Position numbers and translations under genes: made by a program
The notes under the pieces: generated by a model
Database searches by the model: none
Told to the model about the DNA's origin: nothing
What the model saw: the letters and a program-made list of their open reading frames with translations, nothing else
In this document: positions 1 to 45,602 of the stretch, one piece after another
Position numbering within the stretch: the stretch's first letter is position 1
Layout of the letters: the number at the start of each line of letters is the position of its first letter
From: a virus
Reading direction: 5' to 3' (one strand)
IMG/VR virus record: IMGVR_UViG_3300037845_000012
Location: 1 to 45,602 of that record
Length of the DNA stretch: 45,602 nucleotides

Positions 1-133
1 TTTCCCTGATGCGGTGCTCCTCGCGGCGACAGCAATCGACATTCAGGGCAATAACCTGTTTGAGCAGATCGAATTGGGATCGAGTATTGGCTTTTTGTCC
101 TATGCCTCGCGGCTGATTGCCTGGGGCGAGCAA
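1..133. repeat. Left copy of terminal overlap (circular closure)
   Basis: Bases 1-133 match 45470-45602 except at position 7 (T here, C at 45476), and bases 8-133 are identical. The mismatch is a silent third base in a proline codon of the tail gene. The reading frame passes through the repeat without interruption, which fits an assembly overlap from a circular or circularly permuted genome better than a functional repeat. An exact overlap near 126 bases is close to a common assembler k-mer size. A short true terminal repeat cannot be excluded. Confidence 0.93.
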
Positions 134-1783
134 AACAAGGTGCAAAACCTCCAGAATCTTTCCTTCGATGGAGGGTTGGGCATCCAAAGCACTGGCGGTT
201 CCACGTATTACCCGCTTGGATGGACCGTAGATCCGACCAACGGCACGGGCGGAACCGTGCAGGTCTCGCCCATCTTCGGCGACAGCTACTACATCAAGAA
301 TTCCACGGGCTCGACGCAAGCATTCTACGGAATGATTACGCAGGGAGCTTTCCAGGATCAGTTCCAGGTTCCGATCATCACCACAAACACTGCATATTCC
401 GTGCGTGTGACCGCCCGATGCCCTTCGCAGATTGGTTCCGGCAATCTCGTGATGGATTTGTTCTCTCCACTGCTCAATCAGGTGTTTGGATCGTTTACTG
501 TGCCGCTCGCCAGCATGGGAACGACCATGAAAATCTTCAGCGGGACAATGCTGACGACGGTTTTCAAGTCCGTTCCGAATGATTTGCGCTTTCGCGTCTA
601 TGCAACAGCCCTTCCGAACGGCGGAGACGTGGAACTGGACCGCGTAGAGCCTTTTCCCACGACGGAACCTGTTTTCACCACGCAATTCCGCGCCAGCTAC
701 GCCAATAACCCCGAAGCCTTCGATCTCGTGACCGGCGGATTCGGGCCGGATCAGAATCAGCAGCCCATTCGTGGCGGAGCGGTGCTTTTTGACAGCTTGT
801 ACGCGCTCAAAGAGCGTTCGATGTATTCCACCAACGACAATGGCGTCACAGAACCGGATAACTGGTCATGGCGCGAGGTATCGAATCGTGTGGGGACGAT
901 TGGCATCCATTCCTACGACTTTGGTGAAGGCTGGCTGGTAACGGCATGTCGGGCAGGAGTTTTTCTCTTCACTGGCGGCGTTCCGGTCAAGATTTCGCAG
1001 GAAATTCAGCCGGTTTGGGATGCGGTTAATTGGTCCAGTGGCCACACGATCTGGCTGCGCAACGATGAAGTGCAAAAGCGCATCACCATCGGCGTTCCCA
1101 TCACCACGCCGAACATTTTCATGCCGCAGTTACCCGTAAACCTGAATCCCACCACGCCGAATGTGATCATCAACATCAATTACCGGGAACTGGAGACGGC
1201 GGCGGCACTGGAAAGCACGGGACCTATTCGCAGTTCGTTCACAGGGCGTTTGCTCTCTCCGGAACCGGCCAGAAAGTCATCGTTTTGGAATATCGCTTGC
1301 CCGTACTCAGATTTTATTGATAGAGCCAATGATCAGTGGCCTCAGTGGTACTGCACCGGCTACCAAAATTCCAAATTATACCAACTCATTGATGGGGCTA
1401 CGGACGATGACGGTCTTCCAATAAATAGCTATTATGTTACGTTCGGTATGGTTAAACCTGACCAACAAGATGCAAAAGGTCTGGGATTGAGAAGGATGCT
1501 GCTCGCTTACCTTAGTTTTTTGGCTGAGGGTCAGGGAAATTTGAATATCGTAATCTACACGCAGAGTCCGCAGAACGTTCCTTACACATTGCAGTCGATC
1601 CCCCTAACCCCATTCACTCTTGGGGATTTGGAAGCGGTTGTAAATTGCGAAGGCGAACGTTTCTTCATTGGTGTTGGGACGAATGCGGTTGGCTCGCGGT
1701 TCCAACTCTCTAAGGTTGTTGCGGCGTTACAAAAATCAGCTTGGAGCCCAATCCGTGGGACGGCGATACCCGCTTCGTTTTAG
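2..1783 (+). CDS. Tail hub/nozzle-like protein, C-terminal part (continues from 42636-45602)
   Basis: This is the 3' part of the gene that begins at 42636; the GTG at 14 is an internal valine, not a start. Joined across the overlap the product is about 1538 residues. The part seen here has aromatic, glycine-rich beta-repeats such as SIGFLSYASRLIAWGEQNK, LFDSLYALKERSMYST and GWLVTACRAGVFLFTGG. Such WD-like blades recall the propeller of short-tail nozzle proteins (T7 gp12 or P22 gp10 type). That is a resemblance in pattern, not a demonstrated homology. Its position after the fibre and connector genes and before internal-protein candidates fits a tail hub. From about 1280 to the stop the DNA is visibly more AT-rich (80 G+C in the 180 bases 1321-1500). 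The last 74 bases overlap a convergent homing-endonuclease gene. Confidence 0.7.
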   Translation, partial: FPDAVLLAATAIDIQGNNLFEQIELGSSIGFLSYASRLIAWGEQNKVQNLQNLSFDGGLGIQSTGGSTYYPLGWTVDPTNGTGGTVQVSPIFGDSYYIKNSTGSTQAFYGMITQGAFQDQFQVPIITTNTAYSVRVTARCPSQIGSGNLVMDLFSPLLNQVFGSFTVPLASMGTTMKIFSGTMLTTVFKSVPNDLRFRVYATALPNGGDVELDRVEPFPTTEPVFTTQFRASYANNPEAFDLVTGGFGPDQNQQPIRGGAVLFDSLYALKERSMYSTNDNGVTEPDNWSWREVSNRVGTIGIHSYDFGEGWLVTACRAGVFLFTGGVPVKISQEIQPVWDAVNWSSGHTIWLRNDEVQKRITIGVPITTPNIFMPQLPVNLNPTTPNVIININYRELETAAALESTGPIRSSFTGRLLSPEPARKSSFWNIACPYSDFIDRANDQWPQWYCTGYQNSKLYQLIDGATDDDGLPINSYYVTFGMVKPDQQDAKGLGLRRMLLAYLSFLAEGQGNLNIVIYTQSPQNVPYTLQSIPLTPFTLGDLEAVVNCEGERFFIGVGTNAVGSRFQLSKVVAALQKSAWSPIRGTAIPASF

Positions 1784-2264
1784 GGCGACGGTTAGCGGCT
1801 TGTTCTTTCCGTGTCGCCCAGCGAATGTTGCCAGCTTCATAGTGACCACTATTATCTATGCGTTCAATGCAGTGCTTAGGCGTCGGTCTATAGCCTGCGG
1901 CAGCAATGAATTGCTCGAACGAGGTAAATCGAAATTGAATTCCGCGACCGCCGTAGTCTTTCCAGTCTTTATTGTTTTCGTTCTGGCATCGCTGCTGGGC
2001 ATTGTTGAACGAATGATATTCAGGGCTGATGACGTGTTGAACCGTATGGCCGTGGCGGATTGTAGTTTGTTTTGCGAGGACTTCTTTACGGTAGCAATTA
2101 CAGGATTTAACCAAGCCACGAATAAGACTATCCCTTGGGGACGCGTGTTCCTTGCCGCAGTCACAACGACATAACCAAATGAAACTTCTATTAGAAGATT
2201 TGCCGACAATTCTTAGAGCAACGAGTCTTCCGAATCGGATGCCAGTCAAATCCTTTGGATACAT
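1710..2264 (-). CDS. AP2/HNH-type homing endonuclease
   Basis: A 184-residue protein on the minus strand inside a rightward late operon. The N-terminus has a treble-clef-like segment (FGRLVAL, then WLCRCDCG and later KSCNC). The C-terminal half has the signature of the phage AP2/HNH homing family: YGGRGIQF, SFEQF, PTPKH, RIDNSGHY and GNIRWATRKEQAANRR. These enzymes cut DNA at intron-less or intron-containing alleles and spread by recombination. It fills the gap between the tail gene and 2268 completely, overlapping the tail gene by 74 bases and starting 3 bases from the next gene's ATG. A close paralogue lies at 40455-40847. The function is inferred from motifs. Confidence 0.85.
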   Translation of the reverse strand: MYPKDLTGIRFGRLVALRIVGKSSNRSFIWLCRCDCGKEHASPRDSLIRGLVKSCNCYRKEVLAKQTTIRHGHTVQHVISPEYHSFNNAQQRCQNENNKDWKDYGGRGIQFRFTSFEQFIAAAGYRPTPKHCIERIDNSGHYEAGNIRWATRKEQAANRRPKTKRVSPSHGLGSKLIFVTPQQP

Positions 2265-2267
2265 AGA

Positions 2268-2858
2268 ATGTTAGACAGCTCCCAATTTTTGCAGGAAATA
2301 CGGGCAAAAGACCCGCATTTGGGACTCCTGTTATCCAATATTATAGATGGTATCGGGACACTCGGCCAGCAAATCAGCGTTGCTCCTAACGGGAAAGTGT
2401 CTCCGCCTGACCCGATTCAGAATCTTAATGTCGTAGCCAACAACGGTACAGTCCATGCTGTGATCACTCACAACTCGCCACTGCAAAAAAATATCAGGTA
2501 CTTCGTAGAGGCAGACACGAATGCCGCTTTTCCTCAGCCGCATGTCTTCGATTTAGGCTCAAGCCGGACGCTATTTGCTCCGCTTCCCAACAAGGACGGG
2601 AGTGGCAATCAATTGAATTGGCATTTTCGTTCGTATGCCCAGTATCAAGGAAGTGACGCAAGTGAGCATTCCTATTTTGGTACGCAATTCACTCCAACGC
2701 CAGTGGCCGTAGGTGGGACCGCGCAATTCACCCCGCTGGCCAGCACCGGAAGTGGCACCGCCCTAGCCAATGGCACACAAGGCGGTCAGGGCTTAGGGAA
2801 AGTGTTGCAGCGGCCTGCGATCGGCCCGAAACGTAGTGCGGCACCTAGCGCGGCATGA
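2268..2858 (+). CDS. Fibronectin-III-like virion-associated protein, unknown function
   Basis: A 196-residue protein. Residues about 45-130 begin SPPDPIQNLNVVANNG and continue with alternating strands and tyrosine/tryptophan positions (IRYFVEAD, WHFRSYAQY) resembling one fibronectin type III fold. The tail is low-complexity Gly/Ala/Thr/Ser. The ATG lies 3 bases from the divergent endonuclease start and has no clear Shine-Dalgarno, so the natural leader may have been displaced by that insertion. The stop overlaps the next ATG (ATGA). Its place after the tail hub suggests a tail-associated or capsid-surface role, which is inference. Confidence 0.7.
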   Translation: MLDSSQFLQEIRAKDPHLGLLLSNIIDGIGTLGQQISVAPNGKVSPPDPIQNLNVVANNGTVHAVITHNSPLQKNIRYFVEADTNAAFPQPHVFDLGSSRTLFAPLPNKDGSGNQLNWHFRSYAQYQGSDASEHSYFGTQFTPTPVAVGGTAQFTPLASTGSGTALANGTQGGQGLGKVLQRPAIGPKRSAAPSAA

Positions 2859-3238
2859 TCGTAAGAGAATACAAAGAATCCGACTGGCCTCGCATCGTGG
2901 AACTCCACGCTCAGGGAATAACGCCAGAGAATCAGTTGCCCGATCCCGCCAGCCCATTGGTCATCGTGAAGGAATGCGTGATGGACGGGAACCGCATCGT
3001 CAACGCTGGACTCGCACGCCTGGAACTGAATGTGACGCTGATGGTCGATCACCAGTGGGGCTCGCCGCACGCAAGGCTTGAGGCTATCCGTCTGTTACAG
3101 GAGAGCATGAACAGAAAAGCGTCGGCCTATGGGTTGGATTGGGCCTATGCCGAAGCGGGACGAAGGTTCGGAAAGCGGCTGGAATCGCTTGGATGGGTAC
3201 CGGCAAAGGATGGCCTGTATTTTCTGAGGATCAATTAA
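2855..3238 (+). CDS. GNAT-type acetyltransferase-like protein
   Basis: A 127-residue protein that opens with MIVREYKESDWPRIVELH, a typical first strand and helix of GNAT N-acetyltransferases. It ends with a helix and strand pattern (AYAEAGRRFGKRLESLGW) resembling the GNAT C-terminal part, where a residue change improves or replaces the usual late-motif. The classic Q/RxxGxG/A acetyl-CoA loop is not clear, so it could be a degenerate or structural GNAT fold. Small GNAT-like genes are often found between tail genes in short-tailed phages. It is coupled to the upstream gene by ATGA and followed directly by the next ATG. Confidence 0.6.
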   Translation: MIVREYKESDWPRIVELHAQGITPENQLPDPASPLVIVKECVMDGNRIVNAGLARLELNVTLMVDHQWGSPHARLEAIRLLQESMNRKASAYGLDWAYAEAGRRFGKRLESLGWVPAKDGLYFLRIN

Positions 3239-3775
3239 ATGAGCAATAGTAGAGAAGATCGCGCAAAGACAGCAAACGATCAGGCCAACGCAACGGCGTC
3301 GAACTTCAGCGCCGGTGCAACGAATATAGGTTCCACGCTTGTCCCTTTTGAGCAGAAACAATTGACCAATCCGAGTGGAATCAGCCCGACAGATAAAAAC
3401 GCAATGTTGGTAGCGGGAGAGCAAGGCGCGGGAGGCGCGAATGCAGGCATTGCCGGTCAGGCTGGCCTTACGGCTGCTCGCACAAGAAATACGGGTGCGC
3501 TTTCGGGCGTACTGGATCAGGCGGCGCGGGATAAAACGCAGCAGCTCAGCAGCAATGCACTCGGCGTACAGAACGAAAATACCAAGGTGAAACTCGGCCA
3601 GCAGAATCAAGCTGCCAGCGCCCTCAGCGGCCTCTACGGAACAGATGTAAACGCGGACCTAAAGGCGCAAGGCTTGGTTCCCGAAGACATCAATGCAGAA
3701 AATGCAGCGGCACAGAGCGGCGTTCAACAAAATGCGATGAAGTGGGCGCAGATTGCAATGGGCGCGGGCAAATAA
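3239..3775 (+). CDS. Small Ala/Gln/Asn-rich internal-protein candidate
   Basis: A 178-residue protein rich in Ala, Gly, Gln and Asn with no cysteine, predicted mostly helical. The ATG follows the previous stop immediately, with GAGGAT upstream as a possible ribosome site. In short-tailed phages, low-complexity Ala/Gln-rich proteins encoded after the tail hub are often internal or ejection proteins (P22 gp7/gp20/gp16 or T7 gp14-gp16 type). The first of three consecutive candidates. No motif proves the role, so the call rests on position and composition. Confidence 0.6.
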   Translation: MSNSREDRAKTANDQANATASNFSAGATNIGSTLVPFEQKQLTNPSGISPTDKNAMLVAGEQGAGGANAGIAGQAGLTAARTRNTGALSGVLDQAARDKTQQLSSNALGVQNENTKVKLGQQNQAASALSGLYGTDVNADLKAQGLVPEDINAENAAAQSGVQQNAMKWAQIAMGAGK

Positions 3776-5365
3776 ATGGCTGATCTCGTCCCAATTTCCA
3801 CGGACGTTGACCAAGATAGGCTGAAGCGCATGATGGCGCTTTCTGGCGGGGCGCTCACTGCTCCTACGCCTACGCCAGCGTCCAATAATCCTGAACAGCG
3901 AGCAGTCCTGCAATCCATCGCTTCGCAGAATCCGCTCGTCAAAGGCGATACCAATCCTGAATCGGCCGGACGCATGGCCAGGATAGGGATGCTGAGCAAT
4001 GTCGCTGGAGGATCGCAACCCACTGCGCCTTCTCGGAAGAACGAAGACATAGCGGCACCGACAGTAAATCGCCTAACGCCCATCGGCGGAGAATCGCTGC
4101 CTGCAAGCAATGCGACTAGCCTACAACCCATCGGCCAAGCGGCACCGACGAAGCCTCTCAGCGCCGATCAGACGCGCCTCCAGAAACTTCAATGGGAAGA
4201 TCAGAATCCGTGGGGATCGGAAAACAACCATCCCGGCGCACTCGGGAAACTAGCTCACATCGGCGCGAAGGCCGGAAACATTGCACTTGACGTTCTGAAT
4301 CCACGGGCAGCGGCGTTGATCCCTGGTACGGAATTAAACCGCGCGACGCAGGAAGAGAAGTTGAAGGGTGACATTGGCGCACAAGAAACACGCGAGACCG
4401 CGGCGCTTGGTGAAAAGAACCGCGAGCGTCACGAAGAGAACGTAGAAGACACCAATGCCAAGAAACTCGATGAAGCCCAGCAAAAGATCGATGAGACAGA
4501 GAACAAGGACAAAAGCGCCAGAGAGATCGCCTTACGCAAGCAAGGGCTGAAGCTGGACGAAGGGGGCAATGCCGTTCCACTCGCGCCGGAAGACATGAGT
4601 GAGAACGAGCGCGCCGTGCATGACCTGAAAGTGGCGCAAGCGGATTCCGCAACTGCAAAGGCGGCATTGGATCGCATCAAAGCGGACCCGAATTCACCGC
4701 AGAATCAGGCGGCGCTTGAGCGTATTCGTGTGATGGCAAAGAACGCAGCCACAGCGGCTGGGAAGTTGGGCCTCGATAAAGATAAATACGTGGCTGATTA
4801 TTTCGGGCTGGACAAAGAGGGCAATCCGATTCCGGGAACATCGGTAGATGAGAAAACCGGAAAGCCTGTCGGGCCTAAGATCGCCCATGCGGTCGCTGCC
4901 CTTGATGCTCCCGGAGCAGAACGCCTGAAGCGTTCAGACCTCGCCATCAACGTCAAGCAGAACAGCGATGACATGAAGCAAATGATTCGGGATAACCCCG
5001 ACCTATTCGGCAAGGTCGCTGGTCGATTCACAACGACACGGCAAATGATGGGCTCTGACGATCCAGCAATTTCGCAGCTCGGCATAGCCATGCACAATAT
5101 CGCGCTCGCCAGCAACGGAGCACACGGACTTCGTTCCGCTGAGGCTGTGAAGGAAACTGAAGACAAGATTCTCAATCACTTCCGCAACGGACCAGACGCG
5201 ACGATTGCGGGAATCGATGAGATCAACCGTAGCGTGAACACTTTCATTGAAGCGGCCAAGCATGGCAAGCGACCAATGCCTGAAGGCGGAATGGCACCCG
5301 CAGCGGCGGCTGGTAGTGAAGTACCTTCGTTCAGTGATTGGAAGAAAAAACAAGGAAATCCCTGA
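3776..5365 (+). CDS. Coiled-coil internal/ejection protein candidate
   Basis: A 529-residue protein. Residues about 1-160 are disordered-looking and Pro/Ala/Ser-rich. Residues about 175-330 are highly charged heptad-like helix (QEEKLKGDIGAQETRETAAL, ENVEDTNAKKLDEAQQKIDE) and probably form a coiled coil. The C-terminal third is helical (MHNIALASNGAHGLRSAEAV). The start follows the previous stop without a spacer, and the stop overlaps the next ATG (TGATG). By position it is the main internal virion or DNA-ejection candidate. No membrane-active or lytic domain is recognisable. Confidence 0.6.
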   Translation: MADLVPISTDVDQDRLKRMMALSGGALTAPTPTPASNNPEQRAVLQSIASQNPLVKGDTNPESAGRMARIGMLSNVAGGSQPTAPSRKNEDIAAPTVNRLTPIGGESLPASNATSLQPIGQAAPTKPLSADQTRLQKLQWEDQNPWGSENNHPGALGKLAHIGAKAGNIALDVLNPRAAALIPGTELNRATQEEKLKGDIGAQETRETAALGEKNRERHEENVEDTNAKKLDEAQQKIDETENKDKSAREIALRKQGLKLDEGGNAVPLAPEDMSENERAVHDLKVAQADSATAKAALDRIKADPNSPQNQAALERIRVMAKNAATAAGKLGLDKDKYVADYFGLDKEGNPIPGTSVDEKTGKPVGPKIAHAVAALDAPGAERLKRSDLAINVKQNSDDMKQMIRDNPDLFGKVAGRFTTTRQMMGSDDPAISQLGIAMHNIALASNGAHGLRSAEAVKETEDKILNHFRNGPDATIAGIDEINRSVNTFIEAAKHGKRPMPEGGMAPAAAAGSEVPSFSDWKKKQGNP

Positions 5366-6666
5366 TGGGCGCAATCGCTCAAGCACTGACAGATAAAGAC
5401 TTCCTAAACGCTCATCCCGACGATCAGAAGAAATATCTCTCGTCCGTCGATCCCGACTTTGCGAAGGGCTCGCCGCAAGATCAGCAAGCGTACTTGAATC
5501 ACATCTTGGAACCAACACGCAAGGCGACGATTTCCCAGTCCGGCGCGCAGTTTGAAAAAGTTAACAAGATGCAGCCTAATGAGCGACAAGCGAATAGCTT
5601 TCTGCTTGGTGCGGCTTCGGGTGCTTCAGGACTTCCTGAGACTCTTCATCCAATCCATGATGCCGCTACTCAATCTCCCCACTCCATCGGAGATATAGCT
5701 AAGGAAGGGTTGAAGGCTTCGCTCGGTCCTCTTCCTAGCGTGGCATCGTCGCTCTACAACATCGGAAAAGAAGCACTCACGCCAGCAGGGAAGAATGAAG
5801 ATCCAGAGGATGTTTCGGAACGTCGCGCTCATGCGGTTGGTAGCGGCGTGGGAATGCTTGCACCAATTGCGCTTGGCGAAGGTGTTGAACGTGCTCCCGG
5901 TGAGATAGGCGGAGCGACAAGGGGATTGGCGAAACTGGGTACGGATGTAACAGGGAAACCTAAACCCATCGTGAAACTCGCCCTAGGCGGTGAACGGTCA
6001 CGGGCTCTTGCGGAATTAGCCGATCCTGAAAGCGCGGCCTATGAGCGGAAAGCTCAAGATTTTATGCGCCGAGGCCGCGAGCAGGATGCGCTAGATCGCC
6101 GCGCGGCGAGTGGCGCTAAGGCAGCCGCCAAAGCTGAACCGCCAACGCCCGGTCCAACGGAAGGTCCAGCAACGCCTACTTCCGGCGTCGTGAAAATCCC
6201 CATCCCTCGGGAATTAACTCCTGGCGAAAAAGTCGGGTACAACGCCTCTACGCCTCGAAAGCTACTTGTGAATAATGCCCTTCAAGGCCGTCCCGGAGCT
6301 GGTGACATGCTACGGAATATCGGCCTATCGCCTTTGTATGTAGGCGAAGAAATGGGTGGAGGACCGCGGGAGCGCATCAGCTTGGAGAATATCGGGAAGT
6401 CAACGGAGCCGCAGCCTATCCCAGAACGCCGAACTGGCACGGCAAATGACCGCCCGCAAGTCGCTTACAGGCCAAGCGAAAAAGCGGTGACGATGAGCGA
6501 GGAACGCAAACCGCTAGGTAGGGAATTTGACGAAGGCGAGATGACCCACGACATCGAACGCAGCAAATCTATCCTTAGAAACCCTAGGGCCACAGCCGAA
6601 GATCGGCAGGTAGCGCAGAGCCGTCTTGACGAGGCTTTGGAACGGCGGGCGGGTACAAAGCGCTGA
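5365..6666 (+). CDS. Large structural/internal protein candidate
   Basis: A 433-residue protein. The start at 5365 is chosen because it overlaps the previous stop as TGATG and has AAGGAA about 10 bases upstream; an upstream in-frame TTG at 5338 is less likely. The N-terminus reads MGAIAQALTDKDFLNAHPDD, with a repeated DPDF.KGSPQDQ pattern. A central part with Gly/Ala-rich helices (HAVGSGVGMLAPIALGEGVE) could interact with membrane, as ejection proteins do. The C-terminus is charged. It ends the late rightward run; its last 83 bases overlap a convergent small membrane-protein gene. Confidence 0.6.
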   Translation: MGAIAQALTDKDFLNAHPDDQKKYLSSVDPDFAKGSPQDQQAYLNHILEPTRKATISQSGAQFEKVNKMQPNERQANSFLLGAASGASGLPETLHPIHDAATQSPHSIGDIAKEGLKASLGPLPSVASSLYNIGKEALTPAGKNEDPEDVSERRAHAVGSGVGMLAPIALGEGVERAPGEIGGATRGLAKLGTDVTGKPKPIVKLALGGERSRALAELADPESAAYERKAQDFMRRGREQDALDRRAASGAKAAAKAEPPTPGPTEGPATPTSGVVKIPIPRELTPGEKVGYNASTPRKLLVNNALQGRPGAGDMLRNIGLSPLYVGEEMGGGPRERISLENIGKSTEPQPIPERRTGTANDRPQVAYRPSEKAVTMSEERKPLGREFDEGEMTHDIERSKSILRNPRATAEDRQVAQSRLDEALERRAGTKR

Positions 6667-6898
6667 ACTTTCCAGGGACTTCCATTCTGGGCCTATCTTT
6701 CCACGCTACAACGGGCTCCGGCTCTGACTTCGTAACTAATTCAGGCAAGCAACTGCTGTGTTTGAGGCAGGGCTGCGGGCATCGTTGAACTGGAATTGGT
6801 TTTGGTTTCTTTCGCAGTCCCGCAGCAATGGCGAATGGCGCAAGTACGCACGCGGCAACAATGAAAACGCCAATGAGTTGACCAGATAGCCAGAACAT
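6584..6898 (-). CDS. Small proline-rich membrane protein on the minus strand
   Basis: A 104-residue protein with an N-terminal membrane segment (QLIGVFIVAACVLAPFAIAA, about residues 7-26), then a basic KK stop-transfer and a Pro/Cys-rich tail (KPKPIPVQRCPQPC). The start is supported by a perfect AGGAGG eight bases upstream on the minus strand. VAAC could be read as a lipobox, but the hydrophobic stretch continues past it, so an inner-membrane anchor is likelier. It sits beside the exported-protein genes, divergent from the 6970 gene. The function is unknown; an outer-spanin-like role is only a speculation from the proline content. Confidence 0.65.
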   Translation of the reverse strand: MFWLSGQLIGVFIVAACVLAPFAIAAGLRKKPKPIPVQRCPQPCLKHSSCLPELVTKSEPEPVVAWKDRPRMEVPGKFSALYPPAVPKPRQDGSALPADLRLWP

Positions 6899-6969
6899 TC
6901 GACCGACCTCCTGATGTCACCCATTTTAAGCAAGATGAGCGGTTCTGAGAATAGCCGGAGAGTACCACT

Positions 6970-8835
6970 ATGTTCCTAAAAGCCATCAGTACGTTGCTTC
7001 TTATATTCGCCTTCTGTTTGCCAGCGTTCGGGCAGGTTCCGCCCGGAGGATATGGACCTGGCACGGGCGGGGGGAACAGTAGCGGGAGCAGCAACTCGGT
7101 AGCGCTGCATATCATTGACTCCACCAACCCCGCGCAAGTCACCACCACAATCAAGGCTCCGGGGAAGATTTGCCTGGATGGTGTGTGGACGAATACGCAA
7201 TCTACGCTGACTTCCGCTTCGTGCGGATTCAACGCGGCGACGATGAATGGTTGGACGCTAATAGGCGTTTCCACTTGCGCGGCCGGTGGAGCGCAAGAAG
7301 TAAGCGGAGCGGTTACAGCCTCCGGTACGATCACCGTCAATAGCGCGACGCAGGTCACGCTCAGCATAGCGAATACGGGAACTGTGGCCTCGGGTGGGTG
7401 CTTCGTTATCGGCCCGCTGGAAGATACGGGTCTCACCGCGCTCGATACCGCCATTCAGGCTTACCCCACTTGCGCGGCGGGATTACTGCCGGGTGGCGTA
7501 ATCCTTTTCAGCGCAGCTCACTTCATCACCGCGCCTGCAAATTGCCGTCCCCTTGGAACGGATACCAGCGCATGGGGCCAGGGCATGGACATTCACGGAC
7601 AGGGCCAGGGAATCACGATTCTTATTCCGGTCGCTCCGCTTACCGGATGTACCGGCGGATTCAGCTCACATGCCTGTCTAAATGGCGTGCTGTCATCGCA
7701 CTGGCATGATCTTGCCATCTTTGGAATGAACAACTCGCTGAACGCGAACTCCGCTAATGAATACTTTTTCGAGTTGAACAGTTTCAGCCGACTCGATCAC
7801 GTGTTTTTCTCCGGCCTGGGTGCAGCCTGTACTTTTCAGCAATGCATAGGCGTAGAGTTCGCTGGTTCTCAGTCTGCCGGTACGATTATCGCCGACTCTA
7901 CAATTGACGGCTTCGGCAATCCCTTGGTGTCACTCGCCACACAGGGGATTGTTTACATCTTCAACTCTATCGTTCAGGACTACTACCAGCGGGGCATAGA
8001 TATACCGGGCGGCGGCACTGGCCAAGGAATGAATTTGATCATGCGCAACTCACTGGTGGCCAGCGGGATCGGCAGCCACAACAATAACGTCGGACTTTGG
8101 TGCAACAGTACCAGTAGCACTGCACCCGCAAATATCTGGAGCAGCGGCAACACATTTTACGCCAACGGTTCAACCTCTACAGCTTCGGTCTACGTGGTGA
8201 ACAATGCCAACTGCGTTTACGACATGGACGGGGACTGGATGGGCGACGGCACCGCGCCAAACACTGACTTTATCTCATTTGACAACAACGGCGGCACGGC
8301 CGTAGCGACCAACCACACGATTTTCCTAGGCGGAGCGTCCACCGGATTCGATGTATCGAATGCGCTTAGCGGTTCCAAGTTTATCTATGACAACTCCGTG
8401 GTGTTCGGGAGCAACCGCCTGAACAGCGTGGCTGGAACCTCGATGGTCGCGGACGGGCATTCAATCAATGGAGCATGTACCGGGACCGTTGGAGCGGCTG
8501 CCACACTTGGACTTTACGGCACCGGGCCGAACGTCACCGTAACTACGTGTGCGGCTCCCCCTGTGGGCAGCGGCATACCGATGACCGGCCCTCGCACATT
8601 GAACAATCTGGTAGTTACCGTCGGGACGGGTGGGACAAATGCTTCATCGGGCGTCGTGACCGTGCTCAAGAACGGCGGCGCAACGACAATCACTTGCACT
8701 CTCGGCACCGGGACATTCTGTCAAGACGGTCTGCATTCGGTTTCGGTCGTGGCGGGTGATTTGATTTCGATCCAGTTCACAACGCAAGCGGCGGACACGC
8801 TCGCAAACGTGAAGGCATTCGCAGCATGGCAGTAA
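6970..8835 (+). CDS. Secreted right-handed beta-helix protein (spike/depolymerase-like)
   Basis: A 621-residue protein with a clear Sec signal peptide: MFLKAISTLLLIFAF, then a small-residue cleavage site near AFG-QV (about residue 22). After a Gly/Ser linker come long runs of short beta-rungs (HDLAIFGMNNS, LDHVFFSGLG, IADSTIDGFGNP, IYDNSVVFGS) typical of parallel beta-helix pectate-lyase-like folds. The C-terminal 90 residues look like a separate beta-sandwich (LNNLVVTVGTGGTNASSG). The mature part has 16 cysteines, which suits oxidative folding outside the cytoplasm. GGAG lies upstream of the ATG. A virion tail spike would not normally carry a signal peptide, so export to the periplasm or outside is inferred. 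Confidence 0.8.
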   Translation: MFLKAISTLLLIFAFCLPAFGQVPPGGYGPGTGGGNSSGSSNSVALHIIDSTNPAQVTTTIKAPGKICLDGVWTNTQSTLTSASCGFNAATMNGWTLIGVSTCAAGGAQEVSGAVTASGTITVNSATQVTLSIANTGTVASGGCFVIGPLEDTGLTALDTAIQAYPTCAAGLLPGGVILFSAAHFITAPANCRPLGTDTSAWGQGMDIHGQGQGITILIPVAPLTGCTGGFSSHACLNGVLSSHWHDLAIFGMNNSLNANSANEYFFELNSFSRLDHVFFSGLGAACTFQQCIGVEFAGSQSAGTIIADSTIDGFGNPLVSLATQGIVYIFNSIVQDYYQRGIDIPGGGTGQGMNLIMRNSLVASGIGSHNNNVGLWCNSTSSTAPANIWSSGNTFYANGSTSTASVYVVNNANCVYDMDGDWMGDGTAPNTDFISFDNNGGTAVATNHTIFLGGASTGFDVSNALSGSKFIYDNSVVFGSNRLNSVAGTSMVADGHSINGACTGTVGAAATLGLYGTGPNVTVTTCAAPPVGSGIPMTGPRTLNNLVVTVGTGGTNASSGVVTVLKNGGATTITCTLGTGTFCQDGLHSVSVVAGDLISIQFTTQAADTLANVKAFAAWQ

Positions 8836-8846
8836 ACGGAGCATCC

Positions 8847-11084
8847 ATGAAAAGACTTTTGTATCTGCTTCCGCTGTTCGCGCTCTCAACTCATGCGATG
8901 GCTCAAATTGCAGCTTTCCCAGGTGCGCAAGGCGGAGGAGCGGCCTCAGTTGGCGGGCGTGGTGGCGCGGTGATGGAAATCACCAACACGAACGATTCCG
9001 GAGCAGGTTCCCGTCGTGCGTGCCTGCAAGGATCAGGGCCGCGCACCTGCATCTATCGCGTTGCTGGACTGTTCCCGGTCACGAGTGGCGATGTCCTTGT
9101 GAGCAATCCTTTTGTCACCGATGCGTGCCATACGGCGCCCGGCGAAGTCATCATTGGCGGGCCGAACACGAACGGCGCCGCTCTCCGCGTCTCCACGCAT
9201 GATGTCATCGTGCGCGGATGCGTGTTCAGTCCCGACAATGCCTCAACGGTTTCAGGGCCGGACAGTGGGACCGTGGGCATCGCTATCCTGAATTGCAGCA
9301 ACATCACGCAAAGCCTGCCCCCAGCTCCGCCCGCTAATTCAGGCTGCTACAACATCATTTTCGATCATGTGACCACGCGCTGGAGCGGGAACAAGTCATG
9401 GATTACCGGGAGCAACTTCACGCCAACGCCGACGCAACCAGGCGTGGGGCCAAATCACTCCATCACCACGCAATGGTCGCTTGACTACGAACCGCACGAG
9501 GGCCACCCGGTCGGCTTTGGGACCGCAACAGATGAGTCGTGCGTGAGTTCGCTTGCCAAAGGTGGATGCCTTTCCGCCTACGAGACAGACATTGATTTCC
9601 ACCACAACGTGCTCGTTAACATCGACCATCGCATCCCTGAAAATTCCAATCGATCAACGCGCTGGAACAGCAACATCATTTACAACTGGGGTACCTACGC
9701 CAATCAGTTTCTCGGTGCGGAAACCATCGACCTCATCAACAACAAATACATTACTGGCAATTTGAATGGCTTGGGAGCCCAGCCGCATCCCGTCCACTTC
9801 ACCATGAACAGCCCGGAACTGTGCGGCACGCCAAGCGGCTATATGTCCGGGAATATTTGGGGGCCTCCGGGCACGAATACGGTCAACGCCAATCCGTGGA
9901 GTCTCGCGGTAGCAACAAACGGGGAAAACGCGCAAAGCGAAACTGATCCCAACCCTCCCGGCGGACTTTGCCCGCAAGCGACAAACACGCCAGGGATTCC
10001 CGTGCCAAGTTCATGGCAGCGCAGCAGCCCAATGTCGCCCGGTGCGTTCCCGATTGTTGCCGATCCTGCAGCGACGCTCGATACGCTTCTTCTTCCAACG
10101 GTAGGCGCGAGCCAGCATCTTGATTGCAATGGCAACTGGTTTTCTCACCGTGACCCGCAAGATAAACGCATTCTCCAGCAATACCAGACGGGAGCAGCGG
10201 GAGGCTACTGGCCCAACGGCGTCACCTTCGCCGGACAACCAACTTTCCCGCCGCCTCTACCGAACTGGACCGACACGCCCGTTGTGAATGGAACCGTGTG
10301 CGTCGAATCGCAGCATGACGGCATCCCTGATCAGTGGAAAAAGGCCAACGGCTACTCTACGACCGACCCGAATCTGCATAATCAAGTGCTGGCCAGCGGC
10401 TACACCATCCTGGAAACGTACCTGGCTGGTTCAGGCGTCACGCCACCACCGGTCAATCCCGTAAGTCCGAATGGCGCGACGATCACGCCGGGATCTGGCG
10501 GAAGCCTCACAGATGCCAGCGGGAATACTTGGACGCTCGGCGCCGCGGTCCCGGTTTCGAGTAACCCGGATTGTTCTCCGCTTTCGTGCGGGAACGTCAT
10601 CATAAAGAACGGAACGACGCTCACCGGCACGGCCGCAACCCTGGTGCTCTGGTACAACAGCTTTATCTATCAGGAGAACGCGGCCGGAAACTGGTGGCAA
10701 TACACCGCTGGGGGAACCTTCGTAAAGGTTGGCGGCGATCCGCGGCCTCCGGTCACTCACCCTACTGTTACCTGTATTCCGAATTCGATACAGACCGGCG
10801 GCACAAGCACTTGCACATCGAATCAGATCGTCGTGTGGTCGGCTTCCATTGGCACGATCACGCCAGCGGGCATTTACACCGCTCCGGCAATGGCCACGAC
10901 GGCTACGATCACCGGTTCCAATGCAAACGGCGCCGGCACAGTTCCCATTACAGTTACAGCGATCCCACCGCCGGTCTGCCCCGCGCTCCCAGTTAAGGTG
11001 GCCATCACGGTCGGCGGAGTCTCGATTGGTTCCATGACTTGCACGGCGAACGCAGCGGGGGTTTATTCATGCTCAATTCCATAA
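8847..11084 (+). CDS. Secreted pectate-lyase-type polysaccharide lyase
   Basis: A 745-residue protein. The start at 8847 is preferred over 8826 because GGAG lies just upstream and it begins a signal peptide, MKRLLYLLPLFALSTHAMA. The mature N-terminus has the family-1 lyase opening AFPGAQGGGAASVGGRGG, then ITNTNDSGAGS, DHVTTRWSG, DFHHNVLVNIDHRIPE and NSNIIYNWG, matching the order in bacterial PL1 pectate lyases. A segment HDGIPDQWKKANGYST plus GYTILETYLAG is the calcium-binding-like module that often follows such lyases. The C-terminus has Ig-like strands. Nineteen cysteines occur in the mature part. Such enzymes cleave polygalacturonate by beta-elimination; the true substrate here is unknown. 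Probably acquired from a bacterial secretome. Confidence 0.85.
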   Translation: MKRLLYLLPLFALSTHAMAQIAAFPGAQGGGAASVGGRGGAVMEITNTNDSGAGSRRACLQGSGPRTCIYRVAGLFPVTSGDVLVSNPFVTDACHTAPGEVIIGGPNTNGAALRVSTHDVIVRGCVFSPDNASTVSGPDSGTVGIAILNCSNITQSLPPAPPANSGCYNIIFDHVTTRWSGNKSWITGSNFTPTPTQPGVGPNHSITTQWSLDYEPHEGHPVGFGTATDESCVSSLAKGGCLSAYETDIDFHHNVLVNIDHRIPENSNRSTRWNSNIIYNWGTYANQFLGAETIDLINNKYITGNLNGLGAQPHPVHFTMNSPELCGTPSGYMSGNIWGPPGTNTVNANPWSLAVATNGENAQSETDPNPPGGLCPQATNTPGIPVPSSWQRSSPMSPGAFPIVADPAATLDTLLLPTVGASQHLDCNGNWFSHRDPQDKRILQQYQTGAAGGYWPNGVTFAGQPTFPPPLPNWTDTPVVNGTVCVESQHDGIPDQWKKANGYSTTDPNLHNQVLASGYTILETYLAGSGVTPPPVNPVSPNGATITPGSGGSLTDASGNTWTLGAAVPVSSNPDCSPLSCGNVIIKNGTTLTGTAATLVLWYNSFIYQENAAGNWWQYTAGGTFVKVGGDPRPPVTHPTVTCIPNSIQTGGTSTCTSNQIVVWSASIGTITPAGIYTAPAMATTATITGSNANGAGTVPITVTAIPPPVCPALPVKVAITVGGVSIGSMTCTANAAGVYSCSIP

Positions 11085-11425
11085 CGCGGCTCATCGTCGT
11101 TTTGTTTCTAGTCGCGCTACCGCTTCAGGCCCAAACCGTCCATACGGTCAAGCTGACATGGAACGATACGGTCAATCCGACTGGCACGACTTACAGCGTC
11201 TACCGCGCAGCCGCGGCCTGTTCCACTAACCCTACGCTCACCAAGCTCAACACGTCGCCCATCACGGTCATGACCTACACAGATTCCACAGTGACGAATG
11301 GGACGACGTACTGCTACGCCGCAACGGCAGTCGGGCCAGGCGGGGAATCGGCTTTCTCGAACGATGCGCCAGCGGTCATCGTGGCGCCGCCGAACGCGAT
11401 CACGATTACGGTCACGGTGAACTAA
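11069..11425 (+). CDS. Secreted fibronectin-III protein
   Basis: A 118-residue protein that begins MLNSITRLIVVLFLVALPLQ, with cleavage predicted at about AQA/AQT. The rest is one fibronectin type III domain: VKLTWNDTVNPTGTTYSVYR, then TSPITVMTYTDSTV and YCYAATAVGPGGESAFSN, the canonical Y.Y.V.A.N-type ending. The start at 11069 lies 16 bases inside the lyase gene and is the first ATG of the signal peptide. The stop TAA shares its last base with the next ATG. It is probably a partner or adhesion domain for the two preceding exported proteins. Confidence 0.75.
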   Translation: MLNSITRLIVVLFLVALPLQAQTVHTVKLTWNDTVNPTGTTYSVYRAAAACSTNPTLTKLNTSPITVMTYTDSTVTNGTTYCYAATAVGPGGESAFSNDAPAVIVAPPNAITITVTVN

Positions 11426-11820
11426 TGGTCACAGACGACGTTGTAAACCGATTCGCGCAAGCCATCGCCAAGGAAGAAGGGTTTTATGTGCCTAATTCAG
11501 TACCCGCGCGCGCTCACAACCCCGGTGACATCACGGACGACGGCGATGTTGGCAATGGCGTCATTCAAACGGCGGGACCGGATGGCGCGAAGATCACTGT
11601 TTATGCGACAGACGCGGACGGCTGGGCAGCTCTGTGCAAGAAAGTGCGACGAATGCTTGACGGAGACTCCCACACCTACCCAACAGACCTGACGCTGATG
11701 GAAGTCGGGCTCCGCTACAGCGGCAACGCAAGCTGGGCCATGAACGTAGCCAAGCAGATGGGCGTGGATTCGCGCATGACGCTCGCGGAACTAGCTTCGG
11801 ACAATCAGGAGACGGCATGA
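11425..11820 (+). CDS. Lysozyme-like endolysin candidate
   Basis: A 131-residue protein with IAKEEGFYVPNSVPARAHNP, GDITDD and later ITVYATDADGWAAL. This order (glutamate-glycine near the N-terminus, RAxNPGxI, then FxxPxxGWxAL) recalls small phage lysozyme-fold or P5-type muramidases. Glu17 or Glu18 is the likely catalytic acid. The ORF has no signal peptide, so it would need a holin. It opens the lysis region and is coupled at both ends (TAATG upstream, ATGA downstream). The exact bond cleaved is not determinable. Confidence 0.65.
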   Translation: MVTDDVVNRFAQAIAKEEGFYVPNSVPARAHNPGDITDDGDVGNGVIQTAGPDGAKITVYATDADGWAALCKKVRRMLDGDSHTYPTDLTLMEVGLRYSGNASWAMNVAKQMGVDSRMTLAELASDNQETA

Positions 11821-12107
11821 GCCAAATCTGGAGTTTCATCGTCGCGCACGACACCATCAGTACGCTGGTGGCTTACTACGTGGCTATCTCGTTCACAGGC
11901 TCACTGCCAGCGCCCACCGCGAAGTCCACGATGTTCTACCAGTTCTGCTTTAAGTTCGTAAACACGCTGGCCGGGAACCTGGCACGCGCCTACTCCAGCA
12001 AAGTGGAGAGCAGCCCGAACTTCGTTGATGCCATGAACATGCAGAACGCCAAGATCGGCTCAGACAAGCGCGTCGTGGAGATGCCCGTTGAAGCAGCCAA
12101 ACCCTAG
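11817..12107 (+). CDS. Single-pass membrane protein, holin-region candidate
   Basis: A 96-residue protein. One hydrophobic segment, TISTLVAYYVAISFTGSLP (about residues 13-31), is followed by an amphipathic part (FCFKFVNTLAGNLARAYSSK) and an acidic/basic tail. It is ATGA-coupled to the lysozyme-like gene. Small membrane proteins of this pattern next to endolysins are often holins or anti-holins, but no homology can be claimed from here. Confidence 0.6.
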   Translation: MSQIWSFIVAHDTISTLVAYYVAISFTGSLPAPTAKSTMFYQFCFKFVNTLAGNLARAYSSKVESSPNFVDAMNMQNAKIGSDKRVVEMPVEAAKP

Positions 12108-12115
12108 GAGGCCCG

Positions 12116-12523
12116 ATGTACCAGGCCACGCAAGTAGTGCAGTCGGCCACCGCGCAGTGGATTTCGTTTCTCAATCCGCTCATGGTGGCGGTGCTCGGAT
12201 ATTTGTACATCAGGACAACGAAGGAAGCAGCCAAGCGGTCAGATCGAGTAGAAGCCAAGACGGACGAGGTTAAAAACACGCTAGCACACACCACGACAGC
12301 GACGACTAACAAGATTGATGCGCTGGCGGCAGAGACGCATTCGGTTCACACGCTGGTGAACAATCAATACGGCATCGCGCTCGCGCTGATCCTAGAGAAA
12401 TCGCTAAAGCTCTACGCCGCCAATCAGAGCGAGGAAAACTTTGAAGAAGTGAATCGGGCGAAAGCAACATTAGCCGACCACGTAGCAAAGCAGCAGGCGG
12501 TAGACGAGAAGAAGGAGAAATAA
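12116..12523 (+). CDS. Membrane-anchored coiled-coil protein (inner-spanin-like candidate)
   Basis: A 135-residue protein. A membrane segment lies at about residues 17-33 (SFLNPLMVAVLGYLYI), then a basic boundary and a long helical, heptad-like region (KRSDRVEAKTDEVKNTL, HTLVNNQYGIALALILEKS). The C-terminus is charged. This topology suits an inner spanin or a lysis-regulatory protein. A strong AGGAGG sits four bases from the ATG. I found no nested outer-spanin lipoprotein, so the spanin call is tentative. Confidence 0.6.
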   Translation: MYQATQVVQSATAQWISFLNPLMVAVLGYLYIRTTKEAAKRSDRVEAKTDEVKNTLAHTTTATTNKIDALAAETHSVHTLVNNQYGIALALILEKSLKLYAANQSEENFEEVNRAKATLADHVAKQQAVDEKKEK

Positions 12524-12685
12524 ATGCACGGATCAAATCAGGCTCCATTGCACCTAATCTGCGTGGTAATCGCGCTGGTGATGTTCGCCATCGCCGGGTT
12601 TGGCTGGCCCGCGCCAGTTGAGCCGTACCGCGTGAAGTTCATTGGGATTGGGCTGTTTTTCGAGTTGCTGAGTACATTCTTTTAG
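12524..12685 (+). CDS. Two-segment small membrane protein (holin candidate)
   Basis: A 53-residue protein whose ATG follows the previous TAA directly, with AAGGAG upstream. Two hydrophobic segments occupy nearly all of it: LHLICVVIALVMFAIAGFGW and VKFIGIGLFFELLSTFF, separated by a short polar turn with Pro and Arg. Size and hairpin topology match class II-type holins. Its place between two membrane genes of the lysis cluster makes it the best holin candidate, but several neighbours compete. Confidence 0.6.
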   Translation: MHGSNQAPLHLICVVIALVMFAIAGFGWPAPVEPYRVKFIGIGLFFELLSTFF

Positions 12686-12715
12686 GTGAGTTTCCTATGG
12701 GCTCCGGGAGGCTAT

Positions 12716-13174
12716 GTGCATCCACCAGCGATGGACGAATGGCTGTGGTACTTGCGTTTCTACCTGTCCGCAGCAGCTTTCCTTGGTTCGTTTTGCGGCT
12801 TCCTGCTCTGGCTATCGCATCGCGTTGTGAAGTCGCTACGAAAAATGCACGTAGAGACGGCCACCGAAGTCTTCCAGGATTTATCCGTCGCGCTCATGGA
12901 ATATTTCAACGCTCAACTGACAGAACGCGACAAGCGGCTCACGCTCATCACGCAGCGACTCGACGGCCACGAAATACAGATGGCTCACTTTCAACAGACA
13001 TTGGCATGGCACGGCGAACGGCTCACGGATCTGGCCATCGCTGGCACCACAGTTGCAACCATCGCTTTGTATCCAACTCCTGTGCCATCGAAGCGGGAGA
13101 AGGATCGGGCCATCAACGAGTTTCAAAAGTTGATTATCCCGAGAAGCGACAAGATCGAACCTAAAGGAGACTGA
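12716..13174 (+). CDS. Membrane protein with long soluble helical domain
   Basis: A 152-residue protein from GTG at 12716, chosen because GGGAGG lies four bases upstream; a GTG at 12686 directly after the previous stop and an ATG at 12731 are alternatives. A membrane segment (YLSAAAFLGSFCGFLLWLS) is followed by basic residues and a helical region (ALMEYFNAQLTERDKRLTLI, HEIQMAHFQQTLAWHGERL). The function is unknown. It belongs to the lysis-region membrane cluster by position. Confidence 0.6.
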   Translation: MHPPAMDEWLWYLRFYLSAAAFLGSFCGFLLWLSHRVVKSLRKMHVETATEVFQDLSVALMEYFNAQLTERDKRLTLITQRLDGHEIQMAHFQQTLAWHGERLTDLAIAGTTVATIALYPTPVPSKREKDRAINEFQKLIIPRSDKIEPKGD

Positions 13175-13176
13175 CT

Positions 13177-13365
13177 ATGGCTGGTGGACCGCCGCCGCAT
13201 GGAAAGCTGTACAAGATGAAATGCACGTCCGTGATAGGTAACGCCGTCGCGTTCGAGAACGATGACGCGCATTTCGACATAGATGTTCCCACCGATGACT
13301 TGGAATATTTCACGGTTGGGACGGAATACACAATCGACTTTCGGCCCGTGCCTGTAGGCCGATAG
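13177..13365 (+). CDS. Small acidic hypothetical protein
   Basis: A 62-residue protein with AAAGGAG upstream of its ATG. Residues about 10-55 form alternating strands (KLYKMKCTSVIGNAVAFEND, FTVGTEYTIDF), probably a small beta-barrel. No known family is recognised. Its last 56 bases overlap the convergent membrane-protein gene 13310-13747. Confidence 0.6.
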   Translation: MAGGPPPHGKLYKMKCTSVIGNAVAFENDDAHFDIDVPTDDLEYFTVGTEYTIDFRPVPVGR

Positions 13366-13747
13366 CGACGAATGCGACCCCAAGGATCACGTCGGGACAC
13401 CAATCCCATCGCGTGGCCTTGGGGTCCAAGAAATAGGCGGCGTAGTAGATAGCCATGAGTACCCAGGAAGCGGTCAGGATTCGCAGAATGTTGTGGCTGA
13501 AGGTTCGCCAACGCGCGCGCCAGACGATAGCGAGAAACACGAGCCAAAGGAAGATCACATAGGACCAATAGACCCATGCGAATACCGCCGTGTAATTGTT
13601 GGTCCGGGGAAACAAGCGCATCAAGAACAGCACCGGAGTGCCGAACTTCTGAATGCGCATGTACAGCATGATTGGGTTGGGGAGCGGCTGCCAAGTAGCC
13701 CAAACGATGGAACCGAGGAAGGCCAGATCGAGAATGTCTTGCAACAT
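13310..13747 (-). CDS. Multi-pass membrane protein on the minus strand
   Basis: A 145-residue protein with about four membrane segments: LDLAFLGSIVWATW, FAWVYWSYVIFLWLVFLAIV, ILTASWVLMAIYYAAYF and VILGVAFVAIGLQ. Short charged loops lie between them, including a basic WRARWRTF boundary. No strong Shine-Dalgarno is seen before the ATG at 13747. It is one of only three non-endonuclease minus-strand genes and accounts for a region otherwise empty on the plus strand. The role is unknown; superinfection exclusion or host-membrane modification are possible for such isolated phage membrane genes, without direct evidence. Confidence 0.65.
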   Translation of the reverse strand: MLQDILDLAFLGSIVWATWQPLPNPIMLYMRIQKFGTPVLFLMRLFPRTNNYTAVFAWVYWSYVIFLWLVFLAIVWRARWRTFSHNILRILTASWVLMAIYYAAYFLDPKATRWDWCPDVILGVAFVAIGLQARAESRLCIPSQP

Positions 13748-13769
13748 TTGGGCAGAACTTTACCACAGG

Positions 13770-13802
13770 TTTGCGGGCCTCGACCATTACTCAGCCCGCA
13801 AA
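13770..13802. promoter_or_regulatory. 9-bp inverted repeat in divergent gap
   Basis: TTTGCGGGC at 13770-13778 and its exact complement GCCCGCAAA at 13794-13802 are separated by 15 bases. It lies 23 bases upstream of the leftward membrane-protein start and about 100 bases before the rightward gene 13909. No T-tract follows on the plus strand (the arm is followed by GTCGCAAC), so it may be an operator or an RNA hairpin rather than a terminator. Confidence 0.5.
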
Positions 13803-13908
13803 GTCGCAACAGGAAGGCCGGGGAAGGTTAAGCAGCTTCTCTGGATGGGACGCTGGGAATTTCCCCGGCACGTTTTCCAGCAACTGAGATACCAAAAAAG
13901 GAGAATAG

Positions 13909-14361
13909 ATGACTTTTCTAGCGAAACTCGGAAGTTTTCTGGCAAAGGGAATTGCGCTGTTGACGGGCCTCACGCCGCTCATCTCGCCGCTGTTCGGCAG
14001 TAAGGCTCAACAAGCGGCTGGCGTAGCGGGTACGGTGGTGAACGATCTGACGGCAGTTGGTCAGGTCGTAGTGAGCGCAGAGGCGATCCTGGGAGCGGGT
14101 ACCGGGCCTGCGAAACTGGCCGCTGCGGCACCGCTTGTGGCCAACATCGTCAAGACTTCGGAGCTGGTGTCCGGCCACAAGATCGCCAACGAAACCCTGT
14201 TTATCCAGGGTTGCACCGATCTGACCAACGCCGTAGCCGAAATCCTGAACTCACTGGACGCTGGGGCGGTGCAGTCGCAAGGGCAGCCCATTCCGGCCGT
14301 TCCCGCGGTCATCAAGTCGCCCGTGCCAGCGGCTCTGACGGGTACCACTACCGCGGCATGA
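13909..14361 (+). CDS. Ala/Val-rich helical protein, unknown function
   Basis: A 150-residue protein with AAAGGAG before the ATG. The N-terminus (MTFLAKLGSFLAKGIALLTG) is an amphipathic, weakly hydrophobic helix; the middle is Ala/Val-rich, and the tail is Pro/Ala-rich. Its stop overlaps the start of the NlpC/P60-like gene (ATGA). It could be a membrane-associated partner of that enzyme; no family is recognised. Confidence 0.6.
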   Translation: MTFLAKLGSFLAKGIALLTGLTPLISPLFGSKAQQAAGVAGTVVNDLTAVGQVVVSAEAILGAGTGPAKLAAAAPLVANIVKTSELVSGHKIANETLFIQGCTDLTNAVAEILNSLDAGAVQSQGQPIPAVPAVIKSPVPAALTGTTTAA

Positions 14362-14834
14362 TCTTGCTCCGTTTTGTCGAAGGTGGCGGCTGGGACAGCA
14401 AGGTCATCCGTTGGGACACCCGCTGCCACTATTCGCACGTGGAATGCCTGGACCCGGCCGGTGCGTCGGTAACGTACGGTGCCATGCTTCAGGGTGGGGT
14501 CAAGCGGCGTGCGTTCGGCGATCCTGAGTACAAAGGGGCGGTTAACTTCAAGGTTGTGGGAATCGGCGCTACGGAGGCTCAGCAGGACGCTTTTTACCAG
14601 TTCGTGTTCTCGCAGCTCGGCAAGCCGTACGACTGGAAAGCGATAGTCAGCTTCGGGCTGGGTGAGCGCGACTGGCGGAGCCCGAATAGCTGGTTTTGCT
14701 CGGAACTGATGGTGGGAGCCCTGGAAGCGGCGGGAATGCTTCAGATCCCCAACGACATGCCCAGCTGGCGCATTACCCCGCGAGATGCCTGGATGCTCGT
14801 GGGAGTGAAATCGAGTATAAGAGCTGAACTATGA
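14358..14834 (+). CDS. NlpC/P60-like (permuted papain-fold) cysteine hydrolase
   Basis: A 158-residue protein. The start at 14358 is coupled to the previous stop (ATGA); the reading frame is open further upstream but overlaps the preceding gene. The sequence has the order of permuted NlpC/P60 or YiiX-type enzymes: a histidine in CHYSHVECLDPAG near residue 25, then SQLGKPYDWKAIVSFGL and the likely nucleophile in WFCSELMVGALEAAG. Such enzymes hydrolyse amide or ester bonds, in phages commonly peptidoglycan stem peptides. It may add to the lysozyme-like enzyme at 11425 or process a virion protein. No signal peptide is seen. Confidence 0.75.
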   Translation: MILLRFVEGGGWDSKVIRWDTRCHYSHVECLDPAGASVTYGAMLQGGVKRRAFGDPEYKGAVNFKVVGIGATEAQQDAFYQFVFSQLGKPYDWKAIVSFGLGERDWRSPNSWFCSELMVGALEAAGMLQIPNDMPSWRITPRDAWMLVGVKSSIRAEL

Positions 14835-15262
14835 GCATGTTCGACCACGAAAAAACTAAGGCGCTACAGCGCATCGGTGACGAACTCCACGAGATTGCCC
14901 ATCTGCTTCGACGGCTGGTGGGTAAGCAGCACGCCACATTCGCAACACTCATCATCTCAGACTCGAAAGGAAACCGACTTATGCCCGCGACACTCCCTGT
15001 AGGAAAGACAGCAACCGCAGTTCTGCACGAATTCGTATCGGCTGGCGGGGCGGAACTCGCTCCCATCGGCCCGGTAAGCTACACGTCAAGCGCTCCAGCC
15101 ATTGCGACGGTAGACCCCGCGAGTGGTCTCATTACCGCCGTAGCGGCTGGTGTGGCAACGATCACCGGCCTGGACGGCGGCAATCAGTTGACCGCCAGCG
15201 ACTCAGTAAGCGATACGCCGTTGGTGGCCACGGTCGCAACGCTGGTCATCACGCCGAACTAA
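14831..15262 (+). CDS. Bacterial Ig-like (Big2) domain protein
   Basis: A 143-residue protein coupled by ATGA. The first 35 residues form a charged helix (KTKALQRIGDELHEIAHLLR). The rest is a Big2-like beta-sandwich: SYTSSAPAIATVDPASGLIT, then AVAAGVATITGLDGG. Ig-like domains of this kind decorate phage virions or bind glycans. It closes the lysis/cell-wall block; no signal peptide. Confidence 0.75.
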   Translation: MSMFDHEKTKALQRIGDELHEIAHLLRRLVGKQHATFATLIISDSKGNRLMPATLPVGKTATAVLHEFVSAGGAELAPIGPVSYTSSAPAIATVDPASGLITAVAAGVATITGLDGGNQLTASDSVSDTPLVATVATLVITPN

Positions 15263-15287
15263 ACCGTCTACAAATAACCACGTATTG

Positions 15288-15335
15288 AATTCCGGCGACG
15301 CGGTTCCGCTAAAATGGGGCCATGTCGCCGGAATT
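15288..15335. promoter_or_regulatory. 12-bp perfect inverted repeat
   Basis: AATTCCGGCGAC at 15288-15299 is repeated as its exact complement GTCGCCGGAATT at 15324-15335, with a 24-base loop. It lies just after the late lysis block and about 90 bases before the early promoter. No T-tract follows, so it is not a classical terminator. It may be an operator or an RNA structure that separates the converging late transcripts from the early promoter. A 29-codon ATG frame beginning at 15322 overlaps it, but I give it no gene call. Confidence 0.55.
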
Positions 15336-15425
15336 GGCTATCCTCGTAGAGATGTACCCCACCGTACCCGTGGAGACGCTTTTGCGCGCCTTCGCCCTCG
15401 CCTGTGAATAACTCAAAGATTTAGC

Positions 15426-15455
15426 TTGACAACGGATACTATGCCGTAGTATCCT
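15426..15455 (+). promoter_or_regulatory. Sigma70-type promoter of the early region
   Basis: TTGACA at 15426-15431 is followed after 18 bases by TATCCT at 15450-15455. Transcription would start about 15461-15463, at the GTG of the ribbon-helix-helix gene, so the message may be leaderless. The only other consensus-like promoter I noted is at 27535. Confidence 0.7.
15434..15454. promoter_or_regulatory. Operator-like palindrome between -35 and -10
   Basis: GGATACTA (15434-15441) and TAGTATCC (15447-15454) form a perfect dyad around TGCCG. It fills the spacer and overlaps the -10 box, the usual place for a repressor. The gene it precedes encodes a ribbon-helix-helix protein, a family that normally binds such short dyads and often regulates itself. 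Confidence 0.7.
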
Positions 15456-15461
15456 GCATTC

Positions 15462-15620
15462 GTGGCTAACACAACCATTCAAGTCGTTGTAGACGAGAAG
15501 GTCAAGAAAGAGCTTCGCGGCCTAGCCAAAGCCGAGAAGCGGACCCTCTCGAATCTGGCAGCAACCCTCCTCGAATCAGCCCTCCAAGCGCGCCAATCTT
15601 CCAAAGAGCAGGCGGCCTAA
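15462..15620 (+). CDS. Ribbon-helix-helix (CopG/Arc-like) regulator
   Basis: A 52-residue protein from GTG at 15462. TTIQVVVDEKVKKELRGLAK gives the beta-strand and first helix, and RTLSNLAATLLESALQAR the second helix of the ribbon-helix-helix fold. Proteins of this family bind DNA as dimers by a two-stranded ribbon in the major groove. The dyad in its own promoter suggests autoregulation. It could control the early transcription unit or act as an antitoxin-like partner; no toxin is adjacent (the next gene is a GIY-YIG nuclease). Confidence 0.75.
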   Translation: MANTTIQVVVDEKVKKELRGLAKAEKRTLSNLAATLLESALQARQSSKEQAA

Positions 15621-15626
15621 AACACC

Positions 15627-16136
15627 ATGGAAAACGTCAAAAAGGCCGACATTTCTTGCGTCCCAGAAGTTATAAACGGACAAGCTAATACTGGTTTACA
15701 TATTGCCGACAGGATAGCGACTGGCGAATTCGGCGATAAGGAATCCATTGACGGAGCTATTCCGGGATTAGGGCAGAGGTTTTCCGGCGACGACTTCCGC
15801 GATCTTCTACGTCCTGGTGTCTACGCATTCTTCAAAGACGGACTGCCTATTTACGTAGGTAGCTCCTACTCCATCCTTCAGCGAGCAGCGTACAAAGATC
15901 ACAACGCGACCGAAGCTCGCAAGGAATGTGACGAAGTTTTTCTATTCCCCTGCGTGTCTAAAGAGGCCGCTGAGAGCCTCGAAACCTTCCTGATCGGCAA
16001 ATTCAGGCCGCGTGACAACAAAGCAAAACGGTGCTCCTACGTGCAAGATGTCTTTTCTGTCAGCGGAGCCGCTGCATGGAAGATTCTTGAGGATCATGGT
16101 TGGCGAATGAATGAAAAGAAAGCGGTGGGCCAATGA
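15627..16136 (+). CDS. GIY-YIG nuclease
   Basis: A 169-residue protein. The GIY-YIG module lies at about residues 60-140: GVYAFFKDGLPIYVGSS (the GIY and YVG strands), RAAYKDHN, and the metal-binding glutamate in ESLETFLIGKFRPRDNK. It is probably a homing or recombination nuclease. The first 50 residues and the last 30 are family-specific or unrecognised. It lies 6 bases after the ribbon-helix-helix gene and is probably co-transcribed with it. A free-standing GIY-YIG nuclease next to a repressor is a little unusual. Confidence 0.8.
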   Translation: MENVKKADISCVPEVINGQANTGLHIADRIATGEFGDKESIDGAIPGLGQRFSGDDFRDLLRPGVYAFFKDGLPIYVGSSYSILQRAAYKDHNATEARKECDEVFLFPCVSKEAAESLETFLIGKFRPRDNKAKRCSYVQDVFSVSGAAAWKILEDHGWRMNEKKAVGQ

Positions 16137-16137
16137 C

Positions 16138-16413
16138 TCACGCTCTCTTTCTCGATTGCGGGAATTCCAGCACCGTTTGCACTTTCTCCATTTCGATTGT
16201 CTCGCGTGCTCTTTCCAGCATTCCGGCCCGGTGCTCCAAAAAGTACGCCGCCAGCAACCCGATTGCTTCCTCTCTCACAGCTTCGTTCCACGCCGCTTTG
16301 GCTTGCTTTAGGTGCCGAGCGGCGCGGTCGAGGCTGGCGATTTGTAAGTCTTGGAGTGTGTTGCGGGAAAGCTCGAACAACATCTCTGGCTTCGGAATCT
16401 CGTTCATCAGCAA
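16138..16413 (-). CDS. Small helical protein on the minus strand
   Basis: The frame runs from TTG at 16413 or ATG at 16407 and gives about 90 residues. The content is helix-forming and charged (HLKQAKAAWNEAVREEAIGL, ERARETIEMEKVQTVLEF) without a clear DNA-binding motif. It is chosen over the plus-strand frame, which is Ser/Arg/Cys-rich and looks like its antisense. No good Shine-Dalgarno is visible, so confidence is moderate. It is divergent from the 16593 gene across a region with a dyad. Confidence 0.5.
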   Translation of the reverse strand: MLMNEIPKPEMLFELSRNTLQDLQIASLDRAARHLKQAKAAWNEAVREEAIGLLAAYFLEHRAGMLERARETIEMEKVQTVLEFPQSRKRA

Positions 16414-16461
16414 ATGGCCCGTTTCTGACCTGGAGCGGGGAGGCCGTTTTGTATCACGCCA

Positions 16462-16479
16462 TGTGACGAATGTGTCACA
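16462..16479. promoter_or_regulatory. Dyad in divergent region
   Basis: TGTGAC (16462-16467) and GTCACA (16474-16479) flank six bases. It lies between the leftward 16138-16413 gene and the rightward 16593 gene, where a shared operator would be expected. It resembles a CRP-type site in its ends but the spacing is longer (TGTGA-N8-TCACA), so a phage or host regulator of another kind is likelier. Confidence 0.45.
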
Positions 16480-16592
16480 GCAAGGTCTGTGCTTGGGATT
16501 GCAAGCAGCAAAGGTTTACTAGGCCCTTTTTGGAGAGGCAGCACGGTCGGCAGTCGGTCGGATTGGTTGGAAAGCGAATCATGGAGGTTGCG

Positions 16593-16781
16593 ATGATCAC
16601 TATCCCTGTAAATAACGCTCTCGAACGCGCAAAGCTCGAAGCCATTGAATGCGCTGAGGTTCATGGTGGCCAGTGGGCAGTTGTAATTGGATACGACGAT
16701 TACGACCGCTTGTGCTGGACGCCGGTTCCACTTGCCGAAGTTGGACATTACGAAGAGGCCGTTTTTATCACCAGGAAGTAA
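16593..16781 (+). CDS. Small early hypothetical protein
   Basis: A 62-residue protein (MITIPVNNALERAKLEAIEC...). The start at 16593 is chosen because GGAGG lies five bases upstream; an ATG at 16581 is an alternative. It has a helix followed by strands (QWAVVIGYDDYDRLCWTPVP). No family is recognised. It opens the chain of small early genes. Confidence 0.6.
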   Translation: MITIPVNNALERAKLEAIECAEVHGGQWAVVIGYDDYDRLCWTPVPLAEVGHYEEAVFITRK

Positions 16782-16821
16782 GCAGTAAAAGCAAGCGACA
16801 CCCTTACCCCAGGAGGATGCC

Positions 16822-17112
16822 GTGGGCATTTCAGGACGGGTACGCAGTCTGCGGATGGATGAAGAGGAGTCAGGCGTGGCCGATTTCGTACAAGACAAGT
16901 TTTGGCCCTTCACGCAAACGTTCAAGGACACCGTAATGCTCTGCCTGCGATTGGTTAAGCACTTCATCGTGAGCGGCAGTTTGGGCGACATCGTAGAAGT
17001 TTGTCAAAGAATACGCGGTACTACTTCGTCTACACAGATGAAGCTGAGTTTCCCGCCAGCCGAGGGGCACAGTTTCTTTCCGCGAATCAGCAACCGCATG
17101 GAGGCCGAATGA
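16822..17112 (+). CDS. Small early hypothetical protein
   Basis: A 96-residue protein from GTG at 16822, preceded by a full AGGAGG with five-base spacing. The middle is hydrophobic/aromatic (QDKFWPFTQTFKDTVMLCLR, LVKHFIVSGSLGDIVEV) and may be membrane-associated or a compact helical fold. The stop overlaps the next ATG (ATGA). Unknown function. Confidence 0.6.
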   Translation: MGISGRVRSLRMDEEESGVADFVQDKFWPFTQTFKDTVMLCLRLVKHFIVSGSLGDIVEVCQRIRGTTSSTQMKLSFPPAEGHSFFPRISNRMEAE

Positions 17113-17366
17113 GCAAATCAAACGAAGTGAGCACGAGTAGGCCGATAGACACGCTGGCGAAGAAACAAGGTCAACCGAGCGAAGCACATAACGCCGGAGT
17201 ACTGGCCGGAGCCGAATGGAGACTGATGCGCGAGTTTCGCAAGTTCGCCAACACCATCTCCGATACTGAGCGAGCGGACTTTTTTGACGGCCGCAATAGT
17301 GACATGTGGATGCGCGCTTTCGCAGAACAGCTATCCAAGCCGAAGGAGTTCGCTAGCAATGATTAG
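17109..17366 (+). CDS. Small early hypothetical protein
   Basis: An 85-residue helical protein (LAGAEWRLMREFRKFANTIS). The start at 17109 is coupled to the previous stop (ATGA); the frame is open further upstream but that stretch overlaps the preceding gene. It overlaps the next small gene by 8 bases. No family recognised. Confidence 0.6.
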   Translation: MSKSNEVSTSRPIDTLAKKQGQPSEAHNAGVLAGAEWRLMREFRKFANTISDTERADFFDGRNSDMWMRAFAEQLSKPKEFASND

Positions 17367-17472
17367 GCGCGACATCTCGCTCACGGGCTGGCAGGTGGTA
17401 TGGGCGATGGCCAGTGTAACACTCGGAATGTGGCTCGGAATCTTAAGACTGTTTCTTTGGGCAAGGAGCTAA
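17359..17472 (+). CDS. Micro membrane protein
   Basis: A 37-residue protein with one membrane segment (WQVVWAMASVTLGMWLGILR) and basic ends. AAGGAG lies 11 bases upstream. First of the chain of very small overlapping genes that leads to the ERF gene. Confidence 0.55.
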   Translation: MIRRDISLTGWQVVWAMASVTLGMWLGILRLFLWARS

Positions 17473-17475
17473 ACC

Positions 17476-17658
17476 ATGTGCAGCGCATGCAGCGGCGATT
17501 ACGAAAATCCAGACATGGAATTGGGAGTTGATGCCACGGACGACGAGGCCACGCTGATCGTTACGCAAGCCGATGAACGGCTGAGACGCGGCCAGGAGCT
17601 AACCAAAATCCTGATGAACAACCTTGGCGTGAATCCGTTTCGGCCGGTGAAGCCGTGA
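17476..17658 (+). CDS. Small acidic protein
   Basis: A 60-residue acidic, helical protein (DATDDEATLIVTQADERL) with an N-terminal CSAC pair. AAGGAG with eight-base spacing precedes the ATG. The stop overlaps the next GTG. Unknown function. Confidence 0.6.
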   Translation: MCSACSGDYENPDMELGVDATDDEATLIVTQADERLRRGQELTKILMNNLGVNPFRPVKP

Positions 17659-17750
17659 GGGTGTTCTTCGGCAGCCTCGTTTTGCTGCTGTCGCTTCTGG
17701 GGCTGGCGCACTGTTCGCTCAAGCTGTGGTGGTCAAACCAGCGGCACTGA
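17655..17750 (+). CDS. Micro membrane protein
   Basis: A 31-residue peptide from GTG at 17655, overlapping the previous stop (GTGA). It is one hydrophobic segment (VFFGSLVLLLSLLGLAH) and a short polar end. The cysteine follows LAH, which is a poor lipobox. Confidence 0.5.
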   Translation: MRVFFGSLVLLLSLLGLAHCSLKLWWSNQRH

Positions 17751-17790
17751 GGCATTCGATGGCTAGCGCACGGGGAAATTGGAGCCGGAG

Positions 17791-17937
17791 GTGAGCTTGA
17801 TCTACCGCACGCACGGGCCGGTATGCGACTGCGGGCTGTGTCGGCGGCTGAATCTGCATCAGCCCCGGCTGCGCATAAAGCTGATTTGCTGGCTGATCGA
17901 CCGCTGGCGCTGGCTGAGGTGGTTCTCGTGGCAATGA
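17791..17937 (+). CDS. Small basic CxCxxC protein
   Basis: A 48-residue protein from GTG at 17791 with GGAG upstream. VCDCGLCRR gives a CxCxxC motif; the rest is basic and Trp-rich (LIDRWRWLRWFSWQ). The stop overlaps the next ATG. Such motifs recur in other small early proteins of this genome. Confidence 0.5.
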   Translation: MSLIYRTHGPVCDCGLCRRLNLHQPRLRIKLICWLIDRWRWLRWFSWQ

Positions 17938-18023
17938 TGAACCGTGAATGGCGCTCTGTCCTGGTCGTACTGCTCATGGTCATCGCGGCTGTGGGCTGGG
18001 TTGCATTTGTGGTGCTGCCGTGA
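17934..18023 (+). CDS. Micro membrane protein
   Basis: A 29-residue peptide starting with two ATGs in tandem (17934 and 17937). SVLVVLLMVIAAVGWVAFVV is a single membrane segment. Coupled at both ends (ATGA in, GTGA out). Confidence 0.5.
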   Translation: MMNREWRSVLVVLLMVIAAVGWVAFVVLP

Positions 18024-18088
18024 GGCAGAAACTTTTTGCGGCGGCTGTTTGGATTGCGGTGCTCTTGTGGGCGGCGTTGATTCGATGA
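18020..18088 (+). CDS. Micro membrane protein
   Basis: A 22-residue peptide from GTG at 18020: a basic N-terminus (MRQK) and one hydrophobic stretch (LFAAAVWIAVLLWAALI). Overlaps both neighbours by four bases. Very short, but its place in the coupled chain supports translation. Confidence 0.4.
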   Translation: MRQKLFAAAVWIAVLLWAALIR

Positions 18089-18282
18089 CGCCCGACCAGC
18101 TACTGACGGAGTTCGTGGTGCTGCTGGAGGAGACCTGCCATCCGCGCTATGACCGCGTTTCCGGGGCCTGCGAGCCGATCACGGCAGAGCAGTGGGATGT
18201 GCTCAGCGACCGATTCTTACAGTTGTGCGCGAAGACGAGACCTAGAGAGGTGGCAAATGAGCGAACAAGTACAGGAGTTTGA
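18085..18282 (+). CDS. Small early protein before ERF
   Basis: A 65-residue protein from ATG at 18085 (ATGA with the previous gene). It has a helix (TPDQLLTEFVVLLEETCHPR) and a second (AEQWDVLSDRFLQLCAK). Its end overlaps the ERF start by 26 bases. No family recognised. Confidence 0.6.
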   Translation: MTPDQLLTEFVVLLEETCHPRYDRVSGACEPITAEQWDVLSDRFLQLCAKTRPREVANERTSTGV

Positions 18283-19003
18283 AGTTCCGAAGGCTGTTGA
18301 GATTGTCAAACCTGCTCCGCCAGCGGCTCTGACGCCTATCGAGTTGGTGCGCATGGCGGTTTCTCAGAATGCCGACATCGACAAGCTGCAAAAACTCATG
18401 GAGTTGAATGAGCGATTTGAGGCCAACCAGGCGCGTAAGGCGTTCGAGGAAGCCTTTGCCGCGTTCAAGCGCGAGGCCCCCAAGCTGGAGAAGACGAAGG
18501 AAGTCGGCTACGGCGCTGGCGAGAAGCGCACGGCCTACAAATACACGCCGCTAGACCTGATCGCCAACACGCTCGGGCCAATCCTTGGAAAGCACGGCCT
18601 CTGCTACAACTGGCGGCAGGATTCCACGAAGGAATCCATCACCGTCACCTGCATCTTGCGCCACACGCAGGGGCATTCCATCGAAAACGTGCTGAGCGCG
18701 GGAGCAGATCCCAGCGGCTCAAAGAACGCAATTCAGGCCATCGGTTCAGCCGTGTCTTACCTGCGTCGCTACACCTTGCTTGGCGTGCTAGGTATGGCGA
18801 CAAGCGACGAAGACTCCGATGGCGTGACCATGCAGGAGGCTGCCGACTTCATCGCGCACATTCAGGAAGCTTCGGACATGGAAGAACTGGAGAAACGCTA
18901 CAAGGAAGCCATCAAGACGGCGCTAGGTGCGCAGAGCCCGAAAGCCGTGAAGGTCTATATGGAAGCGCGGAAGAAGCGCCAACAGGAGTTACAGGCCGCA
19001 TGA
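18257..19003 (+). CDS. erf: ERF-family single-strand annealing protein
   Basis: A 248-residue protein. The start at 18257 is taken because it begins the conserved product with AGAGG upstream; the frame is open earlier inside the previous gene. The ERF signature is complete: KYTPLDLIANTLGPILGKHG, then SITVTCILRHTQGHSIEN, and SAVSYLRRYTLLGVLGMATS with DEDSDG. ERF proteins anneal complementary single strands and promote circularisation or recombination of phage DNA. It overlaps the exonuclease gene (ATGA), forming a two-component recombinase like Red or RecET. Confidence 0.92.
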   Translation: MSEQVQEFEVPKAVEIVKPAPPAALTPIELVRMAVSQNADIDKLQKLMELNERFEANQARKAFEEAFAAFKREAPKLEKTKEVGYGAGEKRTAYKYTPLDLIANTLGPILGKHGLCYNWRQDSTKESITVTCILRHTQGHSIENVLSAGADPSGSKNAIQAIGSAVSYLRRYTLLGVLGMATSDEDSDGVTMQEAADFIAHIQEASDMEELEKRYKEAIKTALGAQSPKAVKVYMEARKKRQQELQAA

Positions 19004-19701
19004 GAACTATTGAATGTGGCGGGCAGGGAACAGAGCGATGGTTCGAGGCGCGCCTAGGCAAGCTGACGGCTTCGCGCATCTCGGATGCCATCGGGAAAGC
19101 CAAGCGCGAATCCACTGGCGAGTTGCAGGCGCGACGTAACTTGAAGCTGGAGCTGGCGGTGGAGCGCATCACCGGCCGCACGTCGGAGCACTTTGTTTCG
19201 GAGTGGATGGAGCGCGGCAAAGAGATGGAAGACTTGGCGCGTGCGGCCTACGAACTCGCCACTATTACGACCGAGCGCGTTGACCTCGTACTACACCCGA
19301 CGATTGAAGGTGCAGCGGCTTCGCCGGACGGGTTGGTAGGTGATGACGGCTTGCTTGAAGTGAAGGTTCCAAAGCCGACGACGCACGCCAGCTACCTCTT
19401 AGCCGAAGTCGTGCCTGAGATATACCGCGATCAGATGATGTGGCAGATGGCCTGTACCGGGCGCGCTTGGAACGATTTTGTCTCTTGGTGTCCAGACTTT
19501 CCGGCGCCGCTCGATCTGTTCATTGTGCGCATGGCGCGGGACGACAAGCGTATTGCGGAGATGGAAGTTGAAGCAGAGAGGTTTCTGTACGAAGTGGAAA
19601 TGATGGTAAGGCAGTTGAAAGGCGGCATCGCGGAAGTGCTGCGTGAGAGTTTGGTGCCACGGGCCGTTATCCCTTCGGTGGCTGATGCCGGTCGTTCATA
19701 G
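19000..19701 (+). CDS. YqaJ-type recombination exonuclease (lambda-exonuclease-like)
   Basis: A 233-residue protein with GTERWFEARLGKLTASRISD at the N-terminus, ASPDGLVGDDGLLEVKVPKP (catalytic Asp and Glu-x-Lys) and DQMMWQMACTGRAWNDF. These are the motif order and active site of the YqaJ/lambda-exonuclease nuclease fold. The enzyme resects double-strand ends to give 3' single strands for the ERF protein. Overlaps the next small gene by 17 bases. Confidence 0.9.
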   Translation: MRTIECGGQGTERWFEARLGKLTASRISDAIGKAKRESTGELQARRNLKLELAVERITGRTSEHFVSEWMERGKEMEDLARAAYELATITTERVDLVLHPTIEGAAASPDGLVGDDGLLEVKVPKPTTHASYLLAEVVPEIYRDQMMWQMACTGRAWNDFVSWCPDFPAPLDLFIVRMARDDKRIAEMEVEAERFLYEVEMMVRQLKGGIAEVLRESLVPRAVIPSVADAGRS

Positions 19702-19972
19702 CCGCGAGGAGCTGGAAGCGGTTGTAAAGAGTCTTTCGGAGCGTTCCTTTGCAGACGGCGTGCTCTGGGACATCCCGAAGGCGCGGCGTCGGGAGCAGGC
19801 TAAGAATCCGATGAAGCAACTGCGCATCGGCTTGGAAGGCGACTTGAAGGTACGCATGGCGGCTCAGATCAACCGCTACGTGGAGAAGTACGGCAAGCAA
19901 TTGGGCTGGGACATCTTGATTCAGCGGCTAGAAAAACCATTCGAGGATGAACCGAGTGATGATCAGGCGTAA
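19685..19972 (+). CDS. Small hypothetical protein in recombination cluster
   Basis: A 95-residue protein from ATG at 19685. It is helical, with a basic segment (KARRREQAKNPMKQLRIGL) and RYVEKYGKQLGWDILIQRLE. Could be a DNA-binding partner of the exonuclease, though this is only inference from place and charge. Confidence 0.6.
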   Translation: MPVVHSREELEAVVKSLSERSFADGVLWDIPKARRREQAKNPMKQLRIGLEGDLKVRMAAQINRYVEKYGKQLGWDILIQRLEKPFEDEPSDDQA

Positions 19973-20357
19973 GAAGATCGGTCGCTGGCACATCGACAAG
20001 GAAGCGACTGCGGCGCGAGCCTTCACGGACAAGAAAAGCTACGTGGGCCAGCGGATACACCCGGAAACCGATCATCAATGCGTGTACCTGTTCGGCGATG
20101 ACGTTACGCAGGTACGTCGGCGCATCTTTGACCGGGAACGCGGCCGCTGCTGGAATTGTGGAGCTTACTACGGTTGGGATTGGGGCGAGCTGCGGCACCT
20201 AGAAGGTGGGTACGGGCCTCAGCGGTGTTTTTGCGACGAGAACCTTGGCTGGGGGTGTCCAAAGTGCCACACGATTGAGCATGGGCGCTATCCGAGGAGC
20301 GCAAAACTAACTAAGCCGTTGACCGAGGCGCAGATCCTTGGATTGGAGCCGCGATGA
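19947..20357 (+). CDS. HNH-like zinc-binding nuclease candidate
   Basis: A 136-residue protein (start at 19947, or 19959). VRRRIFDRERGRCWNCGAYY resembles the opening of HNH endonucleases (R.....D...C..C). WGELRHLEGG and GCPKCHTIEHGRYPRSAK supply the later Cys/His pairs. The histidine doublet of typical HNH proteins is replaced by a single His in LRHLE, so it may be a divergent or inactive form. It overlaps both neighbours. Confidence 0.6.
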   Translation: MNRVMIRRKKIGRWHIDKEATAARAFTDKKSYVGQRIHPETDHQCVYLFGDDVTQVRRRIFDRERGRCWNCGAYYGWDWGELRHLEGGYGPQRCFCDENLGWGCPKCHTIEHGRYPRSAKLTKPLTEAQILGLEPR

Positions 20358-20548
20358 CAAAAATCGTAAGCGGGGGAGTTGGGCGAGAGTACGAGTATTT
20401 GCCGCTGGAAACGCACACGGCGAATTCTCAGTGGCAATCGTGCAACTGCCTGAGCTGCCAGGACAAGAGGAGGCTGATTGAGTCCGCGCCGAGCGAAAAG
20501 GGGCCAATCGACTTCAAGACGTACCGGCGCAAAGACGAGAAATATTAG
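20354..20548 (+). CDS. Small CxCxxC protein
   Basis: A 64-residue protein coupled by ATGA. SCNCLSCQDKRRLIE carries a CxCxxC motif. The rest is polar. Unknown; probably a zinc-knuckle accessory protein. Confidence 0.6.
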   Translation: MTKIVSGGVGREYEYLPLETHTANSQWQSCNCLSCQDKRRLIESAPSEKGPIDFKTYRRKDEKY

Positions 20549-20669
20549 GGCGTCAGGGGCCGATTCAGCGCCTTGCCGATATTGCAAGCACGCCCGATGG
20601 TGGCACGGGCAAAAGGCAGAGGAAAGAAATGACGACGGACACGGATTCGAGCCGGTGAAACATGCGTAG
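20478..20669 (+). CDS. Possible small zinc-ribbon protein (overlapping frame)
   Basis: A 63-residue frame from TTG at 20478 overlapping the previous gene by 71 bases. The C-terminal half looks protein-like (PCRYCKHARWWHG and GHGFEPVKHA, a C..C.H..H arrangement), but the first part is basic and in antiphase to a real gene, so the true start may be further downstream from an unusual codon. Confidence 0.35.
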   Translation: MSPRRAKRGQSTSRRTGAKTRNIRASGADSAPCRYCKHARWWHGQKAEERNDDGHGFEPVKHA

Positions 20670-20832
20670 ACGCACAGCGGAAGAACTTCGCGCTCATCGG
20701 CTGTGGATGGCTCGGAGTCGCAGGCTAGGCCGTCCACGCGGAGATTGGCCCAAGGTGGTAGCGCAATACCTGGGACTGGCGCCAGGGCGCGCGCATAGCT
20801 GCTGGAGTCAGACGTACAGGCGAGTGGGCTGA
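20662..20832 (+). CDS. Small basic protein before replication gene
   Basis: A 56-residue arginine-rich protein (MRRRTAEELRAHRLWMARSR, then WPKVVAQYLGLAPGRAHS). The stop overlaps the next ATG as TGATG. The second half resembles a short helix-turn-helix; a DNA-binding accessory role is possible. Confidence 0.55.
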   Translation: MRRRTAEELRAHRLWMARSRRLGRPRGDWPKVVAQYLGLAPGRAHSCWSQTYRRVG

Positions 20833-21509
20833 TGCACCCTAAGCAGGTGTTTTGGATCGGCGCAAAGGGCGGTCTTTGCGAAGAGAAACACTATCGGTGT
20901 ATGCGGGATTCGGTGTGGCTTTTCCTTTGGCTGCTCCTGCGACAGACCGGAGTAAATGAGATTGGTGAAGGCGTCGTGAATTACGGTCATCCTATAACCC
21001 GGATGCAGATCCAAGACGACACCGGCTATCACGAGCGGCGGTTAGAGGATTGGATCGACCTTCTCCGCCGGACGGGTTACATCCGCACCGAATCGCGGAA
21101 CAAAGAGGGGCTGATTTTCTTCGTCCAAAACGCCAAGGATAAGCAGAGGAAAAGCGGTGGAAAAGTGTTCCGCGCGGTAGTACTAGAATCCCGTAAATAC
21201 GGGATGGTCAAAGCTTCACTATCCCGTAAAAACGGGACTGTCCCGCTAAAACGGGATAGTCAAAGTGTTATAATCAATGAGGTTAAGACTGTCCCGACTT
21301 CGCCTAATCCTAAAGACCTTTCTTATAGCAAGAAAGATGCGGCGGCAACCCCGGCCGCCGGAATTCCTTCGATCAAAAGCCTCGCAAAGTCAAAGGCGGT
21401 GCCGAAGGCTTACATCTCGCAGACCGAAGCGAAGGCTCGGGCTAAGAAGCAAATCGCTGACCTAGACCGTTGGTTGCATGAACATCCCACCGAGGTAGCA
21501 CAAGCGTGA
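20832..21509 (+). CDS. Replication-initiator-like winged-helix protein containing an origin-like repeat block
   Basis: A 225-residue protein. Residues about 1-95 resemble the winged-helix N-terminus of phage replication proteins: CMRDSVWLFLWLLLRQTG, ITRMQIQDDTGYHERRLEDW and DLLRRTGYIRTESRNKEG. The rest is basic and low-complexity. The DNA for residues about 119-145 holds three palindromes (21188-21265), an arrangement like the lambda O gene, where the origin lies inside the initiator gene. It would recruit host replication proteins, as none is encoded here. The stop overlaps the following endonuclease gene (GTGA). Confidence 0.65.
   Translation: MHPKQVFWIGAKGGLCEEKHYRCMRDSVWLFLWLLLRQTGVNEIGEGVVNYGHPITRMQIQDDTGYHERRLEDWIDLLRRTGYIRTESRNKEGLIFFVQNAKDKQRKSGGKVFRAVVLESRKYGMVKASLSRKNGTVPLKRDSQSVIINEVKTVPTSPNPKDLSYSKKDAAATPAAGIPSIKSLAKSKAVPKAYISQTEAKARAKKQIADLDRWLHEHPTEVAQA
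21188..21265. repeat. Palindromic iteron-like repeats, candidate replication origin
   Basis: Three related palindromes lie inside 20832-21509: ATCCCGTAAATACGGGAT (21188-21205, perfect 8-bp arms), TCCCGTAAAAACGGGA (21222-21237) and TCCCGCTAAAACGGGA (21241-21256). The first and third are followed by nearly the same tail (CGGGATGGTCAAAG at 21200-21213 and CGGGATAGTCAAAG at 21252-21265). An AT-rich stretch (TGTTATAATCAATGAGG) follows. This fits iterons plus a DNA-unwinding element. They could instead be operators. Confidence 0.65.
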
Positions 21510-22030
21510 CGACAAAATCAGAGCACCGAGCGTACATCCAATCTGAATCTTGGCAGCTTCGGCGCCGGGATTTTTTATCCGTGCACGATACTTGCTCCGA
21601 GTGCGGGATTGACAGACGTTACGCGGCGCATTTCTACGATCAGGATTTACACGTTCACCACAAGAACTATCAGCGAGTCGGTTGCGAACTGGACGAAGAT
21701 TTAGAGCCACTTTGCCGCCGATGCCATGAGGTTCGCACGTTTGGGAAATCTAATTTGCCCGCAGCCCGGAAGTGTTTGCTGTGCTCCGCTTTCATTGTGG
21801 GAGAGCGAAATACGTGTGATTCCTGCGATGAGCTAGACCGACGAATCCAAGACTTAGCGGAAAGAGTGAGCATTCACCCTGGCAGATGGCGCGTAGCGAT
21901 TGTCTGCATCATGCGCGAAGCCTTTCTTGAAGGTACTGTGACCCATTGGGATCAGGAACAATTTCCAGCATTTTTCAGGTTGGCTATGAAACTGGCGCTG
22001 GAGGTTCGTGACAGTGAAAAAGCCGCCTAG
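21506..22030 (+). CDS. HNH endonuclease with extra zinc ribbon
   Basis: A 174-residue protein from GTG at 21506 (GTGA). CSECGIDRRY, LHVHHKNYQRVG and EDLEPLCRRCHEVRT give the HNH motif with its zinc-binding cysteines. CLLCSAFIVGERNTCDSC adds a second zinc ribbon; the C-terminal 70 residues are helical. It directly follows the replication gene. Probably a homing-type nuclease. Confidence 0.8.
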   Translation: MTTKSEHRAYIQSESWQLRRRDFLSVHDTCSECGIDRRYAAHFYDQDLHVHHKNYQRVGCELDEDLEPLCRRCHEVRTFGKSNLPAARKCLLCSAFIVGERNTCDSCDELDRRIQDLAERVSIHPGRWRVAIVCIMREAFLEGTVTHWDQEQFPAFFRLAMKLALEVRDSEKAA

Positions 22031-22062
22031 AGGGCGAGCGTGGGCAAGTTTGGAGGGTACCG

Positions 22063-22266
22063 GTGAGCGATCAAGAATGTTTTGATAAGGCAAAGCAGCG
22101 TGGAGATGCAACGTTCACGGTTGTGGGGCAGGATTTCACGGCACCCGCAACGATCTGTGAATGGATAAAACTGAACATCGAAACGGCACCGCCGGCGAAG
22201 CTGTATGCGGCGCTAGATCGAGCGATCACGATGAGAGCCCAACTTAACCGCAAGGCGGCTGATTGA
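22063..22266 (+). CDS. Small hypothetical protein
   Basis: A 67-residue protein from GTG at 22063, preceded by GGAGG with six-base spacing. Residues DATFTVVGQDFTAPATICEW then helical APPAKLYAALDRAITMRAQL. Unknown. Confidence 0.65.
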   Translation: MSDQECFDKAKQRGDATFTVVGQDFTAPATICEWIKLNIETAPPAKLYAALDRAITMRAQLNRKAAD

Positions 22267-22286
22267 CGCGGTAAGCCGCAAAACGA

Positions 22287-22784
22287 ATGGGTCGGGCGGT
22301 AGTTGTGACGCGGGGTGGGCGACATGAGAGCTGGCGCGGCGTGAATCCAGTCTTGCTATCGGCGAAGTCTCCGCATTACGCGACGCCAAAGGCTCTCTAC
22401 GAGCAGTTGGATGCGGAGTTTCACTTCGATTTAGATCCGTGCCCGTACAACGAGGATTATAGCGGGCCGTTGTTTAGCTTTGATGGGCTGAATATATCCT
22501 GGGAGGGGCGACGGGTGTATTGCAACCCGCCGTTCGGTAAAGCGATCACGAAATTTATGATGAAGGCCATTGAGGCAGAACTGGCGGTGTTCTTAGTTCC
22601 CGCGAGAGTCGATACTGCATGGTTCCATGAATTAGCTCTGCCTCACGCAAAAGAGATTCGATTTCTACGAGGGCGGTTGAAGTTTGAGAACTGCAAGAAT
22701 CCGGCTCCGTTTCCATGCATGTTAGTGATTTTTACGCTTGGGGAAGCACTCGGATCGAGGGGGCGGTATGCCGAAAGACGATGA
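22287..22784 (+). CDS. Phage Dam-type DNA N6-adenine methyltransferase
   Basis: A 165-residue protein. SPHYATPKALYEQLDAEFHF and DLDPCPYNEDYSG are typical of the phage Dam family; VYCNPPFGKAITKFM contains the catalytic NPPF form of the amino-methyltransferase D/NPPY motif. The product would methylate adenine in phage DNA, probably shielding it from restriction or marking it for packaging. The first 20 residues are not conserved, so a later GTG near 22344 may be the true start. No partner restriction enzyme is seen. Confidence 0.85.
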   Translation: MGRAVVVTRGGRHESWRGVNPVLLSAKSPHYATPKALYEQLDAEFHFDLDPCPYNEDYSGPLFSFDGLNISWEGRRVYCNPPFGKAITKFMMKAIEAELAVFLVPARVDTAWFHELALPHAKEIRFLRGRLKFENCKNPAPFPCMLVIFTLGEALGSRGRYAERR

Positions 22785-22801
22785 GTTGAGCGGAGCGGGG
22801 A

Positions 22802-23137
22802 ATGGCTTCTAAACATGCGGAGTACATGAGGAAGTGGCGAGAAAAGAATGCCCTCCATTGTGGATTGTATGTGCGGAAGCGCGTTGGAGGAAACACAGAA
22901 GAGCATCGGAAAAATAAAGCCAACTATAGGGAAAAACACCCTGACCGACATTTAGCCGGGAAAATACTGAGGAATGCCGTGCGGTCGAAGATTTCAAAGC
23001 CTGACCATTGCACTCGTTGCGGTTTAATCTGCAATCCAGAAGGGCATCACGAAGATTACAGTAAGCCGCTAGAGGTGTTGTGGTTGTGTCGTCCGTGTCA
23101 CTGTAAAGCGCATGGAAGAAAAATGAGGATTCTATGA
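22802..23137 (+). CDS. HNH-like endonuclease (DYSKP type)
   Basis: A 111-residue protein. The C-terminal half has HCTRCGLICNPEGHHEDYSK and EVLWLCRPCHCKAHGRK, the zinc-binding HNH-like signature shared with the genes at 26581 and 36099. The basic N-terminus (MASKHAEYMRKWREKN) is a likely DNA-binding extension. GGAG is upstream; the stop overlaps the next ATG. Probably a homing-type nuclease. Confidence 0.75.
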   Translation: MASKHAEYMRKWREKNALHCGLYVRKRVGGNTEEHRKNKANYREKHPDRHLAGKILRNAVRSKISKPDHCTRCGLICNPEGHHEDYSKPLEVLWLCRPCHCKAHGRKMRIL

Positions 23138-23886
23138 GGTGTGACGGGGCGGGCGCAGCGTCCTTCGACAAGGTAGGGGGCGTGGATTTCACCGATGCGA
23201 ATGTGATCGGACTACTCAAGTCCACGATTGGCATGTGCGAAGACGAAGAGCCTCATCAGGAAATAAAGCAAAACCTTTGGCGGGCTGTAGAAATGTTGCA
23301 CGCCCTACATAGAGCAAACGCCGCGCTAGCTTCGCAGACGCCCACGCCGCCGCGCTACTGGAACTACGAAGCGTTACCCTGCGCGAAATGTGGGGACATT
23401 CACGATGGGCCATGCGCGGGGCCAACCAGCGAGACGGGCAGCATCCCGGCTGGCGCGAGGCTCAATCTCGATGCGGAAAGGAAACATGCCGCTCTTGCTG
23501 AAGCCCAGTGGTGGCACTACCAGACACATGACGTTGAGCTTTGTCAGGATAGCAAATGCGTTCTTTGTAGGCGAATGATGAAACTCGAAACCGAACTTGC
23601 GGCTATCGGCGTGCCAGAGCCACCGAGTTCAAATGACGCGCTAGCCAAGAATCAATCAGCACCGACTGTTTGCCCAGCGGGGCCGGTGGTGGAGGGGGAG
23701 TTGCGGCTACGAGAAGCGCTGGCGCGGCGCAATGAGGCGAAATGGTGGAACGAACGAACCGTCGGCGCGAGCGTTAGGAATACCCAATTAGATGCGCGTG
23801 TATCCGAATGTGAGGAAGAGGTTCGGCGGGCGCGAGCCGCACTGACCAACGATCCGCCGCCGTCCGAACATGAGGGTGGGCGATGA
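23134..23886 (+). CDS. Hypothetical protein with zinc-knuckle motifs
   Basis: A 250-residue protein coupled by ATGA. PCAKCGDIHDGPCAG and CQDSKCVLCRRMM are Cys clusters. The rest is helical (IKQNLWRAVEMLHALHRANA, RVSECEEEVRRARAAL). No catalytic motif is recognised. An early regulatory or nucleic-acid-binding role is a guess. Confidence 0.6.
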   Translation: MRCDGAGAASFDKVGGVDFTDANVIGLLKSTIGMCEDEEPHQEIKQNLWRAVEMLHALHRANAALASQTPTPPRYWNYEALPCAKCGDIHDGPCAGPTSETGSIPAGARLNLDAERKHAALAEAQWWHYQTHDVELCQDSKCVLCRRMMKLETELAAIGVPEPPSSNDALAKNQSAPTVCPAGPVVEGELRLREALARRNEAKWWNERTVGASVRNTQLDARVSECEEEVRRARAALTNDPPPSEHEGGR

Positions 23887-24293
23887 GTGAGCGTCGAGTC
23901 AAGATTGACGCGCTTGAACTTAGGGCGCGAAAGCTAATGGGTAAGGCGCGGGAGCTGGAAGAAGCCGAACGTGATGAGGTTGAGCGCCCGGTCCTTCGAC
24001 AGAGCGTCGGGAAGTGCTTCACATTTACGAATAGCTATGGCGGAGCAGATAAAAAGTGGCCGCTCTACGCGAAGATTGTCGGCTTTGATGAGCAGAAAAT
24101 GACCTTTGAAACGGTTCAGTTTCAGCGGACTTCGCGGAACATCGTAGAGATAGAATCGCGGCGAGAGTACAACTTTGATGGTAAAAGTCGATTCAACATG
24201 CAGAACGGCTGGACAGAGATTACGAGTTCCGACTACAACAAAGCGCGACGTGAGGCGCTGGAAGTCATCCACAAGTTATTGGAGCGAGCATGA
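23883..24293 (+). CDS. Hypothetical protein
   Basis: A 136-residue protein coupled by ATGA. A helical N-terminus (ALELRARKLMGKARELEEAE) is followed by beta strands (KCFTFTNSYGGADKKWPLYA, TFETVQFQRTSRNIVEIES) and a helix. It looks like a small SH3-like or OB-like beta-barrel; no family recognised. Confidence 0.6.
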   Translation: MSERRVKIDALELRARKLMGKARELEEAERDEVERPVLRQSVGKCFTFTNSYGGADKKWPLYAKIVGFDEQKMTFETVQFQRTSRNIVEIESRREYNFDGKSRFNMQNGWTEITSSDYNKARREALEVIHKLLERA

Positions 24294-24346
24294 CCGAGCG
24301 GGCGCTAGCCGTCAAAGCCAACACGAAGGATGGTTGGGCCAGATGA
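24290..24346 (+). CDS. Micro-ORF linking two genes
   Basis: An 18-codon frame (MTERALAVKANTKDGWAR) beginning in an ATGA overlap with the previous stop and ending in ATGA with the next gene. It may be a coupling peptide or a real micro-protein. Only the overlaps at both ends support it. Confidence 0.35.
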   Translation: MTERALAVKANTKDGWAR

Positions 24347-24552
24347 CCAAGCAAACAGGCAGCGCACGGAAGGCGAACGGTTGGGATGAGCGCGACTACA
24401 AACTCTGGAGCGAATTGATGAACCTTCCGAGCTACGGGCTAGTCGCAAATAACGCTGATAATCCGATGCTGGCACGCAAAGACGTGATTCAACTACTAGA
24501 AAAAGCAGCGGAAAAGAGGTTCGATGAAGCACACAATCGAAGAGTTTTATAA
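24343..24552 (+). CDS. Small hypothetical protein
   Basis: A 69-residue protein from ATG at 24343. Helical (WDERDYKLWSELMNLPSYGL, DVIQLLEKAAEKRFDEAH). Overlaps the next gene by 29 bases. No family recognised. Confidence 0.6.
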   Translation: MTKQTGSARKANGWDERDYKLWSELMNLPSYGLVANNADNPMLARKDVIQLLEKAAEKRFDEAHNRRVL

Positions 24553-24682
24553 GTTTGCGAATCGAATCGCCAAGCGGGACCACTGGTTTATTGGCGGATT
24601 TTTGGGCGCTGTCTACGAAGAATGGAAAGAAAAGCATTCTAACAAGAAAAAGAGAATTACGCGCAAGCGAGGTCGAGCGTGA
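24524..24682 (+). CDS. Small basic hypothetical protein
   Basis: A 52-residue protein with AGAGG upstream of the ATG at 24524. Aromatic helix (TIEEFYKFANRIAKRDHWFI) then a strongly basic end (NKKKRITRKRGRA) that could bind nucleic acid. The stop overlaps the next GTG. Confidence 0.55.
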   Translation: MKHTIEEFYKFANRIAKRDHWFIGGFLGAVYEEWKEKHSNKKKRITRKRGRA

Positions 24683-25602
24683 CCAAACCAGGCAGCGATG
24701 AGCGGTTGCGGCGGTTAGCGGTAAGTTGGCCGCACGATATTCCGCCGAATACAGTTACAGGCGCGTGCTACCCGAATTGCAGACGTTGCGCTGTGGAGGC
24801 CGCGCTGGCCGACAGGCCCGCGCCGATGTGCGGATGTGGTGATCATACCGAATTGTGCGAAAAGTGCGGCAAATGTCTACTAGCTTGCTGTGAATGCGAC
24901 GAGAAATCGGCCGCCAAGGTCGGCGCGCCAGCCCCGAGCAGTGAGGCGGTTGAGGAGCGTTCGATGGGTGGGGTACGGGGACAACTCCACCTAGCGATTA
25001 ACAAACTGCATTTCATGGACTCTCAGGGCGATGGACCGCTGATTTATCGCCGTGAGGTGCACGAAGCAATCGACCGCACGCTGGCCGCGACGGAGGAAAC
25101 CCCGCTGTTGCTCGACGGAGTAGCGATGGTGCGTGAACTATACGAACACTTTCAAGGTCCACACGCCTGTGGAGACTTTACTTGCAGTTGTGGAAACTGC
25201 GGTCTATGCGACTTCCGCAAGAAAGTGGAAACATGGCTGGCAGCCCGCCGCGAGCCGGGGCCGGGCGATGAGACTGAGTTTCAGCGTGGAGTACGGACAT
25301 TGGCCGACTTGATTCGTTGTCACTATCCGAGCTTCAACGAGCACAAAATCCACGAAATGTTCGACGTGTTGATTCCACCGACTGGCGTGGCGGGGCCGGG
25401 TGATCGAGCGATGGCTGGGGCGCGGGAGTGCTGCAGCAAGTACAGTACTAAGCAGGGGCACGACTATACCTGCGACCTTCCGCATGGGCACACGGGGATA
25501 CATATGGCACGGAAATACGGTGGGTATATTGCTGAATCGTGGACGGATACCGAGGCGGCGGCCATCGAACGCTCGCAAACGCCGCAGGGGGTGCCCAAGT
25601 GA
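24679..25602 (+). CDS. Cys-rich multi-zinc-knuckle protein
   Basis: A 307-residue protein from GTG at 24679 (GTGA). At least three Cys clusters: CYPNCRRC, MCGCGDHTELCEKCGKCLLA with CCEC, and CGDFTCSCGNCGLC. The C-terminal CDLPHGHTGIHMARKYGG is a pattern common in small phage zinc proteins. The middle is helical (RREVHEAIDRTLAATEE). No enzyme motif. A regulatory or nucleic-acid-binding role is inferred. Confidence 0.65.
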   Translation: MTKPGSDERLRRLAVSWPHDIPPNTVTGACYPNCRRCAVEAALADRPAPMCGCGDHTELCEKCGKCLLACCECDEKSAAKVGAPAPSSEAVEERSMGGVRGQLHLAINKLHFMDSQGDGPLIYRREVHEAIDRTLAATEETPLLLDGVAMVRELYEHFQGPHACGDFTCSCGNCGLCDFRKKVETWLAARREPGPGDETEFQRGVRTLADLIRCHYPSFNEHKIHEMFDVLIPPTGVAGPGDRAMAGARECCSKYSTKQGHDYTCDLPHGHTGIHMARKYGGYIAESWTDTEAAAIERSQTPQGVPK

Positions 25603-25952
25603 CCTACACGATCACTGTGCCGGATGTGCCGCCGAGCTTGAACAAAGTGCTGAGGATGCATTGGACCTCGAAGGCCAAACTTAACTCTAAATGGGACGCT
25701 GAGATTTTTGTTGCGGCGCCCAAGTTTTTCCCTATTGGTAAGATGCGTGTAATCATAAAGTTGCATCATTCGCGGCTCTATGACAAAGATAACGCTTATG
25801 GCGCCGTAAAGCCTGTGGTTGATGCTCTCGTGAGCACGGGATTGTTGAAAGACGATACTTGTCACTGGTTGGAGTTGACAGTTGAGCAGGTCAAGAGCAC
25901 GCGCAAGGACAAGCGCACGGTCATCGAGATAGGCCCAGCGGAGGCAGCGTGA
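25599..25952 (+). CDS. rusA: RusA-type Holliday-junction resolvase
   Basis: A 117-residue protein from GTG at 25599 (GTGA). VPDVPPSLNKVLRMHWTSKA begins the RusA fold; YDKDNAYGAVKPVVDAL and LLKDDTCHW hold the conserved aspartates (DxDN, then DD) that bind metal. The length matches RusA. The enzyme cuts four-way junctions at specific dinucleotides and would resolve structures produced by the ERF-YqaJ pathway before packaging. Overlaps the next GTG. Confidence 0.92.
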   Translation: MTYTITVPDVPPSLNKVLRMHWTSKAKLNSKWDAEIFVAAPKFFPIGKMRVIIKLHHSRLYDKDNAYGAVKPVVDALVSTGLLKDDTCHWLELTVEQVKSTRKDKRTVIEIGPAEAA

Positions 25953-26536
25953 GCACAACGGCGGATAGTTACGGACATGGCGCGCTTTGTGGGTGCCATT
26001 CATGCACTTTGATACGTGGTGGGGCGGATCCGGGCTCACTTGCGGCTGCGGCACTACGATCTGATCATGGGTCAGAACCGGTCTGCAACTGCCACGACTG
26101 CACGCAGGCGCGCGGGCGATGGCTGGCAGAGCAAGTGAAGCGCGATTACGAGACTTTTACGTCTATCCTTGGCTCATTCGAAAATCGGCTGATGGAGCAT
26201 ATCTCCTACAAGTCAGGCGTGTTAGCTTCGATATTTGACCAGCTGGCGCGCATCGAGCAATCCCAGGCGATGCTGGCAGGTCGACAGGACGCGATTGTGG
26301 AGAACTTGGCGACTGCTCAGCGAATGATTCAGAGTTACGCGGCCGGGACGAATCAGCACGTTACGAACATGGAGATGGACCTCGCGCGGCATGTAAGCCT
26401 GAAAGTGGATGACGCGTTTGCGACGATTGGGCAATTCATGGCCGCGGTGACGGACAACATGGAGCACGTAGCAGAACGTCTCCCTGCGGTAGCCATAACT
26501 GCAACAAAACGCGGTAGTTCCCGGAAAAAACGGTGA
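25949..26536 (+). CDS. Zinc-knuckle/coiled-coil protein
   Basis: A 195-residue protein. Two CxCxxC units (LCGCHSCTLIRGG, VCNCHDCTQARGR) are spaced about 30 residues apart in the first 55 residues; then a long helical part (TFTSILGSFENRLMEHISYK, QDAIVENLATAQRMIQSYAA) probably forms a coiled coil. A basic C-terminus (KRGSSRKKR). Unknown function. Confidence 0.65.
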   Translation: MSTTADSYGHGALCGCHSCTLIRGGADPGSLAAAALRSDHGSEPVCNCHDCTQARGRWLAEQVKRDYETFTSILGSFENRLMEHISYKSGVLASIFDQLARIEQSQAMLAGRQDAIVENLATAQRMIQSYAAGTNQHVTNMEMDLARHVSLKVDDAFATIGQFMAAVTDNMEHVAERLPAVAITATKRGSSRKKR

Positions 26537-26580
26537 GCGCGGAGCCTACCATCTGCTGCCTCTGCGGCAAGGAGCGATAA
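26533..26580 (+). CDS. Micro-ORF resembling the start of the 27033 gene
   Basis: A 15-codon frame from GTG, coupled by GTGA and ending directly before the endonuclease ATG. Its peptide MSAEPTICCLCGKER parallels MTLEPTKCVLCGKTA at 27033. In DNA, GGAGCCTAC occurs at 26541-26549 and, 500 bases on, at 27041-27049. It may be a truncated remnant left when the endonuclease inserted. Confidence 0.4.
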   Translation: MSAEPTICCLCGKER

Positions 26581-27036
26581 ATGGCTACTGAGAAAAAGAG
26601 ACTGTCCAACGCCAGATACCGCGAAAGAAACAGGGACAAGCTACGAGAAAGAATGGTGCATCACGCGGCCAAATACAGAGCGAAACACGCGGAAAAGATA
26701 GCCATCTATGAAAAGAGCGAGCACGCCAAAGAGGTCCGCAGACTTTGGATGGAAAAGAACCAAGAGCGTCTAGCTGAGGCTAGGCGTCGGCGTACTAGGG
26801 AATGGGCTTCGAGAGAACCTCAAAAGAGAAAGGTCCATCAGATTTTTAGGCGACTTTTAGCCAAGGGCTTGATTTCTAAGCCTTCAGCTTGTTCCAACTG
26901 CGGTAAACCGGAAAGAAGATCGAGAAATGGGGCCTCTCTGCTGCACGGGCATCACCGTGATTACAGCAAACCCGAACAAGTTGTCTGGCTTTGCGTGAAT
27001 TGTCACCTAGAAGAACATCGGAAAGCCAAGGCATGA
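26581..27036 (+). CDS. HNH-like endonuclease (DYSKP type)
   Basis: A 151-residue protein. A long basic helical N-terminus (NARYRERNRDKLRERMVHHA, HAKEVRRLWMEKNQERLAEA) precedes CSNCGKPERR, LLHGHHRDYSKPEQVVWLCV and NCHLEEHRK. Shares the C..C, HH.DYSKP, WLC..CH signature with 22802 and 36099. The basic helix may contact DNA along its length. A homing endonuclease is the likely role; the flanking duplicate micro-ORF supports mobility. Coupled to 27033 by ATGA. Confidence 0.78.
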   Translation: MATEKKRLSNARYRERNRDKLRERMVHHAAKYRAKHAEKIAIYEKSEHAKEVRRLWMEKNQERLAEARRRRTREWASREPQKRKVHQIFRRLLAKGLISKPSACSNCGKPERRSRNGASLLHGHHRDYSKPEQVVWLCVNCHLEEHRKAKA

Positions 27037-27203
27037 CCCTGGAGCCTACGAAGTGCGTGCTTTGTGGCAAAACCGCTTTGTATCAGGTCAACGCGGTTGG
27101 CTTTTGCGCGAGACACAAAGAGCAGGCAATCGCAGCCAAGCGGGGGCATCCCATCGAGAAGCTGAAATCCGAGAGCACGTTCAGACTACCGGAGAGACCA
27201 TGA
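27033..27203 (+). CDS. Small zinc-finger protein
   Basis: A 56-residue protein starting MTLEPTKCVLCGKTALYQV, then GFCARHKEQA: four Cys/His ligands, a small zinc ribbon. Ends with HPIEKLKSESTF, repeated with changes in the 27423 gene. Coupled at both ends by ATGA. Confidence 0.65.
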   Translation: MTLEPTKCVLCGKTALYQVNAVGFCARHKEQAIAAKRGHPIEKLKSESTFRLPERP

Positions 27204-27430
27204 CGACCTTTGAAGAGATTTTGCAAGCCGAGGCCAACATCAACCGCCAGCGGATAGTGAATTGGATCATCTTCGCGGCATTGTTCGCCATTACGCTTTT
27301 CGGAGTCTGGTGGCACCTTCCATTGACTTCCATACTCCCCGGAGTCGGGACCGTTGGTGCGGTTTACATGGTGTACTTGAGCGGCTACAGAGCTGGGCTT
27401 CGCAAAGGGCGGCAAATCTACCGTGAGTGA
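27200..27430 (+). CDS. Small two-segment membrane protein
   Basis: A 76-residue protein with ATGA coupling. IVNWIIFAALFAITLFGVWW and ILPGVGTVGAVYMVYLSGY are two membrane segments with a short loop; the C-terminus is basic. Function unknown. Confidence 0.65.
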   Translation: MTTFEEILQAEANINRQRIVNWIIFAALFAITLFGVWWHLPLTSILPGVGTVGAVYMVYLSGYRAGLRKGRQIYRE

Positions 27431-27554
27431 GCCCGCGCTAGCTATGATTGAGGCAACACCGCTGGTTCGACCGAGGCATCCCATCGAGCGCATCAAGTCG
27501 GAGAGCGAATTCAAGCGCAAGGGAAATAATTTTCTTGACAGGCATTTACGTTGA
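27423..27554 (+). CDS. Small basic protein, last early gene
   Basis: A 43-residue protein from GTG at 27423. It contains HPIERIKSESEFK, nearly identical to a motif in the 27033 product. The late promoter -35 box lies in its last codons. Unknown. Confidence 0.5.
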   Translation: MSEPALAMIEATPLVRPRHPIERIKSESEFKRKGNNFLDRHLR

Positions 27555-27563
27555 GGTTATACC
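27535..27563 (+). promoter_or_regulatory. Sigma70-type promoter for the late/structural genes
   Basis: TTGACA at 27535-27540 and TATACC at 27558-27563 with an optimal 17-base spacer. Transcription would start near 27570. It precedes the virion surface and terminase genes, so it may drive the whole late unit. A small stem-loop (CCGCA/TGCGG) lies in the leader. Confidence 0.7.
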
Positions 27564-27632
27564 GTGAGTCCTGTAGTCCTCTCCGCAACCCTGCGGCGGT
27601 CGGTCTTTCGCAGCGGGTAACGCCCCCTAGCA

Positions 27633-27959
27633 TTGCTATCCCTAAAATTGGCTAATAAACGCTTTCTTCTCATCTACGCTGATCGCAGTCGCGCGCACAT
27701 CTACACTCCAGAACGCGATTCCCTCCTCGTCGCCGGTCGTATTCGCAAAGTGAACGACTTCACTTACGAATATACTGCGCCACCGCAAATCTCACGAAGT
27801 TTCACCAACTTGGGCGAACTCAGCGCCCGATTCCAGCCACTCGCGCCAGTCCATCGCAACCTTGGCATTGGCACGCTTCTATTTGAACTCAGAGAAAAAT
27901 TGTTCTTCGATAACGGCGAAACCGTCGATGGCATGACCATTCGGATGCAAACCGCTTAG
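27633..27959 (+). CDS. Small hypothetical protein after late promoter
   Basis: About 103-108 residues. No ATG start is available: the frame opens after a stop at 27618, with TTG at 27633 or 27648. Beta-rich (RFLLIYADRSRAHIYTPERD, GIGTLLFELREKLFFDNG). No Shine-Dalgarno is evident. The absence of an ATG and SD suggests low or atypical translation, or a start lost by mutation. Confidence 0.55.
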   Translation: MLSLKLANKRFLLIYADRSRAHIYTPERDSLLVAGRIRKVNDFTYEYTAPPQISRSFTNLGELSARFQPLAPVHRNLGIGTLLFELREKLFFDNGETVDGMTIRMQTA

Positions 27960-27995
27960 AGATTCCCAAGTAATAGAAAAAACTAAGGAGATCAC

Positions 27996-28532
27996 ATGGC
28001 ACCAACAGTTACTTCCCCCGCAGCTCCGTTTGATGCGCAGCAATTCTTTGGCGTAACTCCCGTGGTTGGTGCTGGCGGTCAGCAATCCCCGATTCCGAGC
28101 ACTTTGGCTTTGCTTCGCTCGGACGTGACGCTGACCAGTACGAACCTGCTCAACCTGCTCACGATACCTATTTCACTCGTAGCCGCGCCGGGCGTAGGTT
28201 TCTGGATCTGCCCATATCTTGTGATCATGCGATTGATTGCGGGATCTGTGGCTTATACGGATGCGGGCGGAGCGGTTAGCCTCGGCGCCGGGACACTCAC
28301 CACAGCATTGACGGCCAACACCATCTTTCTCGTGACTGTTTCGCCGAATACCCGCAAGCTCGTGCTCTTTCCGTATGCGGCGGCCGTTGGCGCTGGTGTT
28401 CTCGATACAGCTGCCAATCCGCCGACCGAAGACAATGCCGCTTTCGCTATTTCCAAGGCGACGAACAACTTCGCGGCTGGCAACGGCACCATGCACATCA
28501 CCACGTACTATTCCATCGAAACCACGGTCTAA
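27996..28532 (+). CDS. Virion protein with duplicated beta domain
   Basis: A 178-residue protein with AAGGAG upstream. From residue about 48 it matches the C-terminal 130 residues of the 40870 product: NLLNLLTIPISLVAAPGVGF here, NLLNLLTIPITLVAAPGVGF there; also VAYTDAGG versus AAYTDAGG and NPPTEDNAAFAISKATNN versus NPPTDDNAPLTISKVTNN. Such LVAAPGxG domains are widespread in phage structural proteins. A surface or decoration role is inferred. Confidence 0.7.
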   Translation: MAPTVTSPAAPFDAQQFFGVTPVVGAGGQQSPIPSTLALLRSDVTLTSTNLLNLLTIPISLVAAPGVGFWICPYLVIMRLIAGSVAYTDAGGAVSLGAGTLTTALTANTIFLVTVSPNTRKLVLFPYAAAVGAGVLDTAANPPTEDNAAFAISKATNNFAAGNGTMHITTYYSIETTV

Positions 28533-28541
28533 GGAGCTGAC

Positions 28542-29258
28542 GTGCCGAATTACGTTCAGTCTACGCTCCAAAACCCGCTGTCTGGTTTGATGCGCGGTGT
28601 GGTTGGCCATTCGTTTGGAGTCAACCTCGCCTCAACCATTACGGCATCGCCTGGCGGTTTAGTACGAGCCGCTGGCGGTATCGTGACGATCACGGTCACC
28701 GCCGCGCACAACTGGCAGATCGGGAACACCGTTTTCATTGGTCTCGGGCAAATCGCAGGGACAGCGGGCATCCCCGGCGCAACCGGTGCTGAACCTACAT
28801 CCGTGAACGGCACGCGCTTCAACGGCCGATACACGATTACCGCCATTGGCTCAGCCACCACCGCAACGCTCGTTCCCGTGGACCCGGTCATACTCCATCA
28901 GGCGCCGGACACGGGCGGAACCGGCACAGCAATATCTATCGCTTACGAAACACCCGCCGCACCACAAGCAGGCCAAGCCTTCGCACTTGCAGGTCCGCTC
29001 TCTCTCTCATCCTCATTCGGCTTCGCGGTAGATGGTAAGTTCTCTGCTGCTCCCGGCGCTTTCGAGGTAGACGTGCAAGTAGCGGACATCGACGCCGATG
29101 CAAACTATCAGACCGCCAGCGGCATGAACATCACCACGGTAGACGCCACAAATAACACCTTCCACGCGGATTGCACGCTCGTGACCGCCAAATTCGCAAG
29201 AGTCCGGCTACTCTCGCGCACCAACGCCGTGGGCCTAGTCTCAACGATTAGGGGATAA
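28542..29258 (+). CDS. Virion surface/structural protein, unknown role
   Basis: A 238-residue protein from GTG at 28542 with AAGGAG five bases upstream. Beta-rich, with AAGGIVTITVTAAHNWQIGN and RYTITAIGSATTATLVPVD, a small domain (hxhGN...NGxYxV) similar in style to ones in the tail hub. The second half is also beta (FEVDVQVADIDADANYQTAS). Its place before the terminase is unusual for a tail gene. Confidence 0.65.
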   Translation: MPNYVQSTLQNPLSGLMRGVVGHSFGVNLASTITASPGGLVRAAGGIVTITVTAAHNWQIGNTVFIGLGQIAGTAGIPGATGAEPTSVNGTRFNGRYTITAIGSATTATLVPVDPVILHQAPDTGGTGTAISIAYETPAAPQAGQAFALAGPLSLSSSFGFAVDGKFSAAPGAFEVDVQVADIDADANYQTASGMNITTVDATNNTFHADCTLVTAKFARVRLLSRTNAVGLVSTIRG

Positions 29259-29271
29259 GGACTACTTTAGC

Positions 29272-29550
29272 TTGAATAATCAGCCAAAAGGCGTACGTTA
29301 TGGCGGTCGTAAAAAGGGTACGCCCAACAAAAGAGACGGCTTAGAACCATTTCTGCGGAAAGTATTCAAGCTCGCGGATCCGGTCGAAGTAGCTGAGAAA
29401 TTGCTTAATGCGGATACTCCTGACAGCAAATTGCTAATCCGTTTGCTTGAATACAAATTCGGACGGCCACCGCAAGAAATCAGCGGGCCAGATGGCGGCG
29501 CAATCCCGGTAATCAACATAGGAGCCCTCCCACGCCGCAACCATGCCTGA
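29272..29550 (+). CDS. Small terminase-like DNA-binding protein
   Basis: A 92-residue protein from TTG at 29272. RYGGRKKGTPNKRDGLEPFL is a basic N-terminal motif often seen in proteins encoded just before large terminases. A helical middle (DPVEVAEKLLNADTPDSKLL) follows. Overlaps the large terminase by 8 bases. The small-terminase role (recognising the packaging site) is inferred from position. Confidence 0.6.
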   Translation: MNNQPKGVRYGGRKKGTPNKRDGLEPFLRKVFKLADPVEVAEKLLNADTPDSKLLIRLLEYKFGRPPQEISGPDGGAIPVINIGALPRRNHA

Positions 29551-31036
29551 AATCAACATCGGGGATTATTACCAGCCCGATCATGGCGCTGAATGGGGAC
29601 CGCAACATCAATTCCATGCCAGCACAGCGAGGTACCCGCTTCAAGAAGGAACGCGCGGCGGTGGAAAGACTATCGCCCTTCTCTGGGAAGGCATACGACA
29701 GGCCCTTACCGTTCCCGGCAGTAACAACCTTCTGTTACGACGCATCCTCAAATCCGCTGAGATGGGCGGAATCGAAGATCACTTCCTCAAATACGTCCCA
29801 AAGGGCATCTATCGGCAATACAACGGACAAAAACACGCTGTCCGTTTCCACAATTCTTCCAACCTGTTCTTCGGGCACATCAAAGCCGACAGCGACCTCA
29901 AGCAATACCAAGGGCCTGAGTATCTTTACGTGGGGTGGGACGAACTCACGCAATTTACTTATCCTCAGTGGGCGTTTATCAAAGGCTCAAATCGCTGTCC
30001 TGTCCCAATGGATATCTATGGGGAAAAGCCCAAGGCCACGATGGCTGGCGGAACGAATCCTAATGGGATCGGGTCCGGTTGGGTCAAAGCTCTTTGGATC
30101 ACTAAAAAGGTCCCGGCGGGCATCGAAGACTTAACCTACGATCCAAAAGATTATGAAGTCATCCACTCGACGTTCGCAGACAATCCCATCTACGCCAACG
30201 ATGCCGACTACATCAGCGGCCTCAGTTCTCTCCCGCCAGCCCTCCGCGCAGCCTGGCTTGAAGGAAGCTGGGATGTCCTCGCCGGGCAGTTCTTCCCCAA
30301 CTGGGAACTCGCAAGGCACGTCAAGCCCCGAGAAGCGATTGAGTTTCAGGATTGGCAACCGCGTTGGATTGGTATCGATTGGGGCTTCAACCACGCCACC
30401 TGCGTACTGTGGTTCACAAGGGCGTCGGTCACGAACGCTCTCGGCGAGAAACGCGATGCAATCGTATGCTACCGCGAGCTGGTTAGGCGCGGAATTAATG
30501 AGGCGAAACTCGCAGAAGAAATCCTCAAGTACAACGACGGAGACAAGATAGCCAATGTCTACCTCAGCCCCGAAAGATTCAATCGAGTCAACGAAGAACA
30601 TACTATTGCAGACCGGATGGGTGACGTTTTTTCTGGTACTGGACTTCCTCGACCTGAGCGGGCCAATAATGACCGTGTTGGTGGATGGCGTCTCCTATAC
30701 ACGTTGCTCGATACGGAAGGACTCACGGTCACAAGTAATTGCCGCGACCTTATCGAGAGCTTTCCGCAACTCATGCGTGATGAGAAAGACCTCGAAGACG
30801 CGGCCAGGGAAGGTTCCGACCTCTTTCTCGACGTAATGGAAGCGTGCCGGTACGGGTTGATGAGCTACTTCAATCCCCGGCCGGTACCGCGCGAAGTGCA
30901 AAACGATTTGCGCATCAAAGCCATCCCGGATAACACGCATAAGTACATGGAATATCTGCGGTTGAAGGCGCAACAGCCTGCAAATGATCTGTTCTTCAAC
31001 GTTCCGCAAAGGACGGCACCGTGGCGAAGGAACTAG
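29543..31036 (+). CDS. terL: Large terminase (packaging ATPase/nuclease)
   Basis: A 497-residue protein. Walker A is EGTRGGGKTIALLWEG (about residues 35-50); Walker B is YLYVGWDELTQF with catalytic Glu; a coupling segment is ATMAGGTNPNGIGSG. The nuclease half begins WIGIDWGFNHATCV with the first metal Asp, and continues to an acidic segment, RDLIESFPQLMRDEKDLEDA. The enzyme translocates DNA into the prohead and cuts it. It ends overlapping a small gene by 16 bases. Confidence 0.93.
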   Translation: MPEINIGDYYQPDHGAEWGPQHQFHASTARYPLQEGTRGGGKTIALLWEGIRQALTVPGSNNLLLRRILKSAEMGGIEDHFLKYVPKGIYRQYNGQKHAVRFHNSSNLFFGHIKADSDLKQYQGPEYLYVGWDELTQFTYPQWAFIKGSNRCPVPMDIYGEKPKATMAGGTNPNGIGSGWVKALWITKKVPAGIEDLTYDPKDYEVIHSTFADNPIYANDADYISGLSSLPPALRAAWLEGSWDVLAGQFFPNWELARHVKPREAIEFQDWQPRWIGIDWGFNHATCVLWFTRASVTNALGEKRDAIVCYRELVRRGINEAKLAEEILKYNDGDKIANVYLSPERFNRVNEEHTIADRMGDVFSGTGLPRPERANNDRVGGWRLLYTLLDTEGLTVTSNCRDLIESFPQLMRDEKDLEDAAREGSDLFLDVMEACRYGLMSYFNPRPVPREVQNDLRIKAIPDNTHKYMEYLRLKAQQPANDLFFNVPQRTAPWRRN

Positions 31037-31206
31037 TCAAGCCGCATATCTGGGAGATAAACGGCCAAACTATCTTTCCTGTCTACGGTGCGGACGGTGG
31101 TTTGACGGCTGATTTAGCTGTTTATGTTGTGATTGGCGACGTGCGCAAGGAAGTCCGGTTCACTTGGCAGGAACTTACGGTCCGTGAAGAAGCCACAGCC
31201 ACCTAG
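31021..31206 (+). CDS. Small hypothetical protein after terminase
   Basis: A 61-residue beta-rich protein from GTG at 31021 (NGQTIFPVYGADGGLTADLA). Overlaps the terminase by 16 bases and the next gene by 23. Unknown. Confidence 0.55.
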   Translation: MAKELVKPHIWEINGQTIFPVYGADGGLTADLAVYVVIGDVRKEVRFTWQELTVREEATAT

Positions 31207-31486
31207 CGTCGAGCGTGAGTTCATCGATTACCTCAAAGGCGAACTGGCCTTTACGCGCGCCGAGTACGCCTTTCTCAAGGGCAAGGTGGAGCGCCTGGAA
31301 CTAGCTACCTTCAAGCACGGGAACGAGATCGCGCGGGACTATGCGGCCCGGACGCCGATTGAGCAGACGCCCGCAGAGCAGCCCAAAGAGCCGGTGCGGA
31401 AGTCCTGGGCACAAACCAAGTCAGAGTGGGAAGCAATGACGGATGAGCAGAAAGAAGCGGCAATCGCTAAAGGAGCGGTGCAATGA
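31184..31486 (+). CDS. Small coiled-coil-like protein
   Basis: A 100-residue protein from GTG at 31184, where conserved-looking sequence starts (EREFIDYLKGELAFTRAEYA, FLKGKVERLELATFKHG). Helical and charged. The stop overlaps the next ATG. Possibly a small virion or assembly protein. Confidence 0.6.
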   Translation: MKKPQPPSVEREFIDYLKGELAFTRAEYAFLKGKVERLELATFKHGNEIARDYAARTPIEQTPAEQPKEPVRKSWAQTKSEWEAMTDEQKEAAIAKGAVQ

Positions 31487-31890
31487 AAGGGTTAACCTCA
31501 CGAGACGGCAAGATGACCGGCAACGTGCAAATGGTCGGCAGCTACGACAAGTCCAAGCAACCGCGCGAAACGGAACACGGGGGGGAATCCGGCGGCGTGC
31601 GTGAGCCTTCCGGCCACGACGAGATCAAGCATGTAAACGGCGAGCATGGCTCCGCGCATACAGTGATCACAAAGAAAGGCCCGGCTGGTGGGGCGCACAG
31701 TACCAGCCACCACGAGGACGGCCACGTTCACGAGCAGGAGCACGACAACATCGAAGACGCTGGCGAGCACATGAAAGCGGCGATGGATGGCGAGCACGAC
31801 GAGATGGAAGGCGAGTCCGAGGATCGGGCGGGCGAACGGGACGAAATGGAGCATTCGCCAAAGAGCAAGACGCCGGACTTCATGTCCTAG
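31483..31890 (+). CDS. His/Glu-rich acidic protein
   Basis: A 135-residue hydrophilic protein with 14 histidines, concentrated in GEHGSAHTVITKKGPAGG, AHSTSHHEDGHVHEQEHDNI and GEHDEMEGESEDRAGERDEM. Probably disordered and able to bind metal. Lies before the portal, and its role is unknown. Coupled by ATGA. Confidence 0.6.
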   Translation: MKGLTSRDGKMTGNVQMVGSYDKSKQPRETEHGGESGGVREPSGHDEIKHVNGEHGSAHTVITKKGPAGGAHSTSHHEDGHVHEQEHDNIEDAGEHMKAAMDGEHDEMEGESEDRAGERDEMEHSPKSKTPDFMS

Positions 31891-31893
31891 GAC

Positions 31894-32061
31894 ATGCCTT
31901 ACTCTTCGAAAGCGCAAGCAGCTTACTTCAACATCCACAAGAAAGAGCTGGAAAAGCAGGGCGTGGACGTTGACGAGTGGAACTCCGCCAGCAAGGGCAA
32001 AAAGCTGCCTGAGAAAGTCTCGCCGCACAGATCCTCCAAGTGGATGAATGCCAAACACTGA
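31894..32061 (+). CDS. Small conserved-type phage protein
   Basis: A 55-residue protein, MPYSSKAQAAYFNIHKKE then VDVDEWNSASKGKKLPEKV. This SSKAQxxYF...VDEWNxASKGKKLP pattern is common in small phage proteins beside the head genes. Function unknown. Overlaps the portal gene by 14 bases. Confidence 0.7.
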   Translation: MPYSSKAQAAYFNIHKKELEKQGVDVDEWNSASKGKKLPEKVSPHRSSKWMNAKH

Positions 32062-34531
32062 AGAACTCCAGGCAAGTCCCGGCGCTGAGAATGCTGATGA
32101 ACTCGGGCAGGAAGAGCAACAGTTCCAGCCTGGCGAACTGTGCGCCGTTGACGCCACGAACGCGCGTGTCGAGATTGATCCTGACGACCCGCAAGCCGAA
32201 GAGAAGCGCAATTGCATCAAGGGTTTATGCTCTAAGGTTGCCCAGCGGGATTTAGTCTCTCGCCGGTTGGAAGTCCGCGATGCCTGGAAAGCGCGCTACT
32301 TCTATCGTGGCAACCAGCATCTTCTCCCTGGCCCAAAGGGAACCTGGATCACTCCCAGCATGGTTCAAGCTGGCGGGCAGAACTACAACGATCACTCGGA
32401 TGAGACGAATATCTATCTGGGCTTTGGCGACATCCTTGTTGCGGCCCTGACGGCTTCGCTGCCTAGCGTACGCTTCGAGCCCGACGATCCCACCAACGCC
32501 GCTGACATCTCCGCTTCTGAGAACTCCGACAAAGCCCGCCTGCTGATCGAACGCAACAACGACATGCTGACGATCCTCGCGGACATGGATCGTTACTTGT
32601 ATACCGATGGGCGCTGCTGTCTCGAAGCGCGGCACATCCTTGATGGTCAGCGGTTTGGCTACAGCAATCCCGGCGTGACGGAAGCTCAGGAAGAGATCGA
32701 TTACCTGCCCGCAGCGGGTGAGAAGGAAGCGGACGAATCCGAAGACATAGGCCCAGGTACCGGAACTCCACGCGGCTCCGAGATTGTTTGCGCATATGGC
32801 GTGCTGGAGACGAAGGTAGCGATTCAGTCGAACTGCCTTGCGGAAACGCCGTATTTGCAGCACTCGAAGGAATGGGACATTTCGCGGCTGAAGACGGAAT
32901 ATCCCGACTACGCTGATGAGATCAAGGCTGGCGTAACGCCTACAGCAGAGTCCGAATACGAACGCCTTGCGCGCACATCGATCATGATGGGGATGCGGCC
33001 GAGTTCGATGACTTCGGACAGCATGACGTTCAATGCTACGAAGCAACGCACATGGATGCGGCCGGAGTTCTTCACCGAAGAATCTGAAGACGAGATGCGG
33101 GACTGGCTGTACCAAACCTTCCCCAAGGGTTTGATGGCGGTCATGTGCGGACCCGCGCTGTGCGAGCAGCGTAACGAAGCGATGGATGACCATTGGACCT
33201 TGGTTCACGCCCGTTCGGGCGATGGCGCGCACCGTCCGGCGCTGGGCAGCCCAGTGATTCCGATTCAGGAAAAGGTCAACGACGTTGTGGATCTGATGCA
33301 CGAATCGTTCATGCACCTGATTCCCCGGGTGTGGCTTGATCCTTCGATTGACGCCAACGCGCTGAACGATGCGGAACGCAAGCCGGGGCAATACCTGAAG
33401 GCTCCAAAATCTTCGACACGCGAGATCAGCCAGAACTTCTTTGTCGAGCCGCAAGTCGAGATTGCTCAAGGCATGATGGCGTATCTGGAATGGCTGTTTG
33501 GTCCTGGGCCGCAGTTTCTTTCAGGCGGCTCACCAGCTCTCTTCGGCGGCGACACCGGCGGAAACGACACGCTGGGCGGGATTACGATCCAGAGGGATCA
33601 GGCGTTGGGACGCATCGGCCTAACCTGGCGGAACATCCGAGCCGGTTATGCGTCGGTGATTCGGCAAGCAGTCCAGTTAGCGGCGGCGTACCGCGAAGAG
33701 ACCATGACCGGTTCTGTACCGGGACAAGGCAAACAGGTACAAAAGCTGGCGATCGACCCGAACGACCTCAAGGGCAACATTCGCTGCTATCCCGATCAGG
33801 ACGATAACTTCCCCGAGAGCTGGGTAGCGAAGCGCGCAATCTGGAATAACGTGATTCAGATGGCGGAGAAGAATCCGGTGCTGGCGAAGATTCTGAGCAC
33901 TGCGCGCAACATGATGCTCGCCAAGGATAATGCTGGCTTGCCGGAGATGGTCATACCAGGCGCTGATTCTAGCGAGAAGCAACTGGGCGAGATTACGATC
34001 CTATTGCAGTCGGGACCGGAGCCGAATCCGAAGGTTCAGGAGATGACCGAGCAGATCGAAGGTGCTGCGCAACAAGCTCAGGCGCAAGGGATACCGATTC
34101 CACCTGAAGCGGCTCAAGCCGCCCAACAGCAACTCCAGCAGATTCCGCAAGTCGTGAGCACGGTAAAAATCGGCAAGTTCGATGACCACGCCAGCGAAAT
34201 GAACGAGATTGAGACGTGGGCACGTTCGCCGGAAGGTATACGCGAGTCTGTCGCCAATCCGCAAGGCTTCCAGAATGTCGAGACGCACTACGACGAACAC
34301 GCCGCGGCGTTGAAGGCTCAGCAAGCACCACCGCCACCGCCCAAGCCGCCCAGCGAATCGATTGCGCTGAAGGATTTGCCGCCCGAAGGTCAGGTTCAAA
34401 TGGCCGGTCAGGCGGGCATCCATCTCGATCTTGGCCAGATGCAAATCAAGGAAGCGCAAGACAAGGCCGAAAAGTCCCAGCAGGCAGCAGCACGTCTGCA
34501 AGGCAAACCAGCTACGGAGAAAGTTCAATAA
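32048..34531 (+). CDS. Portal protein
   Basis: An 827-residue protein, the largest head gene and longer than most portals. The sequence RRLEVRDAWKARYFYRGNQH, DILVAALTASLPSVRFEPDD, and PGQYLKAPKSSTREISQNFF fits the wing and stem of podovirus portals. Residues about 655-720 form a Gln/Ala-rich helix (TEQIEGAAQQAQAQGIPIPP, AAQAAQQQLQQIPQVVST), possibly a barrel above the crown as in P22-type portals. Located between terminase and scaffold as expected. The ring forms the DNA channel at the unique vertex. Confidence 0.85.
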   Translation: MPNTEELQASPGAENADELGQEEQQFQPGELCAVDATNARVEIDPDDPQAEEKRNCIKGLCSKVAQRDLVSRRLEVRDAWKARYFYRGNQHLLPGPKGTWITPSMVQAGGQNYNDHSDETNIYLGFGDILVAALTASLPSVRFEPDDPTNAADISASENSDKARLLIERNNDMLTILADMDRYLYTDGRCCLEARHILDGQRFGYSNPGVTEAQEEIDYLPAAGEKEADESEDIGPGTGTPRGSEIVCAYGVLETKVAIQSNCLAETPYLQHSKEWDISRLKTEYPDYADEIKAGVTPTAESEYERLARTSIMMGMRPSSMTSDSMTFNATKQRTWMRPEFFTEESEDEMRDWLYQTFPKGLMAVMCGPALCEQRNEAMDDHWTLVHARSGDGAHRPALGSPVIPIQEKVNDVVDLMHESFMHLIPRVWLDPSIDANALNDAERKPGQYLKAPKSSTREISQNFFVEPQVEIAQGMMAYLEWLFGPGPQFLSGGSPALFGGDTGGNDTLGGITIQRDQALGRIGLTWRNIRAGYASVIRQAVQLAAAYREETMTGSVPGQGKQVQKLAIDPNDLKGNIRCYPDQDDNFPESWVAKRAIWNNVIQMAEKNPVLAKILSTARNMMLAKDNAGLPEMVIPGADSSEKQLGEITILLQSGPEPNPKVQEMTEQIEGAAQQAQAQGIPIPPEAAQAAQQQLQQIPQVVSTVKIGKFDDHASEMNEIETWARSPEGIRESVANPQGFQNVETHYDEHAAALKAQQAPPPPPKPPSESIALKDLPPEGQVQMAGQAGIHLDLGQMQIKEAQDKAEKSQQAAARLQGKPATEKVQ

Positions 34532-34540
34532 GGAGACGAA

Positions 34541-34843
34541 ATGGCGACACAACCAGATGTTTTGACAGCAGAGCAGCAAAAAGTAGTGGCAGAGCAGAAA
34601 GCAGCAGCCGCAGCGGCGGCAGAAGCAGCAGCCAAAGCGGAAGCGGCTCGTAAGGCGGCCGCGGTAGCCGCTACAGCACCAGCGAAACCGTTGACCTCAG
34701 CGGAGATCGTGTCCCGCATTCAGGCTCAATTGGTATCGATCAAGAATCCCAATCACACGTCGGACATGACGCGCATGGGAGCGGAACGCATCGAAGCGTT
34801 GCTCGAATTGCTCGTTCCGATGCTGCCCGTCGTCAAGGCTTAG
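34541..34843 (+). CDS. Ala-rich small head-region protein
   Basis: A 100-residue protein with AAGGAG before the ATG. Residues 20-45 are an uninterrupted Ala/Lys/Glu helix (KAAAAAAAEAAAKAEAARKA). The second part is helical (IVSRIQAQLVSIKNPNHTSD). Possibly a capsid-assembly factor. A hairpin follows the stop. Confidence 0.65.
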   Translation: MATQPDVLTAEQQKVVAEQKAAAAAAAEAAAKAEAARKAAAVAATAPAKPLTSAEIVSRIQAQLVSIKNPNHTSDMTRMGAERIEALLELLVPMLPVVKA

Positions 34844-34849
34844 CAGGGG

Positions 34850-34867
34850 GAGGGGCTTCGGCCCCTC
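34850..34867 (+). terminator. UUCG hairpin between genes
   Basis: GAGGGGC (34850-34856), TTCG, GCCCCTC (34861-34867): a perfect 7-bp stem with a very stable tetraloop just after the 34541-34843 stop. No T-tract follows (TAATTCAC), so it is more likely an RNA-stability or attenuation element than a full terminator. Confidence 0.55.
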
Positions 34868-34902
34868 TAATTCACAGGGAACAGGGAGAAAGGCAGGGAT
34901 AG

Positions 34903-36132
34903 ATGGATGGCGAAGAAGCAGTCCTCGATGCAGTTGAAGAGATTGGTGGAGCAGGCGACGAAGGGGGATCTCCCGAAGGTGGAAGTCCCGAAGAGTTGGA
35001 AACTGATTCGCCTGAGTTATCCGATAAACCAACTACTGAGGCCGAACCTAAAGACGGTCGCTACGGCACCAAAGACTTCAAAGCGCATCTCGCCAAGATT
35101 CGTGAAGTCGATCCCGTCGCCGCGAAAGCGTTCGAGCGTGCCTACTGGAAAGTCCAAGGCGTTGATAAGCTCGGCACCACGCAAGAACTCACCGCGCTCA
35201 AAGAAGCGGTAGAACTCCACGGCGGCGTCGAGAAGATTGCTCAGCTCGCGGAGACAGTCGAGAACTACAACCAACTGGAGCAGGGATTCCAAAAGGGCGA
35301 TCCCAAGGTTATCGAAGGCTGGGCGACGGATTACCCGGACGGCTTTAAGCGGCTGGTACCGGCGGCGCTGGATAAGCTGGCGCAGATGGACCCAGTACGC
35401 TTCGATCAGGTTGGATCGGGCGTTGCGGATGCGATCTTCGAGAAGTACGGCGTATTCTCGGCCATCGCGCAACTCGGTCAGGCGCTTGAGGGCAACAAGC
35501 CCGAAGACGCCATCAAGCAATTCAACCTGCTGACAAAGTTCCTCAGCGACATGAAAGGGCTGTCGCAACGCGCCAAGGACAATCCCTACAAAGCGCGGGA
35601 AGAAGAACTTGATAGCCGCGAGAAAGAGATTGCCGAGCGTGACAAGAAAGCGTTCTACGGCACCGTTCGCGCGGATGTGAACACGCAGGTTGGCCGCACG
35701 ATGAATCAGGAAATTGCCAAGCTGATGCGTGGGCGCAAGTTCGCCAGTGCCGATCAGGGCAATCGCGTTCGCGGGCAGATCACCGAAGAACTGAAGCGGC
35801 TCATCAATACCGGCGATTATGGGAAGCGTTACGAAGCGGTGATGGGCCAGCGCGACCGCGACAAGGCCATTGCCTTCATTACTAGCAACGCCTCGCGGCA
35901 GATGAGCAAAGCAGTTCAGACGGTGCTCAAGGACTTCAATCTGCTTGGCACATCGAATGGGCGACCAGCCGCACGACCTGCTCCGCGAGCAGGAGCGAGC
36001 GCGGGACAAACCGTAACGGGCCGTCCGAAGATTGGTGACGTGGACTTCAGCAAGACGGACAAGGCCACGTTTCTTGGAGCACGCACGCATGGCACCGCAT
36101 GGCTCAAGTCGGGACGGCAGGCGAAGTGGTAG
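34903..36132 (+). CDS. Scaffolding protein
   Basis: A 409-residue protein. Acidic disordered N-terminus (MDGEEAVLDAVEEIGGAGDE), then helices (LTALKEAVELHGGVEKIAQL), a long charged helix (KAREEELDSREKEIAERDKK) and a basic C-terminus (PKIGDVDFSKTDKATFLGAR, then WLKSGRQAKW). Composition and location between portal and capsid match internal scaffolds that organise the prohead and then leave. Overlaps the next HNH frame by 34 bases. Confidence 0.75.
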   Translation: MDGEEAVLDAVEEIGGAGDEGGSPEGGSPEELETDSPELSDKPTTEAEPKDGRYGTKDFKAHLAKIREVDPVAAKAFERAYWKVQGVDKLGTTQELTALKEAVELHGGVEKIAQLAETVENYNQLEQGFQKGDPKVIEGWATDYPDGFKRLVPAALDKLAQMDPVRFDQVGSGVADAIFEKYGVFSAIAQLGQALEGNKPEDAIKQFNLLTKFLSDMKGLSQRAKDNPYKAREEELDSREKEIAERDKKAFYGTVRADVNTQVGRTMNQEIAKLMRGRKFASADQGNRVRGQITEELKRLINTGDYGKRYEAVMGQRDRDKAIAFITSNASRQMSKAVQTVLKDFNLLGTSNGRPAARPAPRAGASAGQTVTGRPKIGDVDFSKTDKATFLGARTHGTAWLKSGRQAKW

Positions 36133-36614
36133 ATTTCTGTGCGGGAAGAACTGACTTAGCGGCTGGAGTCAGCGGACGCGGCAATCATGCCGCCGGTGAG
36201 GTAGCTAGTCACCGCTTACCTAAGGCGCAAGCCCCAGAAGAGCACCTCCCAGTTACAGCCGAAAGACTTTGTAATAAATGTGGACTTAGACCAGCGAGAC
36301 GCCCTCGTCAGACATCTTGCAGGGAGTGCCACGCGAAGTGGATGCGAGAGCATCGTCCAAGATACAGCGAATATTCTGAAGAACAAAAACGAAGGCGCTA
36401 CTGCCGTGGTAAAGCGTTCACTTACTTATTGCGCGGGAAAATTCAGCGTAAGCCATGTGAGATTTGCGGCGAACGCGCCCATATGCATCACGACGATTAT
36501 TCCAAGCCTTTAGAAGTAAGATGGTTTTGTTTCCTTCATCATGAAGAACACCACCACAACGATTTTCGTTCCACGTCCAACGCCTCCGAGCCGGGAATCT
36601 CGTTAAACCCATAA
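36099..36614 (+). CDS. HNH-like endonuclease (DYSKP type) between scaffold and capsid
   Basis: Up to 171 residues; the start at 36099 overlaps the scaffold by 34 bases and later starts are possible. A first zinc unit (CNKCGLRPARRPRQTSCREC) is followed by a basic segment and PCEICGERAHMHHDDYSKPL, then RWFCFLHHEEHH. Same signature as 22802 and 26581. Inserted in the highly expressed capsid operon, as homing endonuclease genes often are. Confidence 0.75.
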   Translation: MAQVGTAGEVVDFCAGRTDLAAGVSGRGNHAAGEVASHRLPKAQAPEEHLPVTAERLCNKCGLRPARRPRQTSCRECHAKWMREHRPRYSEYSEEQKRRRYCRGKAFTYLLRGKIQRKPCEICGERAHMHHDDYSKPLEVRWFCFLHHEEHHHNDFRSTSNASEPGISLNP

Positions 36615-36643
36615 ATAGGCGAGCGTGTGAATTGAATGCAGGA

Positions 36644-36670
36644 CCTCTCTACGGAGAGGCGCTACGCGCC
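36644..36670 (+). promoter_or_regulatory. Twin hairpins in capsid leader
   Basis: CCTCTC/GAGAGG with a TACG loop (36644-36659) and GGCGC/GCGCC with a TAC loop (36658-36670) overlap by two bases and cannot both form fully. They lie about 80 bases before the capsid ATG. May be an mRNA-stability or attenuation element in the capsid leader. Confidence 0.45.
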
Positions 36671-36752
36671 CCACTCACTCAGCAAGAGCGATGCTGGCGG
36701 CTCAGGGACCGCAAACCGCAGCGAGTAAGCTCACAGAACAAGGGGTAGCCTT

Positions 36753-38090
36753 ATGGCTGCTCTCAATGAAGCGGCTGTAGAAGCTGTCGAACTGGAGACA
36801 GTGCGGGAAGAAATTCCCGACCTGATGCTTACAGAAGATACCTTCTTTGCCCGCTTGAAGAAAGCTGGCCGCGTTCTGCCCATGTCCACCAGTACGGGCG
36901 GTTCGGCCGGTTCCAGCTTCGATCCCACGGGCCGTCCTTCCTTGCGCATTCCGATGCGTATCAAGGCAGGCTCGGCTCACTTGCAGTTCCAGGCTGATGG
37001 CGGCGACATGGGCCGCGGCACCGGTTCCCAATATGCAGCGCAGTTTCTTTTGCCCGTCTCGTTCGCTGAGGCGTGCGAAATTACCGCGCAAGCGCAATGG
37101 TCCACCGATTCCGGCAAGAAATCCCGCGTCAACGTCAAGGCTACGGAGTTCACGCACACCCTCGAACAGTTCAAGTCCAACCTCGATGCCGACCTCCAGG
37201 GCGATGGCTCTGGAACGCTCGATACGGTTGTTACTCCGAACAACGGCACGGGTGCTGCGGGGCCTTCGTTCTCGAACATCGTCGTCAACAACGCCAACCA
37301 GTTCTTCGACAACCAGGTCGTGCAAGTCTTCCCGGCGGTCGGCGGCGCGAGCCGTGGATCGTTCCAGATCAGCTTCGTAGATGGCGTCACCAACACCATC
37401 TGGACGGCAGACGCTTTGCCTTCCATCGGCGGAGCTACCGCAGCCAACGATATCCTCGTGATTAACGGGGCTACCGGCGGCGCGGGTACTTCGATCATGG
37501 GGATTCGCGCGTACCAGGTGAACGGCAACGGCGGAACGCTCAACGGCCTCAGCCGCGCGTCCTTCCCTGGCCGGTTGTCCACTCCGCTTGTCAATCTGGG
37601 CGGCGCGTTCATCACCGAAGCTACCGGGCGTTTCGTCACCAGCAAGATCAGCTTGGCGTTGGGAACCGAATCTCCCGCGCTGGCCGATCTCATCTGGTAC
37701 ATGAACGTCGATCAGGCAGCGGCGGTGGAGAACCTGGCTGTTCAGGTGGCCATTACCAACCAGCAAGAAATCAAGGGCGACAGCTCGCAAGACATGCTGA
37801 AAAAGCATACTCCGAGCACGTTCGTTGGTTATGACATCGTTCGTTCAGTTCACGCGCTACCCGGCCGCATTGACGCGCTCTGCCTGAAGTATTGGGGCTT
37901 GGGCGAACTCAAGGCGTCCGATCTGTACGACGTGAACGGGCAGACTGTGTTCCCGACCATCGGGCCGTCCGGCGGCATCAACGCTTCGACAATCTTCTAC
38001 TTTGTCTGGAGCGGCAATGTCTACAACTCGAACGTGCGTGCAGGCGCGGTTGTTTCCAACGCGGCAATTCCTGTCGGCATCTTCGGTTAA
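36753..38090 (+). CDS. Major capsid protein
   Basis: A 445-residue protein starting MAALNEAAVEAVELETVREE. Pro/Gly-poor N-arm, then RVLPMSTSTGGSAGSSFDPT, ITAQAQWSTDSGKKSRVNVK and a C-terminal half with SISLALGTESPALADLIWYM-like strands. Length, absence of enzyme motifs, position right after scaffold, and a strong following terminator match an HK97-fold capsid. Only two cysteines, unlike the exported proteins. AAGGGG is upstream. Confidence 0.8.
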   Translation: MAALNEAAVEAVELETVREEIPDLMLTEDTFFARLKKAGRVLPMSTSTGGSAGSSFDPTGRPSLRIPMRIKAGSAHLQFQADGGDMGRGTGSQYAAQFLLPVSFAEACEITAQAQWSTDSGKKSRVNVKATEFTHTLEQFKSNLDADLQGDGSGTLDTVVTPNNGTGAAGPSFSNIVVNNANQFFDNQVVQVFPAVGGASRGSFQISFVDGVTNTIWTADALPSIGGATAANDILVINGATGGAGTSIMGIRAYQVNGNGGTLNGLSRASFPGRLSTPLVNLGGAFITEATGRFVTSKISLALGTESPALADLIWYMNVDQAAAVENLAVQVAITNQQEIKGDSSQDMLKKHTPSTFVGYDIVRSVHALPGRIDALCLKYWGLGELKASDLYDVNGQTVFPTIGPSGGINASTIFYFVWSGNVYNSNVRAGAVVSNAAIPVGIFG

Positions 38091-38102
38091 TCCTTAGCGG
38101 CT

Positions 38103-38132
38103 TGGGGAGAGCCCATAATCTCCCCACTTTTT
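38103..38132 (+). terminator. Rho-independent terminator after capsid gene
   Basis: TGGGGAGA (38103-38110) and TCTCCCCA (38119-38126) with an 8-base loop, then C and TTTTT (38128-38132). The T-tract ends at the ATG of the next gene, so read-through is needed for downstream genes. It probably sets the high capsid to connector ratio. Confidence 0.8.
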
Positions 38133-38861
38133 ATGCGCGTAGAAATCATTCGCCAACACAAAGAATGCCCACGGCTATACTCGGATTTCCTGCTCCGCTA
38201 CGGCGGAAAGAACATCTATGGCAGGCCGAATTTCCGCCTCGTGTGGGGGCCAAGCGCCACGCGCAAGATTTGGGGCCAGATGGAAGGCAGCTATTGCGGA
38301 CAGCACACCGTACTGACTTACGGCGAAGCGCCTCTCTGGCATCTGGAGATGTGGAAGCCTGCGGAGCTATTCGGCACGCCGGAAGAGTGGTATGAAAAGT
38401 CCTACGATCAAGCGACCGGACTGCATGTTTGCGGAGACTATCCCTTCCAGGGCGACTACTGCCACCACAGCAAGCAAAATAATCTGAACTATCGCATCCT
38501 CGAAAACCTGCTCCCGAAGATTTACGAAGCACGAGGGATTACGTTCGCACAGCGCAAGCGGATCATCCAAGAGCGGGAACTGGCGGCGAAGAAAGAACGT
38601 ATGCGGATTGCTCATGATGCTTATTTGGATGCTTCACCAGCCTTCGGCGGCGCTGCTGGCACGCATGAATCGAATCACGAAGCATGGATGCAACGGCTCG
38701 CGGAAAAGCAAAACGGAATGCGCTTGCTGGCCGATGAGGTAAAGCCGGGAAGTCCGAAAGACCTTCGGAGATGGGCGAGGGCAAATCCAAAGCTCACTCA
38801 AGAAGAAATAGACCGGAGGGTGATTTCCGGCTATCAACAGGGACAGGGAATGGTGCATTGA
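38133..38861 (+). CDS. Head-completion region protein, unknown
   Basis: A 242-residue protein. Start ATG at 38133 abuts the terminator T-tract, leaving no Shine-Dalgarno outside the hairpin. PRLYSDFLLRYGGKNIYGRP, LHVCGDYPFQGDYCHHSKQN and a C-terminal helical section. Between capsid and connector genes; no family recognised. Confidence 0.65.
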   Translation: MRVEIIRQHKECPRLYSDFLLRYGGKNIYGRPNFRLVWGPSATRKIWGQMEGSYCGQHTVLTYGEAPLWHLEMWKPAELFGTPEEWYEKSYDQATGLHVCGDYPFQGDYCHHSKQNNLNYRILENLLPKIYEARGITFAQRKRIIQERELAAKKERMRIAHDAYLDASPAFGGAAGTHESNHEAWMQRLAEKQNGMRLLADEVKPGSPKDLRRWARANPKLTQEEIDRRVISGYQQGQGMVH

Positions 38862-38862
38862 T

Positions 38863-39597
38863 ATGCCGTCACGACCGGACATTTCGAGAAACGTGGAACG
38901 CCAGATGGATGGGCCGCTGGAGTATCAGCCCAATCCGCTGAACGAATTCGCGCCAAAGTATCACGTCTACATCTTCAACATTGGACCGCTCGCGCATGTG
39001 GTGGAAAAGGGCTCGCTCGGAACATTTCGCATTCCGCCGTGTCCGCTAGGGCAACGCTACACCAAAGCCATCGTGCTCCCGGCCATCGTGCGTTCCAGCT
39101 ACATCGATGCCGCAACGAATGCTATGCGTACCGATGACGTGGAAGGGAAGTACATCGCGCGGGACATCGTGAATCCGTATCTTGGCGGCGACTGGTCAGA
39201 AGGGCAGAACCTCGAAGAAAAGGGTGTGTTTTGGTCGCTGAACGAAACGCCTACGGAAGACGAACTTGAAACAGCAAAGACGAAGATGGAAGCGTTCTTT
39301 CGCAAAATTCTGGCGGTTGCTACTTCGCTCGAAGCGCAAGGCCCGAAGGCGATGGAGTCGATTACTCCGACAATGCGGCTCGCGGCGGCTTACTTCCAAG
39401 AGGATCGCCCGTGGAATCGCATCTATAAGAAACTCGCGGACTGTCCGGCGTGCTCTGAGCCCATGAAGAGTGGAACGCTCAAGCACGCTTGCGGTTACGT
39501 GGTTGATCCTGAAGGCGCGTACAAGGCGGGAGTCATCAGCGCCGAGGATCGTGACGATTTGCTTGCTCGCAGAGGAGTGAAAGCCAGCAAGAAATAA
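38863..39597 (+). CDS. Head-associated protein with zinc-ribbon-like end
   Basis: A 244-residue protein. PLNEFAPKYHVYIFNIGPLA and GSLGTFRIPPCPLGQRYTKA are beta-rich; AAAYFQEDRPWNRIYKKLAD and CPACSEPMKSGTLKHACGYV (C..C...H.C) look like a zinc ribbon near the C-terminus. Unknown role in head-to-tail joining or assembly. Confidence 0.65.
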   Translation: MPSRPDISRNVERQMDGPLEYQPNPLNEFAPKYHVYIFNIGPLAHVVEKGSLGTFRIPPCPLGQRYTKAIVLPAIVRSSYIDAATNAMRTDDVEGKYIARDIVNPYLGGDWSEGQNLEEKGVFWSLNETPTEDELETAKTKMEAFFRKILAVATSLEAQGPKAMESITPTMRLAAAYFQEDRPWNRIYKKLADCPACSEPMKSGTLKHACGYVVDPEGAYKAGVISAEDRDDLLARRGVKASKK

Positions 39598-39672
39598 TCT
39601 TCACGGGGCAGCAGCTAACTCCCGGCGATCCCTGTCGTCGGCGAGCGTTGCGCGTCCCGTGATGCTGAATCC

Positions 39673-40464
39673 ATGCCCAACGTACAAATAGGTGTCTACC
39701 CGACAGTCGAAGCGTGCATGAACCTAGCGCGCGCAACCTCCAACGACATGCTTCGTTCGAGTGCGGGACAAATCCTCACGGATAATGCGCCGTTCTCGCT
39801 GGAGTTCGTCAACGCGGCTGTAGATACCTGCCAGGAATATCTTGCCAATAATGGCGTTACCACGCAGATCGTGGACAACGTGATTCTCACACCGATCCCG
39901 CCGACGCCGGGAACCGATCCATCGATCCAAGTTTTCATCGGCTACCAAGGCTACAACGATGGCGTAAATCAGCACGCGACGCCGACGTTACCGCCTGATC
40001 TCATCGTTCCATTGCGCATCTGGCAGCGGCAAACCAATACCGGGCAGCAGTTCTTTCCCGTCCACGAAGCGAAAGACGGATTGCAGTCGTATCAGCCAGG
40101 CTCGAACTTCCGGCAATGGGAATGGCGGCAAGGCTCGATCTATATGCAGGGTTGCACGAACACGCAGGATTTGCGCATTCGCTACGAACAGTCACTTTTG
40201 GACTTCGGAACGAGCACGAACTTTCTTCAGGCAACGATTCTCATCCCGCGCTCGAAGCGCGCCGTGGCCTATCTGATTCTTTACCACTACGCGATCAGCC
40301 GCGGCAGTCCGCAAGCGCCCACGATTATGCAGATGGCCGAAGAAGCGATGAATCAGATCATTAACCGCCATGTACGAGCGGATCAGCGCAACCCTTCAAG
40401 GCCGCGAGGTTTCCGCAGCGGGCATGGTTCCATCGATGATAGTTTGAGCGGGAGTTATCGCTGA
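39673..40464 (+). CDS. Head-tail adaptor/connector protein
   Basis: A 263-residue protein. RATSNDMLRSSAGQILTDNA, AVDTCQEYLANNGVTTQIVD and ATILIPRSKRAVAYLILYHY fit the helix-rich adaptors that dock below the portal in podoviruses (gp4 or gp11 type). The C-terminus is basic and flexible (HVRADQRNPSRPRGFRSGHG). The final 10 bases overlap the convergent endonuclease gene. Confidence 0.65.
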   Translation: MPNVQIGVYPTVEACMNLARATSNDMLRSSAGQILTDNAPFSLEFVNAAVDTCQEYLANNGVTTQIVDNVILTPIPPTPGTDPSIQVFIGYQGYNDGVNQHATPTLPPDLIVPLRIWQRQTNTGQQFFPVHEAKDGLQSYQPGSNFRQWEWRQGSIYMQGCTNTQDLRIRYEQSLLDFGTSTNFLQATILIPRSKRAVAYLILYHYAISRGSPQAPTIMQMAEEAMNQIINRHVRADQRNPSRPRGFRSGHGSIDDSLSGSYR

Positions 40465-40847
40465 TGGCTGGTGAATTTGTGGGTTATCGGATCGCGGGAC
40501 ACATTTTTTCTGGCAATCACCAAATTGCGGCAGATCGCTTTATGTCGGATGGGAGTCATGCGGCGATTCAGCATTTGTTCATGAACGGTAGACCATCGGA
40601 CATTTCCAGGCGCGTAGTGGCCATCGCTGTCAATGCGGTCAAGCATGTGCTTCGGAGTCGGTTTAAGTCCTACGCAAGAAAGGAATTGCTCGAACGATTG
40701 AAACTGAAACTTAATCCCTCGGCCACCGTAAAGATTCCAGCGTTTTTTGTCGTTCGGATTAGTACAGCGCGTTTTGGCGTTGAAATAAGCCCTTCGTTCT
40801 GGGGTCATCGGCGTCCCGCCCGCCCGTCCATGAGTGTATCCGCTCAT
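40455..40847 (-). CDS. AP2/HNH-type homing endonuclease (paralogue of 1710-2264)
   Basis: A 130-residue protein starting near ATG 40847 (MSGYTHGRAGGTPMTPERRA). YGGRGIKFQFQSFEQFLSCV, PTPKH, RIDSDGHY and GNVRWSTVHEQMLNRR repeat the signature of the endonuclease at 1710-2264. It lacks that protein's N-terminal zinc region. The frame stays open upstream into the divergent 40870 gene, but that part is antisense. It is on the minus strand between late genes. Confidence 0.82.
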   Translation of the reverse strand: MSGYTHGRAGGTPMTPERRAYFNAKTRCTNPNDKKRWNLYGGRGIKFQFQSFEQFLSCVGLKPTPKHMLDRIDSDGHYAPGNVRWSTVHEQMLNRRMTPIRHKAICRNLVIARKNVSRDPITHKFTSHQR

Positions 40848-40869
40848 CACATGATTATACAGGAAAACT

Positions 40870-42222
40870 ATGGCGTTTTTTAGGTTCGATGGTTCGACGC
40901 GCAGCATTACCGGGCAAGCTCTCACAGGCGTCAGCGTTGCGGTACTCACCGAACCTGCGACTACCACGACGCAGCCAGGGTCACCGCTCGCAACGATCTG
41001 GGCCGCGGCAACTTCCAATGCGCCTGCTTTAACCTCGGCATCTTGGGCGAATGGATTTATTACCTTCGTGCTAGGTACGGTTCCTTCGGATGTCATCGTT
41101 GGAGCGTATCTTGCCGTCTCCGGCATAACGCCTTCCGGCTACAACGGGATCTGGCTGATCAGCGGTGTGTCGGGGCTAAATGTCACGGTCACGAACACCA
41201 ACGGAACGCTCATTGGCACCTCACCGGGAACCTATGTTTCAGGCGGGACCGTTGCAACCTCGGCGTTGCCGAATCCTTTCCTGACTGATGTTTTAGGGAA
41301 CTTCTTTTTTTATGCCACCGCGGGAATCTACACCGTCCAACTCTACGGTACAGCCCTTCCGAACCAACTCGTTCTCTTGGATCAGAACGTGGTGGCGGGA
41401 GGCGGAAGCGGCTCAGTTACAAGCGTCAGCCTTACGATGCCTGCCGAGTTTTCTGTTGCTGGATCGCCGATTACGGCTGCTGGCACACTGGCGGTCTCCA
41501 AAGCCAACGAGAACGCCAATCAAGTTTGGGCCGGTCCAACTTCAGGAGGAGCAGCACCGCCCACCTTCCGAGCTTTAGTCGCCGCCGATCTCACAGGGGT
41601 AGCAGGTACGGTTACGAGCGTTGGGCATACGCTGGCGGTTCCCGGCGCGCTTCTCGGTAGTTCTGTGACGGGCTCTCCGATCACCGGGGCCGGAACGCTG
41701 GCCGACACCATCACGCTCATCAATCAGAATGCGAATCTGGTGTTCGCAGGAGCGACGACCGGAGGCGCATCGTCGCCTACGTTCCGCGCACTGGTTGCGG
41801 CTGATATTCCCGGCACACTGCTGCAAACCGCCACCACACCGCTAACTTCGGCAAATCTGCTCAATCTATTGACGATCCCGATCACACTTGTGGCGGCTCC
41901 GGGCGTCGGTTTCTCCATTGTCCCGATCACGATTTACATCAAGCTATTCGCAGGGGCAGCGGCCTACACCGATGCGGGCGGAAACATTTCTTTCACCATC
42001 GGAACGATGACGACTGTTCTCGCCAACACTATTTTTCTGACCACGACATCGCCGAACAAGCGGCTGCAAGTCTTCCCTTGGCCAGGTTTGATTGACACGG
42101 CAGGGAATCCGCCCACGGATGATAACGCACCACTTACGATTTCCAAGGTGACCAACAATCTTGCGGCGGGCAACGGGACGGCAACGATCATCGTTCAGTA
42201 CCTAATCTTACCCACGACTTAA
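40870..42222 (+). CDS. Tail fibre protein with repeated modules
   Basis: A 450-residue protein with AGGA before the ATG. Two tandem modules of about 65-70 residues: SVTSVSLTMPAEFSVAGSPI with PTFRALVAADL, and TVTSVGHTLAVPGALLGSSV with PTFRALVAADIP. Such GTVTSV...PTFRALV modules are well known in phage fibres. The C-terminal 130 residues match the 27996 product. The first part includes a beta domain (FVLGTVPSDVIVGAYLAVSG). Probably binds the host surface. Confidence 0.75.
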   Translation: MAFFRFDGSTRSITGQALTGVSVAVLTEPATTTTQPGSPLATIWAAATSNAPALTSASWANGFITFVLGTVPSDVIVGAYLAVSGITPSGYNGIWLISGVSGLNVTVTNTNGTLIGTSPGTYVSGGTVATSALPNPFLTDVLGNFFFYATAGIYTVQLYGTALPNQLVLLDQNVVAGGGSGSVTSVSLTMPAEFSVAGSPITAAGTLAVSKANENANQVWAGPTSGGAAPPTFRALVAADLTGVAGTVTSVGHTLAVPGALLGSSVTGSPITGAGTLADTITLINQNANLVFAGATTGGASSPTFRALVAADIPGTLLQTATTPLTSANLLNLLTIPITLVAAPGVGFSIVPITIYIKLFAGAAAYTDAGGNISFTIGTMTTVLANTIFLTTTSPNKRLQVFPWPGLIDTAGNPPTDDNAPLTISKVTNNLAAGNGTATIIVQYLILPTT

Positions 42223-42234
42223 AAGGAGAATCGC

Positions 42235-42636
42235 ATGGCTACGGCAACTGTGAAGTTCAATGCAACCAGCAAAGCACCGCTAGGTGACGTTACACAGGAT
42301 TGTGTCACTTATTATGGGAGCGTGGCATTCAGTTCGCCAACGGATACTTACGCAACCGGAGGATTGGCGGCGCTTACGGGTTTCGCTTTCATAAACTTTG
42401 GCCCGTTCGGCAATCGCGCGCCGCTTCAAGTGGATATTTTTACGATGGCCGGGAGCGGAATCTCATATCAATGGAATACGGCAACCAACAAATTAATGAT
42501 TCTTTCTGGGACGGCGGCGTCCGCCACGGCGGGTAGCACCGAAATTACCAATGGTACGGCGCTAAACGCCACAACTCCGGCGATCAGCACCGATGTGGTG
42601 AATTTCCGCATCGTCTTTCCGCAATCTATGAACTGA
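42235..42636 (+). CDS. Small virion protein before tail hub
   Basis: A 133-residue protein with AAGGAG upstream. Beta-rich (TYYGSVAFSSPTDTYATGGL, FINFGPFGNRAPLQVDIFTM, NFRIVFPQSMN). The TGA shares its A with the ATG of the tail hub. Possibly a small tail or fibre-base component; not recognised. Confidence 0.65.
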   Translation: MATATVKFNATSKAPLGDVTQDCVTYYGSVAFSSPTDTYATGGLAALTGFAFINFGPFGNRAPLQVDIFTMAGSGISYQWNTATNKLMILSGTAASATAGSTEITNGTALNATTPAISTDVVNFRIVFPQSMN

Positions 42637-45602
42637 TGAACAACACGCAAGGCACGCAAGATGTTGCGTTGACAGTCTTTGGCGGAGCTGTGCCGGAGCT
42701 GTCGCCAGAAGATTTGCCGGAAGGTGCGAGTCCGCAGAATCAGGACTGTGATTACTCTCCCGGCAAGGTCTTCACGCGCGGCGCACGTCAGAATCAGGTC
42801 CAGTCGTTCAATCTGTTTTCTGAACGGCTGGCTGGGTTGGGCGTAAACGTTCCCGCAGCCAACGAAGTGCCTTGGACGACACCAAACAACATCACGCTCA
42901 ATTCACCGCCAAACTATGCTTCGGTCGCGCTTAATACTGCGACTGCTCTCTCGAATGGCATTGGTGCTTTTGATAGCGTCGCTTATGGCGCCGTCACCGT
43001 GACACCTCCAAACGGTCACATCGCCAGCACTCCATTGACGCCTTCTTCTCCCCCAGAATTCGCGTTGATGGGATCTGTCGAAACGGGCGGCGTCACGTTC
43101 ACGCCGGATGCGGGATGGGGTGCAGTTGCTATCTTCGGCCAAACCTACGCACAAGAAGCTACGGGCGGGGCGATTGCAGCGGGAGGAAGCATTGCGACTC
43201 TCGGGCCGGTTGGATGCGCGCTTGCCCTAATGTTGTTCAAGCAATTCGGCTCATCGGCGCCCACGGTAGTACAAACGAGGACTATCGACTCAGGCGCATT
43301 TCCAGGAGGCACGTACAACACAAGTTTCTCCAGTCCGGTCACGAATGGAAATACGATTCTCGTAATTTGTGAATGCAACAGCACGACGACCGGCGGTCCT
43401 TTCTTTGCTTCTGTAACAGATGGCGTAAATTCTTATTCTCAATTTGCCGCTATCGGTTCGGCGGATGGAGGCGTTCCTAATCACGTCTGTGAATATATTT
43501 GCTGGGGCGCGCAAAACGTAACCGGCGGCGCACTGACGGTTTCCGTCAACCTGCAAGGACTCGGCATCGGCACGATGTCTGGTGCGCTCTACATGGTCGA
43601 GATTCAGGGCGGCGTTGCGGGCGCTCCATCGCTGCCAACTTCTGAACTTCTTCGAGCAACAAACTTTGGTTTCAGTATTCCTTCGACGCAAGGCATTCTC
43701 GGCTTTCAGGTGGAAGTGACTGGTCATCAGACCACGCTAAATCCTGATGCCGTTCTGACTGTCGCGCTCATCAATCCCAGCGCATCCTCACCGACAATGG
43801 TATTCCAGTTGCCTCTTTCTGATAGTCAGGTCGTGCTCGGAAGTCCGAATACGAATTGGGGCCTCGCGCTTACTCCAGCCATCCTGAATAACCCTGCCTT
43901 TGGCGTGAACATTCAGGCTACTACGACGATGGGCGAAGCGGTCACGTTCGATATTTCTGCCGTAAAGATCAAAGCGTTTCTAACGCCGAATCCGCCCAGC
44001 AACTTCAACTGGATCAAGACATACGAGCAGACCGATGGAGAGATTGACACGCTGGCGCTCGATGCCACGGGCGTGCTCTGGGATGAGAACGTAAGTGCGG
44101 CGCCGGGAACCTTCAACAGCATCTTCACGGCGATTGAGCCCAATACCTTCGCCAAATCAGTAACCTTCGATGACACGGAATACATTGCCTTTTCCGATCT
44201 GACCAATGGCACGGACGTGCCTCGACTGTGGAATGGCACTTGGCTAGATCGCGTTTCGCAGGTAGGGCCGGGAGCCGCGCCTTCGGTCGCTACAACCTCT
44301 TCAGGCAGTACGGTCACTTCCATCACGCAACATGCCGCAACGATTCTGCCGACCGGCGCGCATGATTTCCTGCTACTCAGCGCCTCCCCTTCGGCTCAAG
44401 GAACCTTTGGCCTGCCTGCCACGCCTGGGAACGTGCTGACGATTATTCCGCACGTCGCTTTTGTTCCACCAACGAATGCGGATGGGACTCCACTCATCGT
44501 CGTAGGTTCGAATATCCAGATCAGCGGATTCCCCATGATGAACGGGCAGAATCCGAACAACGATCCCGCTGGAGTCTTCAACCCTGCGTATTACACAGTG
44601 ACTAGCGTAGGCACGCCCATTCCGGGGATGCAGAGCTTCGACTGGATCACTTTCCAAGTTCCTTTTACGACGTTCTTTGCCAGTCCGACGCCTGGCGGAT
44701 GCAGCATCCAGGCCACGATTGCCACGCTGACGGCCGCGCAGCAGGTTCCTTTCCTGGAAGTCGGTGATCAGTTCACGGTCACGGGCGCATCCGTAGCAGG
44801 CTATGACAACACTTTCGTTGTTCAGGCCACGCCGAACGCCTCGCAGCTTTCAATCACGCAAACGAGCCTAACGAGCAATGTGGCGCAGTTTGTTTTCACG
44901 CTCATCAGCGGATCGGCTCCGACGCTAGGGGAGTTCGTCACCGTCACGGGAACGCTGAATGGCAACGGCATTTTCAACGTCACCAATGCCGTCATCACTG
45001 CGGCCTCGCCTTCGACATTTTCGGTCACGCTGACTTCGGCATCGAATATCACCGCAGCGCCGGAAACCGGGAACGGCATCATTTCCGGTACGATCTTCCG
45101 CTTCGATCCTGTAGGCGTCGTCACCAACCCGATCTTGGGAAACAGCACCGGGGGAACAATCTCGACTTCGGGCGTTTTGGGCGTTGGAATTCGTCAGGCT
45201 GTTGTGATCTTCCAGACACGCAATGGCGCACTTACTGCTCCGAGTCCTTTCGTCCAATTCAATATCACTGGAGCGGCCACGGCCATCGTCGTTTCCAATA
45301 TTCCAATTGGCCCGCCGAACGTGACCGCGCGAATCATCGCGTTTACCGGGGCCAATGGTGGCAATTTCTTCTATATTCCACAGCCCGTCACGGTCACAAG
45401 CAACGGTCAGCAAATCACCTACAGTTCTACGATCATCAACGACAACATCACTACGCAAGCGACGCTGAGTTTCCCCGATGCGGTGCTCCTCGCGGCGACA
45501 GCAATCGACATTCAGGGCAATAACCTGTTTGAGCAGATCGAATTGGGATCGAGTATTGGCTTTTTGTCCTATGCCTCGCGGCTGATTGCCTGGGGCGAGC
45601 AA
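42636..45602 (+). CDS. Tail hub/nozzle-like protein, N-terminal part (continues at 2-1783)
   Basis: 989 codons, open to the window end; with the part at 134-1783 the product is about 1538 residues. The start overlaps the previous stop (TGATG). The N-terminus (MNNTQGTQDVALTVFGGAVP, then GASPQNQDCDYSPGKVFTRG) resembles the first strands of short-tail hub proteins. Residues about 130-330 form two similar beta domains. Residues about 680-850 contain repeated V(T)VTG...NG/N.F.V units (FTVTGASVAGYDNTFVVQ, FVTVTGTLNGNGIFNVTN). The likely blade domain lies in the other part. No other gene lies on the minus strand here. Confidence 0.7.
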   Translation, partial: MNNTQGTQDVALTVFGGAVPELSPEDLPEGASPQNQDCDYSPGKVFTRGARQNQVQSFNLFSERLAGLGVNVPAANEVPWTTPNNITLNSPPNYASVALNTATALSNGIGAFDSVAYGAVTVTPPNGHIASTPLTPSSPPEFALMGSVETGGVTFTPDAGWGAVAIFGQTYAQEATGGAIAAGGSIATLGPVGCALALMLFKQFGSSAPTVVQTRTIDSGAFPGGTYNTSFSSPVTNGNTILVICECNSTTTGGPFFASVTDGVNSYSQFAAIGSADGGVPNHVCEYICWGAQNVTGGALTVSVNLQGLGIGTMSGALYMVEIQGGVAGAPSLPTSELLRATNFGFSIPSTQGILGFQVEVTGHQTTLNPDAVLTVALINPSASSPTMVFQLPLSDSQVVLGSPNTNWGLALTPAILNNPAFGVNIQATTTMGEAVTFDISAVKIKAFLTPNPPSNFNWIKTYEQTDGEIDTLALDATGVLWDENVSAAPGTFNSIFTAIEPNTFAKSVTFDDTEYIAFSDLTNGTDVPRLWNGTWLDRVSQVGPGAAPSVATTSSGSTVTSITQHAATILPTGAHDFLLLSASPSAQGTFGLPATPGNVLTIIPHVAFVPPTNADGTPLIVVGSNIQISGFPMMNGQNPNNDPAGVFNPAYYTVTSVGTPIPGMQSFDWITFQVPFTTFFASPTPGGCSIQATIATLTAAQQVPFLEVGDQFTVTGASVAGYDNTFVVQATPNASQLSITQTSLTSNVAQFVFTLISGSAPTLGEFVTVTGTLNGNGIFNVTNAVITAASPSTFSVTLTSASNITAAPETGNGIISGTIFRFDPVGVVTNPILGNSTGGTISTSGVLGVGIRQAVVIFQTRNGALTAPSPFVQFNITGAATAIVVSNIPIGPPNVTARIIAFTGANGGNFFYIPQPVTVTSNGQQITYSSTIINDNITTQATLSFPDAVLLAATAIDIQGNNLFEQIELGSSIGFLSYASRLIAWGEQ
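45470..45602. repeat. Right copy of terminal overlap (circular closure)
   Basis: Identical to 1-133 except position 45476 (C versus T). The frame of the tail hub is the same in both copies (45602 is followed by 134 in phase), so the two parts of the gene join exactly. Confidence 0.93.

Follow-up and report, generated by a model that had tools for sequence, protein, structure and literature searches.

Signal peptides on three consecutive spike-type genes of a tailed phage suggest cysteine-rich spikes that may be exported before joining virions

The spikes of tailed phages are generally regarded as cytoplasmic proteins. Export of a late phage product is known for Lys44 of Oenococcus phage fOg44, an endolysin that is exported by the host Sec system before lysis (PMC6116005), and Agrobacterium phage Milano is reported to have an extensive disulfide network in its tail (PMC10811340). 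Searches of the open-access literature turned up no account of tail spikes or fibres that are exported. Here we analyzed a stretch of DNA from a soil phage (the window) that comprises a whole virus record of 45,602 bases and contains three consecutive genes with predicted signal peptides. The original prediction was that these genes form a secreted polysaccharide-degrading module, or that their products are displayed on the cell surface, rather than being virion spikes.

The window represents a nearly complete genome of about 45.5 kb that is circularly permuted, because positions 10-125 are repeated near the right end (45479 onward) and relatives align across both ends of the record. The ends themselves (1-135 and 45470-45602) overlap by about 130 bases, though the record is classed as linear, and in some relatives 100-127 bases are repeated exactly at the two ends. 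A terminase is recognizable at 29543-31036 and the major capsid protein at 36753-38090. Upstream of the three genes, on the same plus strand, lie a gene for a 529-aa protein without cysteine (3776-5365) that is kept in relatives and, judging by its position and composition, may encode an internal or ejection protein, and a gene for a 442-aa protein, also without cysteine, that directly precedes the cassette (5338-6666) and is partly kept in relatives. Immediately 3' of the cassette is a gene (11425-11820, plus strand) whose 131-aa product is, from its sequence and position, a putative lysozyme-like lysis protein; it is 65% identical to its homologue in the related genome G001 and has no family match in Pfam, PHROG or NCBIfam. 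It is followed by a gene (11817-12107, plus strand) for a small membrane protein of 96 aa that is putatively a holin. The cassette therefore occupies the interval between tail or internal-protein genes and lysis genes, as the tail spike does in Xanthomonas phage PBR31, whose gene order is internal proteins, tail spike, structural protein, holin and lysozyme. A conserved 450-aa fibre-like protein with neither signal peptide nor cysteine is encoded at 40870-42222 (plus strand); it may act as an adaptor or, in rivalry with the cassette, be the receptor-binding protein. Elsewhere in the window, 14211-14834 has a PHROG match (1e-18) to a family named enoyl-CoA hydratase/carnitine racemase-like, a name that is probably loose.

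The three cassette genes lie on one strand with tight spacing, and each start codon is preceded by purine-rich sequence (CCGGAGAGTACCACT-ATG at 6970, AACGGAGCATCC-ATG at 8847 and AGCGGGGGTTTATTC-ATG at 11069). The first (6970-8835) encodes protein 1, a spike-like protein of 621 aa; the second (8847-11084) encodes protein 2, a pectate-lyase-like protein of 745 aa; and the third (11069-11425), which starts within the end of the second, encodes protein 3, an FN3-domain protein of 118 aa. All three are predicted to be exported. Signal peptides were scored with a rule-based method (positive n-region, hydrophobic core and -3/-1 rule) rather than with SignalP, and the predicted peptides, at 6970-7032 (score 5.5), 8847-8903 (5.56) and 11069-11131 (5.81), each end before a glutamine: MFLKAISTLLLIFAFCLPAFG/Q, MKRLLYLLPLFALSTHAMA/Q and MLNSITRLIVVLFLVALPLQA/Q. 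By this score, and with permutations and an 80-locus set as controls, the three proteins have the n-, h- and c-regions and the -3/-1 site of Sec type I signal peptides. Shuffled versions of their first 35 residues reached the observed score in 0.1-0.9% of permutations, and of the 56 genes called in the window with products of 100 aa or more, exactly these three scored positive. Chance occurrence was rejected as an explanation, as only 1 of 80 loci in the control set, the best 80 PBR31-type matches described below, had a signal peptide. The mature proteins contain 16, 19 and 2 cysteines, respectively, the last forming a single potential pair, and the major capsid protein contains 2. The genes, their Sec signal peptides and the high cysteine counts of the first two proteins, all claimed in the original prediction, are thus reproduced here. 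An identity as exported endolysins is not supported for the three proteins, since no peptidoglycan hydrolase domain was matched behind the signal peptides in Pfam, PHROG or NCBIfam.

Protein 1 had no match in Pfam, PHROGs, NCBIfam or PDB sequence searches, nor in the phage collection. A scan of genome contigs gave nothing beyond a short C-terminal match in Rhodopila. The beta-helix proposed for this protein is backed by no library match, and the AlphaFold2 model is uninformative (pLDDT 31, with few relatives). Relatives of the phage were found by terminase search, four of them as records of 44-45 kb, and compared whole with other contigs. In G001, G002, G004 and G005 the genes before the cassette are kept and the cassette bodies differ: the body is a different spike-like protein in G001 and reads like a LamG domain with a GDSL/SGNH esterase in G002, G004 and G005. 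All four proteins begin with a signal peptide (that of G005 only given a GTG start), followed by a Q-x-P-x-G-[AG]-Y-G-P motif and a Gly/Ser linker; a variant in G002 and G004 has N in place of P at the fourth residue. The corresponding post-cleavage motif of protein 1 is QVPPGGYGPGTGGG (7033-7074, plus strand), and it is common to signal-peptide-bearing proteins of other phages. In G006, a segment of 213 aa is 98% identical to protein 1 and follows another signal peptide, in a genome whose terminase is only 27% identical to that of the window. The leader and motif of protein 1 thus precede unrelated bodies and the same body stands behind another leader, an arrangement of conserved N-terminal part and exchangeable bodies that was found for protein 1 only. 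No known virion-binding domain was recognized in the window's three proteins.

Searching IMG/VR with a degenerate DNA pattern of the motif yielded 14 matches, made up of 3 known relatives, 5 new phages with a signal peptide and 6 matches without one; in all 5 new phages the signal peptide lies directly before the motif. Further signal-peptide-bearing proteins of roughly 500-1500 residues are found in tandem, in tail-fibre-like positions, in G012, G013 and G007. These N-termini also bear on whether the signal peptides are removed. A hydrophobic N-terminus that stays uncleaved could anchor each protein to the inner membrane, the cell surface or the virion; cleavage is a prediction, and a surface-held adhesin or exclusion protein would need a signal peptide as well. 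However, the -3/-1 sites are good, often with Gln at +1, and the conserved motif or domain starts right after the predicted site, and we consider an uncleaved anchor improbable. Two observations concern neighboring genes. Homologues of the window gene at 28542-29258 occur in G010-G014, and in G011, G012, G013 and G014 they lie directly 5' of the signal-peptide-bearing motif protein, near terminase or portal genes; this gene is possibly a spike partner. In addition, G006 (14109-15836) and G010 (24530-26230; both in the orientation used here) encode homologous proteins of about 570 aa with signal-peptide-like N-termini just 3' of the terminase, where an exported protein would be unusual.

The lyase-like domain of protein 2 (8904-10436, plus strand) aligns with PL1-type pectate lyases and with VexL. 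Its N-terminal half matches the PHROG pectate lyase family at 1e-8, and small-profile comparison gave 1e-15 for PDB 9buj and 2e-8 for VexL. The match to NCBIfam PelZ (5e-16) scores 58 bits, far from the cut-off of 840, and there is no Pfam match; protein 2 falls short of the curated-model cut-off for polysaccharide lyase family 1 and is PL1-like by profile comparison only. The HRxP arginine is kept in all five phage relatives compared. The acidic pair of 9buj is replaced by GNK in protein 2, however, and calcium-dependent pectate lyase activity therefore stays putative. Within the phage collection the lyase has only distant matches. The G007 lyase is about 44-46% identical, and AlphaFold2 was uninformative for the domain (pLDDT 39, with few relatives). 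Accordingly, of the PL1-type pectate lyase with a calcium-type module that had been proposed, the pectate-lyase-like N-terminal half holds, the family assignment lies below the curated threshold, and the calcium-type module is backed by no library match. A pair of adjacent signal-peptide-bearing genes, for a 775-aa protein and a 455-aa lyase, was also seen upstream of a terminase-like gene in the phage-like contig L079 (1552-5248).

Protein 3 consists of a single FN3 domain, as originally predicted, and among isolated phages it is most closely related to virion proteins, including the major tail proteins of Bacillus phages. G007 likewise has a small signal-peptide-bearing FN3 gene after its lyase, with the same cysteine pair, and there too a homologue of the holin-like gene comes after the lyase-FN3 pair. 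The two FN3 proteins with signal peptides have two cysteines each, compared to none in the non-exported homologues, a count from which one aligned piece (CN2) was left out as too short.

The same association was found in a spike domain that the window's three proteins lack. In three IMG/VR contigs (L065, L066 and L068) a signal peptide is followed directly by a domain of about 80-100 residues that is 48-58% identical to the N-termini of the PBR31 tail spike (QIN95345) and five other phage proteins. These six non-exported proteins start with the domain and have neither a signal peptide nor a cysteine in their first 130 residues. By contrast, the three exported domains contain PCAGC or PCVGC where the six have PLAGG or similar. 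Among the best 80 matches to a profile of the PBR31-type domain, a signal peptide was present in 1 and the cysteine pair in 0. Loci with the PCxGC version, retrieved with a search pattern that selected for cysteines and not for signal peptides, had a signal peptide in 12 of 12 cases; 9 of these were new beyond L065, L066 and L068 (9/9 compared to 1/80, p about 1.6e-11). The coupling is not absolute, since a lone PBR31-type domain in L121, around position 2500, has a signal peptide without the cysteine pair; it is a possible intermediate. Paired cysteines make sense in an oxidizing periplasm, where they would form disulfides.

These counts bear on the reading that needs no export at all, in which the N-termini are hydrophobic by chance or for another role and the cysteines reflect oxidation of released virions. 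The disulfide network reported for the Milano tail illustrates that cysteine-rich virion parts alone are no proof of export, and the signal peptide calls are rule-based. But signal-peptide-type N-termini of differing sequence recur before many unrelated bodies, and the cysteine pairs follow the signal peptide rather than the domain, which argues against this reading; we regard it as very improbable. The cassette proteins are, on the evidence of their genes, very probably exported, as supported by the other signal-peptide-bearing genes of relatives at the same locus and by cysteine pairs that were gained almost only behind signal peptides.

Pooling large proteins (at least 350 residues) from the genomes and contigs compared, we found a signal peptide in 31 of 53 proteins of fibre-like composition (rich in N, S, T and G, poor in charge) and in 1 of 144 others, and this single positive resembles a lipoprotein. 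About nine more signal peptides, missed by the rule-based score, are evident on inspection. Cysteine density was 1.98 per 100 residues with a signal peptide and 0.77 without. The contrast in signal peptide frequency is plain, with pooled p-values that are overstated because the genomes are related and the composition limits were set after looking.

Cultured phages of Acidobacteriota have comparable genes. The podophages Tunturi 1 and 2 were isolated on Tunturiibacter (PMC11924767), in a report whose main text uses neither the term "signal peptide" nor the term "mass spectrometry". Between tail gene and lysis genes each has five signal-peptide-bearing genes, namely ORF12 (1190 aa), ORF13 (675 aa), ORF14 (about 919 aa), ORF16 (149 aa) and ORF17 (1184 or 1280 aa). 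ORF13 is under the limit of the bulk score, yet MKWLSRLGLILLWPVAGFA/Q is plain by eye. Annotations among these genes include tail spike, tail fiber and virion structural protein: ORF14 is annotated as tail spike or pectin lyase and ORF17 as virion structural. In the siphophage Tunturi 4, signal peptides are present on ORF113 and ORF114, and on ORF111 when translated from an earlier start. The annotated start of ORF111 (PP885687, about 80076-83171), at 80433, misses an upstream in-frame start, from which the N-terminus reads MNRISKAIGLCALALSVGSSYGQ, is signal-peptide-like and is 54% identical to ORF113 over about 100 aa. No signal peptide was found on the virion genes of Tunturi 3 or on the tail-fibre genes checked in Tunturi 5, and a universal habit of Acidobacteriota phages was rejected on these grounds. 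Like the window, Tunturi 1, 2 and 4 have consecutive, signal-peptide-bearing, cysteine-rich genes of fibre or spike type, which in Tunturi 1 and 2 also adjoin the lysis genes; their sequences showed no similarity to the three proteins of the window. The link of the window phage to Acidobacteriota rests on these phages. Phages in culture on the same host genus include some that have the trait (Tunturi 1, 2 and 4) and some that lack it (Tunturi 3 and the checked fibres of Tunturi 5), which makes the question directly testable.

We favor the reading that the three genes are a spike or fibre cassette, with receptor-binding and depolymerase functions, of a tailed phage whose exported spikes join virions, and give it a probability of roughly 0.6. 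It draws support from the position of the genes, from modular N-termini and from a spike domain common to the signal-peptide-bearing class and PBR31. What is read from the sequence is a set of predicted signal peptides, a spike-type position, exchange of bodies and leaders, signal peptides before a spike domain elsewhere, and cysteine pairs coupled to signal peptides; from these we infer that the proteins are in fact exported, form disulfides and attach to virions at lysis or afterwards. Each cassette protein would be made with a Sec signal peptide, cross the host inner membrane, lose the signal peptide and fold in the periplasm with disulfide bonds. Capsids and tails would meanwhile assemble in the cytoplasm. 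Once the cell is opened by the neighboring lysis genes, the exported spikes would come together with the virions and attach to them. In vitro attachment is known for fibres and spikes of model phages, which makes attachment after lysis chemically plausible. Against exported spikes stand the rule-based nature of the signal peptide calls, the lack of the PBR31-type domain in the window's proteins and the fibre-like protein at 40870-42222, which could hold the receptor-binding role.

That fibre-like protein also leaves room, in the window lineage, for the main rival, namely that the proteins are freely secreted depolymerases, exported during infection or released by lysis, that act on exopolysaccharide, capsule or biofilm and are not virion parts. 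Signal peptides together with a lyase-like domain would fit such a role, lyases with signal peptides occur in other phages too, and adsorption could be served by the conserved non-exported protein. However, the signal-peptide-bearing members include a tail-spike N-terminal domain and very long fibre-like proteins in tail position, the signal-peptide-bearing FN3 domain is of a virion-protein type, and in Tunturi 1 and 2 no large fibre gene without a signal peptide stands out. We judge free secretion to be less likely than exported virion spikes. The export half of the original prediction is thus supported by the signal peptides, the relatives and the cysteine coupling. Its step from signal peptide to non-virion protein, on the ground that spikes lack signal peptides, is not supported, as the signal-peptide-bearing class includes spike domains, spike positions, body exchange and annotated tail proteins. 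Capture of host genes as metabolic cargo was rejected, with virion-type domains and position against it.

If exported spikes are a trait of a class of phages, virion maturation would be coupled to lysis, spikes could be stabilized by disulfides, and it would no longer be justified to call a phage gene, such as a soil "pectate lyase", a secreted metabolic gene on the strength of its signal peptide. A broader proposal, to which we give even odds, is that tailed phages of Acidobacteriota, and probably of other soil bacteria, assemble in two compartments, with cytoplasmic capsids and tails and periplasmic, disulfide-bonded spikes, become infectious only once lysis mixes the compartments, and have passed this habit from lineage to lineage and across morphotypes as signal-peptide leaders and spike bodies were exchanged.

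The closest known systems each share one side of this proposal. PBR31 has the N-terminal domain of the L065, L066 and L068 proteins and the same order of internal proteins, spike and lysis genes, but its type of spike begins with the domain and has no signal peptide and no cysteine in the first 130 aa. To our knowledge, no signal peptides have been reported for the disulfide-linked tail of Milano; there, parts of the virion are reported to be disulfide-stabilized, whereas here the cysteine pairs go with signal peptides. Endolysins of the Lys44 type are, as proposed here, late phage proteins sent out by host Sec, but they degrade the cell wall, whereas the window encodes spike-like, lyase-like and FN3 proteins. 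Sec-exported endolysins and a disulfide-rich tail are therefore known; spikes that are themselves exported, as these genes suggest, would be the new element, and the two-compartment assembly that they imply would be new in kind.
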